64,000 bases of DNA from Pannonibacter phragmitetus DSM 14782. Lineage in GTDB: Bacteria; Pseudomonadota; Alphaproteobacteria; Rhizobiales; Stappiaceae. Each line of letters begins with the position of its first letter. The first letter of the stretch is position 1. The stretch spans positions 1 through 64,000 of the forward strand of contig NZ_KB908228.1 in the NCBI RefSeq assembly GCF_000382365.1, in the 5' to 3' direction. The notes under the pieces are model-generated. The model was not told where the DNA came from, ran no database searches, and saw nothing but the letters and a program-made list of their open reading frames with translations. The translations under genes were made by a program, and so were the position numbers. Below are positions 1 through 64,000 of the stretch, one piece after another.

Positions 1-182
1 CCCGAGCGATAGCCCAGACGCTCCGGCGTCCGCTCGCTCTTCGCCGCTCCCAGCGCCTCGTCCATCTCTGCTTCCAGAACCTCCTGCATGACGGCGCGGA
101 TCACATCGCGCAGGCCGTCTGGGTGCGAAAGCAGAATCTCTTTGACGCTGGCGCTGGCGGTCTTAACTTCGGTCTTGGTCAT
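1..182 (-). CDS. IS256-family transposase, N-terminal fragment (runs off window)
   Basis: About 60 residues from an ATG at 182 are visible, after which the gene leaves the window. The sequence contains the LEAEMDEALGA and ERLGYRSG motifs that are typical of the N-terminal region of IS256/Mutator-family transposases, DDE enzymes that move the element by a copy-and-circularise route. The catalytic domain is not in the window, so intactness cannot be judged. It is transcribed away from the catabolic locus to its right. Confidence 0.8.
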   Translation of the reverse strand, partial: MTKTEVKTASASVKEILLSHPDGLRDVIRAVMQEVLEAEMDEALGAAKSERTPERLGYRS

Positions 183-280
183 GGCGGCGTTCCTTCCACG
201 GGAAACGGTGAACTTGAACAACACCAGTCTGCCATGACCGCCATCTCTCAGCGAATTTGCAGAACTCTCAGCACACTACC
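1..280 (-). mobile_element. Edge of an IS256 (Mutator)-family insertion sequence
   Basis: The left edge holds the 5' end of a transposase gene on the minus strand plus about 100 bases of its upstream region. The terminal inverted repeat is probably in the stretch around 251-275, which reads TGAGAGTTCTGCAAATTCGC outward-in on the minus strand; this resembles IS256-family ends but the other end is outside the window, so the boundary at about 280 is inferred, not proven. No target duplication can be assessed. Confidence 0.45.
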
Positions 281-461
281 GAATTTCACGCATGCGCCAG
301 CCGGAATACAGGGGTCAAATGCCAGCAGCCGGCGGCCCGGTCCGGGCCCCGCGGCAGTCTCCTCAGCCTCTGCGTTGTCCTGAGTTTTTGCAAAGCCGGT
401 GCAGCGGGCCTTGAGCGGAAAGGCCCTGCCAGGACCGGCATAAGGTGGGCCCAAACAGCAA

Positions 462-491
462 ATTGGCCCCCGCCCGGAGACGGAGGCCAAT
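462..491 (-). terminator. Probable terminator of the demethylating dehydrogenase gene
   Basis: An inverted repeat ATTGGCCTCC ... GGGGGCCAAT with a GC-rich loop lies 30 bases past the stop codon of the minus-strand gene at 521-3082 and is followed by a short T stretch on that strand. Nothing else is seen between this hairpin and the insertion-sequence edge. Confidence 0.55.
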
Positions 492-520
492 GATTTCAGA
501 TCAGCGAACCTGCAGCCTTG

Positions 521-3082
521 TCAGCTTCTCGGCTTGAGGTTCTCCGGGTCATAGAGCGGCGCGTAACCGATCCCGGCGACTTCTACAGGGTAGAGTTCGT
601 CGAAATAGCTGACCTGCAGCTTGCGGCCCAGCTGGCAGTAGTCCCAGGGCAGATAGGCCAGCGCGATGTTCTTGCCGACGGTCGGGCCATAGGCAATCGA
701 GGTCGTGTAGGAGCGGCGGCCGAGCGCATCGACCAGCACCTTGCCCGTGTCCGGATCCATCACCGGCAGGGTGCCGACGGGGTAGCGGGCGGTGCCTGTG
801 CTGTCGGTGTTTTCGGTCATCACCAGCGTGCAAAGCATGGCCGGCTGGTGCTCGCGGGCACGGTATTCGACGTGCTTTGCCTTGCCGACAAAATCCGGCT
901 CCTTGACCTTCGGACGGGCAAGGTCAGCCTCGAAGAGGTTGTATTGCGTCAGAAGGTCGGCGTTCTGCAGACGCAGCGACTTTTCCAGACGGCGCGAGTT
1001 GGCATAGGTCTCGACACCAACGGCCATCACCCCTGCGCCGCGCAGCGCATCCCAGACGGCCAGACCGTCGGAATAGCGCATGTGCAGTTCCCAGCCCTGC
1101 TCGCCCACGTAGGAGATGCGGAAAGCCATGACCTTGCAGCCCGCGATCTCGATCTGCCGGATGCCAGCGAAGGGGAAGTTCGCCACGTCCAGCGCATCAG
1201 GATCGGCGGCGACCTTCTTGAGGTTCTCGCGTGCGTTGGGGCCCCAGATGCCGATGGTGGTGTAATCTTCGGTCACATCCGTGATGGTGACGTCGAAGCC
1301 CTTGTCCTGCGCAACGCGGCGCATGTACATCTGATCGCGCGGGCCCGCATCGGCGCCGTTCACCAGACGGCAGCGGTCCTCCATGCGGAAGACGGTGAAG
1401 TCGGCGCGGACCATGCCTTCCTCGTCCAGCATGTGGGTGTAGATGCCCTTGCCGATATTGGCATCACCGCCGATCCTGGCCGCGCAGAGCCATTCCATCA
1501 GCGCCACATGGTCCGGGCCCGAGATGTCGGTCATGTGGAAATGCGACAGGTTGATGATGCCGCAATCGGCGCTCATCTCCAGCTGCTCGGCGTTGGACAC
1601 GCGCCAGAAATGGCGGCTGTCCCATTTGTTCTCGCGCACCGGAACCTGATCTGCATATTTCTCGAGAAGATGCTCGTTGGCCGCGTAGCCATGGGCCCGC
1701 TCCCAGCCGCCCAGCTCCATGAAGTAGCCGCCCAGCTCCTTCTCACGCTCGTAGAACGGAGAGCGGCGGATGCCGCGGCCATTGGCGAAGGGCTCACGCG
1801 GATGAACCGGAGGGTTGTAGATCTTGGCCGCAGTTTCCTCGCAGCGGCCCCAGATGAAGTCCTCGGTCAGCTGGAAGTCGCTGAACCGCGCATAGTCAAT
1901 GCGGTTGTGATCGATATCCGTGCGGCCCTTGGTCATCCAGTCTGCGATCAGCTTGCCCATGCCCGGGCCGTCCTTGACCCAGATCGCGACGGCATACCAC
2001 AGGCCCCGCAGCTTGCGGCTTTCGCCCATGGAAGGCCCGCCGTCGGTCGTCGTCTGAAGCAGACCGTTGAAGGAATGGCTTTCGTTGAAACCCAGCTCGG
2101 CCAGGATCGGCGTCAGCTCCATCGCCCGCTCAAGCGGCTCGATCACATCTTCCAGCACCAGATCGCGCTGCGAGGGCGACAGCCGCGCTTCGTGCTTTTC
2201 AAGAAGATCGCGCGGATGAACCATCCGCACGTCCTTTTCATAATAGTAGCCCCACTCGATCTGGCCGCCTTCGGTGGTGTTGGGATCACCGGTGTCGCGC
2301 AGATAGGCCGAATTGCCCTGATCGCGCAGCAGCGGACGGCCGATCTCAAGACCGGTGCCGGCAAATTCATTGTAGGGGCCGAAGAAGGTCAGCGGATGAT
2401 CGACCGGCATCACCGGCAGATCCTCGCCTGCCAATCCGGCAATCAGGCGGCCCCAGAGACCGGCACAGACCACGACATAGTCGGCCATGATCGTGCCGCG
2501 TGACGTGCGCACGCCGGTGACGCGGCCGTTCTCGTGCAGAAGCTCCAGCGCCGGGGTGTTGGCGAAGATCTTCAGCTTGCCCGCCGCCTCGGCCATGTCC
2601 ACGAGCTTTGCAGCAACCGTCTGCGAACGCGGCACGACAAGACCCGCATCGGGGTCCCACAGCGCGCCCTGAATCTGGTCTTCTTCCAGAAGCGGGAACT
2701 TCTCCTTGGCTTCCGCCGCCGAAATCATGGTCACGTTGGTGCCGAAGGCGCGGCCAGAGTCCACCTTGCGCTTCAGTTCGGCCATGCGGGCGTCATCGCC
2801 CACGCGCGCGACTTCAAGCCCGCCGATGCGCTGGTAGTTGCCGAGCTTCTCGTAGAAGTCCATGGAATACATGGTGGTCCAGCAGGACAGGAAGTCATGG
2901 CTGGTCGCATAGCAGAAGTCGGAGGCATGGGCGGTGGAGCCAATGTCCGTCGGGATGCCCGACTTGTCGATCCCCACGATGTCATCCCACCCGTTCTCGA
3001 TCAGGTGATGGGCGACAGAGGCACCGACAATGCCCCCAAGACCGACAATGACAACGCGGGCGCGGGATGGAAAGGTGGACAT
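521..3082 (-). CDS. FAD-dependent oxidoreductase / GcvT-type demethylase (dimethylglycine dehydrogenase-like)
   Basis: An 853-residue two-module enzyme. The N-terminal half is a DAO-type FAD domain with a dinucleotide-binding motif VVIVGLGGIVGAS at the start and the GSTAHAS motif near residue 50. The C-terminal half is a GcvT-like aminomethyltransferase domain that binds tetrahydrofolate. This architecture is that of dimethylglycine and sarcosine dehydrogenases, which oxidise N-methyl groups and pass the one-carbon unit to THF and the electrons to ETF. The start is placed at 3082 because AAGG is correctly spaced from that ATG and abuts the ATG at 3091. The folD and etf genes upstream support the role. 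The exact substrate (dimethylglycine, sarcosine or another N-methyl compound) is inferred. Confidence 0.82.
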   Translation of the reverse strand: MSTFPSRARVVIVGLGGIVGASVAHHLIENGWDDIVGIDKSGIPTDIGSTAHASDFCYATSHDFLSCWTTMYSMDFYEKLGNYQRIGGLEVARVGDDARMAELKRKVDSGRAFGTNVTMISAAEAKEKFPLLEEDQIQGALWDPDAGLVVPRSQTVAAKLVDMAEAAGKLKIFANTPALELLHENGRVTGVRTSRGTIMADYVVVCAGLWGRLIAGLAGEDLPVMPVDHPLTFFGPYNEFAGTGLEIGRPLLRDQGNSAYLRDTGDPNTTEGGQIEWGYYYEKDVRMVHPRDLLEKHEARLSPSQRDLVLEDVIEPLERAMELTPILAELGFNESHSFNGLLQTTTDGGPSMGESRKLRGLWYAVAIWVKDGPGMGKLIADWMTKGRTDIDHNRIDYARFSDFQLTEDFIWGRCEETAAKIYNPPVHPREPFANGRGIRRSPFYEREKELGGYFMELGGWERAHGYAANEHLLEKYADQVPVRENKWDSRHFWRVSNAEQLEMSADCGIINLSHFHMTDISGPDHVALMEWLCAARIGGDANIGKGIYTHMLDEEGMVRADFTVFRMEDRCRLVNGADAGPRDQMYMRRVAQDKGFDVTITDVTEDYTTIGIWGPNARENLKKVAADPDALDVANFPFAGIRQIEIAGCKVMAFRISYVGEQGWELHMRYSDGLAVWDALRGAGVMAVGVETYANSRRLEKSLRLQNADLLTQYNLFEADLARPKVKEPDFVGKAKHVEYRAREHQPAMLCTLVMTENTDSTGTARYPVGTLPVMDPDTGKVLVDALGRRSYTTSIAYGPTVGKNIALAYLPWDYCQLGRKLQVSYFDELYPVEVAGIGYAPLYDPENLKPRS

Positions 3083-3179
3083 ATTCTTCATCCTTCAAGA
3101 CTGCGGCCATACGGCGGGGCCGCGGATCATGGGTACAGATCATGGGCCCGCCGCGCAAGGCGGCGGGAAACTCGTCAGG

Positions 3180-4091
3180 TCAGCCGTGCGCCGGAAGCCC
3201 GGCGCGGCGGCAGGCGGCAATCAGCGTGTTGTGCATCAGCGTCATGATGGTCATCGGCCCGACCCCGCCCGGCACAGGCGTGATGGCCCGCGCCCGGAGG
3301 CTGGCACCGGCAAAATCGACGTCTCCAACCAGATGGTTCTTGCCGTTGAGGGGAACCCGGCTGGTGCCGACATCAATCACGGTTGCACCCGGCTTGATCC
3401 ACTCTCCACGGATCATCCCGGCCGAACCGACGGCGGCCACAACGATATCTGCCCGGCCAACCTTGCCGGCCAGATCAACGGTCCGGGAATGCGCCAGCGT
3501 GACGGTGCAGTTTGCAGCCAGCAGAAGCTGCGCCATCGGCTTGCCGACGAGGATAGAGCGGCCGACAACGATCGCGTCCAGCCCGGCAAGATCCCCAAGA
3601 CTTTCCTTCAGCAGCATCAGGCAGCCGAGCGGCGTGCAGGACACCAGCCCCGGCAGGCCGGAGGCAAGATAGCCGGCGTTTACGGGGTGCAGACCGTCCA
3701 CGTCCTTGGCCGGGTCAATCGCCTCGATCACGGCGAGCCTGTCGAGGCCCTGCGGCAGGGGCAACTGCACGAGAATGCCATCAACGGCATCATCCGCATT
3801 CAGCTGCGCCACCAGCGCAAGAAGGTCAGCCTGAGAGACCGCTTCAGGCAGCACATGCTCGAAGCTCTCCATCCCCAGCTTGCGGGCCATGCGCCCCTTG
3901 CTGCGGACATAGACCTCGCTGGCAGGATCCGTGCCGACGAGCACCACGGCAAGGCCGGGCCTGCGGCCGGTATGCCGGGCGAAGTCCTGCACCTGCTGCG
4001 CGATGCGCGCACCAAGCGCATCGGCATGAGCCCGGCCGTCAATGATCGCAGCCCTCCCCGGCTGGTGTTCGGCAGCAGTCATGGTGCTCAC
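3180..4091 (-). CDS. folD: Bifunctional methylene-THF dehydrogenase / methenyl-THF cyclohydrolase FolD
   Basis: FolD oxidises 5,10-methylene-THF to methenyl-THF with NADP and hydrolyses it to 10-formyl-THF. The 303-residue protein has all hallmark motifs: [13 protein letters not shown] with the catalytic lysine, [27 protein letters not shown] and [10 protein letters not shown]. Its ATG overlaps the etfA stop by four bases, so the two are translationally coupled. Placed beside a folate-linked demethylase, it probably serves as the dedicated oxidiser of the methylene-THF made there; whether it is also the cell's only FolD cannot be told. Confidence 0.95.
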
Positions 4092-5020
4092 AGGGCGCGC
4101 TCCAGCTCGGGCAGGACGTCGAAAATGTCACCGACAATGCCGTAGTCTGCGACCTGGAAGATGGGTGCCTCGGCATCGGTGTTGATGGCGACGATGATGC
4201 GGCTGTCCTTCATGCCCGCCAGATGCTGGATTGCGCCGGAGATGCCGCAGGCAATATAGAGGTCCGGCGCGACGACCTTGCCCGTCTGCCCGACCTGGTA
4301 GTCGTTTGCGGCATAACCGGCATCCACCGCAGCGCGGCTAGCTCCCACAGCGGCGCCCAGCTTGTCGGCCAGCGGATTGATGACCTGTTCGAACCGCTCT
4401 TTGGAGCCAAGCGCACGGCCGCCCGACACAACAATCTTGGCCGAGGCGAGATCGGGACGGTCGCTGACCGACAGAAGATTCTCGCGGAAGACCGACAGGT
4501 CCGGCACGGCAGGAGCCTCAACGGTGACGACGTCAACAGGCGTGCTGCCAGTGGCCGCGGGTGCGAAGCTGGCGCTGCGGATGGTCAGCACGCGGACCGG
4601 CCCCGGCGCCTGAACGGTTTCGATCGCATTGCCGGCATAGACGGGGCGCTTGAAGGTATCCGGCGCAGGGATGGCGGTTACTTCGGAGACCTGCATCACA
4701 TCGAGAAGCGCCGCGACGCGCGGCATCACATTCTTGCCGCTGCTCGTTGCGGGCGCAAGAATGGTGTCATAGCCGCACGCCAGCGAGAGGATCAGTGCGG
4801 CCGTTGGTTCCGCCAGCCGTTCTGCCAGCGCGCCGCCTTCAGCCACAAGGACGCGGCGGACGCCTGCAAGGGCTGCAGCAGACTGCGCTGCGGGCCCGGC
4901 GTTCTGGCCCGCGATCAGAATGTCCACCTCGCCTCCGATCTGCAGCGCGGCGCTGAGGGCACGGGCGCTGTGTTCGGACAAGGAGGCATTGTCGTGATCG
5001 GCAAAGAGAAGAATGGCCAT
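4088..5020 (-). CDS. etfA: Electron transfer flavoprotein alpha subunit
   Basis: The 310-residue protein has the C-terminal ETF-alpha FAD-binding region, with [35 protein letters not shown] and [13 protein letters not shown] in the expected order. ETF-alpha/beta accepts electrons from flavin dehydrogenases and delivers them to ETF-quinone oxidoreductase. Position between folD and etfB, all on the same strand, implies that this copy serves the adjacent demethylating dehydrogenase rather than general beta-oxidation; that assignment is inference. Confidence 0.94.
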
Positions 5021-5037
5021 GTCGTTGGCTCCCTGTA

Positions 5038-5787
5038 TCAGATGACGGCGGCTTCGGTTTTCAGCTTGTCCAGAAGCTCGGCAACATTGGCGACCTTGAC
5101 GCCGGCGGCCCGGATGCTCGGCTCTTCGACGCGCAGGACACGAAGACGCGGGGCAATGTCCACGCCCAGTTCCTCGGGCGTCTGCTGGACAAGCGGCTTC
5201 TTCTTGGCCTTCATGATGTTGGGAAGGCTAGCATAGCGCGGCTCGTTGAGACGCAGGTCCGCAGTCACGACCGCGGGCAGCGTCACTTCGATCTGCTGAA
5301 GGCCGCTGTCGATCTCACGCGTGACGAGCGCCTTGTCCTGCGAAAGCTCGACCTTCGAGGCGAAGGTTGCCTGGCTCCAGCCCAGCAGCGCCGACAGCAT
5401 CTGGCCGGTCTGATTGCAGTCATCATCGATGGCCTGCTTGCCCAGAATCACAAGCCCTGCCTCCTCTGCCTGCGCGACCTTCTGCAAGATCTTTGCGACA
5501 CCCAGAGGCTCGACGCGGTCCTCGGCAAGGATCAGGATCGCGCGGTCGGCGCCCATGGCAAGAGCAGTGCGGAGCACCTCCTGCGCCTGCGCCGGGCCGA
5601 CAGAAACCGCGACAATCTCCGAGGCTTGCCCGGCTTCCTTGATGCGGATGGCCTGCTCGACCGCAATCTCGTCGAAGGGGTTCATCGACATCTTCACATT
5701 GGCCAGATCAACGCCGGTTCCGTCAGGTTTGACGCGGATCTTGACGTTGTAATCAACCACCCGCTTCACAGGGACAAGGATCTTCAT
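5038..5787 (-). CDS. etfB: Electron transfer flavoprotein beta subunit
   Basis: A 249-residue ETF-beta protein starting [14 protein letters not shown], with the family signature [15 protein letters not shown] and the AMP-binding region. The reading frame continues 21 codons upstream, but the ATG at 5787 is preceded by AAGGGA at the right distance and matches the usual N-terminus, so it is chosen. It is the first gene of the etfB-etfA-folD run, with 17 bases to etfA, and the operon diverges from the GlxA-type regulator gene at 6007. Confidence 0.94.
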
Positions 5788-6006
5788 GGCGTTTCCCTTC
5801 TGTCGGCCACCCAAAGGAATGGCATGTCCGGTTGCGGCAGCTGCCGCCACTCTTCCGGCCCGCCTGTGACGGGGCCTGAGATGACAACAGACGCTTCTGC
5901 TTGTGCCTGACTTTGCCGGATGGACGCGCTGTGCAACAGGACGTTTGCGTCATCAAGGGATTAGAGCTACGACATGACAGCGACACTTTGAACCACGGGC
6001 CCCGTC

Positions 6007-7041
6007 ATGAGCCTTGCCCCCGCCGTACCTCGCGCCGTGCCGCCACAACCGGCCTCCCACCCGCTGCGCCGCCCGCAGGGCAACGCGCGCCTCTCCGTCG
6101 GTTTCATTCTGGCCCGGCGTTTCACGCTCTGTGCCTTTGCCAACTTCGTCGACGTTCTGCGCCTTGCCGCCGACGAGGGCGACCGCAGCCGGCCGATCCT
6201 GTGCAACTGGACGGTGCTGTCGGACACGATGGAGCCGGTCACCTCGAGCTGCGGAATCAGTGTCCAGCCCAAGGAGCGCCTGGGCGATCCCACCCGCTTC
6301 GATTACATCGTCGTCATTGGCGGCCTGATGGAAGATGAAGCGGTACTGCCGCCGGGCTATCACCGCTTCCTGCACGAGGCCGCGGCAGCGGGCGTGCCGC
6401 TGGCCGGCGTCTGCACCGGGGCCTTCCTTCTGCACCAGGCGGGACTTCTGAATGGCTACCGCTGCTGCGTCAGCTGGTTTCACCATGCCGACTTTCTCGA
6501 GCAGTTCGAAGGGCTTAATCCCGTCACGGACCAGATCTTCGTGGTCGACCGCGACCGGCTGACCTGCTCCGGCGGGGTCAGCTCCGCGCATCTGGCGGCC
6601 TATCTGGTCGACAAGCATGTCGGCAAGGCACAGGCCAGCAAGAGCCTGCACATCATGATCATAGACGAGGCGCTTCAGGCCGACAAGCCGCAGCCCGGGA
6701 TCACGATGGACTTCAAGACCCGCGATCCGATGGTGCTGCGCGCCCTTCTGATGATGCAGCAGAACATAGAGCAGCCCTTCACGGTGGCAGAGATCGCCAG
6801 CCGGATCGGGCACAGCAAGCGGCAGCTTGAACGGCACTTTCAGGCAGCGCTCGGCACGTCGCCCCAGTCAGCCTTTCTGGACATGCGCCTGTCTCTCGCC
6901 CATCACCTGATCGTCACCGGCGACCGGCCCATCTCCCAGGTCGCGCTGGAATGCGGCTTCTGCGACAGTTCGCACCTGAGCCGCATGTTCCGCCGCCGCT
7001 ATGGGCAGACGCCGCAAGGGCTGCGTCAGGCCCGCAGCTGA
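6007..7041 (+). CDS. GlxA-family transcriptional regulator (AraC type with DJ-1/PfpI-like domain)
   Basis: A 344-residue protein with an N-terminal class I glutamine-amidotransferase-like domain (residues about 28-200, GVCTGAFLLHQAGLL) and a C-terminal AraC double helix-turn-helix (QPFTVAEIASRIGHSKRQLERHF and CGFCDSSHLSRMFRRRYG). This is the domain plan of GbdR/CdhR-type activators of betaine and carnitine catabolism. Divergent placement from etfB and close to a BCCT transporter and purU makes it the probable activator of the locus. No strong Shine-Dalgarno sequence is visible before the ATG. The inducer is unknown. Confidence 0.87.
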   Translation: MSLAPAVPRAVPPQPASHPLRRPQGNARLSVGFILARRFTLCAFANFVDVLRLAADEGDRSRPILCNWTVLSDTMEPVTSSCGISVQPKERLGDPTRFDYIVVIGGLMEDEAVLPPGYHRFLHEAAAAGVPLAGVCTGAFLLHQAGLLNGYRCCVSWFHHADFLEQFEGLNPVTDQIFVVDRDRLTCSGGVSSAHLAAYLVDKHVGKAQASKSLHIMIIDEALQADKPQPGITMDFKTRDPMVLRALLMMQQNIEQPFTVAEIASRIGHSKRQLERHFQAALGTSPQSAFLDMRLSLAHHLIVTGDRPISQVALECGFCDSSHLSRMFRRRYGQTPQGLRQARS

Positions 7042-7048
7042 CAAAAAA

Positions 7049-7074
7049 GCGCCCGCAGCATGATGTGCGGGCGC
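7049..7074. terminator. Bidirectional terminator between regulator and BCCT gene
   Basis: A perfect nine-base stem GCGCCCGCA / TGCGGGCGC with an eight-base loop sits between the two converging genes. The minus-strand side is followed by a six-T run, so it most clearly ends the BCCT transcript; on the plus strand the tail is only weakly T-rich. Confidence 0.8.
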
Positions 7075-7095
7075 CTTCTCTTCCAGTTTCAAGGA

Positions 7096-8745
7096 TCAGC
7101 GCGGCTCGCTGGCCAGGCCCTTCCAGATCGCGACACACATCAGCAACAGCAGCACCGTGAAGGGCAAGCCGGTCGAGATGACCATCGACTGCAGAGCTGA
7201 CAGTCCTCCTGCAGACATCAGGAGCACAATCGCGATGATTGCTTCAAACACGCACCAGAACACCCGCTGCGGAACCGGCGCATCCACCTTGCCGCCCGAG
7301 GTGATCGTGTCGATCACCAGAGAACCGGAGTCCGATGACGTCACGAAGAAGACAATCACCAGCATGATGCCGACGAAGGAGGTGATCTGAGCCAGCGGCA
7401 GTCCGTCCAGCATCGCGAACAGCTGCAGCGGCAGATCGGCGTCACGGGCGGCACTATAACCGTCCCGGACCAGCTGGCTGATTGCTGTTCCGCCAAAGAT
7501 CGACATCCAGATCACGCAGACAAGCGACGGGATCAAAAGGACGCTGATGATGAACTCGCGCACCGTGCGTCCACTCGAAACGCGGGCGATGAACATGCCG
7601 ACAAAAGGCGACCAGCTGACCCACCAGGCCCAGTAGAACGAAGTCCAGCCCTGCATGAAGTTGACATCCTCGCGCCCAACCGGGTTCGACAAGGCGGGAA
7701 GATACTGGAGATAGGCCAGAAGAAAATCGCCCATGTCCGTCATCAGCAGCAGCGTCGGTCCGGCGAACAGAACGAACATCAGCAGCGCGAAGGCCAGAAC
7801 CATGTTCAGCTCGGACAGGCGCTTCACCCCGGCTTCGAGCCCCCGGATCACCGAGTAGAGCGCGATTGCCGTGATCCCGATGATCAGAATGATCTGCGAC
7901 GTCTCGTTGACCGGCATGCCGAACAGCTTGTTGAAGCCGGCATTGGCCTGAACGGCGCCCAGGCCAAGCGAAGTCGCCAGCCCGAACAGAGTCGCAAAAA
8001 CAGCCAGGATGTCGATAATGTGCCCGGGCCAGCCCCAGACACGCTCGCCGAAGATCGGATAGAAGGCGGAGCGGATCGTCAGCGGCAGACCCTTGTTGTA
8101 GCTGAACAGCGCCAGGCTGAGCCCCACCACGGCATAGATCGCCCACGGGTGCAGCGCCCAGTGGAAGATTGTGGCAGCCATGCCCAGCCGGACTGCCTCC
8201 TGCTCGGTCGCAGCAGCGCCCAGGGGGGACCAGTCCGTACGGACCCCGTCGGCGCCTGCCTGTATGCCGCCTGCCGACGAACCGAAATGGCTCAGCGGCT
8301 CGCTGACGCCATAGAACATCAGACCGATGCCCATGCCGGCAGCAAAGAGCATCGAAAACCAGCTCAGATAGCCGAAGTCGGGCACAGCGGACGCCCCGCC
8401 AAGCCGGACCTTCCCGTAAGGGCTGACGACAAGAACAAGGCAAAGGATGACAAACACATCGGCAGCGCCGATGAAGAACCAGTCGAAGCCCTTCGTCGCA
8501 CCGGAAAACACGGCGGAGAAAAGCTGTCCTGCCAGCGTAGGCAGCGCGAGGGTGAAAATGACAAAGGCGATGACGCACAGGGCGGAAATGAGAAAGACGG
8601 GGTTGTGAACACTATAGCCCAGCGGCCCCAAGCGCCCGTTTATGTTGTCCTGCCCCGCCTCATAGCCGGTCCTGATTCCGTTTGTGGGCGGATTCAACCC
8701 GCGCCGTTCCCCGGCGTTACCGCCATTTTTTGTCACATTGGTCAA
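7096..8745 (-). CDS. BCCT-family betaine/carnitine/choline-type transporter
   Basis: A 549-residue, about 12-segment membrane protein of the betaine-choline-carnitine transporter family, which import trimethylammonium compounds driven by sodium or protons or by exchange. It shows the GMGIG motif in the third segment region and the family signature WTSFYWAWWVSWSPFVG. The start is taken as a TTG at 8745 because AGGAGG lies eight bases before it; the frame stays open for 96 further codons without a better site. Context suggests uptake of glycine betaine or dimethylglycine for the catabolic genes on either side. Confidence 0.9.
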   Translation of the reverse strand: MTNVTKNGGNAGERRGLNPPTNGIRTGYEAGQDNINGRLGPLGYSVHNPVFLISALCVIAFVIFTLALPTLAGQLFSAVFSGATKGFDWFFIGAADVFVILCLVLVVSPYGKVRLGGASAVPDFGYLSWFSMLFAAGMGIGLMFYGVSEPLSHFGSSAGGIQAGADGVRTDWSPLGAAATEQEAVRLGMAATIFHWALHPWAIYAVVGLSLALFSYNKGLPLTIRSAFYPIFGERVWGWPGHIIDILAVFATLFGLATSLGLGAVQANAGFNKLFGMPVNETSQIILIIGITAIALYSVIRGLEAGVKRLSELNMVLAFALLMFVLFAGPTLLLMTDMGDFLLAYLQYLPALSNPVGREDVNFMQGWTSFYWAWWVSWSPFVGMFIARVSSGRTVREFIISVLLIPSLVCVIWMSIFGGTAISQLVRDGYSAARDADLPLQLFAMLDGLPLAQITSFVGIMLVIVFFVTSSDSGSLVIDTITSGGKVDAPVPQRVFWCVFEAIIAIVLLMSAGGLSALQSMVISTGLPFTVLLLLMCVAIWKGLASEPR

Positions 8746-9232
8746 GCTTTCGTCCTCCTGAAGTGGGCACAGAGCCTGCCTGAAGGGGAACCTCGCCGGC
8801 GAACGCCGTCTTGTTTTCGAGCATGAAGTAAAGCGTACCCATCGGCCGGGGCGCAAAGCACCGCCCGTGCAGGAAGGAGGGGATCCTCCGGCTTTCATTT
8901 CCATGCAATTTGCGGCTGGCCCGAACGAGGCACGAGACAAGCAACTGGTACCGCCATCGTTATGTGTCGAAGTGCCGCGGCGCCGCAGAATGGGAACGAC
9001 ATTCCACCAGTAGTATTGCGTCCGCCCGGACAAGCACCGGAACGCGTCCTGCCCTGCCTGCCGTCAAAGGAGCGCAGGCCGCTGCGGGCTGGCGCAAAGC
9101 TGCTGGTCCCCCGTCGCAAATCTTCACGCCCGGGACCACTGCAGCAGCTACGGCTAACAAATAGGCCGGCGCCCGCTTTGTGACTTCCCCGGCCACTGCC
9201 CCTCTTCAGCGGCCGCGAAAAGGAAACTGCCG
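8746..9232. other. Gene-free divergent control region between BCCT gene and purU
   Basis: No convincing coding frame is seen in these 487 bases. The region must hold the promoters of the BCCT gene (minus) and purU (plus). A small GGAGG-ggat-CCTCC dyad occurs at 8876-8889. I could not identify an activator site with confidence. Confidence 0.5.
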
Positions 9233-10117
9233 ATGTCCCAGCTTATCCTGACATTATCCTGCCCCGTACGGATCGGGGTTGTCGCGACGATCTCGTCTTT
9301 CCTGGCGAACGCGGGTTGCAACATCTATGACAGTTCGCAGTTCACCGACGTGCAGAACAACCGCTTCTTCATGCGGCTCAGCTTCGTCTCCGAGCAGGGC
9401 CGCACGCGCGAAGATCTGGACGAGGCGTTCCGCGCAGAGATAGCGGGCTCGGACATTGTCCATTCCTTCCACGATCTCAGTGAAAAGATGAAAGTCGTCA
9501 TCATGGTCAGCCGTTTCGGGCACTGCCTGAACGACCTGCTCTACCGCTGGCGGATCGGGGCCCTGCCCATCGACATCGCGGCAGTCATCTCGAACCATAT
9601 GGATTATCAGAAGGTGGTGGTGAACCACGATATTCCGTTCCACTGCATCAAGGTGACCAAGGAGAACAAGGCACAGGCAGAAGCCGAGCAGATGAAGATC
9701 GTCCGCGATACGGGCGCCGAGCTGGTGGTTCTCGCCCGTTACATGCAGGTTCTGTCGGACGAGATGTGCACCAGGATGTCCGGCCGGATCATCAACATCC
9801 ATCACAGCTTCCTGCCCAGCTTCAAAGGTGCCAACCCCTACAAGCAGGCCTTTGACCGCGGCGTGAAACTGATCGGCGCGACCAGCCACTATGTGACGGC
9901 CGATCTGGACGAAGGCCCGATCATCGAGCAGGACACGGTGCGCGTGACACATGCCCAGAGCGCCAATGACTATGTGAGCCTCGGACGTGACGTCGAAAGC
10001 CAGGTTCTCGCCCGGGCAATCCACGCGCATATTCACCGCCGGGTCTTCATCAGCGGCGACAAGACCGTGGTGTTCCCGGCAAGCCCGAACGAATATGTAT
10101 CCGAGCGCATGGGCTGA
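9233..10117 (+). CDS. purU: Formyltetrahydrofolate deformylase
   Basis: PurU hydrolyses 10-formyl-THF to THF and formate. The 294-residue protein has an N-terminal ACT domain (residues about 3-85) and a C-terminal formyltransferase-like domain with IINIHHSFLPSFKGANPYKQA and VTADLDEGPIIEQ, which carry the Asn/His/Asp catalytic set. AAGGA precedes the ATG. In a methylated-amine catabolic locus it recycles THF when one-carbon units exceed biosynthetic need, a role also known for purU genes beside sarcosine or dimethylglycine oxidation genes. Confidence 0.94.
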   Translation: MSQLILTLSCPVRIGVVATISSFLANAGCNIYDSSQFTDVQNNRFFMRLSFVSEQGRTREDLDEAFRAEIAGSDIVHSFHDLSEKMKVVIMVSRFGHCLNDLLYRWRIGALPIDIAAVISNHMDYQKVVVNHDIPFHCIKVTKENKAQAEAEQMKIVRDTGAELVVLARYMQVLSDEMCTRMSGRIINIHHSFLPSFKGANPYKQAFDRGVKLIGATSHYVTADLDEGPIIEQDTVRVTHAQSANDYVSLGRDVESQVLARAIHAHIHRRVFISGDKTVVFPASPNEYVSERMG

Positions 10118-10156
10118 TCATCCAGCCATACATCTTGCCACTGCCAAAATGAAAAA

Positions 10157-10191
10157 CGCCCTGCAGCTCCTTGTCCGGGAACTGCAGGGCG
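10157..10191. terminator. Bidirectional terminator between purU and clpA
   Basis: A ten-base stem CGCCCTGCAG / CTGCAGGGCG flanked by a run of A on the left and T on the right lies between two converging genes, 40 bases past the purU stop and 20 bases past the clpA stop. Confidence 0.85.
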
Positions 10192-10210
10192 CATTGTTTT
10201 ACAGGGCCGG

Positions 10211-12643
<2,433 letters not shown>

Positions 12644-12656
12644 GTGTCTGGTTCCC

Positions 12657-13019
12657 TTACTTTTTCTCCATCACGCATTGCAGCGGATGTTGATGCTTGC
12701 GGGCGAAGTCCATGACCTGAGTCACCTTCGTCTCGGCCACCTCATAGGTGTAAATTCCGCACTCCCCGACACCATGGTGGTGCACGTGGAGCATGATCCG
12801 GGTCGCTTCTTCCCGGTTCTTCTGGAAGAAGCGCTCGACCACATGAATGACGAACTCCATCGGGGTGTAGTCGTCATTCAACAACAGCACCCTGTACAGA
12901 TTGGGCCGTTTTGTGACCGTCTTCGTCTTTGTGACGACGACGGTCCCGGCATCCCCATCCTCATTCCGGCGCGATCCGCTTGCCATTCCCGTGCCCATCT
13001 TGTCTTTTCTGCCGCTCAA
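12657..13019 (-). CDS. clpS: ATP-dependent Clp protease adaptor ClpS
   Basis: ClpS binds N-degron residues and hands them to ClpA. The 120-residue protein carries the conserved core [17 protein letters not shown], then [23 protein letters not shown] and the CVMEKK-like C-terminus. The N-terminal 35 residues are polar and variable; starts at M8 or M12 are also possible. It precedes clpA by 13 bases, the usual clpS-clpA order. Confidence 0.95.
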
Positions 13020-13519
13020 CTCCCTGCGGAGGAGCGGGCTGCCCCGCTGGCCGGTTCACGGCATTGTGAGCAGCTGTCATTCAATCCAAATGCAGCGCTC
13101 CGAAAGCCCTGTACCAAAGCCCGCCGGACCATGGTGTCCATCAGCCTACACCGCCGTATGTTACCACAGTCTCACCGCCACAACGGGCAGGAAGCCATGT
13201 GTCCCATACTAAAAGGACTCACGCCTGAGCCCAACAACAGATCCTGATCCTGACGCTGTTACAATGCCCGCGCAATGCCCTGTTTTGCAGATGGCGTCCG
13301 GCGCTGCGCTGTCAAGCCCTGCAGCCTCTTCCGGTCTTAACCAATGTAGGGATGGCATCGCATTATGGAAGAGGCAGCCTGCGCCAGGCTGAAGCGCTGC
13401 ATGGGCGGAAACCGCCGGACATGCCCTGCATGTTCCCGGCGGAACATGCAGGGCATCTGCGCAAGGAACAGGCAAAAGGCAGCTGGATCCGCCTCTGGAC
13501 CCATCGTATTTTTTGCAAT
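13020..13519. other. Gene-free region upstream of clpS with a strong palindrome
   Basis: No coding frame here has family resemblance or a convincing ribosome site. It contains the clpS promoter region and the perfect 16-base hairpin listed separately at 13421-13456. Confidence 0.5.
13421..13456. repeat. Perfect 16-base inverted repeat
   Basis: The arms ATGCCCTGCATGTTCC and its exact complement flank the four-base loop CGGC. There is no T tract on either side, so it is not an ordinary intrinsic terminator. It lies between the phasin terminator and clpS, about 400 bases from the clpS start. No second copy was noticed in the window. Confidence 0.75.
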
Positions 13520-13522
13520 GCA

Positions 13523-13555
13523 AAAAGGCCCGACTGCCGTGCAGCCAGGCCTTTT
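13523..13555 (-). terminator. Phasin gene terminator
   Basis: AAAAGGCC and GGCCTTTT arms, with an inner CTGC/GCAG pairing, form a hairpin 40 bases past the phasin stop; A and T flanks make it a good intrinsic terminator on the minus strand. Confidence 0.8.
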
Positions 13556-13594
13556 CACGTTTCACAGAGGCAGCGCGTTACAGCGCCGGCCAGC

Positions 13595-13927
13595 TCACTT
13601 GCCGAACTTGGAGAACATGCCTTCGTAAGGCTTGTACAGATCCTTGGCCATGTCGGTGTACATTTCACCGATCTTGGTCATCTCGCTGACAACGCCTTCG
13701 TAGCTGGTCTTGAAGAACTCGCTCTGAGCTTCAAAAGCCTTGTCCAGGGACTTGGCGGACACGATCTTTTCCATCGCAGCAGAGCTGTCCTCGAAGGACT
13801 TCTTCTGGAAGTCAGCGATCTCGGCAGCAATCGCCTGCAGGGACTTGGTCACATTGCCAGCAGCCTGCATGGCCTGGTCCATGTTTTCCTTGCCCAGCTT
13901 CTGGATGTCTTCAAAGTTGTTCATCAT
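13595..13927 (-). CDS. Phasin family protein
   Basis: A 110-residue helical protein with the Phasin_2-type pattern: an N-terminal FEDIQKLGKENMDQAMQ helix followed by amphipathic helices ending MFSKFGK. Phasins coat polyhydroxyalkanoate granules, although several alphaproteobacterial members have other or unknown roles. The ATG at 13927 is chosen because GAGG lies seven bases before it; the ATG directly after it (13924) is equally in frame. A strong promoter lies about 70 bases upstream and a terminator follows, so it is a monocistronic, probably highly expressed gene. Confidence 0.85.
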   Translation of the reverse strand: MMNNFEDIQKLGKENMDQAMQAAGNVTKSLQAIAAEIADFQKKSFEDSSAAMEKIVSAKSLDKAFEAQSEFFKTSYEGVVSEMTKIGEMYTDMAKDLYKPYEGMFSKFGK

Positions 13928-13994
13928 GTCCTGCCCTCGCTCGTGGATCCGCAATGGGAAATCTTGATCGGCGCGTCTCGCGTCGGGTTGCCTA

Positions 13995-14022
13995 ATAATG
14001 ACGCAATGCACAACAATGTCAA
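13995..14022 (-). promoter_or_regulatory. Likely sigma-70-type promoter of the phasin gene
   Basis: On the minus strand a consensus TTGACA (14017-14022) is separated by 16 bases from CATTAT (13995-14000). It would start transcription near 13987, about 60 bases before the phasin ATG. The remaining bases to 14251 hold the upstream region of the divergent carboxypeptidase gene and nothing else recognised. Confidence 0.6.
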
Positions 14023-14251
14023 CGTTCTTTTTTGCACCGCAATATAGCGGACACTACGTAGGCATATCGTTAGGGTTCACGAGCGATTAAAATTCTAACG
14101 GCTTTACTCATTTGTAACCGCGTTCCGGGCAAGGTGGGTTCACGGGGAGCGTTGGGACGATTGCTCGCGTCATGCGCAGATGCTGCGTGACGGAGACCGA
14201 TCCCTTCCGGCTTGGTTAAACCCAGAACGGGAAGTTGAGAGTTCGGTTAGT

Positions 14252-15910
14252 ATGCCTGATTTGCACGCAGCATCCTCTTTCATGAGATTTGCACGACGCG
14301 CCATTGGTGCAGTTGCCATTGCACTAAGCCTGTCGGTCAGCCCGGCCATCGCCCAGCAGAATTCGAGATATGCCGGGATTGTGGTCGACGTAAAAACCGG
14401 AAAGACGCTCTATTCCGCCGCTGCGGACGAGTTGCGCTTTCCCGCGTCGCTGACGAAGGTCATGACGCTTTATATTGTGTTCGAGGAACTTGAGGCGGGC
14501 CGCCTGCGCATGGACACGCCGCTCAAGGTTTCCGCCTATGCGGCGGCACGTCCGCCCTCAAAGCTTGGCCTGCGGCCTGGCTCCACGATTCAGGTCAAGG
14601 ATGCGATCCTGGCGCTGGTGACAAAGTCGGCCAACGACGTGGCGGCCGTCGTCGCCGAGAATATCGGCGGCTCCGAAGCCCGCTTTGCCGACCGCATGAC
14701 CCGTACGGCCCGTCAGATCGGCATGAGCAAGACCACCTTCAAGAACCCGCATGGCCTGCCGAATGCCGGTCAGCGCACCACCGCGCGTGACATGGCAACG
14801 CTCGGCCGCGCCATCCAGGACCGTTTCCCGAAGCATTTCGAACTCTTCAAGACCCGCTCCTTCACCTACAAGGGCCGTACCCACGGCAATCACAACCGCC
14901 TTCTGGGCGCAGTTCCTGGCGTGAGCGGCATCAAGACCGGCTACATCAACGCTTCCGGCTTCAATCTGGTCACCTCCGTGGAACGTGACGGCCGTCAGAT
15001 CGTCGCTGTCGTCATGGGTGGCACCACAGGCCGTTCGCGCGATGCGCAGATGGTGAAGCTGATCAACGAATATATGCCCAAGGCAAGCCGTGGCCCGCGC
15101 AGTGCACCGCTGCTGGTTCACAACACGTCCTCGGCAGTCGTGGCTGAAGCCAAGCCGACCGCTCCGATCCGGGTCAATGCCCCGCTCCGTGCACCGGTGC
15201 CGAACAGCAAGCCCGACACCGAACCGGCTGTGCTGCCCTTTGCCGTAGCCTCTGCCGCAGATGCTCCGGCGCCGGTTCCGGCACCTGCGCCGCAGGCTCC
15301 GGTTCAGGCTGCTGCTCCTGCTCGCGCCCCCGTTCCGGTTCCCTCCCCTGCTCCGGCTCCGGCTCCAGCCGTGGCCACTGCCCGCACGGTCGTGCAGCCG
15401 CAGCAGGAAGTCCAGGTTGCTTCTGCTGACGGCAATGTCGCGCTGCCCTCTCCGGCTCCGGCCATCGTGGTTGAAACGTCCACGATCCGTCCGGGCCTCA
15501 ATCCGCAGCCCGCGCCGCGCGTGGCTGCTGCCTTTGCCGTGATCGAATCCGCTCCGGTGGAAACGGTTCCGGCACCGGAAACCGTCTCGCACAAGCCGGC
15601 GCGCGCTGCGGCCAGCGAAAGCACCACAGTGACCGTGGCGACCAACAACACCGCCGACGCCGCTCCCGGCTGGCAGGTTCAGATCGGCGCAGCCGTGTCG
15701 GAAACAGCAGCCATCAGCCTGCTGAAGAAGGCACAGTCGGCCACCGGTTCAGCCCTGCGCAACCGTGACCCTTATACCGAGGAAGTAACGGCGAAAGGCC
15801 AGACCATGTACCGCGCCCGTTTTGTCGGCTTCCAGGACAAGAACCAGGCACAAGCTGCCTGCCAGTCGCTCAAGCGTGCGAAGTTCAATTGCTACACCAT
15901 CTATCAGTAA
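14252..15910 (+). CDS. D-alanyl-D-alanine carboxypeptidase (serine type, PBP5-like) with SPOR domain
   Basis: A 552-residue exported enzyme that trims the terminal D-Ala of peptidoglycan stem peptides. After a signal peptide (cleavage near AIAQQ, residue 35) come the three active-site motifs SLTK (Ser66), SAN (126-128) and KTG (228-230). A long Ala/Pro-rich linker (about residues 290-470) leads to a C-terminal SPOR domain (about 473-552, PGWQVQIGA ... CYTIYQ), which binds denuded glycan at the septum. The start is uncertain: 14252 or 14282. The linker length is the main oddity. Confidence 0.9.
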   Translation: MPDLHAASSFMRFARRAIGAVAIALSLSVSPAIAQQNSRYAGIVVDVKTGKTLYSAAADELRFPASLTKVMTLYIVFEELEAGRLRMDTPLKVSAYAAARPPSKLGLRPGSTIQVKDAILALVTKSANDVAAVVAENIGGSEARFADRMTRTARQIGMSKTTFKNPHGLPNAGQRTTARDMATLGRAIQDRFPKHFELFKTRSFTYKGRTHGNHNRLLGAVPGVSGIKTGYINASGFNLVTSVERDGRQIVAVVMGGTTGRSRDAQMVKLINEYMPKASRGPRSAPLLVHNTSSAVVAEAKPTAPIRVNAPLRAPVPNSKPDTEPAVLPFAVASAADAPAPVPAPAPQAPVQAAAPARAPVPVPSPAPAPAPAVATARTVVQPQQEVQVASADGNVALPSPAPAIVVETSTIRPGLNPQPAPRVAAAFAVIESAPVETVPAPETVSHKPARAAASESTTVTVATNNTADAAPGWQVQIGAAVSETAAISLLKKAQSATGSALRNRDPYTEEVTAKGQTMYRARFVGFQDKNQAQAACQSLKRAKFNCYTIYQ

Positions 15911-15925
15911 CTGCGTGGGGTGGGA

Positions 15926-16609
15926 TCAATGTCCTCTGAGAAGCTTGTCTTTAGCCTCGTTGAGTTTCGCAGCCAGGAAGGTCGTCCCGCCGTGGTCGGG
16001 ATGGAGCCGCTTCATAAGCCTGCGGTGCGCAGCTCGGATTTCCGCTTCGCCGGCGCCGGGCGCAAGCCCCAGGATCTGGTAGGCCTCCTCATCTGTCATG
16101 GCGCCCGGGCCCGCCGTGCCGCGATGCCGGTTTGCGGCATCCGCCTCGAAGTGTACACGCCAGCCGGGCAGCCGGCCGTCGAGGTAAGCTTCAAATAATC
16201 TGCGGCTGGCGGGATCTGCCGCCAGCTCTGCCCAAAGGTCCCTGAGCTCGCCGGACTGAAGCGAGTTCAGGGGACGGCCCGCGAAACGCCCGGCCTTCAC
16301 CGCTCCCCGCACTTCCCCGCTCTGCCCATCCTGCTCCATAACGAGCCAAGGCGTTTCCTGCCGTCCGATGCGCAGACGCCCCCTTTGCCAGGGCAAAGCC
16401 CAGCCGAGGAGCGGCGCCCCGAAACTGGCCGCAAGCGCCGCCAGACCGATCCTCCCAGTCAACGCCAGGATTGCCGCAACGGCCAGCAGGGCGATGCCGC
16501 CCAGAGCGCGGGTTCTGCGCGCCAGAAGCTTCGGAGAGGCCGAGGTGAAGGATTTTCCGGCCAGCAGGAAAACAGCCAGCAACAGCAGGCCAAGCAGCAG
16601 ATACGGCAT
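15926..16609 (-). CDS. Membrane-anchored DnaJ-domain protein
   Basis: A 227-residue protein with two hydrophobic segments in the first 75 residues and a C-terminal J domain (about residues 170-227) containing the essential HPD in KRLHPDHGG. The J domain at the end resembles the Pam18/Tim14-like arrangement. J proteins stimulate DnaK ATPase; a membrane-tethered form would recruit DnaK to the inner membrane. It converges on the carboxypeptidase gene, 15 bases away. The client is unknown. Confidence 0.82.
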   Translation of the reverse strand: MPYLLLGLLLLAVFLLAGKSFTSASPKLLARRTRALGGIALLAVAAILALTGRIGLAALAASFGAPLLGWALPWQRGRLRIGRQETPWLVMEQDGQSGEVRGAVKAGRFAGRPLNSLQSGELRDLWAELAADPASRRLFEAYLDGRLPGWRVHFEADAANRHRGTAGPGAMTDEEAYQILGLAPGAGEAEIRAAHRRLMKRLHPDHGGTTFLAAKLNEAKDKLLRGH

Positions 16610-16719
16610 AAAGGGATCCCGGGTGCGTCACTGCCGGACTATCCGGCCCTGCCCCATCCTGCAAGAGTCTCTGCCGCCTGCGCAAGCCCGGTGCCCTGGA
16701 GCCCGGCTGCCGCAAAGAG

Positions 16720-17154
16720 CTAGAGAAGCCCGAGTTCAGCCAGTTCCCGGCGCATTTCCTCGGGCATGTCACCGCCAGTGCGGGAACCCTTTATGTCGGC
16801 CGGGACCTCGCTGTCCTTGAGATAGCGCCAGCCCTGGAACGGGCGGCGGGGCTGCATCTGGGTCAGAATCAGCCTTGGCTCCAGCACCAGATCGCAGCGG
16901 TTGACACCTGCCTCGTCCGTGAAGGGGCGGATATCCGTCAGAATCTGCCGCACCTGAACGAAGCCCTTGATGACCCAGTAAAGCGAGCCGCCATCCAGCA
17001 GCTCTTCCTTCCGGGTCGGGATCATCCGCGTCGTATGGGTCTGCTCGGCCGGCAGCCCGGCTGCGCGCAGCTGATCCATGCGGAAATCGATCCACGCCTG
17101 AAGGTCCTCGACGCTGTCCGCGCCGACACAGAGCTTTACCAGATGAAGTGCCAT
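16720..17154 (-). CDS. DUF1489 family protein
   Basis: A 144-residue protein that begins MALHLVKLCVG and contains the conserved WVIKG, RCDLVLEP and RPFQGWRYL stretches of DUF1489, a family found almost only in alphaproteobacteria. The family has no established function. It is followed by the DnaJ-like gene on the same strand, with 110 bases between. Confidence 0.85.
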   Translation of the reverse strand: MALHLVKLCVGADSVEDLQAWIDFRMDQLRAAGLPAEQTHTTRMIPTRKEELLDGGSLYWVIKGFVQVRQILTDIRPFTDEAGVNRCDLVLEPRLILTQMQPRRPFQGWRYLKDSEVPADIKGSRTGGDMPEEMRRELAELGLL

Positions 17155-17307
17155 GCCCCGTGCCTAGCAGAGCCTCCCGCCCCCGGTAAAGGGGCAAAGA
17201 AACAGCCGCCGGGAAGCATGGCCTGAAGAGGCTCTCAGAAGGGGGCTTTTGCACAGGCAGGATGAACAGGCTTGCCATCCCCCGGCGAAGCAGCTTCACT
17301 GGATCAC

Positions 17308-18225
17308 ATGGATGTGTTCCTTACCGGTGCCACCGGCCTCATCGGCAGCGCGATCCTGCGGCGTCTCCGCCAGGACGGGCGGCGTGTTGCGGCGCTTGCG
17401 CGTTCCAGCGCCAGCGCGGAAGAAATCGACAGCCTCGGCGCCATTCCCGTGCCGGGTGATCTTGAAGAACCGGAAACGTGGATCCACAGCGCCTTGTCCT
17501 GCAAGGGGATCATTCACGCGGCTGGCGGTCCTGCGGCAGCGGAACGGCATTTTGCTGCCGTCATGCGGCAGGCCTGCCTGCAGGCCGGAGCACCGCCGCG
17601 GCTGGTCTATACCGGCGGCATCTGGCTTTTCCCGCCCTCCGGTGAAGCGGTGCTGAGCGAAAGCACCGCCTTTGAACCGCTGCCCGCTTTCAGCCATTCG
17701 GCCGAGATCATCCGGTCCCTGCAGAATGTGCAGCGCATGGGTGTCGCCGTCATTCATCCCGCTCTGGTCTGCGGCCCGGATGCCGGGCCTCTGGCAGAAA
17801 TGGCAGCAGCGGCTTGCAGCGGAGAACCCTTCCATACGAAGGCAACGGAAGACACGCTCTGGCCGCTTGTGGATGCGGATGATCTGGCGGAGCTCTATCT
17901 GCTGGCGCTCGATTCACCCCAGTTCCGCCTCAGCCTGTTCGGCGCGGGCATTGGCTCTGCACGGGTTGGCGAGATTGCCGGACTTGTGGGCGAAGCCTGC
18001 GGAGCACCTGTGACGCTTGAGGACCTGAACGGGAGCCCGGATGACCCGCGGCTCGACTGGCAGGCAGGCTATGGCCGCTCGCAGACCGTCTCCCCCGCAA
18101 GAGCCATCAAGATGCTGGGCTGGGCGCCGAAGCGCACAAGCCTTGAAAGCCTTGTCGGCATCGCCGCCGGTCCTCTGCCCTCCCCGCTTCCGAAGCGGGA
18201 AACGCCCGGGCCTGCCGCCAGTTGA
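17308..18225 (+). CDS. NAD-dependent epimerase/dehydratase family protein
   Basis: A 305-residue extended short-chain-dehydrogenase-like protein. It begins MDVFLTGATGLIGSA, carrying the GATGxxG nucleotide-binding motif, and continues with a Rossmann fold; the usual YxxxK pair is not evident, so it belongs to the atypical SDR group and may bind NADP without standard catalysis. The substrate cannot be inferred. The ATG at 17308 fits the family N-terminus; the frame is open for 12 codons before it. Confidence 0.75.
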   Translation: MDVFLTGATGLIGSAILRRLRQDGRRVAALARSSASAEEIDSLGAIPVPGDLEEPETWIHSALSCKGIIHAAGGPAAAERHFAAVMRQACLQAGAPPRLVYTGGIWLFPPSGEAVLSESTAFEPLPAFSHSAEIIRSLQNVQRMGVAVIHPALVCGPDAGPLAEMAAAACSGEPFHTKATEDTLWPLVDADDLAELYLLALDSPQFRLSLFGAGIGSARVGEIAGLVGEACGAPVTLEDLNGSPDDPRLDWQAGYGRSQTVSPARAIKMLGWAPKRTSLESLVGIAAGPLPSPLPKRETPGPAAS

Positions 18226-18258
18226 ATGGCACGGCACACAGAAAGCCCATGTGCCCAT

Positions 18259-18288
18259 GAAAAAAGGCGCGGTGTTGAGCCGCGCCTT
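18259..18288 (-). terminator. Terminator for the 44-residue small gene (also useful to the epimerase gene)
   Basis: The nine-base stem AAGGCGCGG / CCGCGCCTT with a seven-base loop is followed on the minus strand by a six-T run. It sits about 20 bases beyond the stop of the small open reading frame at 18310-18444, which is good evidence that the small gene is transcribed. It could also end the epimerase transcript on the plus strand. Confidence 0.85.
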
Positions 18289-18309
18289 CTTCCTGGACAT
18301 CTGGGGCTG

Positions 18310-18444
18310 TTATCCCGCGATTGCGACCGCCGTCTTGGCAGTTTCTGCATCAGCGAACAGCATGACCAAAGCCAGCATGCCCCCGAGAACGATCACCGTC
18401 CACGCGGTGACGCCCCAGCAGGACTTCTGTACGTTTTCGTCCAT
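18310..18444 (-). CDS. Small single-pass membrane protein, 44 residues
   Basis: An ATG at 18444 opens a 44-codon frame ending at TAA. AAGGG lies six bases before the ATG and an intrinsic terminator follows the stop. The peptide has a short polar N-terminus (MDENVQKSCW), one hydrophobic segment (about residues 12-31, rich in Val/Leu/Ala/Met) and a short alanine-rich tail. No family is recognised; small subunits of respiratory complexes have this general shape but that is only a comparison. The complete ribosome-site/gene/terminator arrangement makes it a convincing gene of unknown function. Confidence 0.7.
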   Translation of the reverse strand: MDENVQKSCWGVTAWTVIVLGGMLALVMLFADAETAKTAVAIAG

Positions 18445-18707
18445 GAAAACCCTTGTCTGTGGGAACGCCATAAGGCACTTGCCTCAAATATGGCGTCTTT
18501 GCGGCATGATATTTAATTAAGGGCTAACGCCTTCGCAAGCGCAAAATCGTGATAGCTGCTGCGACGGCTATGCATTCCTGGAAAATTGCATGATGGGCCA
18601 TGGACTTGTGCCTCTCTCTCATGCATCTGATAATTCTGGATAATCCGGATCACTGCCTGATTCCGGCAAGGTTTTGGCAAGGTTCCGGAAACGTTTGGGA
18701 AAATTTC

Positions 18708-19466
18708 ATGGCAGCGCTGTCCACAATGGATCTCATCGCCCTTGGCATTTTTCTGGCCACCTGGCTCGGCTTCAATGTCCTTGTGGAATTGTCCCCCTTG
18801 CGGGAGCGCACCTTGTCCAAAATGATGGAGGAGTACCGCTTCGCCTGGATGCGGACCATGGCACTGCGGCAGGTGCGGATCATGGACACGGCGATCCTGA
18901 CCGGGCTGCAGCAGGGTACCAGCTTCTTTGCCTCCACCGCCCTTCTGGCGATCGGCGGCTCCTTCACTCTGCTGAATGGCACGGAGCGTATCCTGCAGGT
19001 CGCAGGCGATCTCTCGGTGCCGATCGAATACAATCGCACCGTCTGGGAAATCAAGGTGATCGGCCTGATGCTGATCTTCGCCTATGCCTTCTTCAAGTTC
19101 GGCTGGGCCTACAGACTTTTCAACTACTCCAGCATCGTCATGGGGTCGGTGCCGGACGCGGTCACGGGCGACAAGGACGTGATCCTGAACACCTCCTACA
19201 AGGCCGCCCGGCTGAATGCGCTGGCAGGACGGCATTTCAACCGGGGTCAGCGAGCCCTGTTTTTCTCGATCGGTTTTCTCGGCTGGCTGGCAGGCCCGTG
19301 GGGCCTGATCATCACCACTGTCTCCGTTGTCGCGGTGCTGCTGCGCCGTCAGTTCGCGTCGAATGCCCGCACGGCCGTCATGGCATCGCTGCAAGGGCTG
19401 GCACAGGGCGAACCGCCCAACGGCGGAGAAAAGACCGAAACCGGCTCGTCGAACCCCTTCACGTAA
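18708..19466 (+). CDS. DUF599 family membrane protein
   Basis: A 252-residue protein with about four membrane segments and the DUF599 features: FLATWLGFNVLVE near the start, a central GTSFFASTALLAIGG segment, KFGWAYRLFNY and a C-terminal RRQFASNAR. The function of the family is unknown. The ATG at 18708 is preferred over upstream in-frame starts because the hydrophobic core begins just after it and GGGA precedes it. Its last 118 bases are antisense to the end of the cyclase gene. Confidence 0.8.
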   Translation: MAALSTMDLIALGIFLATWLGFNVLVELSPLRERTLSKMMEEYRFAWMRTMALRQVRIMDTAILTGLQQGTSFFASTALLAIGGSFTLLNGTERILQVAGDLSVPIEYNRTVWEIKVIGLMLIFAYAFFKFGWAYRLFNYSSIVMGSVPDAVTGDKDVILNTSYKAARLNALAGRHFNRGQRALFFSIGFLGWLAGPWGLIITTVSVVAVLLRRQFASNARTAVMASLQGLAQGEPPNGGEKTETGSSNPFT

Positions 19467-20593
19467 TAGGTGCCGACCTTTCCGCTCTGGCACCCCAGCA
19501 TTCCGGCAACCGCCTCCGAGGCGAGGATTTCCCGGTCGAGAGCCTTGGCAAGGCCGGCAATGCGCGAGGCGAGATTGACGGCCGGGCCGACGACAGTGAA
19601 ATCCAGCCGCGTTTCGCTGCCCACATTGCCGAAGAACACATCACCGGCATGCAGTGCGATGCCCACCTTGATTTCCGGATTCTCCGCGCAGCAGTTGCGG
19701 TTCACATCGGCGATGCGCATCACGGCTTCCTGTGCCGCAAAAACAGCACGCCGCGAGGCCTCCTGCGCCTCGTCAGCAGTTTCATAAGGGAAGATTGCCA
19801 TCACTTCGTCGCCGATGAATTTCAGCACCTCACCGCCCTGCGCCTCGACAGCCGAGGCCATCGCGCCGAAATAGGTGTTGAGCAGCTCGATCAGCTTTTC
19901 GCCCGGCAACCGGTTGGAAAGGATCGTGAAGCCGCGCAGGTCGGCGAAGCTGATCACGGCCGAGATCAGTTCGCCGCCGCCGCGCTTGATACTGCCCTGC
20001 AGCACGCGGGACCCGGCACGCGGCCCCACATAGGTGTCGAGCAGCGTTGCTGCCGTCCGGCGCAGGGTGTTCAGCTCGCAGATCAGCCCGAGCGGCCGTG
20101 CGATGGACTCAAACACGGCAAGATGGGCGGGCGTAAAACCGGCTTCCGAACGGGTTGCCAGCGTCAGCGCCTTTGTGGTGCCGTCCGAGAACGGCATCGG
20201 CATGGCGATGTAGTCCTTGAAGCCCCCGTCCCGCAGCTCGGGCAAGATGCCGTACTCGCCCTCCTCCGGCTCCGGCGTCACCCGGATGCGGACAGAGCGG
20301 CCCTCCATGTAGACAACCTTGAGCGGACTGCGGTCATAGGACGCCTGCAGATCGGGCGCTTCCACATAGCGGCGCAGTTCCGTGTGGCCGTCACTGGTCC
20401 ACAGGGCGCTTTCCGCGCGCACATTTGGATGCAGCAATGCAATGCCCGTGCTGATCCTGTCGACCGGAATGCGCGCATCGCGCAGGCGCTCCCCCAGATA
20501 ACGGACGAGCTCCTGGGTGTCCTGCAGCTCGACCGCTTCTCCATAAAGCCACTGAATGATGTCAGCCGCAGCAAGCGGCGCCTCGAAAGACAT
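19349..20593 (-). CDS. Class III adenylate/guanylate cyclase
   Basis: A 414-residue soluble protein. The C-terminal catalytic domain (about 200-375) has both metal-binding aspartates (ISFADLRGFT and KFIGDEVMAIFP) and the transition-state Asn/Arg in VGPAVNLASRIAG; the lysine of LKFIGDE and the aspartate of LDFTVVG favour ATP as substrate. The N-terminal 190 residues look like a GAF-type sensor ending in the LNTLRRTAATLLDTYVG linker. It therefore probably makes cAMP in response to an unknown signal. GGAG precedes the ATG. The 3' end overlaps the DUF599 gene by 118 bases. Confidence 0.88.
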   Translation of the reverse strand: MSFEAPLAAADIIQWLYGEAVELQDTQELVRYLGERLRDARIPVDRISTGIALLHPNVRAESALWTSDGHTELRRYVEAPDLQASYDRSPLKVVYMEGRSVRIRVTPEPEEGEYGILPELRDGGFKDYIAMPMPFSDGTTKALTLATRSEAGFTPAHLAVFESIARPLGLICELNTLRRTAATLLDTYVGPRAGSRVLQGSIKRGGGELISAVISFADLRGFTILSNRLPGEKLIELLNTYFGAMASAVEAQGGEVLKFIGDEVMAIFPYETADEAQEASRRAVFAAQEAVMRIADVNRNCCAENPEIKVGIALHAGDVFFGNVGSETRLDFTVVGPAVNLASRIAGLAKALDREILASEAVAGMLGCQSGKVGTYYVKGFDEPVSVFSPPLGGSPCASPCSDAMTAVRAFDAN

Positions 20594-20689
20594 CGGAGTC
20601 TCCGTATCCGGCTATCAAGTCCTCAAGATAGGAGCCCGGAAGCGCATTGGGAAGATGGCTTGCACGTCACCAGTGCGTTCACACCGGCT

Positions 20690-21517
20690 CTACAGATCCT
20701 CAGGCGAGGGAAACAGCGACGAACTGCGCCCGCTCATCCAGTAGACGGCAAGGCCAACCCATTCCTTGACGGCGATATCCACCCGCAGGAAGCCCTCGGA
20801 CGAGGAGCCAAACGGGCGCCAGATATCCTGCGGGCCACGGGTGCGCCAGTCGACCGGATAGGCGATGACACCATCCCAGCCCGCCTGCCGGAACACTCCC
20901 ATGGCGCGCGGCATGTGATAGGCAGACGTCACCAGCAGGAACTTTTCGCCCGGCTGCGGCGACAGCAGAGCCCGTGTTTCCACCGCATTCTGCCAGGTGT
21001 TGCGCGAGCGGTCTTCCATCACGATCTGCTTCGGATCGATGCCGAAGCCTTCAAACACGCGCTCCGCTGCTACGGCCTCGGTGGTGGCACTGGCAAAGAG
21101 CAGGCCCTCCCCGCCCGAATGGACAACCTTCGCCTGCGGATAGCGCCGTGCCAGCTCCGGCACCACCGTGAGGCGTTCGGCCGCCATGGTGATCCCGGGA
21201 TAGGGCCGTGAGCTTGAAATCGTCGTGTCGAGCGCGCCGCCCAGAACAATGATGGCGCTTACCTCGTCCGGAAGCGTTTCCGGGGCGGGGAACCTGTCCT
21301 CCAGCGGAACGGTGATCATGTTTCCGAAGGGCGAAAGGCCAACCAGAACATAGAGGAAGATGCCGGCACCGGTGAGGAAAACCCCGGCCTTGCGCAGACG
21401 GGCGGCAAGCAGGCAGAAAAAACCGGCGCCAAGAACAAGCAGGATGAAATTCGACGGACGCATGAAGAAGAAGGCAATCTTGGAAAGATAGAAAAATACG
21501 TTCTCAGCCAGTTCCAT
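20690..21517 (-). CDS. YdcF/DUF218 family membrane protein (ElyC/SanA-like)
   Basis: A 275-residue protein with two or three membrane segments in the first 70 residues and a DUF218 domain containing IIVLGGAL, VVHSGGEG, RSRNTWQNA and LVTSAYHMPRAM. ElyC, the best-known relative, acts in envelope biogenesis and lipid-carrier metabolism, but the biochemical role is not settled. The ATG at 21517 is chosen since the hydrophobic segment begins there and AGGAG/GAGG lies upstream. The cyclase gene follows on the same strand after 96 bases. Confidence 0.82.
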   Translation of the reverse strand: MELAENVFFYLSKIAFFFMRPSNFILLVLGAGFFCLLAARLRKAGVFLTGAGIFLYVLVGLSPFGNMITVPLEDRFPAPETLPDEVSAIIVLGGALDTTISSSRPYPGITMAAERLTVVPELARRYPQAKVVHSGGEGLLFASATTEAVAAERVFEGFGIDPKQIVMEDRSRNTWQNAVETRALLSPQPGEKFLLVTSAYHMPRAMGVFRQAGWDGVIAYPVDWRTRGPQDIWRPFGSSSEGFLRVDIAVKEWVGLAVYWMSGRSSSLFPSPEDL

Positions 21518-21672
21518 GTCCGCGTCCGCCTCGCTCCTGTTGACCACCCCCGCGCCGCTTGTAGCGCATCGCACTGGCCGCTGCATGGCAAAAACCTCAG
21601 GAAACGGGGTGATCCCCTGCCGGGTGCGCCTCAGCCTGTCATTTCTGACAATTTTAATGGATTGCTGCAAGC

Positions 21673-21688
21673 CGTGACCCAGATCACA
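21673..21688. promoter_or_regulatory. CRP/FNR-family operator
   Basis: CGTGACCCAGATCACA matches the CRP consensus TGTGA-N6-TCACA at all but one position. It lies about 70 bases upstream of the globin-like gene and about 155 bases from the divergent ydcF-like gene, with the cyclase gene next along. Which CRP/FNR relative binds it cannot be told from the sequence. Confidence 0.55.
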
Positions 21689-21758
21689 GGCCAGCAAAGT
21701 CACCTGACGCACTCTCACACCCGGCTGGACACTGGGCATTTCAGCAAGGGGCAGAGAT

Positions 21759-22166
21759 ATGACACTTTATATCGAACTGGGCGGACGTTCCGTCATTGAG
21801 CGTGCGGTGCGGCATGTTTTGAGTATGCGTCTGCCAAACACCTCACAGCCATCAGACGTCATGCTGCCGCATCAGGCCGAATTGCTTCGCGAAGATCTGA
21901 CGGAATTCCTGATCTTCCTGTTTGGCGGTGCGCCCTTTTATGAAGGGCCAGCCATTCATCATGCCTTTTCTTACATCTGCAACTCGCATTCAGCCTTTGA
22001 CGAAGTGCGGGACATGTTCATTGAGGAGCTGACGCTGCGCCCGCAAACGGCCGGACTGCGGCCGCAGGTGCATGCCGCGCTGGAACAGATCCGTCATCAT
22101 GCGGTTCGTCAGCCGCATCCCGCGCGGGTTCAGGAACGGCCCCAGTTACAGGCGCGATCCTTCTGA
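21759..22166 (+). CDS. Truncated-globin-like protein with non-canonical haem pocket
   Basis: A 135-residue protein that can be aligned by eye to group I truncated haemoglobins: TLYIELGGRSVIERAV at the A/B helices, FLIFLFGGAPFYEG at the E/F junction, and F-x-x-V before the last helices, with nearly identical spacing. In that alignment the proximal F8 histidine position is Phe and the B10 Tyr is missing, although two His residues lie two and three positions earlier. So either haem binding is unconventional or absent. AGGGG precedes the ATG and a CRP-like site lies upstream. The family call is an inference. Confidence 0.5.
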   Translation: MTLYIELGGRSVIERAVRHVLSMRLPNTSQPSDVMLPHQAELLREDLTEFLIFLFGGAPFYEGPAIHHAFSYICNSHSAFDEVRDMFIEELTLRPQTAGLRPQVHAALEQIRHHAVRQPHPARVQERPQLQARSF

Positions 22167-22184
22167 TCATCTTTGCAAATGCAA

Positions 22185-22211
22185 AAAGCCGCCGGCAGAA
22201 CCGGCGGCTTT
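22185..22211. terminator. Bidirectional terminator between globin-like gene and clpP
   Basis: An eleven-base perfect stem AAAGCCGCCGG / CCGGCGGCTTT with a five-base loop and A/T flanks lies between the converging genes. Confidence 0.88.
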
Positions 22212-22235
22212 CGCTTGTCAGGGCAAGAGCCCTGA

Positions 22236-22850
22236 TTACTTCACTTCATCAGCGCTGCTGACGACCTTGCCGACGAGGCCATAGGCGATGCCCTCTTCCG
22301 GGCTCATCCAGTAGTCACGGTCGGTGTCCTTCTCGATGCGCGCGATCGGCTGGCCGGTGGCATCGGCGAAGATCTGGTTCAGGCGGTCGCGCATCTTGAT
22401 GATCTCGCGGGCCTGGATTTCGATGTCGGTCGCCATGCCGCCGGCACCACCGGACGGTTGATGCAGCAGGAAACGGGTGTTCTTGGTGCAGTAGCGGCGC
22501 TCTTTCGGTACCGACACATAAATCAGCGCGCCGGCGCTCGCCACCCAGCCCATGCCGAGGATACGCACTTCCGGGCGGATGAAGCGGATGGTGTCGTGGA
22601 TCATGTCGCCGGATTCGACATGGCCGCCGGGCGAAGACACGATGACCGTGATCGGGTCGCCGGACACCTGAGACAGAGCCAGCAGGCGGGCGCAGACGTC
22701 ACGGGCCAGTTCCTGGGTGATCGGGCCGGTGATGAGGACGGTGCGCGCATCGAACAGATGCTTGTCGACCTGAACCGACTGCGGCGTCTTGGTCTTCTCG
22801 TCCTCGTCATCATCAAGGCGGGCCGGCACCGGATTCATATAATTGCTCAT
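22236..22850 (-). CDS. ClpP-family serine protease (ClpP paralogue)
   Basis: A 204-residue ClpP-like peptidase with an intact triad: Ser105 in GWVASAGAL, His130 in LLHQPSGG, and Asp in TDRDYW near 177-179. It differs from main-line ClpP in the VASAG nucleophile motif and in having an acidic N-terminal extension (DDDEDE) with no propeptide seen. Alphaproteobacteria often carry several ClpP genes; as no clpX or tig is adjacent, this is probably an accessory copy. The ATG at 22850 is preceded by GGAG, though at a long spacing. Confidence 0.88.
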
Positions 22851-22997
22851 GCGCAGGAAAGCTCCATTGTCACGGTGCGCCGGCAGGGCCGGCACGGGTT
22901 CTCATAGGCCCATACTTAAGCGAAGCGCTGCCGCCCCGCAATGAAGACACGCATTTAGACACACAAGGGTTATCAACTGGGCAACACGCCGGTGGTT

Positions 22998-24248
22998 TCA
23001 GGACTGTGCGCCGGGCGCATAGTCACTGGTACCGGCCACTACAATGGCTGGGGACGGCGCGGCGCCCTTGCCGCCTGCAGCATCTATGCCGTGCTGACCG
23101 TCAACCTCGACGCAATCGCGTCCCCTGCGTTTTGCGGCATAAAGCGCCCAGTCCGCGCGCTGCAACAGGCCATCCACGTCGGCATCGCTGACCGGCATGA
23201 TGCCGATTCCTGTCGAAACGGTGATCCTGAAGCCGGGGTTGCCGCCAAGCATGGACAGAACGCGGGTGTGCACGCGAAGCCCTTCGGCCAGTCCATATGC
23301 TGCGAGCGCGGACTCACCCGTCAGCAGGCAGGCAAACTCCTCCCCGCCAATACGGCCGGTCAACCCGTGCGGCCCCAGCCGGTCCCGCATCAACTGGCTG
23401 AAGGCCTGCAGCACCGTATCTCCACCAGCATGTCCGAACCGGTCATTGACCGTCTTGAAGTGGTCAATGTCGCACAGGATCATGCAGACAGGAGCGCCTT
23501 CCCGGCGGGCTGTCACAAGTGCAGCCAAAGCGGCGCTGCGGAATGCGCCCCGGTTCAAAAGCCCGGTCAGAACGTCCTCTTCCGCCTCACGCCGCAAATT
23601 CTGCAATTGCCCGTCACGGAAAAGCATCACGCTGGCCAGAATGGCCGCCGAAGAGAGAAGGATGGCGGCCAGAAACTGAGACACGCTGCCATGCGCGCCC
23701 AGGCTGGAAAAATACTGCGTTGTCTCGGGCGCGGTGATCATGAGGAGCATGCGGGATGCGTGCATGAGCGCCGCGCCAGCGAAAAGCATCAGGAAGACCA
23801 TCCGCACCGGCTTCGACAAAAGCACCGCACGCAGGAACTCGAAGGCTGTGACGGCAGAAACGAACATGAGAATGAAAGACAGGGAGGTCAGGCGCAGCGT
23901 CGCATTTTCCAGGAAACCCGGAATGATACACAGACCATTCCACAGGATGATCGGCGTGAGCATGGCGAGCAGCGACGTGTGGCGGCCTGAAAAATGGCGG
24001 GTTGCCGCATAGCCAAGACCCGCCCCCAGACAGAGGAGAGAATGGCCCAGATGCAGCACCCAGAGCCCCGTGAGGCTTTCACGCAAGGCCAGCAAAGCAA
24101 AGCCGGGCACGCGCACAAGCAGGCTGACAGACCAGAGCAGAATGCCGGAGTGCTCACGTTCAATCCGCCATTGACGGAAAAGCTGAAGTCCGCCGGCTAA
24201 AAAAAGGCAGGCGAAAACAATCAGCATTGATGGAGTATCAATGGTCAA
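22998..24248 (-). CDS. Membrane-bound GGDEF-domain diguanylate cyclase
   Basis: A 416-residue protein with six or seven membrane segments in the first 210 residues and a C-terminal GGDEF domain whose active motif is GGEEF, preceded by DVLTGLLNR and CDIDHFKTVND. It should make cyclic di-GMP at the inner membrane. No RxxD inhibitory site occurs five residues before GGEEF, so product inhibition through the I-site is not expected. The sensory N-terminus is not recognised as a named domain. It is a single gene, 162 bases from its nearest upstream neighbour. Confidence 0.9.
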   Translation of the reverse strand: MTIDTPSMLIVFACLFLAGGLQLFRQWRIEREHSGILLWSVSLLVRVPGFALLALRESLTGLWVLHLGHSLLCLGAGLGYAATRHFSGRHTSLLAMLTPIILWNGLCIIPGFLENATLRLTSLSFILMFVSAVTAFEFLRAVLLSKPVRMVFLMLFAGAALMHASRMLLMITAPETTQYFSSLGAHGSVSQFLAAILLSSAAILASVMLFRDGQLQNLRREAEEDVLTGLLNRGAFRSAALAALVTARREGAPVCMILCDIDHFKTVNDRFGHAGGDTVLQAFSQLMRDRLGPHGLTGRIGGEEFACLLTGESALAAYGLAEGLRVHTRVLSMLGGNPGFRITVSTGIGIMPVSDADVDGLLQRADWALYAAKRRGRDCVEVDGQHGIDAAGGKGAAPSPAIVVAGTSDYAPGAQS

Positions 24249-24411
24249 ACAAATCCCCTGCGCCTTATCCCGAGCGACGTTAGGCTTGCAGGATTTAGCA
24301 GGAAGTTAAATCAGTTCAGGCTGTTGAGGTTTTTTCATCACCCGATGAATCAAGGCCGAAGCGCCCGCGTTCCAAACGGGCCGCGCAAGCGGGCGCCCCA
24401 GCCTTGACCGT

Positions 24412-25584
24412 TCAGGCGGTCTTGTTGAAGATCTCGCGGCCGATCAGCATGCGGCGGATTTCGCTGGTGCCTGCCCCGATCTCGTAAAGCTTGGCATCGC
24501 GCAGCAACCGGCCTGTGGGATAGTCGTTGATATAGCCGTTGCCGCCCAGAAGCTGGATCGCATCCAGGGCCACCTTCGTCGCGTTTTCTGCGGCATAGAG
24601 GATGGCACCGGCTGCGTCTTCCCGCGTGGTCTCGCCCCTGTCGCAGGCCTGCGCCACCGCATAGACATAGGCCTTGGTGGCGTTCATGGTCACATACATG
24701 TCCGCCACCTTGCCCTGCACCAGCTGGAAGGTGCCGATGGGGGCGCCGAACTGCTGGCGCTCGTGGACGTAAGGGATGACCACATCCATCGCCGCCTGCA
24801 TCAGGCCGATGCAGCCTGCCGCCAGCACGGCACGCTCATAATCCAGCCCGGACATGAGCACGTTGACGCCCTTGCCCACCTCGGCCAGCACATTTTCCTC
24901 CGGCACCTCGCAATCCTCGAAGACGAGTTCGCCGGTCTCCGAGCCGCGCATGCCCAGCTTGTCCAGCTTCTGCGCCACGGAGAAGCCCTTGAAGCCCTTC
25001 TCGATCAGGAAGGCGGTGATGCCGCGCGAGCCTGCTGCCGGATCGGTCTTGGCATAGACGATCAGTGTGTCGGCGCAGGGGCCGTTGGTGATCCACATCT
25101 TGGTGCCGTTCAGCACATAGCGGTCACCCTTCTTGTCGGCCCTGAGCTTCATCGACACCACATCCGAACCGGCGCCCGGCTCGGACATGGCCAGCGCGCC
25201 CACATGCTCGCCGCTGATCAGCTTGCCGAGATAGCGCTTCTTCTGATCCTCATTGCCCCAGCGGCGCAACTGGTTGACGCAGAGATTGGAATGGGCGCCG
25301 TAGGAGAGGCCAATCGAGCCGGAGGCCCGGCTCACCTCTTCCATGGCGATGCAGTGCTCCAGATAGCCAAGCCCTGCCCCGCCCCAGTCCTCTTCCACCG
25401 TGATGCCGTGCAGGCCGAGCTCACCCATTTCCGGCCACAATTCACGCGGGAACCAGTCGTCCCGGTCGATGCGGGCGGCCAGCGGCGCGATGCGGTCCTG
25501 CGAATAGGAGCGCACGCTGTCGCGCAGCATGTCAGCCGTTTCGCCGAGGTTGAAGTTGAATGACGGAAAGTCATTGCGGATCAT
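24412..25584 (-). CDS. ivd: Isovaleryl-CoA dehydrogenase
   Basis: The 390-residue acyl-CoA dehydrogenase oxidises isovaleryl-CoA to 3-methylcrotonyl-CoA in leucine breakdown, giving electrons to ETF. The isovaleryl-CoA dehydrogenase diagnosis rests on Glu250 in [12 protein letters not shown], the catalytic base position used by this subfamily, together with [23 protein letters not shown] and [18 protein letters not shown]. It is the last gene of a four-gene minus-strand cluster led by a MerR regulator. The partner methylcrotonyl-CoA carboxylase genes are not in view. Confidence 0.93.
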
Positions 25585-25620
25585 GGGCTTTTCCTCCAGT
25601 CGCCCGGCCCTCCCGGCCGT

Positions 25621-26070
25621 TCAGCGTGTGTATTTGATAAATGGGGTGACCTTGCCGACACGGTCGTAGAGCTGGCGGGCCGTGGCATTGAATTCCTGGG
25701 TCAGCCAGTAGACGTAAGGCGCACCTTTTGCATCGGCCGCGGCATAGACCGCCTCGATCAGCGCCCGGCCCACGCCGCGCCCGCGCACGGACGGGTCGGC
25801 ATAAAGATCCTGCAGATAGCAGTAAGGGCCTTCGGTCCAGCAGGACTGGTGAAAGATGTAGTGGACGATGCCGACCAGCCGGCCGGTTTCATCGACAGCG
25901 CAGAGCCCATGCGGATCCTCGTCCGGGGTCATCAGCCGCGACCAGTTGAGATCATATTGCGACTGGGGCTTTTCGGTTTCGTAGAAGACGAGATAGGCCT
26001 TCCACAGCGCTGCCCATTCGGCATGGTCTTGCGGCTGAAGCGGGCGGATGGTGATTGCGGCTTGCGTCAT
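25621..26070 (-). CDS. GNAT family N-acetyltransferase
   Basis: A 149-residue acetyltransferase with the acetyl-CoA binding motif VRGRGVGRALIEAVY (about residues 96-110) and the closing NATARQLYDRVG segment. Such proteins acetylate amines of small molecules or proteins; the substrate is unknown. It lies between the thioesterase and isovaleryl-CoA dehydrogenase genes with gaps of 25 and 36 bases, so it is probably co-transcribed. Confidence 0.86.
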   Translation of the reverse strand: MTQAAITIRPLQPQDHAEWAALWKAYLVFYETEKPQSQYDLNWSRLMTPDEDPHGLCAVDETGRLVGIVHYIFHQSCWTEGPYCYLQDLYADPSVRGRGVGRALIEAVYAAADAKGAPYVYWLTQEFNATARQLYDRVGKVTPFIKYTR

Positions 26071-26095
26071 GGGTCCTCACTTGCCTTGCAGATCT

Positions 26096-26542
26096 TCAGT
26101 CCTCGACGCCCTCAAGGCAGATCATCGAGAACAGGCCGGTGGCCACGTGGATTTCCCTTTCCCCGGTCACGCCATAGACATCCGAGCGGCAGATGGTCAG
26201 CGTGCGGCCCGGCTTGATGACACGGCCGCGCGCCACCAGCTTCTCGCCCTTGCCGGGATTGAGCAGGTTGATCTTGAATTCTGTGCTGAGCACGCCGGTG
26301 CCGGCCGGATAGAGCGACAGGGCGGCATAGCCAGCGGCGCTGTCGGCAATCGAGGTGGTGGAACCGGCGTGGAAAAACCCGTGCTGCTGGGTCAGTTCGG
26401 CCCGGTGCGGCATCTCGATATCCACCTCGCCGGGGGCCAGATGGCTGAGGCTTGCGCCCAGATGACCCATGAAGGGCTGGCGGGTAAAGCTGCTGCGGAC
26501 CCTTTCCTCCCAGTGCGGATCGCGCGGCTCGAATGCTGTCAT
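26096..26542 (-). CDS. PaaI-type hotdog-fold thioesterase
   Basis: A 148-residue single-hotdog protein with HGFFHAGSTTSIADSAAGYAA, the active-site helix pattern of PaaI/YdiI-like acyl-CoA thioesterases, including the Asp of IADS. In an acyl-CoA degradation cluster it may release CoA from stalled intermediates, which is inference. It is 27 bases after the MerR-family gene and 25 bases before the GNAT gene. Confidence 0.85.
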   Translation of the reverse strand: MTAFEPRDPHWEERVRSSFTRQPFMGHLGASLSHLAPGEVDIEMPHRAELTQQHGFFHAGSTTSIADSAAGYAALSLYPAGTGVLSTEFKINLLNPGKGEKLVARGRVIKPGRTLTICRSDVYGVTGEREIHVATGLFSMICLEGVED

Positions 26543-26569
26543 GGTCTTCCTCCTCCCCGGTCCAGCGCC

Positions 26570-26968
26570 TCAGCCGTTTTCCCGCGGCACGCCCAGTTCC
26601 TGCAGACGCGTCAGACAGCCGCGCTCGACGTCGGCGAGTTCCGCCAGCGTCAGCTCGATGTCATTGCGCTTTTCTTCGAGTTCGGCGCGCCGCTCGGCAA
26701 TCTTGCGCATGAGCAGCTGCAGCTGCCCCGCCTCCCCCGGCGCCTTGCCGTACATGCCGATGATTTCGCTGATCTCGGTCAGCGAGAAGCCGAGGCGCTT
26801 GCCCCGCAGGATCAGCTTCAGCCGCGTCCTGTCCGCGGGCTTGTAGAGCCGCTGGCGGCCGCGCCGCTGCGGCGTGATCAGCCCCTGCGCCTCATAAAAG
26901 CGCAAGGTCCGGGTGGTGATCCCGAATTCCTGCGTCAACTGGGTGATCGTATAGAGCCGCGGTTCCAT
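26570..26968 (-). CDS. MerR-family regulator of branched-chain acyl-CoA catabolism (LiuR-like)
   Basis: A 132-residue MerR protein with the N-terminal winged helix (YTITQLTQEFGITTRTLRFYE, then GLITPQRRGRQRLY) and a coiled-coil dimerisation helix; it lacks the Cys ligands of metal-sensing MerR proteins. LiuR proteins control leucine/isovalerate genes in proteobacteria, and this one heads a cluster that ends in isovaleryl-CoA dehydrogenase. An operator-like dyad occurs 30 bases upstream, so autoregulation is likely. Confidence 0.85.
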   Translation of the reverse strand: MEPRLYTITQLTQEFGITTRTLRFYEAQGLITPQRRGRQRLYKPADRTRLKLILRGKRLGFSLTEISEIIGMYGKAPGEAGQLQLLMRKIAERRAELEEKRNDIELTLAELADVERGCLTRLQELGVPRENG

Positions 26969-26997
26969 GAAGCCTCCATGCTGCGGCTAGCTTCATG

Positions 26998-27015
26998 GAC
27001 TTTTACGTTAAAGTC
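26998..27015. promoter_or_regulatory. Probable LiuR-type operator
   Basis: GACTTTTACGTTAAAGTC is a near-perfect dyad (GACTTT ... AAAGTC around an ACGT core) 30 bases upstream of the MerR-family start. It resembles the LiuR consensus, which has the same T-rich arm, ACGT core and A-rich arm, and lies in an AT-rich promoter region. Confidence 0.6.
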
Positions 27016-27059
27016 AATCTGATGATTTATATCTATATTTTTCAGTTAGTTAAAATAAA

Positions 27060-28535
27060 TCAAAGCGGCAGGCGGAACCAGAGCGCGGCAATGCCGAGGA
27101 AGGCGAAGAAGCCGATCACATCCGTCACCATCGTGACGAACACGCTGGAGGCGATGGCCGGATCCGCCTTCAGCTTGTCGAGCGTGACCGGGATCAGCAG
27201 ACCGCCCAGCCCGGCGCAGACCAGATTGACCATGATGGCAGCGGCGATGACGACGCCAAGGCCGGGCATCTCGAACCAGATGGCAGCCGTCGCCCCCATC
27301 AGGGTGGCCAGCGCCATGCCGTTGATGACGCTCACCATGACCTCACGGCGCAACACGCGCCAGATGTTGCGGGTGTCCAGTTCCTGGGTGGCCAGCGCGC
27401 GCACGGCAACCGTCATGGTCTGCGTGGCCGCATTGCCGCCCATGGACGCAACGATGGGCATGAGCACTGCCAGCGCCACCATGGCCTCGATGGTATCTTC
27501 AAACATGGAAATCACGCTGGCCGCCAGAAGCGCCGTGCCCAGATTGACGATCAGCCAGACAATGCGCGAGCGGGCGATGGTGATCACCGTATCGGAAATC
27601 TCTTCATCACCCACACCGCCAAGGGCGCGCATGTCCTCTTCGGCCTCCTCCTGGATGACGTCCACGATGTCATCGACCGTCAGCACGCCGACCAGCCGGC
27701 CGCTTTCGTCCACCACGGCGGCGGAGACCAGATTGTAGCGCTCGAAGAGGCGGGCCACCTCTTCCTGGTCATCCGTGGCGCGCACGCGCTTGAGATCCTC
27801 CTCGAAAATATCGGAGATCTTCGCAGCGCGCTGTGTGCGCAGGATCCTGTCCAGAGACACGGCACCGGCCAGCCGGAAGCCGGGATCGACCACATAGATT
27901 TCGTAGAACGTGTCCGGGAGATCCTTGTCCTCGCGCAGATAGTCGATGGTTTGCCCCACCGTCCAGAATGGCGGCACGGCAATGAAATCGGACTGCATGC
28001 GCCGGCCGGCGCTGTCTTCCGGATAATCAAGGGCGCGTTCCAGCTGGACACGCTCGGACAGCGGCAGCTCATCGAGGATCGCCGCCTGATCTTCCGCATC
28101 AAGGTCTTCCAGAATGTAGACCGCGTCGTCCGAATCAAGCTCGCCAAGACCTTCGGCGATGTCGGCCGCAGGGAGCTCTTCCAGCAGGCGGACGCGCACC
28201 GCCTCATCCATTTCCGTCAGCGCGGCATAGTCGAAGAGATCGCCCATGAGACGGACGAATACCGGCCGGTCGGATTCCGGCAGCGCATCAATCAGCTCGC
28301 CGACATCCGCTTCATGCAGATCACCGGCAAGCGTCCGAACCGCTTCCTCATCCTGCGCTGCAACAGCTTCGGCAACAGCCCGGATGAAGGCCTCGTTGAG
28401 CCAGCCATCTTCACCATGAACGGGGATTCCAGCGTCCGCCGGCTGAGGTGTTTCTGGCCCCTCGCCGGGCGTCACCGGGTGCGGGGAAACAGGGGCAAGG
28501 TCAGGTCCTGCGTCGTTTTTGCCGGCGTCAGTCAT
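27060..28535 (-). CDS. mgtE: Magnesium transporter MgtE
   Basis: A 491-residue Mg2+ channel. A 45-residue Pro-rich N-terminus precedes the MgtE N domain (about 60-165), two CBS domains (about 170-300) and five C-terminal membrane segments. The segment with MPIVASMGGNAATQT carries the conserved pore signature. The cytosolic domains close the channel when Mg2+ is ample. It is followed by an AT-rich region shared with the LiuR-type operator and converges on no gene; it appears monocistronic. Confidence 0.94.
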   Translation of the reverse strand: MTDAGKNDAGPDLAPVSPHPVTPGEGPETPQPADAGIPVHGEDGWLNEAFIRAVAEAVAAQDEEAVRTLAGDLHEADVGELIDALPESDRPVFVRLMGDLFDYAALTEMDEAVRVRLLEELPAADIAEGLGELDSDDAVYILEDLDAEDQAAILDELPLSERVQLERALDYPEDSAGRRMQSDFIAVPPFWTVGQTIDYLREDKDLPDTFYEIYVVDPGFRLAGAVSLDRILRTQRAAKISDIFEEDLKRVRATDDQEEVARLFERYNLVSAAVVDESGRLVGVLTVDDIVDVIQEEAEEDMRALGGVGDEEISDTVITIARSRIVWLIVNLGTALLAASVISMFEDTIEAMVALAVLMPIVASMGGNAATQTMTVAVRALATQELDTRNIWRVLRREVMVSVINGMALATLMGATAAIWFEMPGLGVVIAAAIMVNLVCAGLGGLLIPVTLDKLKADPAIASSVFVTMVTDVIGFFAFLGIAALWFRLPL

Positions 28536-28706
28536 GGCTCCCTCCTGTCATGCGCACACAGTGGGCCGGAGGCAGCGGCCCGCGCCTCACACCTAGCTGT
28601 CTTAGGCTGCTTTGGCTATTGAAAACCGGACTGTTTCAGGCTCTGGCAGCAAGTTTTCACATGCCGGTTGCGGCACTGCACCATAGCGGATGGACAGGTG
28701 GCAGGC

Positions 28707-29024
28707 TCAACCCGGCTGGCAGCCCTTCAGGGCCTCCACCTGCCGGACAGCAGCCAGATAATCCCTCACCTGCGCGGCCAGAATCCCTTCATCCGGCGAC
28801 AGGCATCTCCTGTTGCGGAAAAAGGCGCGCTGCTCGCGCTCACCGCGCGGACAGACGCCGCCATCGGCCCGGATCTTCTCGCGCAGATACCAGAGCTGAT
28901 CGCAGGCAAGGCGTTCCAGTTCCTCAGGGGACTTCTGCATGTTGCGCCGCTGCTCGGCCGAAACAAATCCGGCCAGCATGCCGCCGAGCATCACGATCAG
29001 GATGGCAAAGCCTATGCGCCGCAT
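28707..29024 (-). CDS. Small exported YARHG-like protein
   Basis: A 105-residue protein with a signal peptide (MRRIGFAILIVMLGG ... VSA) and a mature part with four Cys in the pattern C-W-YLREKI ... C ... RRC ... KGC, which resembles the YARHG domain of extracellular proteins. The function of the domain is not established. The ATG at 29024 has GGGGAGG six bases before it, which settles the start against an in-frame upstream extension. Confidence 0.65.
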   Translation of the reverse strand: MRRIGFAILIVMLGGMLAGFVSAEQRRNMQKSPEELERLACDQLWYLREKIRADGGVCPRGEREQRAFFRNRRCLSPDEGILAAQVRDYLAAVRQVEALKGCQPG

Positions 29025-29183
29025 GGAGAACCTCCCCTTTTGCCAGGCTGCATATCCAGAAACACACGGGTTTTGTGGCAAGGATGCGGCGGCAGGCAAA
29101 GACAAGGAGGAACCGCTGCACCAGCCGGAAAAGCATAAAGCCGCCGAGGTTTCCCACCGGCGGCTGTTAGCCTTTTGAAGAAA

Positions 29184-29268
29184 TGGTGCGGTCGAGAAGA
29201 CTCGAACTTCCACGGGTTGCCCCACAGCGACCTCAACGCTGCGCGTCTACCAATTCCGCCACGACCGC
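29184..29268 (-). tRNA. tRNA-Leu (anticodon GAG)
   Basis: The minus strand folds as a class II tRNA: acceptor GCGGTCG / CGACCGC, GGTAGAC in the D loop, anticodon loop TTGAGGT, a long variable arm TGGGGCAACCCGTG, T loop TTCGAGT and an encoded CCA end. GAG reads CUC and CUU leucine codons. Confidence 0.97.
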
Positions 29269-29485
29269 GATTTCTTCATTTCCCCGGCGCAATCAGCGTC
29301 GAGGCGCCCCATGTAGCAAATCGGATTCTGGGGCGCAAGGGGCATCATCGCATTATTTTGAATCTGTCCGAAAATGCCGCGAGCCTGTGGGTAACTTTTT
29401 ATCCAAGCCCCGGAAATTCAACGGATTTCCAGGGAGAAACACGGGCATGGCAAACAGAACAAAACTACCCGAACGGCCTGCACAC

Positions 29486-29830
29486 TCACAATGGACCATC
29501 GGTGCGCATGGGCCGGACTTCCGGCGCACGCATGAGGACCTCGGTAATGGAGATGCCGATCCGCTCGCCCAGCAGCACTACCTGCCCCTTGGCCACCAGC
29601 GTGTTATTGGCATAGATGCTGACGTCATCCTCTTCGGCGACATCCAGGTCGATCACGGCGCCACGCCCCATGCGCAACAGCTGGTGCACCGGCATCTGTG
29701 TCGTGCCCAGCACCACGGAAATGTCGACGGTAATGTCATCGAATGTGGCCATTTTGCTTTTCCGTCCGGCCTTCCGCCTGTACAAGTCTGCAATCCTGAC
29801 GCCGTGGACCTGTTCAGGCCCCTCCGGCAT
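29486..29830 (-). CDS. fliN: FliN/YscQ-type flagellar motor switch (SpoA-domain) protein
   Basis: A 114-residue protein consisting of one SpoA domain: DITVDISVVLGTTQMPVHQLLRMGRGAVIDL, VSIYANNTLVAKGQVVLLGERIGISITEV. FliN forms the lower ring of the flagellar C-ring with FliM and FliG. No other flagellar genes are in the window, so this is either an isolated fliN or a FliN-like paralogue. Start: ATG 29830 with GGAAAGG, or ATG 29752, which would give an 88-residue protein. It diverges from lipB by 50 bases. Confidence 0.8.
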   Translation of the reverse strand: MPEGPEQVHGVRIADLYRRKAGRKSKMATFDDITVDISVVLGTTQMPVHQLLRMGRGAVIDLDVAEEDDVSIYANNTLVAKGQVVLLGERIGISITEVLMRAPEVRPMRTDGPL

Positions 29831-29880
29831 CTTGCCTTTCCCTCAGTTTAGCCTGACCACAGGGCGCAAAGCCACCGCCA

Positions 29881-30600
29881 ATGCAGCCTGACCCCATGCA
29901 GATCACCGGCCGTTCCGAACTCGTCCCCGATTTTCATCCCCTGCCCGGCAGCCCGGCGGTGGAATGGCGCATATCGGACGAGCCAGTTCCCTACGAGGAG
30001 GCCATGGCCTTCATGGAGAAGCGCGTCGAGGCGATTGCGGCGGGCGAGGCAGATGAATGCGTCTGGCTGCTGGAACACCCTCCTCTTTATACGGCCGGCA
30101 CCAGCGCAAGGCGCGAAGACCTGCTGATGCCGGACCGGTTCCCCGTCTATGACGCCGGGCGCGGCGGGCAATATACCTACCACGGGCCGGGCCAGCGCAT
30201 CGCCTATGTGATGCTGGACCTGAAGCGACGGCGGCAGGACATCCGCGCCTTCGTCGCGGCGCTGGAAGCCTGGGTCATCGGCTCGCTCTGGCAGCATCAT
30301 GTGCGCGGCGAGCGGCGGGAGGACCGGGTGGGCGTGTGGGTGCGCCGCCCGGACAAGGGGCCCGAGGTGGAGGACAAGATCGCGGCCATCGGCATCCGCG
30401 TGCGCAAGTGGGTCACCTTCCACGGCATCAGCCTGAATGTCGACCCGGATCTGGAGCATTTTTCCGGCATCGTACCCTGCGGCGTGGCGCAGCACGGCGT
30501 GACCAGCCTTGTCGATCTGGGCCTGCCGGTGACGCTTCCCGAGGTCGATATTGTTCTGCGGCAGGAATTTGAAAAGCTGTTTGGCGCATCAGCCAGATAA
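29881..30600 (+). CDS. lipB: Octanoyltransferase LipB
   Basis: LipB moves octanoyl from acyl carrier protein to the lipoyl domains of 2-oxoacid dehydrogenases and GcvH, the first step of lipoate synthesis. The 239-residue protein has [11 protein letters not shown], the substrate-binding [17 protein letters not shown] region and the catalytic cysteine in [17 protein letters not shown]. The start may be 29881 or 29896; the spacing to a ribosome site is poor for both. Confidence 0.94.
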
Positions 30601-30626
30601 CCCGGTGAATTGAAAGCCGCCTAATC

Positions 30627-30660
30627 AAATAAATTCGCCAGAGGTAGGCGATATTTATTT
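30627..30660 (+). terminator. Terminator after lipB
   Basis: A dyad with TCGCC / GGCGA core and AAATAAAT / ATTTATTT flanks lies 27 bases past the lipB stop. The remainder up to 30780 is unusually AT-rich and carries the promoter region of the 5'-nucleotidase gene. Confidence 0.65.
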
Positions 30661-30780
30661 AATTAGAAAAATATATTTCAAAACCAGAACTTCGGAAAAC
30701 CTGTCACATTAAGTTCAATCATAGATCATAGCTCTTCGCGGCCCGCTATTTCGCGAGTACTACCCAGGAGAGTAGATCTC

Positions 30781-32796
30781 ATGTCTACGACTGCACAAAA
30801 CATGAGCCGCCGCGGCTTTCTCAAGTCGGCCACAGCCGCCGCAGGCGTTGCCGCCCTGTCCACAATGATCGTCTTCCGCGCCAATGCCGCTGCGGGATCT
30901 GGCGAACTGTTGATGAGCCCGGCCACCCCGAATCCCCAGGGCGCATTCGAGCGCCTGTTCCTGCTCAAGGGCGATCCTTTGGCCGGTCCAGTCCGCGCCA
31001 TCGTCACGGAAACCGGCAATCCGGTGCCTGCCCCTTCGCTCGCTCCGGGCGAACGCCGTGTGCTGCGCCTGATGCATTTCAACGACATGCACAACCACCT
31101 GACCGACCAGCATAGCAAGAAGGGCGACACGCACCGCCTGTCGCAGATGGTCAAGCTGGTTCGTGAGACCCGCGCAGGTGCCGGCGACTCGGAAGCTGTG
31201 TTCTTCGTATCCGTTGGCGATGATCACACCGGCTCGGTGTTTGATGAACTTGTCGGCTGGTCCCCGGAAGACTTCGTCACCGATCCGGCATACCGCGCCT
31301 ATTCCGCCGCCGGCCTCGACATCGCCGTTCTTGGCAACCACGAGTTCGACCGTGGTGCGGAGCTGCTGCGCATGGGGCTGAAGCGCGATGCCACCTTCCC
31401 GGTGCTCTCGGCCAATGTGCATGGCTCGGCCTTCCTCGCCCGCGATGAGGATTATGTCTGCGCCGCCATTGCCGAGGCCAAGGGCCTGCGTGTCGGCTTC
31501 ATCGGCCTGACCACTGCCGTGGACACCCGCGTTGGCCAGCCCTCCGACCCCAGCCTTGCCGTCGCGAGCCCGGTGGAGGCCATCCGCAACGTGCTGCCGG
31601 CTGTCGCCGAGGTCTGTGACGTCGTAGTGATCCTGTCTCACTGCGGCTTTGGTTCAGGCTCGCACCGGTCGGGCAAGGCCGGTGCGGCACGCATGATCGG
31701 CGAAGGCGACCTGGACATTGCGGCTGCGGCCGGTCCTCTGACCAGCAAGCCGATTGTGCTGCTGGGCGGCCACTCACACACAATGCTCAACAGCGGCGGC
31801 ATCGACACGGACAATGTTGTCGAGGGCGTTCTCATTGCGCAGGCCGAAGCCAACGGCAAGTTCCTGGGCGACATCAGCATGTCCATCGCGGCCGAGAACG
31901 GCCGCAAGGCCTGGTTCTCGTCCGTCAGCCTGCATCCGGTCAAGAACCGCGACGACCGCGTCAAGGCGGATGAGCCGTCCTATGCCGCTCTGGAGCATGA
32001 GGGGGACTATGACGCTGCCTTTGAGGCAGAGACCATTGCACCGCTGCTGAAGGCCCTCGATTCCAAACTGGCCGAGGAGATCGGTCAGGTTGCCAGCGAT
32101 GAACTCGTCTCGACCGAGCGCACCCTCGCAGACCGCTATATCCGTGAAGTGGCCATCGCCAATTTCATGAATGACGCTCTGGTCCAGCGCTCCTCGACGT
32201 TCCCGGGAGGCCAGATCGACATTGCTCTCTTCAATGCCACCGGCCTGCAGACCGGCATCAGCCAGGGTCCGCTGACGTTCAAGGCCTGGTATGATGTCAT
32301 GCCCTATGCGGACAATGTGCATGTCGCCACCATGACGGGTGCGCAGATCCTCGAGATGCTGGACAACAATGCCAAGCGCTTCGTGCGGCCAGAGGAACTG
32401 ACGGCAGGCACGCTGGACCTCACCCAGTTCGTGTCCCGCGGTCTTCTGCATTTCTCGAGCGCCCTGCGCTACCGGGTTGACCTCGGGGCCTCGGCTGCAC
32501 AGGCCAAGGCCGTGGATGTCACGATCGCCGGCACACCCATAGGGGACGTGCTCGACAAGACATACAAGGTGGCATTCAACACCTATGTCTCGCTCGGAGC
32601 CTTTGGGGAAGCCTGGAATGGCAAACCGGTCTCCGGCGGCGTGCCCGGCGATATTCCCAGCATGGATCTTCGCAAGCTCGATTACGACCATACGGGCCTC
32701 GTGTACCGCAACGAGATCATTGCTCATATTCGTGACCTGAAGGTCATTTCAGCAGAAACCGGCGCCCGACTTGACGGGCGGCTTGCCATCGGCTGA
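30781..32796 (+). CDS. Tat-exported bifunctional UDP-sugar hydrolase / 5'-nucleotidase family protein
   Basis: A 671-residue periplasmic metallophosphoesterase. The N-terminus has a twin-arginine signal SRRGFLK and an A-rich h-region. The calcineurin-like domain (about 95-370) has the metal-site blocks MHFNDMHNHL, VSVGDDHTG, GNHEFDRG, ILSHCG and LGGHSH. The C-terminal 5'-nucleotidase domain (about 420-640) has FNATGLQTGI and the substrate loop region ending LVYRNEII. It probably releases nucleosides and phosphate from nucleotides. AGGAG precedes the ATG. Its TGA stop lies inside a short repeat copy. Confidence 0.88.
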   Translation: MSTTAQNMSRRGFLKSATAAAGVAALSTMIVFRANAAAGSGELLMSPATPNPQGAFERLFLLKGDPLAGPVRAIVTETGNPVPAPSLAPGERRVLRLMHFNDMHNHLTDQHSKKGDTHRLSQMVKLVRETRAGAGDSEAVFFVSVGDDHTGSVFDELVGWSPEDFVTDPAYRAYSAAGLDIAVLGNHEFDRGAELLRMGLKRDATFPVLSANVHGSAFLARDEDYVCAAIAEAKGLRVGFIGLTTAVDTRVGQPSDPSLAVASPVEAIRNVLPAVAEVCDVVVILSHCGFGSGSHRSGKAGAARMIGEGDLDIAAAAGPLTSKPIVLLGGHSHTMLNSGGIDTDNVVEGVLIAQAEANGKFLGDISMSIAAENGRKAWFSSVSLHPVKNRDDRVKADEPSYAALEHEGDYDAAFEAETIAPLLKALDSKLAEEIGQVASDELVSTERTLADRYIREVAIANFMNDALVQRSSTFPGGQIDIALFNATGLQTGISQGPLTFKAWYDVMPYADNVHVATMTGAQILEMLDNNAKRFVRPEELTAGTLDLTQFVSRGLLHFSSALRYRVDLGASAAQAKAVDVTIAGTPIGDVLDKTYKVAFNTYVSLGAFGEAWNGKPVSGGVPGDIPSMDLRKLDYDHTGLVYRNEIIAHIRDLKVISAETGARLDGRLAIG

Positions 32797-32812
32797 CGCA
32801 TCGCGCCTTGAA
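32792..32812 (+). repeat. Short extragenic repeat, copy B (degenerate)
   Basis: A partial copy of the element at 33770-33796, sharing GCTGACGCATC-R-CGCCTTG with one substitution. It overlaps the TGA stop codon of the 5'-nucleotidase gene. Confidence 0.55.
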
Positions 32813-33116
32813 GTGCGCAAGCCTTTGCGGCGCAAGACCCGCATCCCAACAAGCTGTCCGGGAGCCCCCCCCCCGGACAGCACCAGCGGCGCCTCATCGC
32901 TCTCAGGGCATGATGCCCTCGCGCCCGGCCCTTCGGATCTGCATCAGGCAAAGCATGCCCTTGTGCAAAACACCGGAAACCCGGGCTGCGGCGCAAGCCT
33001 GCCGCAAGGTTCATCAGCATATATAGCAAGGGTCTGCTGAATTTTGTGCTGGCAACTTTGGGGGCGGGCACGAATTTACGCCGCCTGCGACCTCTTTACG
33101 GAGATCTTTGCCGCTC
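32813..33116. other. Gene-free region with a C-rich hairpin and a palindrome
   Basis: No gene is seen. A CTGTCCGGG / CCCGGACAG stem (32854-32880) encloses a C tract but has no T tail. A 15-base palindrome AGGGCATGATGCCCT lies near 32906-32920. The end of the region must hold the promoter of the next gene. Confidence 0.45.
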
Positions 33117-33761
33117 ATGGACCTGGTGTCACCAAGCCCCACGCGTACCGAATACATCCATGATGACCGGACCCAGACGCGCGTCGCCATGGTCATCATC
33201 GGGTTCGGAGCGGCTGCCTGTGTTGTGGGAAGCCTGATGGCGAACAGCATCTGGCCGGCGGCTCTCGCCAGTCTGATTTCCGGCTCCATCATTCTGCGGC
33301 TTCACCTTCAGACGGCCCGCACCCGGGTGATCTTCGATACGCACGGCAACAAACTGCTACTGGAACACCGCACGCCCTCCGGACGGCTGCTGGGCAGCGG
33401 CCGCTATGAGCTTTCCAGCCTGGAAAATGTCATCGCCGAGAAGGCTGGCCCCTTGCACAATTTCATGTCCCGCAAGGTTTGGCAGCGGCCGGTTATGATC
33501 ATCGCGGGCCAGCGCGTCCCCCTCACCTACCGCAGCTTCGAAACAGGCAGCGGCACGCAAGAAATCGTCACGCAGTTGCGTGACCGCTTCGGCCTGCCCC
33601 GCTCCGCCCGTTATGCTGCGGAACAGGAAGACACGGGCCACATCGAGGTCAAACAGCCCCGCGCCAGCCGGGAGGCAAAAGCGGACGAGGACGAAGACAA
33701 CATGAGCGCCATCGCGAAGCGTGCCCGGGCCATCCGCGAGCAGAGCCTCGGAGACGCGTAA
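33117..33761 (+). CDS. Two-pass membrane protein of unknown function
   Basis: A 214-residue protein with two adjacent hydrophobic segments (about residues 24-60), a basic/beta-rich cytosolic middle region and a charged tail ending in KRARAIREQSLGDA. No family is recognised. GGAG lies upstream; a TTG at 33108 is the alternative start. It stands alone between two gene-free regions, each carrying a copy of the short repeat. Confidence 0.6.
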   Translation: MDLVSPSPTRTEYIHDDRTQTRVAMVIIGFGAAACVVGSLMANSIWPAALASLISGSIILRLHLQTARTRVIFDTHGNKLLLEHRTPSGRLLGSGRYELSSLENVIAEKAGPLHNFMSRKVWQRPVMIIAGQRVPLTYRSFETGSGTQEIVTQLRDRFGLPRSARYAAEQEDTGHIEVKQPRASREAKADEDEDNMSAIAKRARAIREQSLGDA

Positions 33762-33769
33762 TATCAAGG

Positions 33770-33796
33770 CTTTCGATGCTGACGCATCACGCCTTG
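33770..33796 (+). repeat. Short extragenic palindromic repeat, copy A
   Basis: A 27-base unit repeated exactly in inverted orientation at 50686-50712. It can fold into a hairpin with GATGC-tgac-GCATC as core and, with flanking bases, AAGGC / GCCTT as outer pairs. It lies directly after a stop codon. Confidence 0.75.
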
Positions 33797-34140
33797 GCAT
33801 TGCACAGGCGCAGCACAGGCCTGACCAACTCCCGGTGTGTGAAACTCATCAAGAGTTTGTATGCAGCCACTGCGGCCGCTACCGTTCTTCTTATCTGAGC
33901 CCTTGGCCTGCAGGTTTTCCTGAAAGGGCGGCGGCGCCTGCCGGTCATCACAGACTTCAGAACGAGCTTTAACGGCCGCCGCACCAAGCAGCGCGCCGCC
34001 TGCCGTGTTTTGCACACTGCGCCGTGCCCCCGCCATCTCAAGCTGCAGAACTCGGCACTCAGTCCTGCGTATAAGGTTAGCCAGATCAGGAAAACTCCTG
34101 ATTCCGCTGAGTTTCCTGCCTATTCCCACCCCTCCAGGCC

Positions 34141-34160
34141 GTTTAATACTACTATTAAAC
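34141..34160. promoter_or_regulatory. Dyad upstream of the chemoreceptor gene, possible operator
   Basis: GTTTAAT-actact-ATTAAAC is a perfect seven-base inverted repeat in an AT-rich stretch 130 bases upstream of the chemoreceptor start. A regulator binding site is one reading; a weak hairpin is the other. Confidence 0.35.
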
Positions 34161-34290
34161 TCTCAAACGCATCGAAGTGACAGACAAAAGACACAAGCGT
34201 TTATTCAGTTTTAAGCATCATCAGTCAAATAGTGCCGAGGAGGAAAGTACCGGAATCACCGTGACCACCAGCCAGAGAGAAACTTCGACG

Positions 34291-36252
34291 ATGACGCAGA
34301 TTGACAAATCCGGCCGCCGCCGCAGTCTCATGACCAGGATCCTTGCGGCAACAGCCGCTTCGATCCTCGGAATTTTCGCCATCTTCGCCCTCTACAATGA
34401 CATCGTCATGCGCGAGCAGACGGAAGAGCGCGTGAACAGCAACCTGTCGATGGTTGGCAGTTCCGTTGCGAAAAGCGTGTCGAACTGGCTGACGGGCCGC
34501 ACGATGCTGACCGAATTCGCCATGCAGTCGCTGGGGGCAAAGCCCGCTTCCGAAATGGCGCCGGAACAGTTCAACGTTCCTCTGCTGACCTCCACCTTCC
34601 TCATGACCTATTACGGCAACTCGGAAGGCCAGTTCTTCCAGTGGCCGCCGTCACCGCTTCCTGAAGGCTATGACCCGCGCAAGCGCCCCTGGTACAAGGC
34701 TGCCGCCTCCTTCGGCAAGCTGACGCTGACCGAGCCCTATATCGCGGCCTCTTCGGGTGAGCTGAACATCACTGCCGCCGCCCCGCGCTACCAGAATGGC
34801 CAGATGGTGGGCGTTGTCGGTTCCGATTTTTCCATCCAGATGCTGGACCAGATGCTGAAGGACGCCAATCTGGGCGACCTCGGCTTCCTCTTCATCACCG
34901 ACAAGTCCGGCAAGGTGCTGATCCACGCCAATCAGGACCTGATCGGCAAGACCCTCGCCGATATCTATCCCGGCGCGCAGGTTTCCACCGGTGTCATGCA
35001 GGACGTGGACAGCGCCGAGGGCGCGCGCCTGCTCGGCTTCCAGCCTATTGCAGGATTGCCGGGCGTCGACTGGTATGTGGCAATGTCCATCGACAAGGGC
35101 GTTGCCTTTGCCGAGCTGTCCGACTTCCGCCAGTCCACGCTGATTGCAACGCTGGCTGCCGTTGCCATCATGCTGGCGCTCATCGGCACCCTGTTCCGCA
35201 ACTGGCTGGCACGCCCTCTGGGCAGCATCACCGGCGCCATGAGCCGCATTGCCGAAGGTGACCTCACCGTTGCCATCCCCGGCCTTGGCCGCAATGACGA
35301 GATCGGCGCCATTGCCGGTGCCGTGCAGGTGTTCAAGGATCATTCCCTGGAGCGCGAGCGGCTGGAAGCAGCCCAGAGTGCCGAACAGGAGGCCAAGCAG
35401 CGCCGTGCTGAAGCGGTGGATCGCATGATCAACGCCTTCGCCTCGGAAGTAGGCTCTGCCCTGCAGACGGTCAGTTCCGCAACGCAAAATGTGGTTTCCA
35501 CCGCACGCCAGCTGACCCAGACCTCCGAATCCAGCTCGGAAGGGGCCAATCTCGCCGCGGCTGCATCCGAGGAAGCTGCCGCGAACGTCCGCTCGGTGGC
35601 AGCCGCTTCCGAAGAGCTAAACTCCTCGATTGCCGAGATCGCCCGCCGGGTGGAGCATTCCAACGAGATCGCCAACCGCGCCTCGGATGCCGCCACCGAG
35701 ACGAACCAGACGGTTCAAAGCCTGGTGCAGACGACGGACAAGATCAGCCAGATCGTCAAGCTCATCAATGACATTGCAGCCCAGACCAACCTTCTGGCGC
35801 TCAATGCCACCATCGAGGCAGCCCGTGCGGGTGATGCGGGCAAGGGCTTTGCGGTCGTGGCAACGGAAGTGAAGTCTCTGGCCAACCAGACCGCTTCGGC
35901 CACGGAAGAAATCGCCACGCAGATCCAGGCGATGCAGGCCGTGTCCAATCAGGCCGCCATGGCCATCGGCAGCATCGCCGATGTCATCGGCCAGATGACC
36001 CACATCTCCACCGACATCTCCGCCGCCGTAACCCAGCAGAGCGGTGCCACCACCGAGATTTCCCGCTCGGTGCATGAAGTGGCAACCGGCACGCAGAATG
36101 TCTCGGAAACCCTGAGCCATGTGTCGCGCGGGGCCAGCGAGACGGGCGAGAGCGCGCAGGTTCTGCTCGACGTTGCCACCCAGCTGACCCAGCAGACCGG
36201 CAACCTGCGCCAGCGCATCGACGCCTTCTTCGCCGAGATCCGCGCCGCCTGA
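34291..36252 (+). CDS. Methyl-accepting chemotaxis protein with dCache sensor domain
   Basis: A 653-residue chemoreceptor. A first membrane segment (about residues 14-34) precedes a periplasmic dCache domain (about 45-285, with [12 protein letters not shown]), a second segment (about 290-315), a HAMP domain ([23 protein letters not shown]) and the long signalling helix with the conserved hairpin tip [28 protein letters not shown] region. It lacks a C-terminal CheR-tethering pentapeptide. Start at ATG 34291; GTG 34261 is possible. The ligand is unknown; dCache domains often bind amino acids or organic acids. Confidence 0.93.
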
Positions 36253-36273
36253 GACAGGCGCAGGACAGACATG

Positions 36274-36302
36274 AAAAGGGCGGCCTCATCAGCCGCCCTT
36301 TT
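36274..36302. terminator. Bidirectional terminator after the chemoreceptor gene
   Basis: The eleven-base stem AAAAGGGCGGC / GCCGCCCTTTT with a seven-base loop lies between the converging chemoreceptor and GAF-protein genes. Confidence 0.9.
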
Positions 36303-36329
36303 CATTTTCAGGTCTGCCGGGAACCGGCG

Positions 36330-36788
36330 TCAGGCTTCCATCGGCACGCGGGCCATGGCGTCCAGCAGAGCAGCGCGGTGCTCTTCCACCAGCGCCTCCA
36401 GCTTCGCCACCCGCTCGGGCGTAAAATGCCCCTCGGCGTCCAGAATATTGACCGTGCCCACGACCGTCCCGCCGTCTGAAACGGGAATGTTCATGGCCGA
36501 ATGGCAGCCGAGCTGGTTGATGAGGGCGTGATCGGAAAAATACACCGCGAATTCCGGCGTCGTGTTGGCCACGAAGCTCTTCTGTTCGCCCAGCACGAGA
36601 TCGGTCCAGCCATCCGAACGCATCGGCTTGGTGCCGGACGCCGGGTATTCGGCCGGATGCGAGGTATAGGCGCGGCGGCTGAGGCCTGCCTTGCGGTCAA
36701 GAACCGTCACCGTGAAGAGGCGCGCGCCCACGGCGGTGCGGGCAGCCTCATGCAGGGCGGCAAAGACGGTATCGGGGGATGCGGTCAT
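36330..36788 (-). CDS. Stand-alone GAF-domain protein
   Basis: A 152-residue protein made of a single GAF domain, with the central NQLGCHSAMNIPVSDGGTVVGTVNIL stretch split by a conserved Cys/Ser pattern typical of small cytosolic GAF proteins. The ligand is not predictable. It could be a small-molecule or redox sensor; free methionine sulfoxide reductases share the fold, but their three-Cys arrangement is not present. No partner gene is adjacent. Confidence 0.75.
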   Translation of the reverse strand: MTASPDTVFAALHEAARTAVGARLFTVTVLDRKAGLSRRAYTSHPAEYPASGTKPMRSDGWTDLVLGEQKSFVANTTPEFAVYFSDHALINQLGCHSAMNIPVSDGGTVVGTVNILDAEGHFTPERVAKLEALVEEHRAALLDAMARVPMEA

Positions 36789-36864
36789 GATGGACTTCCG
36801 GGGCGTTGGGATGAGAGAGGGAAATGACGGGAGGTGGTGGTGTATTTTCCTTGAATCTCACCGG

Positions 36865-36969
36865 TGTCATCCCGGTTTGGCGCGCAGCGGCAAGACCGGG
36901 ATCCAGTAGGCCCGGCGCACGAGATGCGAATGCCTGGGGTACTGGATCCCCGCCTTCGCGGGGATGACA
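36865..36969. repeat. Composite palindromic extragenic element (REP-like)
   Basis: The element begins TGTCATCCC and ends with its complement GGGATGACA. Inside, ATCCCGGT/ACCGGGAT and ATCCCCGC/GCGGGGAT form two stem-loops, and GGATCCAGTA pairs with TACTGGATCC across the middle. The whole 105 bases thus have nested dyad symmetry, the build of REP/BIME-type repeats common between genes in alphaproteobacteria. It lies between the GAF gene start and the end of the ABC binding-protein gene. Confidence 0.75.
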
Positions 36970-37035
36970 ACGGTTGAGTGTCAGGCCCGGAGGGCAGCAC
37001 AGCCGCCCTCCGGAATCTCCTGCAGGCAGACTGCC

Positions 37036-38640
37036 TCAGTTCTTGGTCACGAGACGGTAGTAGACGAAATCGGATGTGGCGCCGTTGACGTAGCCCTGCA
37101 CCTTGCCGTTCATCGCCACCTGCTTGACCGCCTGGAACATGATGACGAAGGGCGATTCTGCCTGCATCGACTTCTGCAGTTCGGCATACATTTCGAGGCG
37201 CTTTTCCGGCGACTTTTCGGTCAGCGCGGCCATGGTCTTTTCGTTGATCTCCTTCGGCGGCATCCAGGCATTGCGCCAGGTGGTCGTCGAAGCATACTTG
37301 TCGTCCGAATTGTCCGCGTTATAGGCGAAGGCCTTGGCGTTGGAATGCGGGTCCATGAAGTCCGGGCCCCAGTAGAGCAGCATGCCCTGATGGGTGCGGG
37401 CGCGGTACTTGGTGATCACCTGCGCGCCGGTGCCGGGGATGATCTCGAAGTTGATGCCCGCCGGAGCAAAGGACGACTGCAGCGCCTGCGCCATGTCGGT
37501 GAAGGGGCTGGAGTTGATGACGTCGAGCTGGATCGTCAGCGGCAGCGTGACACCGCCATCGGCGAGGATCTGCTTTGCCTTTTCCAGTTCATACTTGAAC
37601 GGCGTGTCATTGACCGCGCCGGGGAAACCTTCCGGCCAGAAGGCCTGATGCACCATCATCTGGCCCTTCAGGAAGGTGCTGGCCATGCCGTCATAATCGA
37701 CGAGATAGCGGGCCGCCTCCCACAGCGCCTTGTTGGTCAGCGCCTCGGTCTTCTGGTTGAAGGAAATCCAGTGAACGGCCGCCTGCGGATAGGTCTCGAC
37801 CTTGATGTCGGACTTGCCTTCAAGGCCGGACACCTGATCCGGCGTCAGGTTCTTGGCCATGTCCACATCGCCGGATTCCAGCAGCAGGCGCTGGGTGGCC
37901 GCTTCCGCCACATGGCGGATGACGACCTGCTTCATGGCCGGTGCGCCGCCCCAGTAGTCCGGGTTGGCTTCCAGCGACAGCATTTCGGAAGGCCGGTAGG
38001 CGCGCAGCTTGAACGGGCCGGTGCCGGCGGAGTTCTTGTTCAGCCAGGCATTGCCCAGATCGTCATTTTCCTGATGCGACATGACCGTTTCCATGTCGAC
38101 CACGGAGGCGACACGGGCGGCCAGAACGTTCAGCACGAAAAGCGGCGAGAAGTCACCGGCATAGCGGACGGTGACCTTGTTGCGCTCCACGGTCACCATC
38201 TCTTCGATGTTGTCCGGGGTCCAGCCGAGATTGGCGAGAATGAAGGCGGGCGCCTTGTTGAGAAGCAGAACACGCTTCCACGAGCCCAGCACATCCTCAC
38301 CGCGCAGCGGGTTGCCGGAGTGGAACTTCACGCCATCGCGCAGGGTGAAGACGATGGTCTTGTTGTCCGCGTCGATGGCCCATTCGCTGGCAAGGCCCGG
38401 CGCCAGCGCCGTGGTGTCCGTTGCATCGTAATGGACGAGCTGGTTGTAGACGTTGACGACATATTCGCCGGAAGAAAACTCGTAGGCGGTCGCCGGGTCG
38501 ATGGTGACGATGTCATCGATGTTCTGCGCAACGACGAGGGCCGTGCCCGGCGTTGCGGCATGTGCCGGAAGCGCGGTCAGCGTGGTCAGAGCCGTCAGCG
38601 ACAACAGACCGGCGGCAAACGCGGTTCTGAAAAGCTTCAT
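37036..38640 (-). CDS. ABC transporter substrate-binding protein, family 5 (peptide/opine/nickel type)
   Basis: A 534-residue exported solute-binding protein. A signal peptide (MKLFRTAFAAGLLSLTAL ... AHA) precedes a SBP_bac_5 fold with VTIDPATAYEFSSGEYVVNVYNQLV, LAPGLASEW, FTLRDGVKFHSG and a C-terminal TQ-YVNG region. AGGAG precedes the ATG. It is co-oriented with and 49 bases after the XRE-cupin regulator gene and is divergent from the permease/ATPase genes, which complete the importer. The substrate is unknown. Confidence 0.9.
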   Translation of the reverse strand: MKLFRTAFAAGLLSLTALTTLTALPAHAATPGTALVVAQNIDDIVTIDPATAYEFSSGEYVVNVYNQLVHYDATDTTALAPGLASEWAIDADNKTIVFTLRDGVKFHSGNPLRGEDVLGSWKRVLLLNKAPAFILANLGWTPDNIEEMVTVERNKVTVRYAGDFSPLFVLNVLAARVASVVDMETVMSHQENDDLGNAWLNKNSAGTGPFKLRAYRPSEMLSLEANPDYWGGAPAMKQVVIRHVAEAATQRLLLESGDVDMAKNLTPDQVSGLEGKSDIKVETYPQAAVHWISFNQKTEALTNKALWEAARYLVDYDGMASTFLKGQMMVHQAFWPEGFPGAVNDTPFKYELEKAKQILADGGVTLPLTIQLDVINSSPFTDMAQALQSSFAPAGINFEIIPGTGAQVITKYRARTHQGMLLYWGPDFMDPHSNAKAFAYNADNSDDKYASTTTWRNAWMPPKEINEKTMAALTEKSPEKRLEMYAELQKSMQAESPFVIMFQAVKQVAMNGKVQGYVNGATSDFVYYRLVTKN

Positions 38641-38689
38641 TGTCTTCTCCTGAAGGAAGGCAGGTTTGTCTTGGCCGCAGCATTCCCCG

Positions 38690-39310
38690 CTACGGCTGGT
38701 CGGGGGTTCGGCCAATGAGCCGGGGCGTGTTGCCGGTCCACAGGATGCGGACGGGCCGGTCTCCGGCATTGGCGAAGGAATGGGGCGTGTCGCCCATGAA
38801 ATGCAGGCTGTCTCCGGCGTTGAGCGTAAAGACCGCTTCGCCCAGCGTCTGGCGCAGCGTGCCTTCCAGCACGACGATCAGCTCCTCGCCCGTGTGGGAG
38901 GTCTGTTCCGAGGCATAGCCAACCGGGATGTGGACGATCACTGACGACAGCGTGCCGCCCGGCAGCACCGTGTTGAGCCGCTCGTAGGACAAGGCCCGCT
39001 CGCCCAGCGAGAACAGATCGCGCTCGCCCGAGCGGGTGATGCTGTTGGCGGGCTTTGGTGTTGCAACGAACCAGTCAATCTCGACGCCCAGCGCATCGGC
39101 AATGGCAGCCAGCGTGCCCAGCGAGGGCGTCGCCTTGCCGCGCTCCACCTGCGACAGGAAACCGACGGAGATGCCTGCCTGATCGGCCAGCTGCTGCAGG
39201 GTCAGATCCCCCTTGCGCCGCAGCTCGCGGATGCGGCCGCCAAAATGCGGCGTCGCCGCAACTGTTGCAGCGGCTTGCATCTCCTCAGCGTCCTTGAGGG
39301 CGTTGCTCAT
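38690..39310 (-). CDS. XRE-family regulator with C-terminal cupin domain
   Basis: A 206-residue regulator: helix-turn-helix at about residues 25-80 (LTLQQLADQAGISVGFLSQVERGKATPSLGTLAAIADAL region) and a cupin sensor domain at about 125-200 (HTGEELIVVLEGTL, GDSLHFMGDTPHSFAN). PuuR-type proteins of this build repress uptake or catabolic genes until a small ligand binds the cupin. Located between the binding-protein gene and the divergent permeases, with a dyad in the gap, it very likely controls this importer and itself. Confidence 0.9.
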   Translation of the reverse strand: MSNALKDAEEMQAAATVAATPHFGGRIRELRRKGDLTLQQLADQAGISVGFLSQVERGKATPSLGTLAAIADALGVEIDWFVATPKPANSITRSGERDLFSLGERALSYERLNTVLPGGTLSSVIVHIPVGYASEQTSHTGEELIVVLEGTLRQTLGEAVFTLNAGDSLHFMGDTPHSFANAGDRPVRILWTGNTPRLIGRTPDQP

Positions 39311-39329
39311 CCCGGATCTCCAAAATTTC

Positions 39330-39363
39330 TTTGACGCTAGTAAAAAAATTTTGCTACGTCAAA
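39330..39363. promoter_or_regulatory. Operator dyad of the XRE-cupin regulator
   Basis: TTTGACG (39330-39336) and CGTCAAA (39357-39363) are exact inverted copies around an A/T-rich centre, with inner CTAG/CTA symmetry. It lies 20 bases from the regulator start and 28 bases from the divergent permease start, so one bound regulator could block both promoters. Confidence 0.7.
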
Positions 39364-39390
39364 AGAAGTTTAACTGGCAAGGAAAACGCC

Positions 39391-40443
39391 GTGAGCAACG
39401 CCACCCTGACCGGCCGCCGGGGCGCCCTTCCTGCCCGGCTCGCTTCCCTGCTGTGGTTTGCCGCCACGATTGCGCTGACCTTCCTCGGCCTGCTTGCCAT
39501 CACCTTTGTCATCGGCCGCGTCGTGCCAATTGACCCGGTCTTGGCCGTCGTCGGCGACCGGGCACCGAAGGAAGTCTATGATGCGGTGCGCCTGCAGATG
39601 GGCATCGATGATCCGCTGCCCGTCCAGTTCGTCCGCTATGTGGGCGATGTGCTGCAGGGCGATCTCGGCCGGGCGGTGACGACCTCCAATCCCGTGATCG
39701 AGGATCTGGCGCGGGTGTTTCCCGCCACCCTCGAAATGGCAACGCTCGGCATCATCATAGGTGTCGCCATCGGCGTGCCGCTGGGTGTGTGGGCCGCCGC
39801 GCGGCAGGGCAGCGTCATCGACCAGATCATCCGCGTCATCGGCCTTGCCGGCTATGCCATCCCTGCCTTCTGGCTTGGTCTCGTCGGCCTCGTGCTGTTT
39901 TACGCCAAGCTGAAATGGGTCGGCGGGCCGGGGCGGATCGACATCTTCCTTGATGGCATGGTGACGCCACGCACCGGGCTGCTGCTGGTGGACAGTCTGA
40001 TCGACGGCGACATGGACAGCTTCCGGAGCGCTTTCGCCCATATCATCCTGCCCGCCACCATCCTCGGCTTCTTCGCCCTCGCCTATATCGCCCGTATGAC
40101 CCGCTCCTTCATGCTGGAGCAGCTGGGGCAGGAATTCATCACCACGGCCCGCGTCAAGGGTGCGCCGGAGCGGGTGGTGATCTGGCGCCATGCCTTCCGC
40201 CCGATCCGCGTGCAGTTGATCACCGTCATCGGCCTCTCCTATGCCGGGCTTCTGGAAGGCTCGGTGATGATCGAGACCGTGTTCTCATGGCCGGGCATCG
40301 GCAACTACCTCACCAACGCCCTGCTCAATGCCGACATGAATGCGGTGCTGGGCGCAACGCTGGTGATCGGCGCCGTCTTCATCTGCATCAACAAGCTGTC
40401 TGATGCGCTCTATCTCCTTCTCGACCCGAGGGCCCGCGCATGA
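39391..40443 (+). CDS. ABC transporter permease, DppB type
   Basis: A 350-residue inner-membrane permease with six predicted segments and the EAA loop region (MTRSFMLEQLGQEFITTARVKGAPERVVIWRHAFR), typical of DppB/OppB subunits. It has the N-terminal region VVPIDPV and MGIDDPLPVQF. The start is a GTG at 39391, with AAGGA eight bases before it. Its stop overlaps the next gene by four bases. Confidence 0.9.
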   Translation: MSNATLTGRRGALPARLASLLWFAATIALTFLGLLAITFVIGRVVPIDPVLAVVGDRAPKEVYDAVRLQMGIDDPLPVQFVRYVGDVLQGDLGRAVTTSNPVIEDLARVFPATLEMATLGIIIGVAIGVPLGVWAAARQGSVIDQIIRVIGLAGYAIPAFWLGLVGLVLFYAKLKWVGGPGRIDIFLDGMVTPRTGLLLVDSLIDGDMDSFRSAFAHIILPATILGFFALAYIARMTRSFMLEQLGQEFITTARVKGAPERVVIWRHAFRPIRVQLITVIGLSYAGLLEGSVMIETVFSWPGIGNYLTNALLNADMNAVLGATLVIGAVFICINKLSDALYLLLDPRARA

Positions 40444-41342
40444 GCTCGACCCGCGACTGGCTGCTGGACGAAACGCCCGCCACCCGCCTGCAGGCCCAGC
40501 TGGGTCAGGGCTACCGAACCTTGCGCGCCCTCTTGCGCAATCCGCTGACGGTGGTGGGGCTGGTGATCATCCTCACTCTGCTGCTGACGGCCGCCTTCGC
40601 GCCGTGGATTGCGCCCTACAGCCCGATTGAAGGCCAGCTGACCGCCCGCCTGCTACCGCCATCCTGGGACCACTGGATGGGCACGGACGAGCTTGGCCGC
40701 GACATCTTCAGCCGCGTTGTCCATGGCGCTCGCATCACGCTGTTCATCGTGCTTCTGGTGGCCGTCATTTCCGCGCCGCTCGGCCTCGTCATCGGTGCCG
40801 TCTCCGGCTATTTCGGTGGCGTGGCGGACCGGATCATCATGGGGCTGACGGATATTTTCCTGTCCATGCCCCGGCTGATCCTCGCCCTTGCCTTCGTTGC
40901 CGCCCTCGGGCCCGGCATCGAGAATGCGGTGATCGCCATCGCCATCACCGCCTGGCCGGTCTATGCCCGCCTTGCCCGTGCCGAAACGCTGACCATCCGC
41001 AAGGCGGAGTTCATCGCCGCCGTGCGCATGCAGGGGGCGAGCCATGGCCGCATCATCCTGCGCCACATCCTGCCCTTGTGCATGTCCTCCACCATTGTCC
41101 GCGTCACGCTGGACATGGCCGGCATCATCCTGACTGCCGCCGGCCTCGGCTTCCTCGGCCTTGGCGCGCAGCCGCCGCTGCCCGAATGGGGGGCGATGAT
41201 CTCCCGCGGGCGGGCCTTCATTCTGGATCAGTGGTGGGTGGCCACCATGCCCGGTTTCGCCATCGTCATCGTCAGCCTCGGCTTCTGCCTGTTTGGCGAT
41301 GGCCTGCGCGATGTGCTTGATCCGCGCCAGCGCACGAAGTGA
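40440..41342 (+). CDS. ABC transporter permease, DppC type
   Basis: A 300-residue second permease with the OppC N-terminal region, PPSWDHWMGTDELGRDIFSRVVHGAR, and the EAA loop AETLTIRKAEFIAAVRMQGAS. ATG overlaps the preceding stop. It heterodimerises with the DppB-type subunit to form the transmembrane path. Confidence 0.91.
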   Translation: MSSTRDWLLDETPATRLQAQLGQGYRTLRALLRNPLTVVGLVIILTLLLTAAFAPWIAPYSPIEGQLTARLLPPSWDHWMGTDELGRDIFSRVVHGARITLFIVLLVAVISAPLGLVIGAVSGYFGGVADRIIMGLTDIFLSMPRLILALAFVAALGPGIENAVIAIAITAWPVYARLARAETLTIRKAEFIAAVRMQGASHGRIILRHILPLCMSSTIVRVTLDMAGIILTAAGLGFLGLGAQPPLPEWGAMISRGRAFILDQWWVATMPGFAIVIVSLGFCLFGDGLRDVLDPRQRTK

Positions 41343-41352
41343 GGGACCCGGC

Positions 41353-42189
41353 ATGAGCACGCTTCTCGACGTTCAGAAGCTCAAGGTCCGTTTCCCCACC
41401 GAACGCGGCGAAGTAGAGGTGGTGAAGGGCATCAGCTTCTCGCTGGGCCGCGAGCGCCTCGGCATCGTGGGCGAATCCGGCTCCGGCAAGTCGATGACCG
41501 GCCGGTCCATCATGGGCCTGATCGGCCATCCGGGCCGCGTCACCGCAGACCGGATGATCTTCGACGGCATCGACCTGACGAAAACCGGCGAGGCCGGATA
41601 CCGCCGCCTGCGCGGAGCCCGCATGTCCATGGTGATGCAGGACCCGAAGTTCTCGCTGAACCCCGTCATGCGCATCGGCGAGCAGATCGGCGAGGCCCTC
41701 GCCTTCCATGCCCGCATCAGCGCGAAAGCCCGCAAGGCCAAGGTGCTGGAAGCGCTGGAGGCGGTGCGGATCAATGATCCGGAACGTGTCTATGCGCTCT
41801 ATCCGCATGAAGTCTCCGGCGGCATGGGCCAACGGGTGATGATCGCCATGATGGTGATCCTTGAGCCGGATCTGATGATCGCCGACGAGCCGACCTCGGC
41901 GCTGGATGTCTCCGTCCGGGCGCAGGTGCTGGAAATCATGGACGATCTCGTCCGCCGCCGCGGCATGGGCCTGATGCTGATCAGCCACGACCTCAACATG
42001 GTCTCGCACTGGTGCGACCGCATCCTCGTCATGTTCAACGGCGAAATCGTCGAGGAATGCGCCGCAGGCAAGCTGCATGAGGCAATGCACCCCTACACGC
42101 AGGGTCTCATCGCCTCCCTGCCCCGCCTCGACGAGACCCGCGAGCGCCTGCCCGTGCTCGACCGCGCCGCACTGGAGAAACTGGCATGA
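41353..42189 (+). CDS. ABC transporter ATP-binding protein, DppD type
   Basis: A 278-residue ATPase with Walker A GESGSGKS, signature SGGMGQRVMIA, Walker B LMIADEPTSALD and H-loop LISHDLN. It lacks most of the Cys-rich C-terminal iron-sulfur extension found in enteric DppD. It overlaps the next gene by four bases. Confidence 0.91.
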   Translation: MSTLLDVQKLKVRFPTERGEVEVVKGISFSLGRERLGIVGESGSGKSMTGRSIMGLIGHPGRVTADRMIFDGIDLTKTGEAGYRRLRGARMSMVMQDPKFSLNPVMRIGEQIGEALAFHARISAKARKAKVLEALEAVRINDPERVYALYPHEVSGGMGQRVMIAMMVILEPDLMIADEPTSALDVSVRAQVLEIMDDLVRRRGMGLMLISHDLNMVSHWCDRILVMFNGEIVEECAAGKLHEAMHPYTQGLIASLPRLDETRERLPVLDRAALEKLA

Positions 42190-42914
42190 TCGGCGTTGAA
42201 GGCCTCACGGTTGTCTATGGCACCACGGCGGTGGTGCGGGATGTCAGCTTTTCCGTCGCCACCGGCGAAAGTTTCGCGCTGGTGGGGGAATCGGGCTCCG
42301 GCAAGTCTACCATCCTGAAGGCGCTGGCCGGACAGGTGGACAGCTGGTCCGGCGCGCTGACGCTCGGCAGCCTGCCACTCGGCCACAAGCGCACCAAGGC
42401 GATGATGCGCCACGTGCAGATGGTGTTTCAGGACCCCTACGGCTCACTGCACCCGCGCAAGACCGTCGATGACGCCTTGAGCGAACCGCTGGCAATCCAT
42501 GGGCTTGGAGACCGGGACCAGCGGGTGCTGTCCATGCTGGATGCCGTCGGCCTTGCCCGCAAGTTCCGCTTCCGCCTGCCGCATCAATTATCCGGCGGCC
42601 AGCGCCAGCGCGTCGCCATCGCCCGCGCCCTGATGCTGGAGCCGGAGCTGCTTCTACTTGATGAGCCGACCTCAGCGCTCGACGTATCGGTGCAGGCGGA
42701 AATCCTCAACCTGCTGAAATCCTTGCGCGAGGAGCGCGGCCTCACCTACCTGCTCGTCACGCACGACCTGCCGGTGGTCTCCTTCCTCTGTGACCGGCTG
42801 GGCGTGCTGCGCAATGGTCAGCTTGAGGAAATCGCCCCTGTGTCCGCCCTGAAGGCAGGCGCCCTGACCAGCGCCTACGGCCGCGAACTGGTGCAGCGCA
42901 GCGAGTCTTTCTGA
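42186..42914 (+). CDS. ABC transporter ATP-binding protein, DppF type
   Basis: A 242-residue ATPase with Walker A GESGSGKS, signature LSGGQRQRVAIARAL, Walker B LLLLDEPTSALD and H-loop LLVTHDL. It is shorter than OppF/DppF by about 80 residues because the C-terminal oligopeptide-specific region is mostly missing. It forms the ATPase pair with the preceding gene product. Confidence 0.91.
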   Translation: MIGVEGLTVVYGTTAVVRDVSFSVATGESFALVGESGSGKSTILKALAGQVDSWSGALTLGSLPLGHKRTKAMMRHVQMVFQDPYGSLHPRKTVDDALSEPLAIHGLGDRDQRVLSMLDAVGLARKFRFRLPHQLSGGQRQRVAIARALMLEPELLLLDEPTSALDVSVQAEILNLLKSLREERGLTYLLVTHDLPVVSFLCDRLGVLRNGQLEEIAPVSALKAGALTSAYGRELVQRSESF

Positions 42915-42937
42915 AAAAGGCTTTCGAGGCGCAAAGC

Positions 42938-43954
42938 TCACCCGGCACTGGCGGAAGCCTGAAACTCCGACCGGTAGCGGGAGGGCGGCACCGTCATGAT
43001 CCGGCGGAAATGCAGGCGGAAGGTTTCCGGCGCGCCGAAACCGCAGCGGGCGGCGATGGCATCGATGCTCTCGCTGCTTGCCTCCAGCAGATGGCAGGCG
43101 TGGCGGATGCGGGCGCGGATCAACCAGTCGAGCGGGGCAAGGCCCGTGGCATCGCGGAACCGGCGGCTGAGAGTGCGCAGGCTGCAGCAGGCCACCTCCG
43201 CCATGCGCGGCAGATCCCACTCCTGATCCAGCTCCCGCTCGATCCGCTCCAGCAGCGGTGCCAGCGAGCCTTGGGGAAAACGGGCAACGGGCCTTGGCAC
43301 GAATTGCGCCTGCCCGCCCTCCCGCTGCGCCGGAACCACAAGGCTGCGGGCCAGCGCATTGGCCGCCTGCCAGCCGAAATCCCGGCGGACCAGCGACAGG
43401 GACAGGTCGATGCCGGCCGCAGACCCTGCCGCCGTCAGCACGTTGCCATCTTCCACGAACAGCACGTCCTCGACGATGTCAGAGGCAGGCGCCACCCGGC
43501 GCAGATCCGGGATATAGCGCCAGTGCGTCGTCGCCCTGCGGCCATCCAGCAGCCCTGCCGCCGCCAGCAGGAAGGCTCCGCTGCAGAAGGTCACAAGCCG
43601 CGCCCTGCGTGCATGCGCAGCTTGCAGCCGTTCCCTCAGGCCGGGCGGCAGCCGGTGATCCCGCCCCGGCCAGCCGGGCACGAGAATGATATCCGCCTCA
43701 TCAATGAGGCTCAGCGGTGCATCGGCCCGCACCGAAACGCCGCCGCTGGCCGAGACTGTCTCCATCTCCACCGCCACGGCGGCAAAGCGGTACCACGGCC
43801 CCTCCACCTCCGGCTTTTTGGAGGCAAAGACCTCCGTGCAGATGGAAAATTCAAAGAGGCTCAGGCCCTCATAGACCAGAGCCACCGCCAGCGGCGTCTG
43901 CTCTGCTGTCTTGAGGCTGATGGCCCGTGCGTCTCCCTGTCCCTGAATGCCCAT
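42938..43954 (-). CDS. GlxA-family transcriptional regulator (FtrA-like)
   Basis: A 338-residue regulator with an N-terminal DJ-1/PfpI-like domain (FCSGAFLLAAAGLLDGRRATTHW) and a C-terminal AraC helix-turn-helix pair (WDLPRMAEVACCSLRTLSRRF and CGFGAPETFRLHFRR). It is the second such regulator in the window. The ATG at 43954 has AAAGGG before it. It is divergent from a rhodanese gene, a common pair; the rhodanese gene is its likely target. The inducer is unknown. Confidence 0.87.
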   Translation of the reverse strand: MGIQGQGDARAISLKTAEQTPLAVALVYEGLSLFEFSICTEVFASKKPEVEGPWYRFAAVAVEMETVSASGGVSVRADAPLSLIDEADIILVPGWPGRDHRLPPGLRERLQAAHARRARLVTFCSGAFLLAAAGLLDGRRATTHWRYIPDLRRVAPASDIVEDVLFVEDGNVLTAAGSAAGIDLSLSLVRRDFGWQAANALARSLVVPAQREGGQAQFVPRPVARFPQGSLAPLLERIERELDQEWDLPRMAEVACCSLRTLSRRFRDATGLAPLDWLIRARIRHACHLLEASSESIDAIAARCGFGAPETFRLHFRRIMTVPPSRYRSEFQASASAG

Positions 43955-44096
43955 GGTGCGCCCTTTGATCACTTGGCACGATGCTACCGGATAATGGCAT
44001 TCCGGCCAATGGCGAAGAAGCGGATTTCCGGCGATCTTCTGCCCATCGCAGCCCATGACGGCATGAGCGCTGCCGCAGACAGACAAGGATCAGACG

Positions 44097-44507
44097 ATGG
44101 CCAGTTCCGTGACCCAATTTCCCGCCGCCCCTTCCGCCGAGGCTCTGGCCCATTTCGAGGCGCGGCTTGGCTTTGAGACCGACTGCTGGGACGTGCATCA
44201 CGCCCTTTCCACCGGGCAGCAGGACTTCGTGCTTCTGGATGTGCGCAGCCCAGCGCTTTACGCAAGCGGCCATCTGCCGGGCGCGCTCAACCTGCCCCAT
44301 GGCAAGATGACGGAGCGGCGGATGGCGGAGTTTCCGGAAGGCTCGCTCTTCGTCGTCTATTGCGCCGGACCGCATTGCAACGGCGCCAACAAGGCCGCCA
44401 TCCGCCTCGCCCGGCTCGGCCTGCCGGTGAAGGAACTCATCGGCGGCGTCACCGGCTGGCTGGACGAGGGCTTCACTCTTGCCACGCTCACCCAGCCGGC
44501 AGATTGA
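44097..44507 (+). CDS. Rhodanese-like sulfurtransferase
   Basis: A 136-residue single-domain rhodanese with DVRSPALYASGHLPGALNLPHG and the active-site loop YCAGPHCNGANKAA, where the first Cys (position of CAGPHC) is the persulfide carrier. Such proteins move sulfane sulfur to an acceptor, often in thiosulfate, cyanide or persulfide handling. AAGGA precedes the ATG. The 3' end overlaps the convergent histidine-kinase gene by 20 bases. A link to the nearby thiol-redox and TsdA-like genes is possible but unproven. Confidence 0.86.
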   Translation: MASSVTQFPAAPSAEALAHFEARLGFETDCWDVHHALSTGQQDFVLLDVRSPALYASGHLPGALNLPHGKMTERRMAEFPEGSLFVVYCAGPHCNGANKAAIRLARLGLPVKELIGGVTGWLDEGFTLATLTQPAD

Positions 44508-45849
44508 GTTCGGCACAGAACCCCTCTTCCGTCCGGTGAAAGCGAAGCTCCCCGCCCAGCTTGCTGACAGCCATGCCGACGATGGCAAGACCCAGACCGC
44601 TCCCCTCGCCCGCTGGCGAGGGACCCCGCTGGAAGCGCTCGCGGACCAGTTGATGGTCCTCTTCACGGATACCGGGCCCCTGATCAACCACGGTAAGCCT
44701 GAGGCGGCCCAGTTCCGTCTGTGCCGCAATGGCGATCCGGGAGCCTTCGGGGGCGTATTGCATGGCGTTTTCGATGATGTTGCGCAGGGCAAGACGCAAC
44801 AGGTTTTCGCTGCGCACGCCCGCCAATAGCGTCTCATCCGCATCCGTGACGACCTGCAGCGAGCGGCGGTTCTGCAATCCTTCGAGATCCCCCAGCACGC
44901 CCTGGACAAGGGCCGCGATGGCCAATGTCTGCGGGCGTGGCTCACCCTCGGCGGAATCCACCGCCGCCATGTCGATCAGTTGCCGCACCAGACGGCCGGT
45001 GCGGTCCACGCTTGTCGAAATCTGTGCGAGTGCCCGGGAGCGGACCTGCTCGTCCGTGCTCATCAAGGCCACCTGCGCCTGCGTCTTCAGGCCGGCCAGC
45101 GGCGTCTTCAGCTCATGCGCCGCATAGGCGGTGAAAGTCTTCTCCCGCTCGCGCGCTTCACTGACCCGCTGGAACAGCGAGTTGAGCGAGCGCAGCAGCG
45201 GCCGCACCTCGCCCGGTGCACCAGTTTCGTCCAGAGGATGAAGCTCATCTGCCGAGCGTCCCGCCAGATGCGCCGCGATGCGGTTCAGCGGCGCCAGCCC
45301 CTGCGCCACGCTCAGCCAGATCAGCAGCGCCAGCAGCGGCAGAATGGCAAAGGCCGGCACGAGTTGCCCCTTCACCACATCCGCCACCAGCCTGTCGCGG
45401 ATTTCGAGGCTGTCGCCCACCAGCACCCGCACATTCAGGACCGGATTGACCACGGCATAGACCCGCCATCTGGCGCCATCGACCGTGGTTTCACTGAAGC
45501 CATCGCGATGCTCTGCGAGCGACGCACGCGGCGCACTCTCCGAGCGGCTGACCAGTTGCCCCTCCAGAGACCATATCTGGCAGGAAAGCTGCCGCCGGTA
45601 ATCGCCCTGATCCGCTGAAAACTCTGGCGGAACGCCGCTCGCCGTCTGGCTGTTCACCACGGCAGCCACATCGACGTGGTGATTGTTGATCAGTGAACTG
45701 ACCATGCGGGCCGCTTCCATCAGACGCGCATCCAGTGCCTTTTCGACACGATGCTGAACGCTGACATAGGTCCAGGCGACGCCAAGCAGCCAGACTGCGC
45801 CCGTTGTCGCCAGCAGGATGAAGAAGAGCCGCAGGCGGATGGAGCGCAT
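44488..45849 (-). CDS. Sensor histidine kinase (QseC/TctE-like)
   Basis: A 453-residue kinase with a first membrane segment at about 10-30, a periplasmic sensor region, a second segment at about 163-183, HAMP, the H-box with His245 in AAHELKTPLAGL, and the ATPase domain with NIIENAMQYAPEG, DQGPGI and GSGLGLAIV. Its start overlaps the regulator stop by one base. It should phosphorylate the adjacent OmpR-type regulator in response to an envelope signal, which fits the Dsb/L,D-transpeptidase genes beside it. Confidence 0.91.
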   Translation of the reverse strand: MRSIRLRLFFILLATTGAVWLLGVAWTYVSVQHRVEKALDARLMEAARMVSSLINNHHVDVAAVVNSQTASGVPPEFSADQGDYRRQLSCQIWSLEGQLVSRSESAPRASLAEHRDGFSETTVDGARWRVYAVVNPVLNVRVLVGDSLEIRDRLVADVVKGQLVPAFAILPLLALLIWLSVAQGLAPLNRIAAHLAGRSADELHPLDETGAPGEVRPLLRSLNSLFQRVSEAREREKTFTAYAAHELKTPLAGLKTQAQVALMSTDEQVRSRALAQISTSVDRTGRLVRQLIDMAAVDSAEGEPRPQTLAIAALVQGVLGDLEGLQNRRSLQVVTDADETLLAGVRSENLLRLALRNIIENAMQYAPEGSRIAIAAQTELGRLRLTVVDQGPGIREEDHQLVRERFQRGPSPAGEGSGLGLAIVGMAVSKLGGELRFHRTEEGFCAELNLPAG

Positions 45850-46508
45850 CAGCCAGCCCCCAGCCGGTAGCCGACACCGCGCACCGTCTCGATGGCGCTG
45901 GCGCCGAGCTTTGCCCGCAGCTTGTGAATATGCACTTCGATCGTGTTGCTTTCGACATCCTCCTGCCAGCCGTAAAGCCGCTCTTCGAGGGCGGTTTTCG
46001 AGTGGATGGCATTCGGATTTTCCATCAAGGCATGCAGGATCGAAAACTCCCGCCGGGACAGCGGGATGACCTCGCCCTTGCGCTCCAGAACCATGGAGGC
46101 GGGATCAAGGCTCAGGCCCCGGAGGCTCAGCTTGCCGCTTGCCCGACCTTCGGCACGGCGGGTAATGGCCCGCAGCCGCGCGGCCACCTCGTCCAGATCA
46201 AAAGGCTTGCCGAGATAATCGTCAGCGCCCGCATCCAGCCCGTTGACCCGCTCGCCCACCCCGTCCTTGGCCGTCAGCAGCAGAACCGGCAGACGGTTTC
46301 CGGCCTCACGGATGGACAGCAGGATATCCAGGCCCTGCCCATCCGGCAGCATCCGGTCGAGCACCATCGCATCAAAGCCGCCGGTTGCCAGCGCCTGCCG
46401 GGCATCGGAAACCGTAGAGACCCCGTCAACGGCAAAGCCATAAAGCTTCAGCCCCTCCCGCAGGCCGTCCAGCAGGACGAAATCATCTTCCACCACAAGT
46501 ATCCGCAA
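45849..46508 (-). CDS. OmpR-family response regulator
   Basis: A 219-residue regulator with receiver domain (acidic residues D8/D9 region, phosphoacceptor Asp51 in VLDRMLPDGQG, and Lys in the GKPFDLDE motif) and a winged-helix DNA-binding domain ending in VHIHKLRAKLG and VRGVGYRL. It belongs to the QseB/PmrA branch, whose sites are direct repeats like those found at 46555 and 49800. It is divergent from dsbD, with the first box between them. Confidence 0.92.
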   Translation of the reverse strand: MRILVVEDDFVLLDGLREGLKLYGFAVDGVSTVSDARQALATGGFDAMVLDRMLPDGQGLDILLSIREAGNRLPVLLLTAKDGVGERVNGLDAGADDYLGKPFDLDEVAARLRAITRRAEGRASGKLSLRGLSLDPASMVLERKGEVIPLSRREFSILHALMENPNAIHSKTALEERLYGWQEDVESNTIEVHIHKLRAKLGASAIETVRGVGYRLGAG

Positions 46509-46554
46509 TCAAGCCTCCGTGAGCACGACCGTTCCTGTCTGGTGCCGTGGCAAC

Positions 46555-46571
46555 CTTAAGCCTGCCTTAAG
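46555..46571. promoter_or_regulatory. PmrA/QseB-type direct-repeat box, dsbD side
   Basis: CTTAAG-CCTGC-CTTAAG is a perfect hexamer direct repeat with 11-base periodicity, about one helical turn, as in boxes bound by OmpR-family PmrA/QseB regulators. It lies between the divergent response-regulator and dsbD starts (50 bases from dsbD), so it can control both. Confidence 0.75.
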
Positions 46572-46620
46572 CTGGGAACGGGATCCCTCCCCAACCGGAC
46601 AGGAAGCAGAAGGATGGTTC

Positions 46621-48438
46621 ATGCGGTCAGGCACCCTTTTCATCGCTTTGGCGGCGATGCTGACGATACAGGCCCCGGCACAGCTGCAGGCGCAGGATGC
46701 CCCCCTGCCCATGGATCAGGCGTTCCGCCTGACGGTTGAACGCAGCGCCGGTGGCGATGCCGTCCTGCACTGGCAGATGGCAGAAGGTTACTATCTTTAC
46801 CGCGAATATCTGGAGGCGAAAAGCCAGGCTGGCGAGGCACTGGAGGTCCGGAGCGGGCCGGGCAAGATCAAGGATGATCCGGGCTTCGGCACCATGGAAG
46901 TCTATTACGGCACTGCCACCGCCTCCATTGCAAGCCCGCCGCAGAAGATCGAAGTGACCTATCAGGGCTGTCAGGATGGCGGGCTCTGCTATCCGCCCAC
47001 GGCCAAGCGCATTGATCTGGCAAGCCTTGCGGTCACGGATGCAGGCAGGCCTGCCTTGCCCGAAGCAGCCGCTTTTGAAGCGGAGGGGGAGCCGGGGTTC
47101 ACACTGTCCGGAGATCACGCGGAGACGGCTGTTGACCGGCTGATGCAGGATGGCGGGCTGGCGCTGCTGCTGGCCGGCTTCCTAGGCTTCGGCCTGCTGC
47201 TCGCCTTCACGCCCTGCGTTTTCCCGATGTACCCGATCGTTGCCGCCATGCTGGCACGGGAGGGCGGGCAACTGACGGCCCGGCGCGGCCTTGTCATGTC
47301 CACGTCCTACGTTTCCGGCCTCGCCTTTGCCTTCGCCCTGCTTGGCGGGCTGGCGGCATGGTTCGGCCAGAATCTCCAGATGGCGCTTCAGTCGGTCTAT
47401 GTCACGGCGGGCATTGCCGCGCTCTTCGTGCTGCTTGCCCTGCCGGGCTTCGGCCTGTTCAGCCTGCAGCTTCCCCAAGGCCTTGTCAGCCGCCTCACGC
47501 CCTCCGGCAAGGCCGGCGGAACAATTGCCGGGGCCGGAGCGCTCGGCTTTTCCTCGGCGCTGTTCATTGGCCCCTGTGTCACCGCGCCTCTGGCTGGCGC
47601 GCTGCTTTACATCGCCAGAACCGGCGATGCGCTGCTCGGCGCCATGGCGCTTTTTGCGCTGGGGCTCGGCAAGGGCATTCCCCTCATCATCATGTCGGCG
47701 GCGGGCGGCCGCATTCTTCCCAAGGCAGGTGCCTGGATGGAAAGCGTGCGGCAGATCTTCGGCTTCCTGTTTCTGGCAACCGCGCTGTGGCTCGTCATGC
47801 CGCTTCTGCCGGATTGGGGCAACCTGCTGGCCTCAGCCGCGCTCGCCCTCACCTTCGGCCTCTTCACGCTGCAGGCGGCAAACGGCTCCAGCCACAACGG
47901 CATGAAGCTGCTGGGCAGAAGCACCGGTCTGGCCTCGCTCTTCTGGGCCGCCCTTCTCTTCACCGGGCTCGGGCTGGGGGCAAGCGATCCGCTGGAACCG
48001 CTGGCGCCGCTCGCCACAAAGACGGCTTCCACCCAGGCTGCGCAGATCAGCAAGTCCAGCTTCACTGCGGTCACCTCGCGGGAAGACCTCACGGCCCGCA
48101 TCGCGGCAGCGGACGGCAGCAGCCCGGCTCTTGTCTATGTGACCGCTGACTGGTGCGTGACCTGCCGCACCATCGAACGCAGCATCCTCAAGGACCCGCA
48201 GGTTGCCAGCGCCTTGACCGGCATAACCCTGACCACGCTCGACGTGACGGCAGCCGATGCCGGCAAACAGGCGCTGATGCAGGAACTGAAGGTCATCGGC
48301 CCTCCCACCCTGATCTTTCTGGACAGAGCAAGGCGGGAGCCGGATGGAACCCGACTGATTGGCAACTTCCCGGCGCAAGATCTGGCCGATGCCGCGATCA
48401 AGGCCAAGCAAGCGTCTCTTTTCAATCTTGCCAAGTGA
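46621..48438 (+). CDS. dsbD: Thiol:disulfide interchange protein DsbD (ScsB/DsbD type)
   Basis: A 605-residue electron conduit that carries reducing power from cytosolic thioredoxin to periplasmic partners. A signal peptide leads to the N-terminal DsbD domain with the redox pair Cys117/Cys123 (GCQDGGLCYPP). About eight membrane segments with FTPCVFPMYP and FIGPCVTAPLAG carry the membrane cysteine pair. A C-terminal thioredoxin domain has DWCVTC. All six catalytic cysteines are present. AAGGA precedes the ATG. It starts an operon with an L,D-transpeptidase and a DsbA-like gene. Confidence 0.93.
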   Translation: MRSGTLFIALAAMLTIQAPAQLQAQDAPLPMDQAFRLTVERSAGGDAVLHWQMAEGYYLYREYLEAKSQAGEALEVRSGPGKIKDDPGFGTMEVYYGTATASIASPPQKIEVTYQGCQDGGLCYPPTAKRIDLASLAVTDAGRPALPEAAAFEAEGEPGFTLSGDHAETAVDRLMQDGGLALLLAGFLGFGLLLAFTPCVFPMYPIVAAMLAREGGQLTARRGLVMSTSYVSGLAFAFALLGGLAAWFGQNLQMALQSVYVTAGIAALFVLLALPGFGLFSLQLPQGLVSRLTPSGKAGGTIAGAGALGFSSALFIGPCVTAPLAGALLYIARTGDALLGAMALFALGLGKGIPLIIMSAAGGRILPKAGAWMESVRQIFGFLFLATALWLVMPLLPDWGNLLASAALALTFGLFTLQAANGSSHNGMKLLGRSTGLASLFWAALLFTGLGLGASDPLEPLAPLATKTASTQAAQISKSSFTAVTSREDLTARIAAADGSSPALVYVTADWCVTCRTIERSILKDPQVASALTGITLTTLDVTAADAGKQALMQELKVIGPPTLIFLDRARREPDGTRLIGNFPAQDLADAAIKAKQASLFNLAK

Positions 48439-48452
48439 TACAGGAATACCGC

Positions 48453-49154
48453 ATGCCCTCAAGCAAACTGCTGGCAACTGTCCTGTCTGCCCGCCAAACC
48501 CTGATCATCATGGCGCTGGCCCTGGGTCTGGGTGCCTGTGTGCAGACCTCACACACGGCGCCGCCGCATCCGGGCGCCGGACCTGCCGTGCAGGCCATGT
48601 ATGGCCCGGTTATGGACGCTGAGGAGATGATCCCGGCCGTGGACGTGTCGAAGATGGACCCGGAAAATATCCGGCAGATCGTCAACTACCGGACACCCTA
48701 TCCGCCGGGCACCATCGTTGTCGATCCGCATGCCCGGTTCCTCTATCTGGTGATGGAGAACAGCAAGGCGATGCGCTACGGCGTGGGCGTTGCCAAGGCA
48801 GGCCTGGAGTTTGAGGGTGAAGCCGATGTTGCCCGCAAGGCCCGCTGGCCGGGCTGGGTGCCGACGCCCGGCATGATCCAGCGGGAGCCGGAGCGCTATG
48901 GCCATCTGGCGCAGGGCATGCCCGGCGGCATCGAAAATCCCCTCGGCGCCCGCGCGCTCTATCTCTACAAGGACGGCAAGGACACGCTCTACCGGATCCA
49001 CGGCACGAACGAGACCTGGTCCATCGGCCAGTCTGTGTCCTCCGGCTGCATACGCCTGCTCAATCAGGACATCATCGATCTTCATTCGCGCGTCCCGAAG
49101 GGATCGCGGGTGGTGGTGCTTGGCCCCGAACACTCTGGAAAAGGAGAATTCTGA
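48453..49154 (+). CDS. L,D-transpeptidase lipoprotein (YkuD domain), first copy
   Basis: A 233-residue lipoprotein (lipobox LGLGAC, Cys29) with a YkuD domain (about 85-225) whose motif HGTN-x(11)-SSGCIRLLN has His183 and the nucleophile Cys199. L,D-transpeptidases make 3-3 peptidoglycan links or attach proteins to the wall. It begins 14 bases after dsbD, and the next gene overlaps its stop. A cysteine enzyme encoded beside DsbD suggests that DsbD keeps it reduced; this is inference. It is a close paralogue of the copy at 49946. Confidence 0.92.
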   Translation: MPSSKLLATVLSARQTLIIMALALGLGACVQTSHTAPPHPGAGPAVQAMYGPVMDAEEMIPAVDVSKMDPENIRQIVNYRTPYPPGTIVVDPHARFLYLVMENSKAMRYGVGVAKAGLEFEGEADVARKARWPGWVPTPGMIQREPERYGHLAQGMPGGIENPLGARALYLYKDGKDTLYRIHGTNETWSIGQSVSSGCIRLLNQDIIDLHSRVPKGSRVVVLGPEHSGKGEF

Positions 49155-49759
49155 TGCTGCAACGGCGCGAGTTTATCACCGCAGGCCTCACCATGATGGG
49201 TGCTGCCCTTCTCTTCCCCGCGCAAAGCCTTGCCCGGATAACACGGGAAGACGTGTTCTACGACAAGGACGCCCCGGTTCTCGGCAACCCGGACGGCAAG
49301 GTCACCGTGGTTGAGTACTTCGACTACCAGTGCCCCTATTGCAAATCCTCCCACCCGGTTCTGAAGAAGGTGGTGGAGGAAGACGGTGATGTGCGGCTGG
49401 TGCTGAAGGACTGGCCCGTCTTCGGCGGCGCGTCGGTCTTTGCCGCACAGGCCGTGCTGGGGGCAGCCCAGATCGGCAAATACGAGACGGCCATGGAAGC
49501 GCTGATGAAAACAAAGGGAAAGCTGACCGAAGACATGGTGGAAGCGGCCCTGACCGGTGCGGGCCTGACCATGGAAGAGCTTGCCGCCGCCGTGAACGGC
49601 AACACTGCCAGGATCTCCGGCCTGCTGGACCGGAACTACGATCAGGCCCTTGCCTTCAATTTTGCAGGCACACCGTCCTTTGTCATCGGCAGTTCGCTTT
49701 ACCCCGGCGTGCTGGACGAACGCGCGCTGAAGGCGGCCATCGCCAGGGCACGGAGTTAA
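49154..49759 (+). CDS. DsbA-family thioredoxin-like protein (ScsC/Com1 type)
   Basis: A 201-residue exported thiol oxidoreductase with the active site Cys60-Pro-Tyr-Cys63 in EYFDYQCPYC and the cis-Pro loop AGTPSFVIG. The N-terminus MLQRREFITAG with a following hydrophobic stretch may be a Tat or a Sec signal. CPYC proteins encoded next to DsbD-like proteins are usually isomerases/reductases kept reduced by them, as in ScsB-ScsC. Its start overlaps the transpeptidase stop by one base. Confidence 0.9.
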   Translation: MLQRREFITAGLTMMGAALLFPAQSLARITREDVFYDKDAPVLGNPDGKVTVVEYFDYQCPYCKSSHPVLKKVVEEDGDVRLVLKDWPVFGGASVFAAQAVLGAAQIGKYETAMEALMKTKGKLTEDMVEAALTGAGLTMEELAAAVNGNTARISGLLDRNYDQALAFNFAGTPSFVIGSSLYPGVLDERALKAAIARARS

Positions 49760-49799
49760 ATCCTGCGGCGACCGTCAGGGCTGCGGGCAGCTTTCGCGC

Positions 49800-49816
49800 C
49801 TTAAGGCTGCCTTAAG
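49800..49816. promoter_or_regulatory. PmrA/QseB-type direct-repeat box, second transpeptidase
   Basis: CTTAAG-GCTGC-CTTAAG repeats the exact hexamers and spacing of the box at 46555-46571. It lies 130 bases upstream of the second L,D-transpeptidase ATG and 41 bases after the DsbA-like stop, pointing to a separate promoter under the same regulator. Confidence 0.72.
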
Positions 49817-49945
49817 GCAGCCTTGCGATCCGCCTCTGCCGGTGGCCGGACAGCCGCAATGCCAGTTGTCCGGCCACCGCAAACGCAGACCGCAGGGCAG
49901 GTTCCGGGCGCAAGTCCGGCTGCCGCATATCAAGGCCCACCTTTG

Positions 49946-50656
49946 ATGACCTCCATGAATACCCCCGTTTCAACGCGCCTGCGCGCGCGGTATTTCGCGC
50001 AGACCGCCCTCATGGGCCTGCTCGGCCTTGCCCTCACAGCCTGCGTCTCCACCAAACAGCCGGGCGAGCCTTCGCAGGCGGAGCAGGCAGCTCTGGCAAC
50101 CGGTGTGGAGCGCTATCAGGCCCGCACCGATGAGCCCTTCCCGGTGGCAGCCGTCGACACGAAGAAGATCGGTGACAAGTACCTGAAGCAGATTGTTGAC
50201 TACAAGACGGACTATCCGGCCGGGACGATTGTCGTCGATCCGGCCAGCCGGTTCCTTTATCTGGTCAAGGATGGCGGCAAGGCCGTGCGTTATGGCGTTG
50301 GCGTGGGCAAGGCCGGGTTCGAGTTCTCAGGCACCGCCCATGTCGGCTTCAAGCGGCAATGGCCGCGCTGGACGCCGACGCCGGACATGCTGGCGCGCGA
50401 TCCCAGACGCTACGGCAAATGGGCAGACGGCATGGAGGGCGGCGACAAGAACCCGCTCGGCGCCCGCGCCATGTATCTGATGAAGGATGGCAAGGACACG
50501 CTCTACCGCATCCATGGCACCAACGAACCCTGGACAGTCGGCACCGCAGCGTCTTCAGGCTGCATCCGGATGCTCAATCAGGATGTGATCGACCTCTACA
50601 ATCAGGTGTCCCCCGGTGCGCAGGTCGTGGTGCTGGGCGCCGACGGAAGCATCTGA
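49946..50656 (+). CDS. L,D-transpeptidase lipoprotein (YkuD domain), second copy
   Basis: A 236-residue lipoprotein (lipobox LALTAC, Cys33) with a YkuD domain and the catalytic HGTN (His190) and SSGCIRMLN (Cys206). It is collinear with the first copy and shares long stretches, such as PAGTIVVDP, RFLYLV, RYGVGV-KAG and DGKDTLYRIHGTNE, so the two arose by duplication. It has its own CTTAAG box. ATG 49955 is an alternative start. Confidence 0.92.
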   Translation: MTSMNTPVSTRLRARYFAQTALMGLLGLALTACVSTKQPGEPSQAEQAALATGVERYQARTDEPFPVAAVDTKKIGDKYLKQIVDYKTDYPAGTIVVDPASRFLYLVKDGGKAVRYGVGVGKAGFEFSGTAHVGFKRQWPRWTPTPDMLARDPRRYGKWADGMEGGDKNPLGARAMYLMKDGKDTLYRIHGTNEPWTVGTAASSGCIRMLNQDVIDLYNQVSPGAQVVVLGADGSI

Positions 50657-50685
50657 CCACTGCGCCGCACGGGCTTGAGCAGTTT

Positions 50686-50712
50686 CAAGGCGTGATGCGT
50701 CAGCATCGAAAG
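50686..50712 (-). repeat. Short extragenic palindromic repeat, copy C
   Basis: The minus strand is an exact 27-base match to copy A at 33770-33796. It lies 30 bases after the second L,D-transpeptidase stop and has the same hairpin potential. Confidence 0.75.
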
Positions 50713-50809
50713 ACTTGGCATGAGCAGAATGCCGCCGCCCTTCCACCGGCCAGACGCGGCATTCTGACGCCCGGCACCACGGGAAAACGGCAGGTTTCCA
50801 GACGCTTGT

Positions 50810-50821
50810 AGGGAATACCCT
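50810..50821. promoter_or_regulatory. Dyad in the promoter of the pentahaem cytochrome gene
   Basis: AGGGAATACCCT is a short inverted repeat 86 bases upstream of the cytochrome ATG, followed by a second G/C dyad (TCCCGGGA). It could bind the LuxR-type regulator encoded downstream; the assignment is only positional. Confidence 0.3.
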
Positions 50822-50907
50822 GGTCCCTCCCGGGAAAGTCCCAAATCGAAACGCATGGCCTGCGGTCTTACGATCACACACGAAAAATCAGGATAGGTCC
50901 GTGTGTC

Positions 50908-52986
50908 ATGGAAGAAAGCAAAAACAGGAAACTGAAACGGCTGGGGGCAGCTGCGGCCGCAGCCGCCGTTCTGGCTTCCGGTGTAGCCATCTGGATGGCC
51001 ATTCCCCCGGCCATCACCGCAAGGGAGCCTGACTTCGGCGCCAGCGTTGATCCGGCCCTGATCGAACGGGGTAAGTATATCGCGTATCTTGGCGACTGCG
51101 TTGCCTGCCACACCGAAAAGGGCGGCGCACCCATGGCCGGCGGTCTGGCGCTAGAAACCCCGATGGGCACGATCTGGTCCACCAACATCACGCCCGACCC
51201 GAAAACCGGCATCGGCGGCTGGACCTTCGGCGAATTTGACCGCGCCATGCGCAAGGGCGTGGCGGCAAATGGCCATAACCTTTACCCGGCCATGCCCTAT
51301 CCCTCCTATGCCAAGATCACCGAAGAGGACATGACGGCGCTGTGGGCCTATCTCATCAAGGGGCTGGAGCCCGTGGAGAAGCCAAACCAGCCGGCGCAGA
51401 TGAACTTCCCCTTCAACCTGCGCTTCGGCCTTGCCTACTGGAACGCCGTCTTTGCCGATGACACACCCTTCGTGCCGGACCCGGCCCAGGATGAGGAGTG
51501 GAACCGCGGCGCCTATCTGGTGCAAGGTCTTGGCCATTGCGGAGCCTGCCATACCCCGCGCGGCATCGGCTTCAACGAACTCGCCATGACGGAAAAGGGC
51601 CGCAATGGCGATCAGTTCCTTGCCGGGGCACAGGTGGAAAACTGGCACGCCATCGAACTGCGCGACCTGTGGACCGTGGAAGACACCGTCGAGCTTCTGA
51701 AGACCGGCCAGAACCGCTTTGCAACCGTCTCCGGTTCGATGACCGATGTCATCCTGCATTCGACGCAACATTTCACCGATGAAGACCTGACCGCCATCGC
51801 GGTCTATCTGAAGTCGCTGCCCTCAAAGCACCCCCGGCCGCTGCCGCCGGAACCGGTCTACACGGGCGCACCGGACGCGGCCTTCAACACCGCTGGCGGT
51901 CTGGGCTACATGCAGTTCTGCAACGATTGCCACCGGCCGGACGGAACGGGCGTGAGGGGCATTTTCCCGGCGCTCGCCGGAAACCCCACGATTACAGCGA
52001 AAGACCCCTCAAGCCTCATCCACATTACCCTGACAGGCTGGGAAACGGCGGCGACCAACGCATATCCACGCACCTACACCATGCCTGCATTCGCCCGGCT
52101 GACGGACAAGGAAATTGCAGAGATCCTCAGCTATGTGCGTGAGAACTGGGGCGGCGGTGCCCCTGCTGTCACCGAAGCGCAGGTGGCGAAGGCCCGCAAG
52201 AATATCGATCCGAAGATCGATGCATCCACATTCGTGACGCCGCGCCTCGCCAGCCTGCTTGACGAGCCGGACAAGGACCAGCTGGTTCTGGGCATGCGGC
52301 TCAACTCGGAGACGAACAAGCTGCTGCCGGGCCATGTCGGCAATGATCTCAACTGCACCTCGTGCCACCTGAATGCCGGCACGGTTGCCGATGGTTCGCC
52401 CTATGTCGGCGTCTCGGCCTTCTTCCCCAGTTATGCACCCCGTTCCGGCAGGGAAATCACCATGGCCGACCGCATCAACGGCTGTTTCCGCCGCTCGATG
52501 AACGGCCAGCCGCTGAAGCCGGACTCGGAAGAAATGCTGGCCATGCTTGCCTATTTCGACTGGATGAAAGGCGAAACCCGGCCAGAGGACAAGGTTGAAG
52601 GCCGGGGCATCGGCAAGATTGATCCGTCGCTGACGCCTGATCCGGTGAATGGTGAAAAGATCTATGCCGCCCAGTGCGCCGTCTGCCATGGCGCCAATGG
52701 CGAAGGCCTGAAGGATGGCGCAGGGCGTGTGGTCTATCCCGCGCTCTGGGGTGAGCGCTCGTTCAACATCGGCGCAGGCATGGCCCGCACCTACACGGCC
52801 GCCGCCTTCGTCAAGCGCAACATGCCCATCGGCTTCCACGAGAAGTTCCCGCTCGGACAGGGCGGCCTGTCGGATCAGGAAGCGCTCGATGTCGCCGAAT
52901 TCTTCAGCCACAAGCCCCGGCCAGACTTTCCCGGCAAGGAAAAGGACTGGCCAAACGGAGGAAAACCGAAAGACGCCCGTTACTGA
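50908..52986 (+). CDS. Pentahaem c-type cytochrome: alcohol-dehydrogenase-type triheme module fused to TsdA-like module
   Basis: A 692-residue membrane-anchored periplasmic protein. After an N-terminal anchor (about 10-33), residues 50-410 match the cytochrome subunit of alcohol/gluconate dehydrogenases, with haem motifs CVACH (64), CGACH (211) and CNDCH (338). Residues 455-670 match diheme TsdA thiosulfate dehydrogenase/tetrathionate reductase, with CTSCH (483) and CAVCH (590). Cys526 in RINGCFRRSMNG lies exactly 39 residues after His487, the place of the unusual Cys haem ligand of TsdA; Met639 is a candidate distal ligand of the last haem. The fusion suggests TsdA chemistry wired to a quinol- or dehydrogenase-linked haem chain. 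Direction of reaction unknown. Confidence 0.85.
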   Translation: MEESKNRKLKRLGAAAAAAAVLASGVAIWMAIPPAITAREPDFGASVDPALIERGKYIAYLGDCVACHTEKGGAPMAGGLALETPMGTIWSTNITPDPKTGIGGWTFGEFDRAMRKGVAANGHNLYPAMPYPSYAKITEEDMTALWAYLIKGLEPVEKPNQPAQMNFPFNLRFGLAYWNAVFADDTPFVPDPAQDEEWNRGAYLVQGLGHCGACHTPRGIGFNELAMTEKGRNGDQFLAGAQVENWHAIELRDLWTVEDTVELLKTGQNRFATVSGSMTDVILHSTQHFTDEDLTAIAVYLKSLPSKHPRPLPPEPVYTGAPDAAFNTAGGLGYMQFCNDCHRPDGTGVRGIFPALAGNPTITAKDPSSLIHITLTGWETAATNAYPRTYTMPAFARLTDKEIAEILSYVRENWGGGAPAVTEAQVAKARKNIDPKIDASTFVTPRLASLLDEPDKDQLVLGMRLNSETNKLLPGHVGNDLNCTSCHLNAGTVADGSPYVGVSAFFPSYAPRSGREITMADRINGCFRRSMNGQPLKPDSEEMLAMLAYFDWMKGETRPEDKVEGRGIGKIDPSLTPDPVNGEKIYAAQCAVCHGANGEGLKDGAGRVVYPALWGERSFNIGAGMARTYTAAAFVKRNMPIGFHEKFPLGQGGLSDQEALDVAEFFSHKPRPDFPGKEKDWPNGGKPKDARY

Positions 52987-53012
52987 TGCCTTGCCCAGGC
53001 ATTATCAGGAGG

Positions 53013-53033
53013 ACCGGCCGCATCGCGGCCGGT
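53013..53033 (+). terminator. Terminator after the pentahaem cytochrome gene
   Basis: ACCGGCCGC-atc-GCGGCCGGT is a perfect nine-base stem followed by CTTTC, 26 bases after the stop. It separates the cytochrome gene from the sensor kinase gene, although read-through is possible. Confidence 0.8.
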
Positions 53034-53077
53034 CTTTCACATCGCCTTCTCCTGCTGCCTGTGCCAGTTTCACCGCC

Positions 53078-54844
53078 ATGATCCGCCTGCCGTTCCTGCT
53101 TGCCCTTGCCCTGACCGCCGCGCAGCTGCCCGCGCAGGCGGACAGCATCCGCATTGGCGTACTTGCCTTTCAGGGCTCGGAAAGGGCGGCAAAGGATTTC
53201 GAGCCGACGATTGCCCATCTCGCTCAGAGCCTGCCGGAACACAGCTTCACCCTTGTGCCGCTCGATCTTGCCGGCATGGAAAGGGCAGCAAGAGCCGGGG
53301 GCTTGGGCTTCCTCATCACCAACCCGGGAAACTATATCGAGCTTGAGTCGAGCTTCGGCATTACCCGTCTGGCAACCCTCGAAACCCGGAACCATGCCAT
53401 ACCGACCGATACGGTCGGCTCTACCATCATCGTTGCGAACCGGCCCCGGCACCCGGCACAGCTTTCCGGCCTTGCCGGCGCCCGGCTTGCAGTCGTGGAC
53501 AAGGATGCTTTCGGCGGCTGGCATGTCATCCAGCGGGAAATGGAGGCCCACGGCCTGCCAGCACGCCGCCTCACAACCATTCTGGAAACCGGCTTTCCTA
53601 TGAACAATGTCATCACCGCCCTGCGCAAGGGCCGGGCGGATGCGGGCATCATACGCGCCTGTCTTCTGGAAGAGGAAATTGCTGCCGGGCGGGTGGCGCC
53701 GGATGAATTCGCGGTGGTGGGTGAACGTCCGGAGCCCGGCTTTCCCTGCCGCCTGTCCTCGCGCCTCTATCCGGACTGGCCTTTTGCGCGGCTCGCCGGC
53801 ACGCCGCCGGATCTGGCAAAGGCCGTGACCGCAAGCCTGTTGTCCATGGCCCCGGCAGATGGCCGCGCCTGGACCGCGCCGCAGGATTACACCTCCGTGC
53901 ATGCCCTGTTCCGTCAGCTGAAAATCGGGCCTTACGCCAATCTGGAGCACTCCACCTTCCTCAATTTCCTGCGGGCGCACTGGCAGTGGTTTCTGACCGC
54001 CTGTCTCGGGGTGGTCTGGTGGATCATTCACGTGGCACGCGTGGAAACACTGGTGCGGCGGCGCACGGCAGAACTGACGCGGGAAATTCAGGAGCGCGAA
54101 AAGGCGGAACAGACGGCCCGCACCCACCGGGAAGAGCGTGACCAGTTCTCACGGCTTGGCATTCTGGGCGAGATGGCCTCCAACATCGCTCATGAGATCA
54201 ACCAGCCGCTGGCTGCCATCACCAACTATGCCGAAGGCATGACCCGGCTGATTGATGCCGGGCGCACCGACCCGGCGCTGCTGCGCGACGGGGTGCGCGG
54301 CATCGCCGGGCAGGCAGAACGGGCCGGGCTCATCATCCGCCGCATCCGCTCCTTCGTGCGCCGCCGTGAGTTCAGGCGCGAGAATCTCGATGTGAACGAG
54401 GTGCTGCGCGAGACACTGCCCCTTTTTGAGGGCACGGCGCTGCGTCTTGGGGTGCCGCTGCATGTCCATCCAGGCACGGATCTGCCGCAAGTCTATGCCG
54501 ACCGTATCCAGATCGAGCAGGTGCTGTTCAATCTCCTGCAGAATGCGCTGGATGCGATGACAGAAACCGGAGGCCGGGAGCGCGGCATCAAGGTGACGGC
54601 GCGCCATACCGGTGATGCCGTGGAAATCGCGGTGCGTGACCATGGCACCGGCCTGACGGCAGAGGTAGAGGCGCATCTGTTCGATGCGTTCTTCACCACC
54701 AAGGCGAAGGGGCTGGGGCTTGGACTGTCGATCTGCCGCACCATCGTTGAAAATCACAGCGGGCGGCTCTGGGCCGCGAACGAAGCAGGCGGCGGGCTGA
54801 GCATGCACTTTACCCTGCCCGTTTCCCGGGAGACTGACGAATGA
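53078..54844 (+). CDS. ttrS: TtrS-type sensor histidine kinase with PhnD-like periplasmic domain
   Basis: A 588-residue kinase with the TtrS domain order: signal peptide (1-21), PhnD/TtrS-like binding-protein domain (about 23-290), one membrane segment (about 302-322), a coiled linker, H-box with His372 (NIAHEINQPLAAI), N-box Asn489 (LFNLLQNALDAM), then DHGTG and KGLGLGLSICRTI. In Salmonella, TtrS senses tetrathionate through this domain. The sensor domain has two cysteines (Cys195, Cys224) that could react with a sulfur compound, which is inference. The gene overlaps the regulator gene by four bases. Confidence 0.82.
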   Translation: MIRLPFLLALALTAAQLPAQADSIRIGVLAFQGSERAAKDFEPTIAHLAQSLPEHSFTLVPLDLAGMERAARAGGLGFLITNPGNYIELESSFGITRLATLETRNHAIPTDTVGSTIIVANRPRHPAQLSGLAGARLAVVDKDAFGGWHVIQREMEAHGLPARRLTTILETGFPMNNVITALRKGRADAGIIRACLLEEEIAAGRVAPDEFAVVGERPEPGFPCRLSSRLYPDWPFARLAGTPPDLAKAVTASLLSMAPADGRAWTAPQDYTSVHALFRQLKIGPYANLEHSTFLNFLRAHWQWFLTACLGVVWWIIHVARVETLVRRRTAELTREIQEREKAEQTARTHREERDQFSRLGILGEMASNIAHEINQPLAAITNYAEGMTRLIDAGRTDPALLRDGVRGIAGQAERAGLIIRRIRSFVRRREFRRENLDVNEVLRETLPLFEGTALRLGVPLHVHPGTDLPQVYADRIQIEQVLFNLLQNALDAMTETGGRERGIKVTARHTGDAVEIAVRDHGTGLTAEVEAHLFDAFFTTKAKGLGLGLSICRTIVENHSGRLWAANEAGGGLSMHFTLPVSRETDE

Positions 54845-55497
54845 GCGAAACTGGCCTGCCCCTCGTGCTGATCGTCGATGATGACGAAGCCATGCGCCGG
54901 TCCATGGCGTTCCTGTTCGCCTCCGTCGGGCTTGAAACGCAAAGCTTTGCGTCAGCGGACGAACTTCTCCCGGCCCTCGCCCCGGAGAGCTGCATGCGGC
55001 CCGGAGCTCTGGTGCTTGACGTCAGGATGCCCGGCATGAGCGGACTGGAGCTGCAGCGCCGGCTTGCCAGCCAGAGTTTTCCCCTGCCCATCCTGATCGT
55101 GACGGGCCACGGCGATGTGGCCATGGCAGTCGAGGCGCTGAAGGCCGGGGCTTTCGACTTCATCGAAAAGCCCTTCAAGGAACAGAACCTGCTCGATGTG
55201 GTCACGGCAGCCATCCGCCAGTCGCAGGACAACCTCGCCCGCAACGCCCGCCGCCGCACCATTCAGGAGCGGCTGGCAAGGCTCGGGCGGCGGGAGCGCG
55301 AAGTGCTGGACGGTATTCTCGCCGGCAAGTCGAACAAGATCATCGCCTATGAACTCGACCTGTCGATCAAGACCATCGAGGCCTACCGCGCCTCCGTCAT
55401 GACCAAGATGGAAGCCGCCTCCCTGCCTGAACTCGCCTTGATGGTCGGCTCCGTTGATGGGGGCGGCACAGGCCCCCATCTGGGGCAGACCCAGTAG
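54841..55497 (+). CDS. ttrR: TtrR/FixJ-type response regulator
   Basis: A 218-residue regulator with an N-terminal receiver (Asp60 in LVLDVRMPGMSG, Thr/Lys at IVTGHG and EKPF) and a C-terminal LuxR-type helix-turn-helix (RREREVLDGILAGKSNKIIAYELDLSIKTIEAYRASV region split by the recognition turn). The DVRMPGMSG-EKPF pattern is typical of FixJ/TtrR. Coupled by a four-base overlap to ttrS. The adjacent cytochrome gene is its likely target, since no ttrABC genes are present. Confidence 0.85.
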   Translation: MSETGLPLVLIVDDDEAMRRSMAFLFASVGLETQSFASADELLPALAPESCMRPGALVLDVRMPGMSGLELQRRLASQSFPLPILIVTGHGDVAMAVEALKAGAFDFIEKPFKEQNLLDVVTAAIRQSQDNLARNARRRTIQERLARLGRREREVLDGILAGKSNKIIAYELDLSIKTIEAYRASVMTKMEAASLPELALMVGSVDGGGTGPHLGQTQ

Positions 55498-55515
55498 GAT
55501 GCACTCTCACGGATC

Positions 55516-56418
55516 TCAGGCTGCCTGTGCCGTCAGGCGGCCTGAGCGTCTTTCGTCGGCCAGAACGAGGAAAGACCCGGCAAGGATCAGCGCCGCACCG
55601 GGCCACAGGTAACCTTCCGGCGCAAAGCCGAAGGCGAGCCAGCCGGCGAGAATGTTCAGCGGCAGCTTCAGGTGATCGAAGGGTTGCACGAAGGTGGCGT
55701 CTGCGCGAGCATAGGCGAGCGTCAGCAGATAGTTGGCGCTGACGGTGAAGAGCCCGGCGCCCAGCGCCAGACCAATGCCCCAGCCCTGCGGCAGCACCGT
55801 GCCGCCATCGGCCAGCGCCATCAGCCCGTTGGCGGGCGTCAGCAGCATCAGGAGGAAGAGGGTCACCGTTTCAGGCTCTTCCTCACCGGTCAGGCGCTTG
55901 GTGACAAGCGAGGCCCCGCCCCACAGGGCGGCCGCCAGAACCGGCAGAAGGCTTGCCAGCACGAAGTCATCCGACCAGGGCGCCAGCAGGATCATGCCAC
56001 CGGCAAAGCCGGTGAGCGTTGCCAGCCAGCGCAGCGGACTGACGGCTTCGCCCAGAAACAGCCGCGCTCCGGCGATGACGAAGAACGGCGAAGTCATCAC
56101 CAGCGCAATCGCCTGCCAGATCGGCACATGGGCCAGACCGAAGGCCCAGGCCTGCACCCCGCCGACGGCCAGCACCACACGCAGCGCATGCAGGCCGGGG
56201 CGGCGCATGGTGAAACGCCTCAGCCCGCCGCGCAGCACCAGCGGCAGGGCGAAGAGGAAGGCGACAAAATACTGCCAGAAAGCCGCGCTTGAGGCAGGCA
56301 GCCCGTGCAGCATCGTCGCGCCCTGCAGGCAAAGATTGACGATGGCAAAGGACGCCCCTGCCCCCACCATACAGGCGGCGGCCGCAAGCGGCTGACGTGA
56401 ATAGGTATTTGCGGACAT
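55516..56418 (-). CDS. ribN: DMT/EamA-family riboflavin transporter RibN
   Basis: A 300-residue, ten-segment membrane protein made of two EamA repeats. The FMN riboswitch directly upstream identifies it as the RibN type of riboflavin importer known from rhizobia, since EamA sequences alone do not define the substrate. The ATG at 56418 has GGAG nine bases before it. It converges on ttrR with 18 bases between the stops. Confidence 0.85.
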   Translation of the reverse strand: MSANTYSRQPLAAAACMVGAGASFAIVNLCLQGATMLHGLPASSAAFWQYFVAFLFALPLVLRGGLRRFTMRRPGLHALRVVLAVGGVQAWAFGLAHVPIWQAIALVMTSPFFVIAGARLFLGEAVSPLRWLATLTGFAGGMILLAPWSDDFVLASLLPVLAAALWGGASLVTKRLTGEEEPETVTLFLLMLLTPANGLMALADGGTVLPQGWGIGLALGAGLFTVSANYLLTLAYARADATFVQPFDHLKLPLNILAGWLAFGFAPEGYLWPGAALILAGSFLVLADERRSGRLTAQAA

Positions 56419-56443
56419 GCACGGCGCTCCAACGCTGTCGTCA

Positions 56444-56457
56444 TGTCCCCGGGGACA
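56444..56457. promoter_or_regulatory. Perfect 14-base palindrome in the riboswitch leader
   Basis: TGTCCCCGGGGACA lies between the riboswitch aptamer and the ribN ATG, 26 bases upstream of the start. It may be part of the expression platform or an unrelated site. Confidence 0.4.
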
Positions 56458-56514
56458 ATCATGCGCATGGCAAGCAGCACCCGTTTGCGGCGGGCGGACC
56501 AGCTGGCGCACAAG

Positions 56515-56663
56515 CTCTCTTTCATCCGGACTATACCGTCGGCTCCGGCATCGCACCGGATCTGCTGACCCTCTCCGGCAAACCGGAGAGGCGCTCGCGG
56601 GCTCCAGACAGAAACGAGCCTGCCTGATACCGCCGGTGGGGAATTGCACCCCGCCCCGAGAAC
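56515..56663 (-). promoter_or_regulatory. FMN riboswitch (RFN element)
   Basis: The minus strand contains the conserved RFN blocks in order: GGGTGCAATTCCCCACCGGC, GGTATCAG, GAGCCCGCGAGCG, the variable stem CCTCTCCGG-TTTG-CCGGAGAGG, GGTGCGATGCCGGAGCCGAC, and GGTATAGTCCGGATGAAAGA. Binding of FMN should reduce expression of the ribN gene, whose ATG is 97 bases downstream. Whether control acts on transcription or on translation initiation is not decided by the visible sequence. Confidence 0.97.
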
Positions 56664-56727
56664 TTCTGTGACAAGGCATAGACCCGCCTGCCCTGCCGAT
56701 GCAAGGGGGCAGATCAGGATTTTTCAG

Positions 56728-57393
56728 TCAGACTGAAAGCCAGCTGCCGATACCGGCAGGTTCGGCGGCAATCAGGGCAGGCTTCTCCGCCTCCAGCTCC
56801 TCGCGCGAGCCGTAGCCCCAGAGCACGCCGATGCTGCGCAAGCCGTTGGCATTGGCGCCGATCAGGTCGTGCTTGCGGTCACCGATCATGACGCACTGCT
56901 CCGGCGAACGCCCTTCCTTCGCAAGAAGATAGGCGATCAGCTCCGCTTTGGTCGAGCGCGTGCCATCCAGCTCCGAGCCATAGACGCGGATGAAATCCGG
57001 CATCAGGCCGAAATGCTCGACGATCTTGCCCGCATAGGCGTGAGGTTTGGAGGTAGCGACATAAAGTGAGAAACCAGCTTCAGACAGCTTGCGGGTCAGC
57101 GGCGCAATGCCGGTGATCAGCTCGTTCTCGAAAAGGCCGGTGGCCGTGTAGCGCTCGCGGTAAAGCGCCACAGCCCGGTCCAGCAGTGCCCTGTCGCTGC
57201 TGTTGAGCAGAACAGCAAAGCTGTCCCACAGCGGAGGGCCGATGCACCAGCCCAGCTCTTCGGCTGGCGGCACAACGGCACCCAGGGCTGCAAGGGCATG
57301 CTGGATGGACCGCGTGATCCCGGCAAAAGGATCGGTCAGGGTTCCGTCCAGATCGAACAGGACCGTATCGATCCCGCCAGAGGACTGCGTCAT
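56728..57393 (-). CDS. HAD-superfamily phosphatase (Gph-like)
   Basis: A 221-residue HAD hydrolase with motif I DLDGTLTDP, the small cap domain, motif II ATSKP, the Lys of STKAEL and motif IV GDRKHDLIGANANG. It resembles phosphoglycolate phosphatases and other small-molecule phosphatases; the substrate is not predictable. Its start overlaps the end of the pccA gene by four bases, so it is translationally coupled to a biotin carboxylase gene. Confidence 0.86.
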   Translation of the reverse strand: MTQSSGGIDTVLFDLDGTLTDPFAGITRSIQHALAALGAVVPPAEELGWCIGPPLWDSFAVLLNSSDRALLDRAVALYRERYTATGLFENELITGIAPLTRKLSEAGFSLYVATSKPHAYAGKIVEHFGLMPDFIRVYGSELDGTRSTKAELIAYLLAKEGRSPEQCVMIGDRKHDLIGANANGLRSIGVLWGYGSREELEAEKPALIAAEPAGIGSWLSV

Positions 57394-59402
57394 TCAAACT
57401 CCATGATCACGGCATCCACCGCCAGGCTGTCGCCGGGCTTGGCCTTGATCGAGGAGATAACACAGTCACGTTCGGCGCGAAGCACGTTTTCCATCTTCAT
57501 GGCTTCGACGATGGCCAGTTGCTCACCCGCCTTCACCTCCTGCCCTTCGGTGACGGCGATGGAGACGACGAGGCCCGGCATCGGGCACAGCAGCAGGCGG
57601 GAGGTGTCCGGCGGCAGCTTCTCCGGCATCAGCGCATCCAGCTCCGCCGTGCGCGGGGTCATGACGCGGGCGATGACGGAGAAGCCCTGCCAGTCGAGCC
57701 GGTAGCCGCTGCGCACCGGGCGCACCTGCACCGTGACGCGCTTGCCGCCCACCGTGCCATTCCACAACATATCCCCCGGCACCCAGCTGGAGGTGACCGT
57801 GACCGGCGCGCCCTCGCCCACGGCAATGTCCATCTCGATGGGCGTGCCGGGATAGCCTTCAGTCAGGCGCACGGGGATATAGGCCTTGCCGATCTTCACG
57901 GTCCAGGCTTCGCGCACCGCACCCGAATGCGGGCGCAGGCGGCCCGGCAGATGGTCCAGCCGCTCGCGCCGCAGGGTTTCCATGGTCAGCGCCACGGCGG
58001 CCAGCGTCTCCAGCGCGGCCGCATCCGGCTCCGCCGGGGCAAAGCCGTCCGGATATTCCTCGGCGATGAAGCCGGTGGAGAGGGTTCCTGCGCGCCAGCG
58101 CGGATGGTTCATCAGCGAGGTCAGGAAAGGCACGTTGTGCTGGATGCCATCGACATAGAAGGCGTCGAGCGCTTCGGACATGGCCTCGATCGCACCCGCC
58201 CTGTCCGGCGCATGGGTGATCAGCTTGGCGATCATCGGGTCGTAGAACATGGAAATTTCCGAGCCCTCGACCACGCCCGTGTCATTGCGCACGGTCACGC
58301 CATCGCTCACTTTCTCCTCCGGCGGGCTGTAGCGCACCAGCCGGCCGATGGAAGGGAGGAAATTGCGGTACGGGTCTTCCGCATAGATGCGGCTTTCCAC
58401 GGCCCAGCCGTTCAGCTTCACATCGGACTGGCCGATGGAGAGCTTTTCACCGGCGGCAACGCGGATCATCTGCTCGACCAGATCAATGCCGGTGATCAGT
58501 TCCGTCACCGGATGCTCCACCTGCAGGCGGGTGTTCATTTCGAGGAAGAAGAAGCTCTTGTCCTGCCCGGCGACAAATTCCACTGTGCCGGCGCTGTCGT
58601 AATTCACGGCCTTGGCAAGGGCCACGGCCTGCTCGCCCATGGCGCGGCGCGTCGCCTCGTCCAGCAGCGGCGACGGGGCCTCCTCAATGACCTTCTGATT
58701 TCGGCGCTGGATCGAACATTCACGCTCACCCAGATAGATCACGTTGCCATGCTTGTCGCCCAGCACCTGAATTTCAATATGGCGCGGGTTCTGGATGAAC
58801 TTCTCGATAAAGACGCGGTCATCACCAAAGGAGGACGCAGCCTCCGACTTGGAACGGGCATAGCCCTCATGCACTTCGCCCGCGTTCCACGCAATGCGCA
58901 TGCCCTTGCCGCCGCCGCCGGCAGAGGCCTTGATCATCACCGGGTAGCCGATTTCCTCGGCAATCTTCACGGCCTCTTCGGGTGACTGGATCACTCCCAG
59001 ATAGCCCGGCACGGTGCTGACCTTGGCGGCATTGGCGAATTTCTTGGATTCGATCTTGTCACCCATGGCCTCGATAGCCTTGGGGTTGGGGCCGATGAAG
59101 ACGATGCCTTCCGCCGCCAGTGCTGCCGGGAAAGCGGCACGCTCGGACAGGAAGCCATAGCCCGGATGCACGGCCTCTGCGCCGGTCTGCTTGCAGGCGG
59201 CGATGATCTTGTCCATCACCAGATAGGACTCGGAAGCCGCAGCCGGGCCGATATGCACCGCCTCGTCGGCCATCTCAACATGCAGGGCGTCCCGGTCCGC
59301 GTCGGAATAGACGGCTACGGTCCTGATGCCCATGCGCTTCGCGGTCTTGATGACCCGGCAGGCGATTTCGCCCCGGTTTGCGATCAGGATCTTTGAAAAC
59401 AT
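57390..59402 (-). CDS. pccA: Propionyl-CoA carboxylase biotin-carboxylase/biotin-carrier subunit (alpha)
   Basis: A 670-residue acyl-CoA carboxylase alpha subunit: biotin carboxylase domain (MFSKILIANRGEIACRVI, GGGGKGMRIA ATP-grasp loop, EMNTRLQVEHPVTE), a middle BT-like region, and C-terminal biotin carrier domain with Lys636 in VEAMKMENVL. The ESRIYAEDPYRNFLPSIGRL sequence and the BT region favour propionyl-CoA over methylcrotonyl-CoA carboxylase. The enzyme turns propionyl-CoA into methylmalonyl-CoA with a beta subunit (PccB) that is not in the window. The cobalamin genes nearby fit a methylmalonyl-CoA mutase pathway, but that is inference. Confidence 0.9.
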   Translation of the reverse strand: MFSKILIANRGEIACRVIKTAKRMGIRTVAVYSDADRDALHVEMADEAVHIGPAAASESYLVMDKIIAACKQTGAEAVHPGYGFLSERAAFPAALAAEGIVFIGPNPKAIEAMGDKIESKKFANAAKVSTVPGYLGVIQSPEEAVKIAEEIGYPVMIKASAGGGGKGMRIAWNAGEVHEGYARSKSEAASSFGDDRVFIEKFIQNPRHIEIQVLGDKHGNVIYLGERECSIQRRNQKVIEEAPSPLLDEATRRAMGEQAVALAKAVNYDSAGTVEFVAGQDKSFFFLEMNTRLQVEHPVTELITGIDLVEQMIRVAAGEKLSIGQSDVKLNGWAVESRIYAEDPYRNFLPSIGRLVRYSPPEEKVSDGVTVRNDTGVVEGSEISMFYDPMIAKLITHAPDRAGAIEAMSEALDAFYVDGIQHNVPFLTSLMNHPRWRAGTLSTGFIAEEYPDGFAPAEPDAAALETLAAVALTMETLRRERLDHLPGRLRPHSGAVREAWTVKIGKAYIPVRLTEGYPGTPIEMDIAVGEGAPVTVTSSWVPGDMLWNGTVGGKRVTVQVRPVRSGYRLDWQGFSVIARVMTPRTAELDALMPEKLPPDTSRLLLCPMPGLVVSIAVTEGQEVKAGEQLAIVEAMKMENVLRAERDCVISSIKAKPGDSLAVDAVIMEFE

Positions 59403-59583
59403 GCCTCGCCTGCTCCCGCGTCCAACTGGCCCGTTCCGTCGCGTGATGAACGGTTTGCCAGCGATATTTGTCAGCCTTCCTTGGGTTTTAGGCGGGCTGT
59501 ACCTGCGGCGCAATATCACCAAAGGATGAGCCGGTGCAGCATTGCCAGCCGTTCGCCAGGGCAGCCCCGGCCCGCCAGCTGTC

Positions 59584-60555
59584 TTAACCGTTCAAGCCGG
59601 AAAAATGCACACGGTCGCGGCCTGCCGACTTTGCAGCATACAGCGCCTCATCGGCCTGCTTCAGCAGCAAGCTGTAAACAGCATCACCGCCGCCGGCCCA
59701 GCTGCCAGACGGGAGGAAAGCGACTCCGGCACTGATGGTCACACGTCCAAACGGACTGGACTTGTGCTCAAAAGCCTGTCTTGCAACTGCAAGATTGATG
59801 CGCTGGAGAATCTCAAAGGCCTGATGGCCAGTGACTCCCGGCATGAGAACCACAAACTCTTCTCCTCCGTAGCGTGCAACGCCATCACACCCGCTACGGA
59901 TCTGGCTGGAGATGAGGCTGGCCACTCGCTGCAGGACTGTATCACCTGCCGGATGACCATAGGTGTCATTGTAACGCTTGAACCAGTCAACGTCGATCAA
60001 CCCAAGAGAAACAGGCAGATTGCCCTGCTGCAAGCGGGCAAGCTCAATATCAAGCAAATCCTGAAAGCCATTCCGGTTAAGTACACCGGTCAGCGGGTCG
60101 GTGGCAGCGAGCCGCTTGATCTTCTCGTAGGCATCCGAAAGCCGGGAGTTCGTTTCTGCCAGCTCCATCTCAAGCCGTTTGCGCCCCGAAATGTCCGACA
60201 AGGTCACGAAAACCGCCGGAAACTCCTCTGCCGCCTCAAGAGCCAGCAAGGTGACAGAGACCAGATAATGTGCCCCGCGGAACTCGATCTCATGATCGGG
60301 GACATCGATCCCATTGGAAAGGAAATGAAAATCCCGTTGTACATTTGCCACGATCTCAGGTGAACAGAAATCCCCGACGCACCTGTCTTTAAGACCTTCC
60401 AGAGCCACCCCGAGCATCGCCGCATATTTTTGATTGGCTGCCACATAACGGAAATCCCTATCCAGCAAACACGCAGAGACTGGGAGCGAAAGAAACAACT
60501 TCAGCAGCTCGCTAGCTGGCATTCCCTTGAACATGGCCACCCGCAGTTGGAACAA
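59584..60555 (-). CDS. PAS-GGDEF diguanylate cyclase
   Basis: A 323-residue cytosolic protein with an N-terminal PAS domain (about 15-125), a short coiled linker (LEMELAETNSRLSDAYEKIKRL region) and a GGDEF domain with ATDPLTGVLNR, DVDWFKRYND and the active GGEEF. The RxxD inhibitory site is replaced by SGCD. It should make cyclic di-GMP in response to an unknown ligand or redox state. AT-rich flanks on both sides contain no other gene. Confidence 0.9.
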   Translation of the reverse strand: MFQLRVAMFKGMPASELLKLFLSLPVSACLLDRDFRYVAANQKYAAMLGVALEGLKDRCVGDFCSPEIVANVQRDFHFLSNGIDVPDHEIEFRGAHYLVSVTLLALEAAEEFPAVFVTLSDISGRKRLEMELAETNSRLSDAYEKIKRLAATDPLTGVLNRNGFQDLLDIELARLQQGNLPVSLGLIDVDWFKRYNDTYGHPAGDTVLQRVASLISSQIRSGCDGVARYGGEEFVVLMPGVTGHQAFEILQRINLAVARQAFEHKSSPFGRVTISAGVAFLPSGSWAGGGDAVYSLLLKQADEALYAAKSAGRDRVHFSGLNG

Positions 60556-60800
60556 GGCAATTCAGTTTCAACCATGAATAAGGATTCTTACGTAGAAGAA
60601 CCCTGCAATTATTCGCAGAATTGCAAGTATAAACCTGAACAGAGCAATTGAAAGCGTCTGCGGGCCCAAAAAGCAAATTTTGACCCTTGCAGCACCTCGG
60701 CCCGTTTATCCGGCACACCGCTGGATTTTCCCCGGCCAATCGCCTATCACCCGCTGGCCTGCCGCCCTTATCTGCAGCGGCGCCAGCCTGTGAGCCCTCC

Positions 60801-61166
60801 ATGGATGCCATCCACCTCGAAGATCTTGCCTTCTACGCCTATCACGGTCTTTACGAGGAGGAGATGCGTCTGGGCCAGAGGTTCATCGTCGACATGAGCT
60901 GCTGGCTCGATCTCGGGCCCGCCAGCCGCGAAGACGAGTATGACCTGACGGTCTGCTACGGCATGCTGGTGAAGACCATCGAAGGCGTGGTGCTGAACAA
61001 CCGCTTCAATCTCATCGAGCGCCTCGCCGGGGCCATCATTGAGGCGGTTCTGGCGGCCGACAGCCGGATCGAAAAGGTGCGGGTGCGGGTGCACAAGCCG
61101 GGCGCGCCTCTTCCAATTGCGCAAGGGCGCGCCAGTGTCGAGCTGGAGCGCACACGCAATCGTTAA
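60801..61166 (+). CDS. folB: Dihydroneopterin aldolase FolB
   Basis: A 121-residue enzyme that cleaves dihydroneopterin in folate synthesis. It has the family features IHLEDLAFYAYHGLYEEE (substrate-site Tyr/Glu region), the LTVCYGMLVKTIE segment, NLIERLAG and the C-terminal VRVHKPGAPLP with the catalytic lysine. The ATG at 60801 fits the family N-terminus; an in-frame extension upstream is not conserved. It is single in the window, without folP or folK next to it. Confidence 0.92.
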   Translation: MDAIHLEDLAFYAYHGLYEEEMRLGQRFIVDMSCWLDLGPASREDEYDLTVCYGMLVKTIEGVVLNNRFNLIERLAGAIIEAVLAADSRIEKVRVRVHKPGAPLPIAQGRASVELERTRNR

Positions 61167-61313
61167 CGCACTCAGGCCGTCCCGCCCTTGCCCTCCATCC
61201 GCGGGAACCTAGGTTCCGTTGCACCGTTATATCTCAAACCGGCAGGTGTTTCCCCGGACTTGCCGCTTCCTTGAGGGAGCAGAAAGATCGGGCGCGTCTT
61301 TAAGGAGATGATG

Positions 61314-61625
61314 ATGTCTGGATTCATGCGGCATGCCGCCCTTGCGCTGACGGTCCTTGCAGCTGGCACGAGCGTTGCGGCAGCCAGGCCCGACCTGCGG
61401 CAGATGACCTGCGCCGAGGCTCAGCAGACCGTGTTGCGCAACGGAGCCGTGGTCTTCACCACCGGGCCCGTCACCTATGACCGCTTTGTCGCCAACCAGC
61501 GCTATTGTGACCGCTGGGAAGAGGCGGTGCCCGTGACCGCAGCCACGCGCGACACGCCGCAGTGCCCTGTGGCCTACAAATGCCAGGAACCGGCCTTCAA
61601 CAACCGCTTCGGCTGGGATGACTGA
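61314..61625 (+). CDS. Small exported cysteine-containing protein, unknown function
   Basis: A 103-residue protein with a signal peptide (MSGFMRHAALALTVLAAGTSVAAA) and a short mature domain with four Cys (MTCAEAQ, RYCDRW, PQCPVAYKC) that could form two disulfides. AAGGAG ends six bases before this ATG; two ATGs directly before it are too close to the ribosome site. Similar small proteins occur in rhizobial genomes but no function is known to me. It ends eight bases before the end of the convergent cobQ gene. Confidence 0.75.
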   Translation: MSGFMRHAALALTVLAAGTSVAAARPDLRQMTCAEAQQTVLRNGAVVFTTGPVTYDRFVANQRYCDRWEEAVPVTAATRDTPQCPVAYKCQEPAFNNRFGWDD

Positions 61626-61632
61626 TCTGCCT

Positions 61633-63120
61633 TCACACCCGTGACCGGGCAAGGCGCAGGATCAGGTCCATGTCCATGTGCCGGGCCAGATGCCCGGCCA
61701 GTTCATCCAGCACCGCGTCAATGGACGCCGTGTAGGAGACTTCCGCTGCCGCGCCGAAGCCTGACAGCCAGGCTGCGCGGAAAGCGTCTCCCGTGAAAAG
61801 CCCGTGCAGATAGGTGCCGAGCACCCGGCCATCAGCGCTCTGCGCCCCATCGTGCCGCAAACTGCCTGCACTGTCCCGCAGGCTCAGAACAGGCCTTGCA
61901 CAATCCGGGCCTGACGTTTCACCAAGGTGGATTTCGTAGCCTGAGATGGGCACCTGCGCAGGCAGGAAGGTGCCCTGTGCCTCGCGGAGCTTCTTGTCCG
62001 CCGTCAGCACCGTATGCACATCAAGGAAACCGAGCCCCTCAACCGTGCCCGCCCTGCCCTCTATCCCGTCCGGATCAGCAATGGTGCGCCCCAGCATCTG
62101 ATAGCCGCCGCAAAGCCCGATGATGCGCCCGCCGCGCCGGTGATGGGCGGCAAGGTCGATGTCCCAGCCCTGCGCCCGCAAGAAAGCCAGATCCCCCATG
62201 GTGGACTTGGTACCAGGCAGCAGCACCACATCCGCATCGCCCGGCAGCGGCTGGCCGGGCTGCACCAGCACCAGCGTCACCCCCGGCTCCTGCCGCAACG
62301 GATCGAGATCATCGAAATTTGCGATGCGGGCCAGAACCGGCACGGCGATCTTCACCGGCCCGTTGCCTAGGCCATCCTCAAGTCCCAGCGCGTCTTCGGC
62401 CGGCAGCAACCCGGCCCTTGCAAACCACGGCACCACACCGGCAGAGGCCCAGCCCGTGCGGCGGACGATCTCGCCAAGGCCATCATCGAACAGCGACGGA
62501 TCCCCCCGGAAGCGGTTGATGAAAAAGGCGCGGATGCGGGCCCGCTCCTCCGGCTCCAGCACCGCATGGGTGCCCACCAGCGAGGCAATTACCCCGCCCC
62601 GGTCGATATCCCCGCACAGAAGCACCGGCAGGTCAGCGGCTTGCGCAAAGCCCATGTTGGCAATGTCGCCCTGACGCAGATTGATCTCCGCCGGGCTGCC
62701 CGCGCCCTCCACCAGCACAAGATCCGCCTCCTGCGACAGCAGGGCGAAACTCTCCAGCACCTTCGGCAGCAGTTCGGCCTTGCGCGAGCCATATTCGCGC
62801 GCCCGCATGGTGCCGAAACGGCGGCCCTGCACAATCACCTGCGCGCCCGTATCCGTCTCCGGTTTCAGCAGCACCGGGTTCATGTGCACAGTGGCCGGCA
62901 TGCGGCAGGCCATGGCCTGCAACGCCTGCGCCCGGCCAATCTCGCCGCCATCCGTGGTGACCGCAGCATTGTTCGACATGTTCTGCGGCTTGAAGGGGGC
63001 AACCTTCAGGCCCTGATTGGCAAAGTGGCGGCACAGGCCCGCGACGATCAGGCTCTTGCCCACATTCGATCCCGTGCCCTGCACCATCAGGGCGGGCTTG
63101 CGGATGCCCGCCTGCGCCAT
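61633..63120 (-). CDS. cobQ: Cobyric acid synthase CobQ
   Basis: The 495-residue glutamine-dependent amidotransferase amidates four carboxyls of adenosylcobyrinic diamide. It has the N-terminal ATP-binding motif [20 protein letters not shown] and the C-terminal GATase with the nucleophile cysteine in [12 protein letters not shown] and the His of YLHGLF. Its ATG overlaps the cobO stop by one base. Confidence 0.95.
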
Positions 63121-63761
63121 CAGTATTCCACCCCCGCCTGCGGCTTCACGCCGGAGCGGAAGGGGTGTTTCACCTGTTCCATCTCGGTGACGAGATCGGC
63201 CACCTCGATCAGCTCATCCTTGGCGTTGCGGCCGGTGATGACGACATGCACGTCTTCCGGCTTCTCATCCTTCAGAAACGCCACCACCTCGGCAATGTCG
63301 AGATAATCGTAGCGCAGCACGATGTTCAACTCGTCGCAGAGCACCATCCGGTAGTCACCGCTGGTGATCATCTCCTTGGCCGCATCCCAGGCTTCCTGTG
63401 CCGCAGCAATGTCGCGCTGGCGGTCCTGCGTTTCCCAGGTGAAGCCCTCGCCCATGCGCTTGACAGTGACGAGATCGGCGAAGCGCTCCAGCGCATGGGT
63501 TTCGCCCGTGTCGAGACGGCCCTTGACGAACTGCACCACGCCGACCCGGTGACCGTGACCGAGCGAGCGGAACACCATGCCGAAGCCTGCGGTGGATTTG
63601 CCCTTGCCCTTGCCGGTGTGGACGATGGTCAGGCCCTTCTCGATGGTCTTGGTGGCCATGATCTTGTCGCGCGCCGCCTTCTTCTTGCGCATCTTCTCGG
63701 CATGGCGGGCGTTCACGTCTTCTTCGGTCTGAATCCCGGTGTCGGTCTCGGTCTCGGTCAC
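63120..63761 (-). CDS. cobO: Cob(I)yrinic acid a,c-diamide adenosyltransferase CobO
   Basis: The 213-residue CobO/CobA-type ATP:corrinoid adenosyltransferase puts the upper adenosyl ligand on the corrin. It has the P-loop [12 protein letters not shown], preceded by [13 protein letters not shown], and VVQFVKG, VLCDELN and ITGRNA motifs. The start is a GTG at 63761. Five bases separate it from the cobN stop, and its stop overlaps cobQ. Confidence 0.95.
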
Positions 63762-63766
63762 GGCGG

Positions 63767-64000
63767 TCAGGCCCTCATGGCTTGGGATGTGAGCTGGCTG
63801 GAGAGGCCAGCATGGACGGAGTTGCGGCGCGGCGTCCAGAGCCCGCGCCGGATGGCTTCGTCAAAGCGCTGCAGAATATCCTCGTAGGCGGCGGGATTGG
63901 CATGGGCCAGAAACTCCCGCACGGCGGCATCCTCGATATAGGCGGTGTAAAGCTGATCGAAATGATGCTCGCGCACTGCCCTTGTCGTCGCAGCGAAGGC
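63767..64000 (-). CDS. cobN: Cobaltochelatase subunit CobN, C-terminal fragment (runs off window)
   Basis: Only the last 77 residues are visible: TTRAVREHHFDQLYTAYIED, ANPAAYEDILQRFDEAIRRGLWTPRRNS, which is the very conserved end of aerobic CobN. CobN with CobS/CobT inserts cobalt into hydrogenobyrinic diamide, so the organism probably uses the aerobic route. The reading frame stays open to the window edge, so the gene continues beyond 64000. Confidence 0.92.
   Translation of the reverse strand, partial: AFAATTRAVREHHFDQLYTAYIEDAAVREFLAHANPAAYEDILQRFDEAIRRGLWTPRRNSVHAGLSSQLTSQAMRA

Follow-up and report, generated by a model that had tools for sequence, protein, structure and literature searches.

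How bacteria sense the oxidation of periplasmic cysteines is poorly known. In enterobacteria, the targets of the response regulator PmrA (BasR) serve lipid A modification, and HprRS of E. coli is a two-component system that controls methionine-sulfoxide repair. Both HprRS-MsrPQ of E. coli and the Scs (suppressor of copper sensitivity) proteins repair or reduce oxidised periplasmic proteins; we know of no Scs system that includes L,D-transpeptidases. In Pseudomonas aeruginosa, PA2476 to PA2480 comprise dsbG, dsbD2 and a two-component pair. The box recognized by PmrA consists of CTTAAG-type half-sites with a five-base gap, and the candidate residues for base contacts are a His-x-His in the recognition helix (PMC3973317). 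Periplasmic thioredoxins receive their reducing power from DsbD. In E. coli, DsbG is held in its reduced form by DsbD and shields transpeptidases with a single cysteine against sulfenylation, according to a review (PMC3526765) that cites Depuydt et al. (2009). In P. aeruginosa exposed to a silver compound, DsbG and the response regulator PA2479 rise together, by 142-fold and 22.5-fold, respectively (PMC9952281); in another study, the DsbG encoded by PA2476 was down 1.7-fold under copper (PMC6444534), which makes us unsure of copper as a general signal.

The window, i.e. the whole stretch of 64,000 nucleotides of Pannonibacter phragmitetus analysed here, contains two CTTAAG-N5-CTTAAG boxes beside the genes of a two-component system (Table 1). 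As far as sequence comparisons go, our work largely supports the idea that these boxes mark a conserved regulon of this QseB/PmrA-like system that covers periplasmic thiol reduction and single-cysteine transpeptidases. We assign a probability of about 0.85 to the proposed wiring, in which the boxes are the operators of the adjacent regulator and would place the regulator itself, the kinase and the divergent and downstream genes of the module under its control. This assignment is based on the exactness and rarity of the boxes, their conserved position and spacing, their co-occurrence with the regulator, and the gene content. The adjacent regulator very probably acts on the boxes: its dimer would bind the two CTTAAG half-sites, which are one helical turn apart, controlling via box 1 its own gene and that of the kinase as well as the divergent dsbD, ldtA and DsbA/DsbG-like genes, and via box 2 ldtB, presumably by activation rather than repression. 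Searching an open-access library, we found no paper on CTTAAG together with this dsbD/L,D-transpeptidase regulon and none in which an alphaproteobacterial two-component system governs dsbD along with L,D-transpeptidases.

Table 1. Features of the locus, with positions in the window
Feature	Position	Strand	Basis and remarks
Sensor histidine kinase, 2CSK_N periplasmic domain, 453 aa	44488..45849	-	Pfam; NCBIfam QseC best, below cut-off
Codon of kinase Cys90 (RQLSCQIW)	45580..45582	-	alignments of orthologues
OmpR/PhoB-family response regulator, QseB/PmrA-like, 219 aa, TTG start	45849..46508	-	Pfam Response_reg and Trans_reg_C, NCBIfam, PDB BasR, tree
Box 1, CTTAAGCCTGCCTTAAG	46555..46571	.	112-bp divergent regulator/dsbD intergenic region
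DsbD, thiol:disulfide reductase	46621..48438	+	NCBIfam NF001419, 477 bits vs cut-off 330
L,D-transpeptidase A (ldtA, YkuD), putative lipoprotein	48453..49154	+	Pfam PF03734
DsbA/DsbG/ScsC-like periplasmic thioredoxin	49154..49759	+	Pfam PF13462, PF01323; CPYC motif
Box 2, CTTAAGGCTGCCTTAAG	49800..49816	.	precedes the ldtB start codon by about 130 bp
Degenerate third half-site, CTTGCG	49822..49827	.	same 11-bp register as box 2
L,D-transpeptidase B (ldtB, YkuD), putative lipoprotein	49946..50656	+	Pfam PF03734; past box 2

Gene content and probable purpose of the regulon

The kinase and regulator genes run leftwards and have one base in common. In the opposite direction, dsbD, ldtA and the DsbA/DsbG-like gene follow each other with a gap of 14 bp and then an overlap of one base between the ldtA stop and the next start, and they look like one operon. 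The DsbD protein scores above its family cut-off and possesses all six canonical cysteines (Cys 117, 123, 199, 319, 512 and 515), and a thioredoxin-fold domain with the CPYC motif makes the third product of the run a member of the DsbA/DsbG/ScsC-like proteins. Both LdtA and LdtB belong to the YkuD proteins, and the cysteines of each are one in a lipobox and one in a catalytic-type SSGC motif. A gene for a rhodanese-domain protein (window 44097-44507) adjoins the kinase gene; reactive sulfur could belong to the signal. Past ldtB, the window encodes a multi-haem cytochrome c that contains a SoxA/TsdA-type domain (50908-52986) and, at 52715-55497, a kinase whose front part is like a periplasmic binding protein and a LuxR/FixJ-type regulator, a pair that we take to resemble TtrSR. 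This neighbourhood may concern thiosulfate or tetrathionate.

Periplasmic thiol repair is, in our judgement, the probable purpose of the regulon. DsbD would hand electrons to the DsbG-, DsbA- and TlpA-like thioredoxins, and these would in turn keep the single catalytic cysteine of the L,D-transpeptidases encoded in the same regulon reduced. By analogy, the presence of DsbD, DsbG-like proteins and L,D-transpeptidases in one regulon fits the E. coli DsbG pathway. In this presumed role the regulon would resemble HprRS/MsrPQ and Scs, and the cytoplasmic part of the kinase has a fold match to HprS.

It is conceivable, if rather doubtful, that the same wiring serves tolerance of copper, silver or reactive sulfur rather than the repair of oxidative cysteine damage, and that the susceptibility of thiols to these agents explains the presence of the thiol proteins. 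On one plasmid, the system has a multicopper oxidase and a copper ATPase as neighbours, the sulfur genes blh, bigR and YeeE/TauE are found on two plasmids, and silver induces both DsbG and PA2479 in P. aeruginosa (PMC9952281); through this co-induction, PA2476 to PA2480 are a possible counterpart of our locus. However, most of the annotated neighbourhoods that we read show no metal or sulfur genes, and the regulator scores 159 bits with the NCBIfam heavy-metal regulator model TIGR01387 (CztR/SilR/CopR), as compared to a cut-off of 279. For the thiol-repair regulon that we prefer, oxidants, thiol-binding metals and reactive sulfur are the candidate signals.

Sequence, position and rarity of the boxes

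The two boxes differ only in the spacer, which is CCTGC in box 1 and GCTGC in box 2. The initial annotation had described both as exact hexamer repeats with five-base spacing, which is confirmed in the sequence, and had named a genome-wide scan as a possible refutation. The scan did not refute it: throughout the genome (4.78 Mb, 39 contigs), exact CTTAAG-N5-CTTAAG occurs at the two window boxes and nowhere else. From base composition, about 0.066 exact boxes are expected genome-wide, and the probability of two or more is about 0.002, a value that does not take into account their clustering within 3.3 kb next to a single regulator. Five sites with one mismatch are present elsewhere in the genome (L003-L007); upon inspection of their open frames, two lay inside a possible frame and none was identified as belonging to a module gene. 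Within the window, three matches with at most two mismatches compare to 0.37 expected from shuffles, and none of 100 shuffles reached three. The third of these matches (49811-49827, two mismatches) covers the degenerate half-site, and box 2 is part of three 11-bp steps, CTTAAG, CTTAAG and CTTGCG. Since CTTAAG is its own reverse complement, the hexamers alone do not distinguish a direct from an inverted repeat, and flank covariation revealed no difference between the direct-repeat and the dyad signal.

Box 1 is separated by 46 bp from the TTG start of the regulator gene (46508) and by 49 bp from the ATG of dsbD (46621). The 130 bp between box 2 and ldtB exceed the distance of most boxes elsewhere, which is mostly 20-115 bp. 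The region 49700-50000 is devoid of a sigma-70 consensus promoter, a consensus that alphaproteobacterial promoters often fit poorly. Box 2 is also part of AAGGCTGCCTTAAGGCAGCCTT, a perfect 22-bp palindrome that folds as an RNA stem, and it might accordingly be a transcription terminator or another RNA hairpin behind the dsbA-like gene instead of an operator. We consider this improbable and have rejected it for the lack of a T-tract and a weak stem z-score of just -1.5; moreover, there is no terminator-like site in 49700-50000, and the same box is found upstream of the ldtB homologue in three other loci (L076, L077, L209), where it lies behind other preceding genes.

The adjacent regulator and the reach of its proposed regulon

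Several observations support the earlier placement of the regulator in the PmrA/QseB branch. The receiver and winged-helix C-terminal domains of the OmpR/PhoB family (PF00072 and PF00486) are both detected above cut-off, the closest PDB structure is E. coli BasR/PmrA, and QseB and PmrA are the best NCBIfam models, both with scores below their cut-offs (222/345 and 212/330 bits, respectively). All 26 GTDB orthologues contain the recognition helix EVH(I/V)H with the His-x-His of the PmrA type, and the boxes have the layout of PmrA/QseB-type operators, i.e. two CTTAAG/CTTAAT-like hexamers with a five-base gap upstream of target genes. The system thus shares with enterobacterial PmrA/BasR the CTTAAG-type half-site and the five-base gap (PMC3973317), the His-x-His and the domain layout, but the regulator stays under the PmrA cut-off, and the genes that it presumably controls encode thiol reductases and L,D-transpeptidases. 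QseBC of E. coli provides the top NCBIfam model for both the regulator and the kinase, and qseB carries a one-mismatch box, CTTAAC-N5-CTTAAG, in its own promoter region (ygiW-qseB). Yet the pair does not reach the equivalog cut-offs (for the kinase, 258 vs 475 bits with the QseC model and 156 vs 314 bits with the PmrAB kinase equivalog), QseC has a phenylalanine where the kinases of the box systems have Cys90, and dsb or ldt neighbours are lacking. In a maximum-likelihood tree, a branch with 98/98 support separates the box-labelled regulators (a label that denotes at least 55% identity, not the presence of the box itself) from QseB and BasR, and the window protein groups with copies from an Agrobacterium plasmid (78% identical) and from Rhizobium.

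The box accompanies the regulator across the alphaproteobacteria studied. Among 80 regulator relatives from a scan of GTDB contigs, 26 with at least 55% identity were regarded as orthologues, and seven plasmid loci bring the named orthologues to 33. From Rhizobiaceae to Sphingomonadales, the start of every one of these regulators (33/33) is preceded by a box, usually at a distance of 32-57 bp; 30 boxes are exact and three have two mismatches. For the GTDB orthologues, this means 26/26 boxes about 32-54 bp before the start, 23 of them exact, the two-mismatch versions all coming from sphingomonads (L096, L098, L130). The pattern TTAA-N7-TTAA is present within 250 bp upstream of 23/26 orthologues vs 2/54 less similar relatives. 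Similarly, all seven plasmid orthologues (L209-L214, L219) combine an exact box with a kinase that has the cysteine, and none of the four less similar plasmid loci (L215-L218) has an exact box. In two same-family genomes (L017, L018), an exact box is located between dsbD and an ldt gene, and the regulator follows as the next gene along instead of adjoining the box. Box 1 does lie between the regulator and dsbD, as proposed initially, and the autoregulation deduced from this position is strongly suggested by the box that precedes the regulator gene in each of the 33 named orthologues. Three uncultured alphaproteobacteria (L114, L116, L122) have exact boxes (at about 6525-6556) some 450 bp upstream of QseB-like regulators; these regulators form one small clade beside E. 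coli QseB, outside the box clade.

Both spacing and gene content are tightly kept. The orthologous loci (661 kb) contain 61 exact N5 boxes vs two at all other spacings from 0 to 24 together, and the loci around related non-orthologous regulators (683 kb) contain three boxes, all in the three uncultured alphaproteobacteria just mentioned. A module gene, i.e. one for the regulator, DsbD, a DsbA-like, DsbG-like or TlpA-like protein, an L,D-transpeptidase or a COX1 subunit, starts within 350 bp of 65 of the 69 exact boxes in the orthologous and plasmid loci; most of these assignments come from BLAST comparisons with proteins from the window and from a few related loci, and the counts are not independent events because many loci are related by descent. 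The plasmid annotations independently name dsbD, DsbG, DsbA family, TlpA family and L,D-transpeptidase genes behind boxes. By eye, one of the four boxes left over (L086 107 and 10829, L079 11967, L196 12888) may face a DoxX-like protein and another a cytochrome c. In three loci (L084 10470, L193 15997, L195 6196), exact boxes precede an operon for a COX1/FixO-type (cbb3-like) oxidase, and cysteine repair does not account for these genes. The initial annotation had spoken of a small regulon defined by two boxes: the regulon of the adjacent system is supported, but its extent was understated, as the orthologous loci add thioredoxins, DsbG and the cbb3-like oxidase.

Across 397 genomes of the order, the strict box CTTAAGNCWGCCTTAAG is present in 27 and the regulator (E <=1e-66) in 38; every genome with the strict box also encodes the regulator (27/27), and none of the 359 without the regulator has the box (Fisher p = 2.2e-33, related genomes being non-independent events in this count). 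Since the strict pattern was refined on the window and two same-family genomes, closely related lineages do not give independent evidence of its presence, and the zero among the 359 genomes is the stronger half of this evidence. In a further comparison, each of seven scanned genomes that encode the regulator contains one to four exact boxes, and eight close relatives without an orthologue (four of the same genus, four of the same family) have none. The window regulator is 78% identical to the Agrobacterium plasmid copy vs 61-63% to the same-family copies, and no orthologue was found in the four same-genus genomes, which suggests that the regulator was gained horizontally. That the boxes are bound by a different regulator of the genome, with the neighbouring one as a passenger, is very improbable: we infer binding by the neighbour, and two OmpR-family paralogues with 41-42% identity are encoded in the genome, but no strict box occurs without the neighbouring regulator in the set of 397, the eight close relatives that lack it also lack exact boxes, and related non-orthologous regulators have almost no boxes upstream.

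A candidate sensor cysteine and its possible meaning

The kinase that is paired with the box-binding regulator in our proposal has a single periplasmic cysteine, Cys90; the other cysteine of the protein, Cys445, belongs to the C-terminal catalytic part. Position 90 is a cysteine in 41/41 aligned orthologues and a tyrosine in the eight non-orthologous kinases aligned alongside. In pairwise alignments, it is a cysteine in 26/26 orthologues and in 0/23 others, which mostly have phenylalanine, and in the plasmid set all seven box-bearing loci have the cysteine, with phenylalanine in E. coli QseC. An AlphaFold model of the kinase (pTM 0.48, moderate confidence) assigns residue 90 to the first strand in the sensor domain, for which a fold search with the model gave no informative match among the matches listed. 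It is tempting to speculate, and we do so tentatively, that the kinase responds when Cys90 is oxidised or binds a metal, and switches on the thiol-repair proteins via the CTTAAG boxes. Cys90 would then act as a proxy for the single catalytic cysteine of the L,D-transpeptidases, and kinase and regulator would switch on, through the boxes, the proteins that reduce and replace these enzymes. The signal could be thiol stress in the periplasm, caused by oxidants or by metals that bind thiols, for example copper or silver.

With the box as a guide, the regulon can be recognized in the genomes of alphaproteobacteria, and the shared regulation ties L,D-transpeptidases to DsbD/DsbG-type proteins, in agreement with E. 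coli biochemistry. The regulon is small and its genes form a narrow set; together with an operator that is almost free of ambiguity and a conserved cysteine as the candidate sensor, this makes the sensing of periplasmic cysteine oxidation directly testable. If Cys90 is indeed the sensor, the alphaproteobacteria would possess a dedicated circuit for periplasmic cysteine oxidation.

Follow-up and report, generated by a model that had tools for sequence, protein, structure and literature searches.

The reading frame at 50908..52986 (+ strand) of the window, that is, of the whole stretch of 64,000 nucleotides that was analysed, encodes a pentahaem fusion protein of 692 amino acids. A probable N-terminal membrane anchor is followed in this protein by a trihaem cytochrome module of the AdhB type and by a TsdA module. 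The product is probably a TsdA-type thiosulfate dehydrogenase/tetrathionate reductase that carries a covalent AdhB-type trihaem relay and is regulated by an adjacent TtrSR-like pair. The first-pass annotation had described one intact frame with five CxxCH motifs and a cysteine haem ligand of the TsdA type, and this observation was correct. The frame is uninterrupted, the motifs lie at residues 64, 211, 338, 483 and 590, and Cys526 is located exactly 39 residues past His487. This cysteine is the only one in the protein beyond the five haem motifs. The pentahaem architecture is real and conserved, as it is kept in 47 aligned orthologues.

The separate domain searches proposed in the first-pass annotation gave homology far above chance for both halves, and the measured limits (residues 45–432 and 443–676) are near those expected there (40–410 and 450–675). 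The trihaem module (51040..52203, + strand), with its CxxCH motifs at 64, 211 and 338, was matched by phmmer in the PDB to the cytochrome subunit of membrane alcohol dehydrogenase (8gy2_B, E 6.5e-99), to FAD-glucose dehydrogenase (8hdd_B, E 4e-93) and to fructose dehydrogenase (7w2j_C, E 9e-75). Its three haem ligands, Met129, Met278 and Met392, are invariant in the 47 orthologues. The alignment to 8gy2_B ends at residue 436 of the 478 residues of that subunit, and TsdA stands in the place of the C-terminal part of the alcohol dehydrogenase cytochrome subunits past this approximate point. The hydrophobic segment at residues 14–32 (50947..51003, + strand) is a probable membrane anchor, in which the top Kyte-Doolittle window of the protein is found (residue 14, score 2.05) and which overlaps the helix placed by AlphaFold2 at residues 2–31. 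The AlphaFold2 model, built without haems, has a pLDDT of 78.2 and a pTM of 0.79; its low-confidence stretches include the C-terminal tail and several loops by the haem sites, which would not be surprising in a haem-less model. Foldseek with this model returned the same structures as the sequence search (8gy2, 5lo9 and 4wq7), with E 3e-19 for 5lo9 and E 1e-15 and TMt 0.79 for the structures of Allochromatium vinosum TsdA (AvTsdA).

The TsdA module (52234..52935, + strand) includes the CxxCH motifs at 483 and 590 and Cys526, and was matched by phmmer in the PDB to AvTsdA (4wqc, E 4.4e-53) and to the TsdA part of Marichromatium purpuratum TsdBA (5lo9, E 4e-43). The Pfam domain SoxA-TsdA_cyt-c is recognised at residues 482–549 with 43.4 bits against a cut-off of 27. 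The assignment to TsdA also held when a better-scoring dihaem family outside TsdA was sought, with the model of SoxA, the closest rival by function, reaching 32.6 of the 110 bits of its cut-off. The active-site residues of AvTsdA are Arg109, Arg119, Cys123, Ser127, Gly221 and Arg224 (PMC4423706). By pairwise alignment to AvTsdA, these residues correspond to Arg512, Arg522, Cys526, Ser530, Gly624 and Arg627 of the fusion, all of which are invariant in 47/47 orthologues. The same holds for the CxxCH motifs at C483 and C590 and for Met639, the equivalent of the distal ligand of haem 2. By homology, Cys526 is predicted to ligate haem 1. The residue preceding Met639 is Asn638; this position is occupied by Asn in Campylobacter jejuni TsdA and by Lys208 in wild-type AvTsdA (PMC5146829). 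Classic TsdA rows of the tree alignment commonly have Asn here as well, and therefore Asn638 says nothing on the direction of catalysis. The haem-2 loop K-x-N-M was considered as a marker of tetrathionate-reducing bias and was dropped, being common in classic TsdA too.

The nearest relatives of the fusion are a split pair, in which a trihaem gene is followed by tsdA. In five genomes (G055, G360, G378, G562 and G650) the trihaem gene lies directly 5′ of a separate tsdA, which gives Rosetta-stone support to the idea that the two halves work together. In the tree of the TsdA half, the fused and split forms branch together (100/99) and separately from the classic TsdA rows, with the fused rows as one group within the tree (87/70). 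In the tree of the trihaem half, the fused rows form one clade (94/98) apart from the subunits of alcohol, glucose and fructose dehydrogenases. The simplest history, we infer, is that a trihaem-tsdA gene pair was fused once and that the fusion then spread across lineages. A natural three-haem variant is encoded by a betaproteobacterial metagenome-assembled genome (MAG) (L081:7500-8774) and consists of a signal peptide, the haem III domain and TsdA; the sequence upstream of it shows no remnant of haems I and II.

In the proposed mechanism, thiosulfate or tetrathionate would react at TsdA haem 1 (His487/Cys526), where a Cys-S-thiosulfonate would form as in A. vinosum TsdA. Electrons would be passed from TsdA haem 2 (His594/Met639) to haem III (Met392), then to haem II (Met278) and haem I (Met129). 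The exchange partner of haem I would be either the quinone pool or a cytochrome c/oxidase of the periplasm, and the exchange is placed at this haem because it adjoins the N-terminal membrane helix in sequence. The path would thus be linear, in the order TsdA haem 1, haem 2, III, II, I and membrane. The haem III domain directly precedes TsdA and is the only trihaem domain retained in the L081 variant. The beta subunit of FAD-glucose dehydrogenase is a close match to the N-terminal half of the fusion, and mutagenesis of its haem ligands supports a flow from the catalytic subunit to haem 3, haem 2, haem 1 and the acceptor (PMC5979317). The earlier suggestion that the enzyme possesses its own electron wire gains support from this mutagenesis and from the split-operon relatives.

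A survey of genomes for the same fusion, proposed in the first-pass annotation, showed that it recurs in Alpha-, Beta- and Gammaproteobacteria. Single frames with five haem motifs were found in 77 of the 80 best loci of a species-wide scan, a share that is not a population frequency because these are the best 80 of 314 relatives and the query was drawn mostly from fusions. Of the other three loci, L106 lies at a contig edge, L085 has a shortened frame and L081 is the three-haem variant. An assembly or frame artefact is ruled out by the identical single-ORF form in these 77 loci. The 80 loci come from Rhizobium, Xanthobacter, Rhodopseudomonas, Roseovarius, Ideonella, Zoogloea, Azospira, Herbaspirillum, Comamonas, Pseudomonas, Janthinobacterium and others. 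The occurrence is sporadic: of the five genomes in the genus of the window, one has the fusion. Within the order, 297 genomes were searched, in which the fusion occurs three more times and the split form once (G055). TsdA was detected at E<1e-30 in 36 of 398 genomes of the phylum, the own genome counted; the fusion is carried by four of the 398 in addition to the own genome, and the split form by a further four (G360, G378, G562 and G650). Plasmid-borne copies are known from Cupriavidus metallidurans pMOL30, three Thioclava plasmids, Rhizobium sp. ACO-34A and Ideonella dechloratans. On pMOL30 (L147), the gene is flanked by an integrase and a merT-like gene, with the czc metal-efflux cluster close by. 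Public annotation gives the protein no more specific name than 'c-type cytochrome' or 'cytochrome C', and every NCBIfam model listed for it stays below its cut-off. No description of the fusion was found in the titles, abstracts and passages returned by a full-text literature search, and an earlier mention elsewhere in the TsdA literature is possible.

Directly downstream of the fusion gene lie a TtrS-like histidine kinase (53078..54844, + strand) with a PhnD-type periplasmic sensor domain (Pfam Phosphonate-bd, 4e-26) and a TtrR/FixJ-like response regulator (54841..55497, + strand) with a receiver and a LuxR-type helix-turn-helix domain. The pair fits the layout of a PhnD-type periplasmic sensor on a HisKA kinase together with a LuxR-type regulator (Pfam). 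The kinase is matched by the NCBIfam TtrS model (E 1.5e-94) with 317.5 bits, under the cut-off of 750, and the regulator by the TtrR model with 146.9 bits, under the cut-off of 290, nearly the full model being covered in both cases; for FixJ, the regulator scores 240.1 bits with a cut-off of 255. Of the 80 loci, 20 have a TtrS-like sensor domain close to the fusion, either downstream (Allorhizobium, Ideonella), upstream (Zoogloea, Gallionella) or in convergent orientation (Acidovorax), and a recognised TtrSR pair adjoining the fusion is absent in most of the 80. The gap of 91 nucleotides between the fusion and the TtrS-like gene holds a 10-bp GC hairpin (53012..53034, + strand; fold z -4.9), a possible partial terminator or mRNA stabiliser. 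A promoter and terminator scan by the fusion gene gave no signal above chance.

A candidate TtrR-type operator, AGGGAATACCCT, is located at 50810..50821 (+ strand), 98 bp upstream of the start codon, and consists of a dyad with an N4 spacer. A dyad of the form NGGG-N4-CCCN lies 95–109 bp 5′ of the start in 12/12 loci that have TtrSR directly downstream, several of which are close relatives and therefore not independent events, and shuffled sequences gave a mean of 2.3/12 and a maximum of 7. The positions 50810-50821 are the only match of the AGGGWAWACCCT pattern in the genome. The ttrR box of Vibrio parahaemolyticus is GTGG-N4-CCAC, and TtrRS of Vibrio directly activates tsdBA, whose product oxidises thiosulfate in vivo (PMC11293645). 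The geometry and spacing of the fusion dyad are those of the Vibrio box, and the adjacent TtrSR-like pair would be the likely controller of the fusion gene.

To our knowledge, all characterised TsdA enzymes are reversible, and the fusion enzyme should be reversible as well. Its direction in vivo appears to lean somewhat to thiosulfate oxidation because of the Vibrio TtrRS-TsdBA precedent. Some carriers are known as sulfur oxidisers or aerobes, which counts for the same direction. So does the M. purpuratum fusion, which is biased to thiosulfate oxidation (PMC5146829).

The closest competitor, to which a smaller yet considerable probability is assigned, is a physiological tetrathionate reductase. 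Electrons would then run from quinol or a cytochrome through haems I, II and III to TsdA, and tetrathionate would be respired or detoxified by an enzyme that its substrate induces through TtrSR. The membrane anchor beside haem I agrees with this direction. No NrfD-family protein was found in the genome and hence no TtrC of known type, which leaves no TtrABC of known type for TtrSR to control. The thiosulfate/tetrathionate couple lies at +198 mV (PMC5146829). The potential of ubiquinone is lower, which makes ubiquinone a poor acceptor and quinol a good donor; with ubiquinone as the partner, tetrathionate reduction is thus favoured and thiosulfate oxidation disfavoured. Sensors of the TtrS type respond to tetrathionate (PMC11293645), and C. 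jejuni TsdA is a tetrathionate reductase (PMC5146829). However, the signal of many beta- and gammaproteobacterial members, as read by eye, looks cleavable and not like an anchor, and so anchoring is not universal in the family. Many carriers, Pseudomonas fragi and Janthinobacterium among them, are moreover generally regarded as aerobes. The bias of the M. purpuratum fusion (PMC5146829) also stands against reduction, as does the finding that the one TtrRS-controlled TsdBA for which a study was found oxidises thiosulfate in vivo (PMC11293645).

A bolder and rather doubtful proposal is that the protein is a pentahaem oxidoreductase, anchored in the membrane, which couples quinol to tetrathionate (or thiosulfate to quinone), needs neither molybdenum nor a quinone-binding subunit of its own, and is switched on by tetrathionate via its dedicated TtrSR. 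If true, a single gene would encode a self-contained respiratory module, carried by plasmids from one proteobacterium to another.

It is very improbable that the trihaem half still serves an alcohol or sugar dehydrogenase, with the TsdA half as a passenger or an extra electron outlet. The trihaem half does resemble the alcohol, glucose and fructose dehydrogenase subunits closely (E 1e-99 to 1e-75), but a search of the near flanks of the fusion in the window (ORF list, Pfam) revealed no adjoining PQQ, GMC or molybdenum dehydrogenase gene. The C-terminal segment of the alcohol dehydrogenase subunit is swapped for TsdA, in which every active-site residue is retained, and in the split form the trihaem gene directly precedes tsdA. 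A passenger TsdA on a dehydrogenase subunit was rejected because of the missing dehydrogenase neighbour together with the split pair. Even less credible is a role like that of SoxA, in which the cytochrome would attach thiosulfate to a carrier protein and make no tetrathionate: SoxA and TsdA share one Pfam domain and a Cys-ligated haem, but SoxA identity is opposed by the low score of its model (32.6 against 110 bits) and by the absence of SoxB from the genome (best match 123.7 bits, cut-off 550), and Ser530, the equivalent of the TsdA-specific Ser127 (PMC4423706), is invariant.

Several features of the neighbourhood were observed as well. Before the fusion, the window holds an OmpR-type two-component pair and genes for DsbD, YkuD, DsbA and YkuD (44491-50656). 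In Xanthobacter (L052, L061, L064, L072 and L078), a YkuD-DsbA-DsbD set and the same two-component family flank the fusion in another orientation, and a tie between this set and periplasmic thiol damage by tetrathionate is possible. In six loci (L067, L070, L071, L075, L076 and L083, about positions 4000–10500), TtrS-TtrR, the pentahaem fusion, a dihaem TsdB and a classic TsdA stand in a row; two adjacent TsdA systems of this kind perhaps serve one direction or one partner each. A Rhodobacterales MAG (L058:8841-10607) encodes a second, four-haem TsdA-type ORF directly 3′ of the pentahaem fusion. Another AdhB-like trihaem stretch (G000:C11:141282-142496, L002) with 40% identity lies in an open frame of 1166 residues and is possibly a different fusion.

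The electron partners of TsdA enzymes in each organism, and the direction in which they work, are an open question in sulfur bioenergetics, and a TsdA-type enzyme with a trihaem relay would have its partner encoded in its own gene. Mutagenesis has already addressed the haem order III, II, I of the trihaem family, so that every step of the path can be predicted and then targeted by mutation. The linked sensor genes and the conserved dyad offer a direct genetic handle on the purpose of the fusion. Members of the family are found in numerous environmental Proteobacteria, with common inhabitants of soil, sludge and food among them, and giving the family a name would assign a role in sulfur cycling to many genomes.

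Among the known systems, M. purpuratum TsdBA (5lo9) likewise has a TsdA module covalently joined to an N-terminal c-type acceptor module. Its acceptor is a dihaem TsdB, giving four haems in total, whereas the fusion described here contains an AdhB-type trihaem module, five haems and an N-terminal hydrophobic helix. The N-terminal half is trihaem and of the AdhB type, not a dihaem TsdB, and the best stretch in common with 5lo9 starts at residue 439. The TsdA enzymes of A. vinosum and C. jejuni have the same two CxxCH motifs, Cys ligand of haem 1, Arg and Ser substrate residues and Met ligand of haem 2, but are separate dihaem proteins; at the switch position of haem 2, Lys is found in AvTsdA and Asn in the fusion family and CjTsdA. 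The trihaem subunits of alcohol dehydrogenase (8gy2), FAD-glucose dehydrogenase (8hdd) and fructose dehydrogenase (7w2j) share the three CxxCH motifs and three Met ligands, while the fusion differs in its TsdA C-terminal region, in having no dehydrogenase partner gene and in forming its own clade. The ttrRS-ttrBCA-tsdBA locus of V. parahaemolyticus resembles the present one in the TtrRS-type pair by a TsdA system and in the promoter dyad with a 4-bp spacer (PMC11293645); there, however, a separate dihaem TsdB and TtrBCA are encoded and the box reads GTGG-N4-CCAC, whereas the present locus has an NGGG-N4-CCCN dyad and its genome lacks NrfD/TtrC. The fusion is, in the favoured reading, an enzyme of the TsdBA kind with a different built-in wire, and not a new chemistry.

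Follow-up and report, generated by a model that had tools for sequence, protein, structure and literature searches.

Which enzyme does a tetrathionate-type sensor serve when the molybdoenzyme TtrA is missing from the genome? The question is raised by the window, the whole 64,000-nucleotide stretch of Pannonibacter phragmitetus DSM 14782 analysed here, in which a preliminary description had placed a TtrSR-type pair beside a TsdA-like pentahaem cytochrome gene without ttrABC. This arrangement was confirmed, and the genes and domains are as follows.

50908–52986, + strand: pentahaem fusion cytochrome gene, 692 aa, with an N-terminal hydrophobic helix (predicted anchor), a trihaem ADH-type domain and a C-terminal TsdA domain
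51040–52203, + strand: trihaem domain, aa 45–432, resembling the quinone-linked ADH/GDH/FDH cytochrome subunit (PDB 8gy2_B, E 6.5e-99; 8hdd_B; 7w2j_C)
52234–52935, + strand: TsdA domain, aa 443–676 (PDB 4v2k/4wq7/5lo9, PF21342, alignment)
53078–54844, + strand: TtrS-type sensor kinase gene (PhnD-like periplasmic domain, TM, HisKA, HATPase)
54841–55497, + strand: TtrR/FixJ-type response regulator gene (receiver and GerE, a LuxR HTH), sharing 4 bp with the 3′ end of the kinase gene

No recognisable ttrA was found in the Pannonibacter assembly (99.99% complete), the sole genome searched for it, where the best TtrA match reached 20 bits over 45 residues. With TtrA missing from the genome, the pair has no adjacent ttrBCA operon of the kind that TtrSR controls.

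The fusion protein contains five CXXCH motifs (C64, C211, C338, C483 and C590). Residues 443–676 matched Allochromatium TsdA (4wqc/4v2k) with an E-value of about 1e-53, and alignment with AvTsdA assigned C483-H487 with the ligand Cys526 to haem 1 of the TsdA domain and C590-H594 with the ligand Met639 to haem 2. All five motifs, Cys526 and Met639 were invariant in an alignment of 16 relatives. Judged by these residues, the protein probably interconverts thiosulfate and tetrathionate. A search for SoxA identity matched nothing beyond this TsdA domain. As in Marichromatium purpuratum TsdBA (PDB 5lo9), TsdA is fused C-terminally to another cytochrome; however, the partner there is the dihaem TsdB, whereas here it is a trihaem ADH-type subunit, giving five haems in total. 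This domain aligned over about 390 residues with the cytochrome subunits of quinone-linked alcohol, glucose and fructose dehydrogenases (8gy2, 8hdd, 7w2j). Unlike those subunits, the fusion has no dehydrogenase subunit alongside and its C-terminus runs on into TsdA; no PQQ- or FAD-dependent dehydrogenase subunit was found among the open reading frames beside it or in the immediate flanks of annotated relatives. The AlphaFold model of the fusion was of low confidence (pLDDT 63.7) and was taken only for the N-terminal helix.

Cross-genome co-occurrence of ttrSR and the fusion gene, which the preliminary description had proposed to check, proved strong. The order fusion-kinase-regulator, referred to here as the cassette, recurred at no fewer than 14 other alpha- and betaproteobacterial loci, the annotated ones differing in their flanks. 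Hosts of the cassette include Rhizobium, Allorhizobium, Siculibacillus and relatives, Thioclava, other Rhodobacteraceae, Ideonella, Pelomonas and Rubrivivax. Because the same order recurs in unrelated neighbourhoods, the grouping exceeds chance. Within its own family, the fusion was found in 1 of 87 species, namely the Pannonibacter genome, and one other species has a distant TsdA. A second set (Azospira, Zoogloea, Gallionella and kin) carries TtrSR of 41–46% identity upstream of the fusion gene, and a gammaproteobacterial locus (L139) holds TtrSR, ttrBCA and the fusion together, recalling the Vibrio parahaemolyticus cluster. Fusion genes without TtrSR are common in Pseudomonas, Xanthobacter and Rhodopseudomonas, indicating that the fusion does not need a TtrSR-type regulator. 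This trihaem-TsdA fusion, undescribed in the papers searched, occurs widely in Pseudomonas, P. aeruginosa PA7 among them, and also on plasmid pMOL30 of Cupriavidus metallidurans, in both cases with no TtrSR (L137, L077, L110–L168).

The sensor pair was then assigned by domain content, family models and phylogeny. The program-made open reading frame of the kinase starts at 52715, and the kinase start was taken as 53078. The pair has the TtrSR architecture, in which a kinase with PhnD-like periplasmic (PF12974, E 4e-26), HisKA and HATPase domains adjoins a receiver-LuxR regulator. The best NCBIfam model for the kinase was TtrS (NF040750, E 9e-95), with 318 bits against a cut-off of 750, and the regulator scored 240 bits with the FixJ model and 147 bits with the TtrR model (NF040749, cut-off 290). 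Hafnia TtrS and TtrR exceeded the cut-offs as controls (961 and 335 bits). However, ttrBCA-linked Azospirillum pairs also missed them with much the same scores (342–347 bits for TtrS and 172 for TtrR), so the shortfall says little. Salmonella-type TtrSR-ttrBCA systems share the kinase architecture, the conserved periplasmic cysteine pair and the regulator type with the window pair, whereas their target is the molybdoenzyme TtrABC, the window sensor is 29–32% identical to theirs, and the window pair lies below the NCBIfam cut-offs. The cysteines, Cys195 and Cys224, are conserved throughout the TtrS-type kinases, that of Hafnia included, and are absent from Sulfitobacter hybrid kinases. By structure prediction, the sensor fold resembles the oxyanion binders PtxB, ArrX and AioX, with PtxB (5o37) as the best match.

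Maximum-likelihood phylogeny placed the cassette kinases in one clade (support 100/100), lying within a group of 29 rows (93/99) whose remaining members were all fusion-linked or ttrBCA-linked kinases or close relatives of these. The kinase thus did not take the position that the preliminary description had named as refuting, in a tree whose reference set contained no characterised phosphonate- or alcohol-sensing kinase. Long branches make the placement of enterobacterial TtrS unsure. The nearest kinases beyond the fusion-linked sets adjoin ttrBCA, not phs genes. On these sequence data the pair is TtrSR-type, not a TtrSR equivalog, a label chosen because the NCBIfam cut-offs are missed, yet the kinase groups with ttrBCA-linked kinases. 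No second PhnD-domain kinase was found in the genome, where other matches covered the kinase domain only, bar one weak match, at 26.6 bits, that covers a portion of the sensor. On a Citrobacter plasmid (L193), a PhnD-domain kinase pair lies beside a flavoprotein and c-type cytochromes in place of ttrBCA, a possible further sensor-effector swap.

The region 50657–50907, put forward earlier as the site of control, was found to hold a conserved tandem operator, predicted from the following elements.

50811–50820, + strand: first dyad of the proposed TtrR operator, GGGAATACCC, present upstream of the fusion gene in all cassettes
50832–50842, + strand: second dyad, GGGAAAGTCCC, 21–22 bp past the first, a spacing conserved in cassettes
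50867–50874, + strand: putative -10 region, CTTACGAT, at a fixed distance from the operator; CTAG-CT in relatives
53012–53034, + strand: terminator-like hairpin between the fusion and kinase genes, followed by TTT (whole-gap MFE -41.5 kcal/mol, z -4.1)

The cassette consensus of the first dyad is GGGNAAACCC, and columns 57–63 of 18 aligned fusion promoters are conserved as a CTA-CT-like putative -10. The first dyad occurred in 16/16 cassette promoters, which represent 15 distinct loci (L084 and L094 being the same genome), versus 2/70 promoters of fusion genes that have no TtrSR next to them. In the genomes of both exceptions TtrSR is encoded at another site, as an unlinked 66% pair (L200) or a 44% pair beside ttrBCA (L201). 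Among 29 other genomes without the motif, 20 lacked such a sensor, and the remaining nine, beta- and gammaproteobacterial, had a more distant one; several of the inspected members of this group carried another dyad. The association of operator and TtrSR gave a Fisher value of 1.6e-15, which overstates independence as the rows share ancestry. For this reason, stronger evidence comes from the unlinked retentions and from co-losses: neither operator nor TtrS is present in seven relatives inside the cassette-holding fusion clade, which belong to two lineages (Rhodopseudomonas and Roseovarius/Pelagivirga). A similar tandem element precedes ttrB in three TtrSR-ttrBCA loci (L082, L081, L201), with a like layout in Azospirillum ttrB promoters. 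In the 4.78 Mb Pannonibacter genome, the only exact tandem match was 50811–50842; a reversed control pattern gave 3 matches at up to one mismatch, so that inexact matches carry no meaning. Predicted control of the fusion gene by the TtrR-type regulator is well supported because the operator tracks the cassettes, the exceptions keep TtrSR elsewhere, and related ttrBCA promoters carry a similar element. GC-rich hairpins in the gap between fusion and kinase genes were also seen in other cassettes looked at, and the intergenic hairpin points to a higher output of the enzyme than of its regulators. In Rhodocyclales and Gallionella (L122, L146, L155, L158–L160, L136), where a divergent TtrSR lies upstream, the dyad before the fusion gene differs and is GGTTA...TAACC-like.

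The origin of the cassette was indicated by comparison with a congener (G008).

44474–55514, no strand assigned: insertion of ~11 kb carrying the cassette, absent from G008

The empty site in G008 (L220) matches window positions 36986–44473 and then 55515–59550. The segment between is read as an insertion because the rhodanese gene in G008 is joined directly to the EamA gene. The insertion took the place of the final codons of the rhodanese gene and shows no difference in G+C content. The rhodanese (44097–44507), about 6.4 kb away and earlier considered part of a sulfur theme, was rejected as a partner, being present at the empty site of G008 and not found beside other TtrSR cassettes.

The locus is best read, with a probability of roughly 0.62, as a horizontally acquired, self-contained sulfur-response unit running from sensor to regulator to tandem dyads to TsdA fusion. 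Its gene content, haem ligands, co-inheritance, operator, kinase phylogeny and insertion are drawn from sequence, and its operation would be as follows. The PhnD-like periplasmic domain of the kinase would bind a sulfur oxyanion, most likely tetrathionate, and the kinase would phosphorylate the TtrR-type regulator. The regulator would bind the two tandem dyads just upstream of the promoter and turn the fusion gene on, with ttrSR probably also transcribed by read-through of a leaky terminator. The fusion, anchored in the membrane, would use its Cys-ligated TsdA haem to interconvert tetrathionate and two thiosulfates, with the trihaem domain exchanging electrons with the respiratory chain.

The different sensor-effector pairing suggested at the outset stands only in part. 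That TtrRS can control a TsdA enzyme is already known, as V. parahaemolyticus TtrRS directly activates tsdBA, alongside ttrBCA, via GTGG-N4-CCAC (PMC11293645). Both systems place a PhnD-domain kinase and a TtrR regulator over a TsdA-type enzyme (by prediction in the cassette), and both have a dyad operator immediately upstream of -35, in which an N4 spacer separates four-base half-sites. In contrast to the cassette, V. parahaemolyticus has ttrBCA, and its TsdB and TsdA are separate gene products. The known ttrR box GTGG-N4-CCAC was not found in the fusion promoter, which instead has tandem GGG-N4-CCC dyads of like geometry, as in other cassettes. New are a dedicated unit that lacks ttrBCA, its targeting of a trihaem-TsdA fusion, the predicted operator, and its spread. 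No paper joining TtrSR with this fusion was found in the literature searched, most subscription journals lying outside its scope. The locus links a tetrathionate-type sensor to a cytochrome enzyme in a genome without TtrA, offers a predicted TtrR-type operator that is directly testable, and belongs to a set of alphaproteobacterial sensors that differ from those of gammaproteobacteria in use as gut-inflammation biosensors.

The direction of catalysis leans slightly towards tetrathionate reduction drawing on quinol. Quinol has a potential from which electron transfer to tetrathionate runs downhill. The haem-2 motif of the fusion is K-x-N-M, with K-x-N preceding Met639, matching Lys252, Asn254 and Met255 of the tetrathionate-reducing C. 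jejuni TsdA (PMC5146829), whereas A. vinosum TsdA has Lys208-Met209 and the oxidation-biased M. purpuratum TsdBA has A-A-N-M; as a direction marker this motif is weak. The potential of tetrathionate is given as +198 mV in one source (PMC9562282). The motif, the nearest kinases and these energetics are all consistent with tetrathionate reduction induced by its substrate. The further step, that the unit performs molybdenum-free tetrathionate respiration, with a TtrSR-type sensor inducing a quinol-linked pentahaem TsdA fusion in the role of TtrABC from a three-gene cassette spread in alpha- and betaproteobacteria, is offered tentatively.

Nearly as likely as tetrathionate reduction, though itself doubtful, is a product-activated loop in which TsdA turns thiosulfate into tetrathionate and TtrS senses the product and raises the enzyme. 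Such a loop was shown for TtrRS-TsdBA in V. parahaemolyticus (PMC11293645); there, however, TtrBCA removes tetrathionate, and without ttrA the product would accumulate here. Somewhat less probable still, the kinase may sense thiosulfate and the fusion act as a thiosulfate dehydrogenase feeding electrons into the respiration of an aerobe. Cassette hosts do include aerobic heterotrophs, and electrons of ADH-type cytochromes normally go from enzyme to quinone, the route this explanation calls for. The PhnD-HisKA kinase ThsS of Shewanella halifaxensis senses thiosulfate and, with its FixJ-like operator TATGTGGTTTACCACAAT of the same N4 dyad geometry, controls the thiosulfate reductase promoter PphsA (PMC5408782). 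The nearest kinases other than fusion-linked ones, however, adjoin ttrBCA, and the haem-2 motif is of the C. jejuni type. That the regulator pair serves other targets and merely neighbours the fusion is very improbable: in one genome (L200) TtrSR is not linked to the fusion gene, but the operator persists there, was lost together with TtrS in two lineages, and has its sole exact genomic copy at the fusion gene.

Besides the preferred unit of sensor, regulator and fusion, the insertion carries a QseBC-like pair, DsbD, a DsbA/ScsC-like protein and two L,D-transpeptidases (44488–50656). This module was not found beside other TtrSR cassettes; it also adjoins the fusion gene in Xanthobacter, Paracoccus and, partly, G140, in differing orientations (L104, L111, L115, L124, L131, L143, L079, L087), which hints at a functional tie to the fusion, perhaps in repairing periplasmic cysteines attacked by tetrathionate or copper. 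PADLOC and PHROGs searches returned nothing relevant. Positions 50673–50724 are a short dispersed REP-like repeat with dozens of copies across the Pannonibacter genome and congeners. In G140 (L087), a second TsdA gene lies a few kb downstream of the fusion gene (L072).
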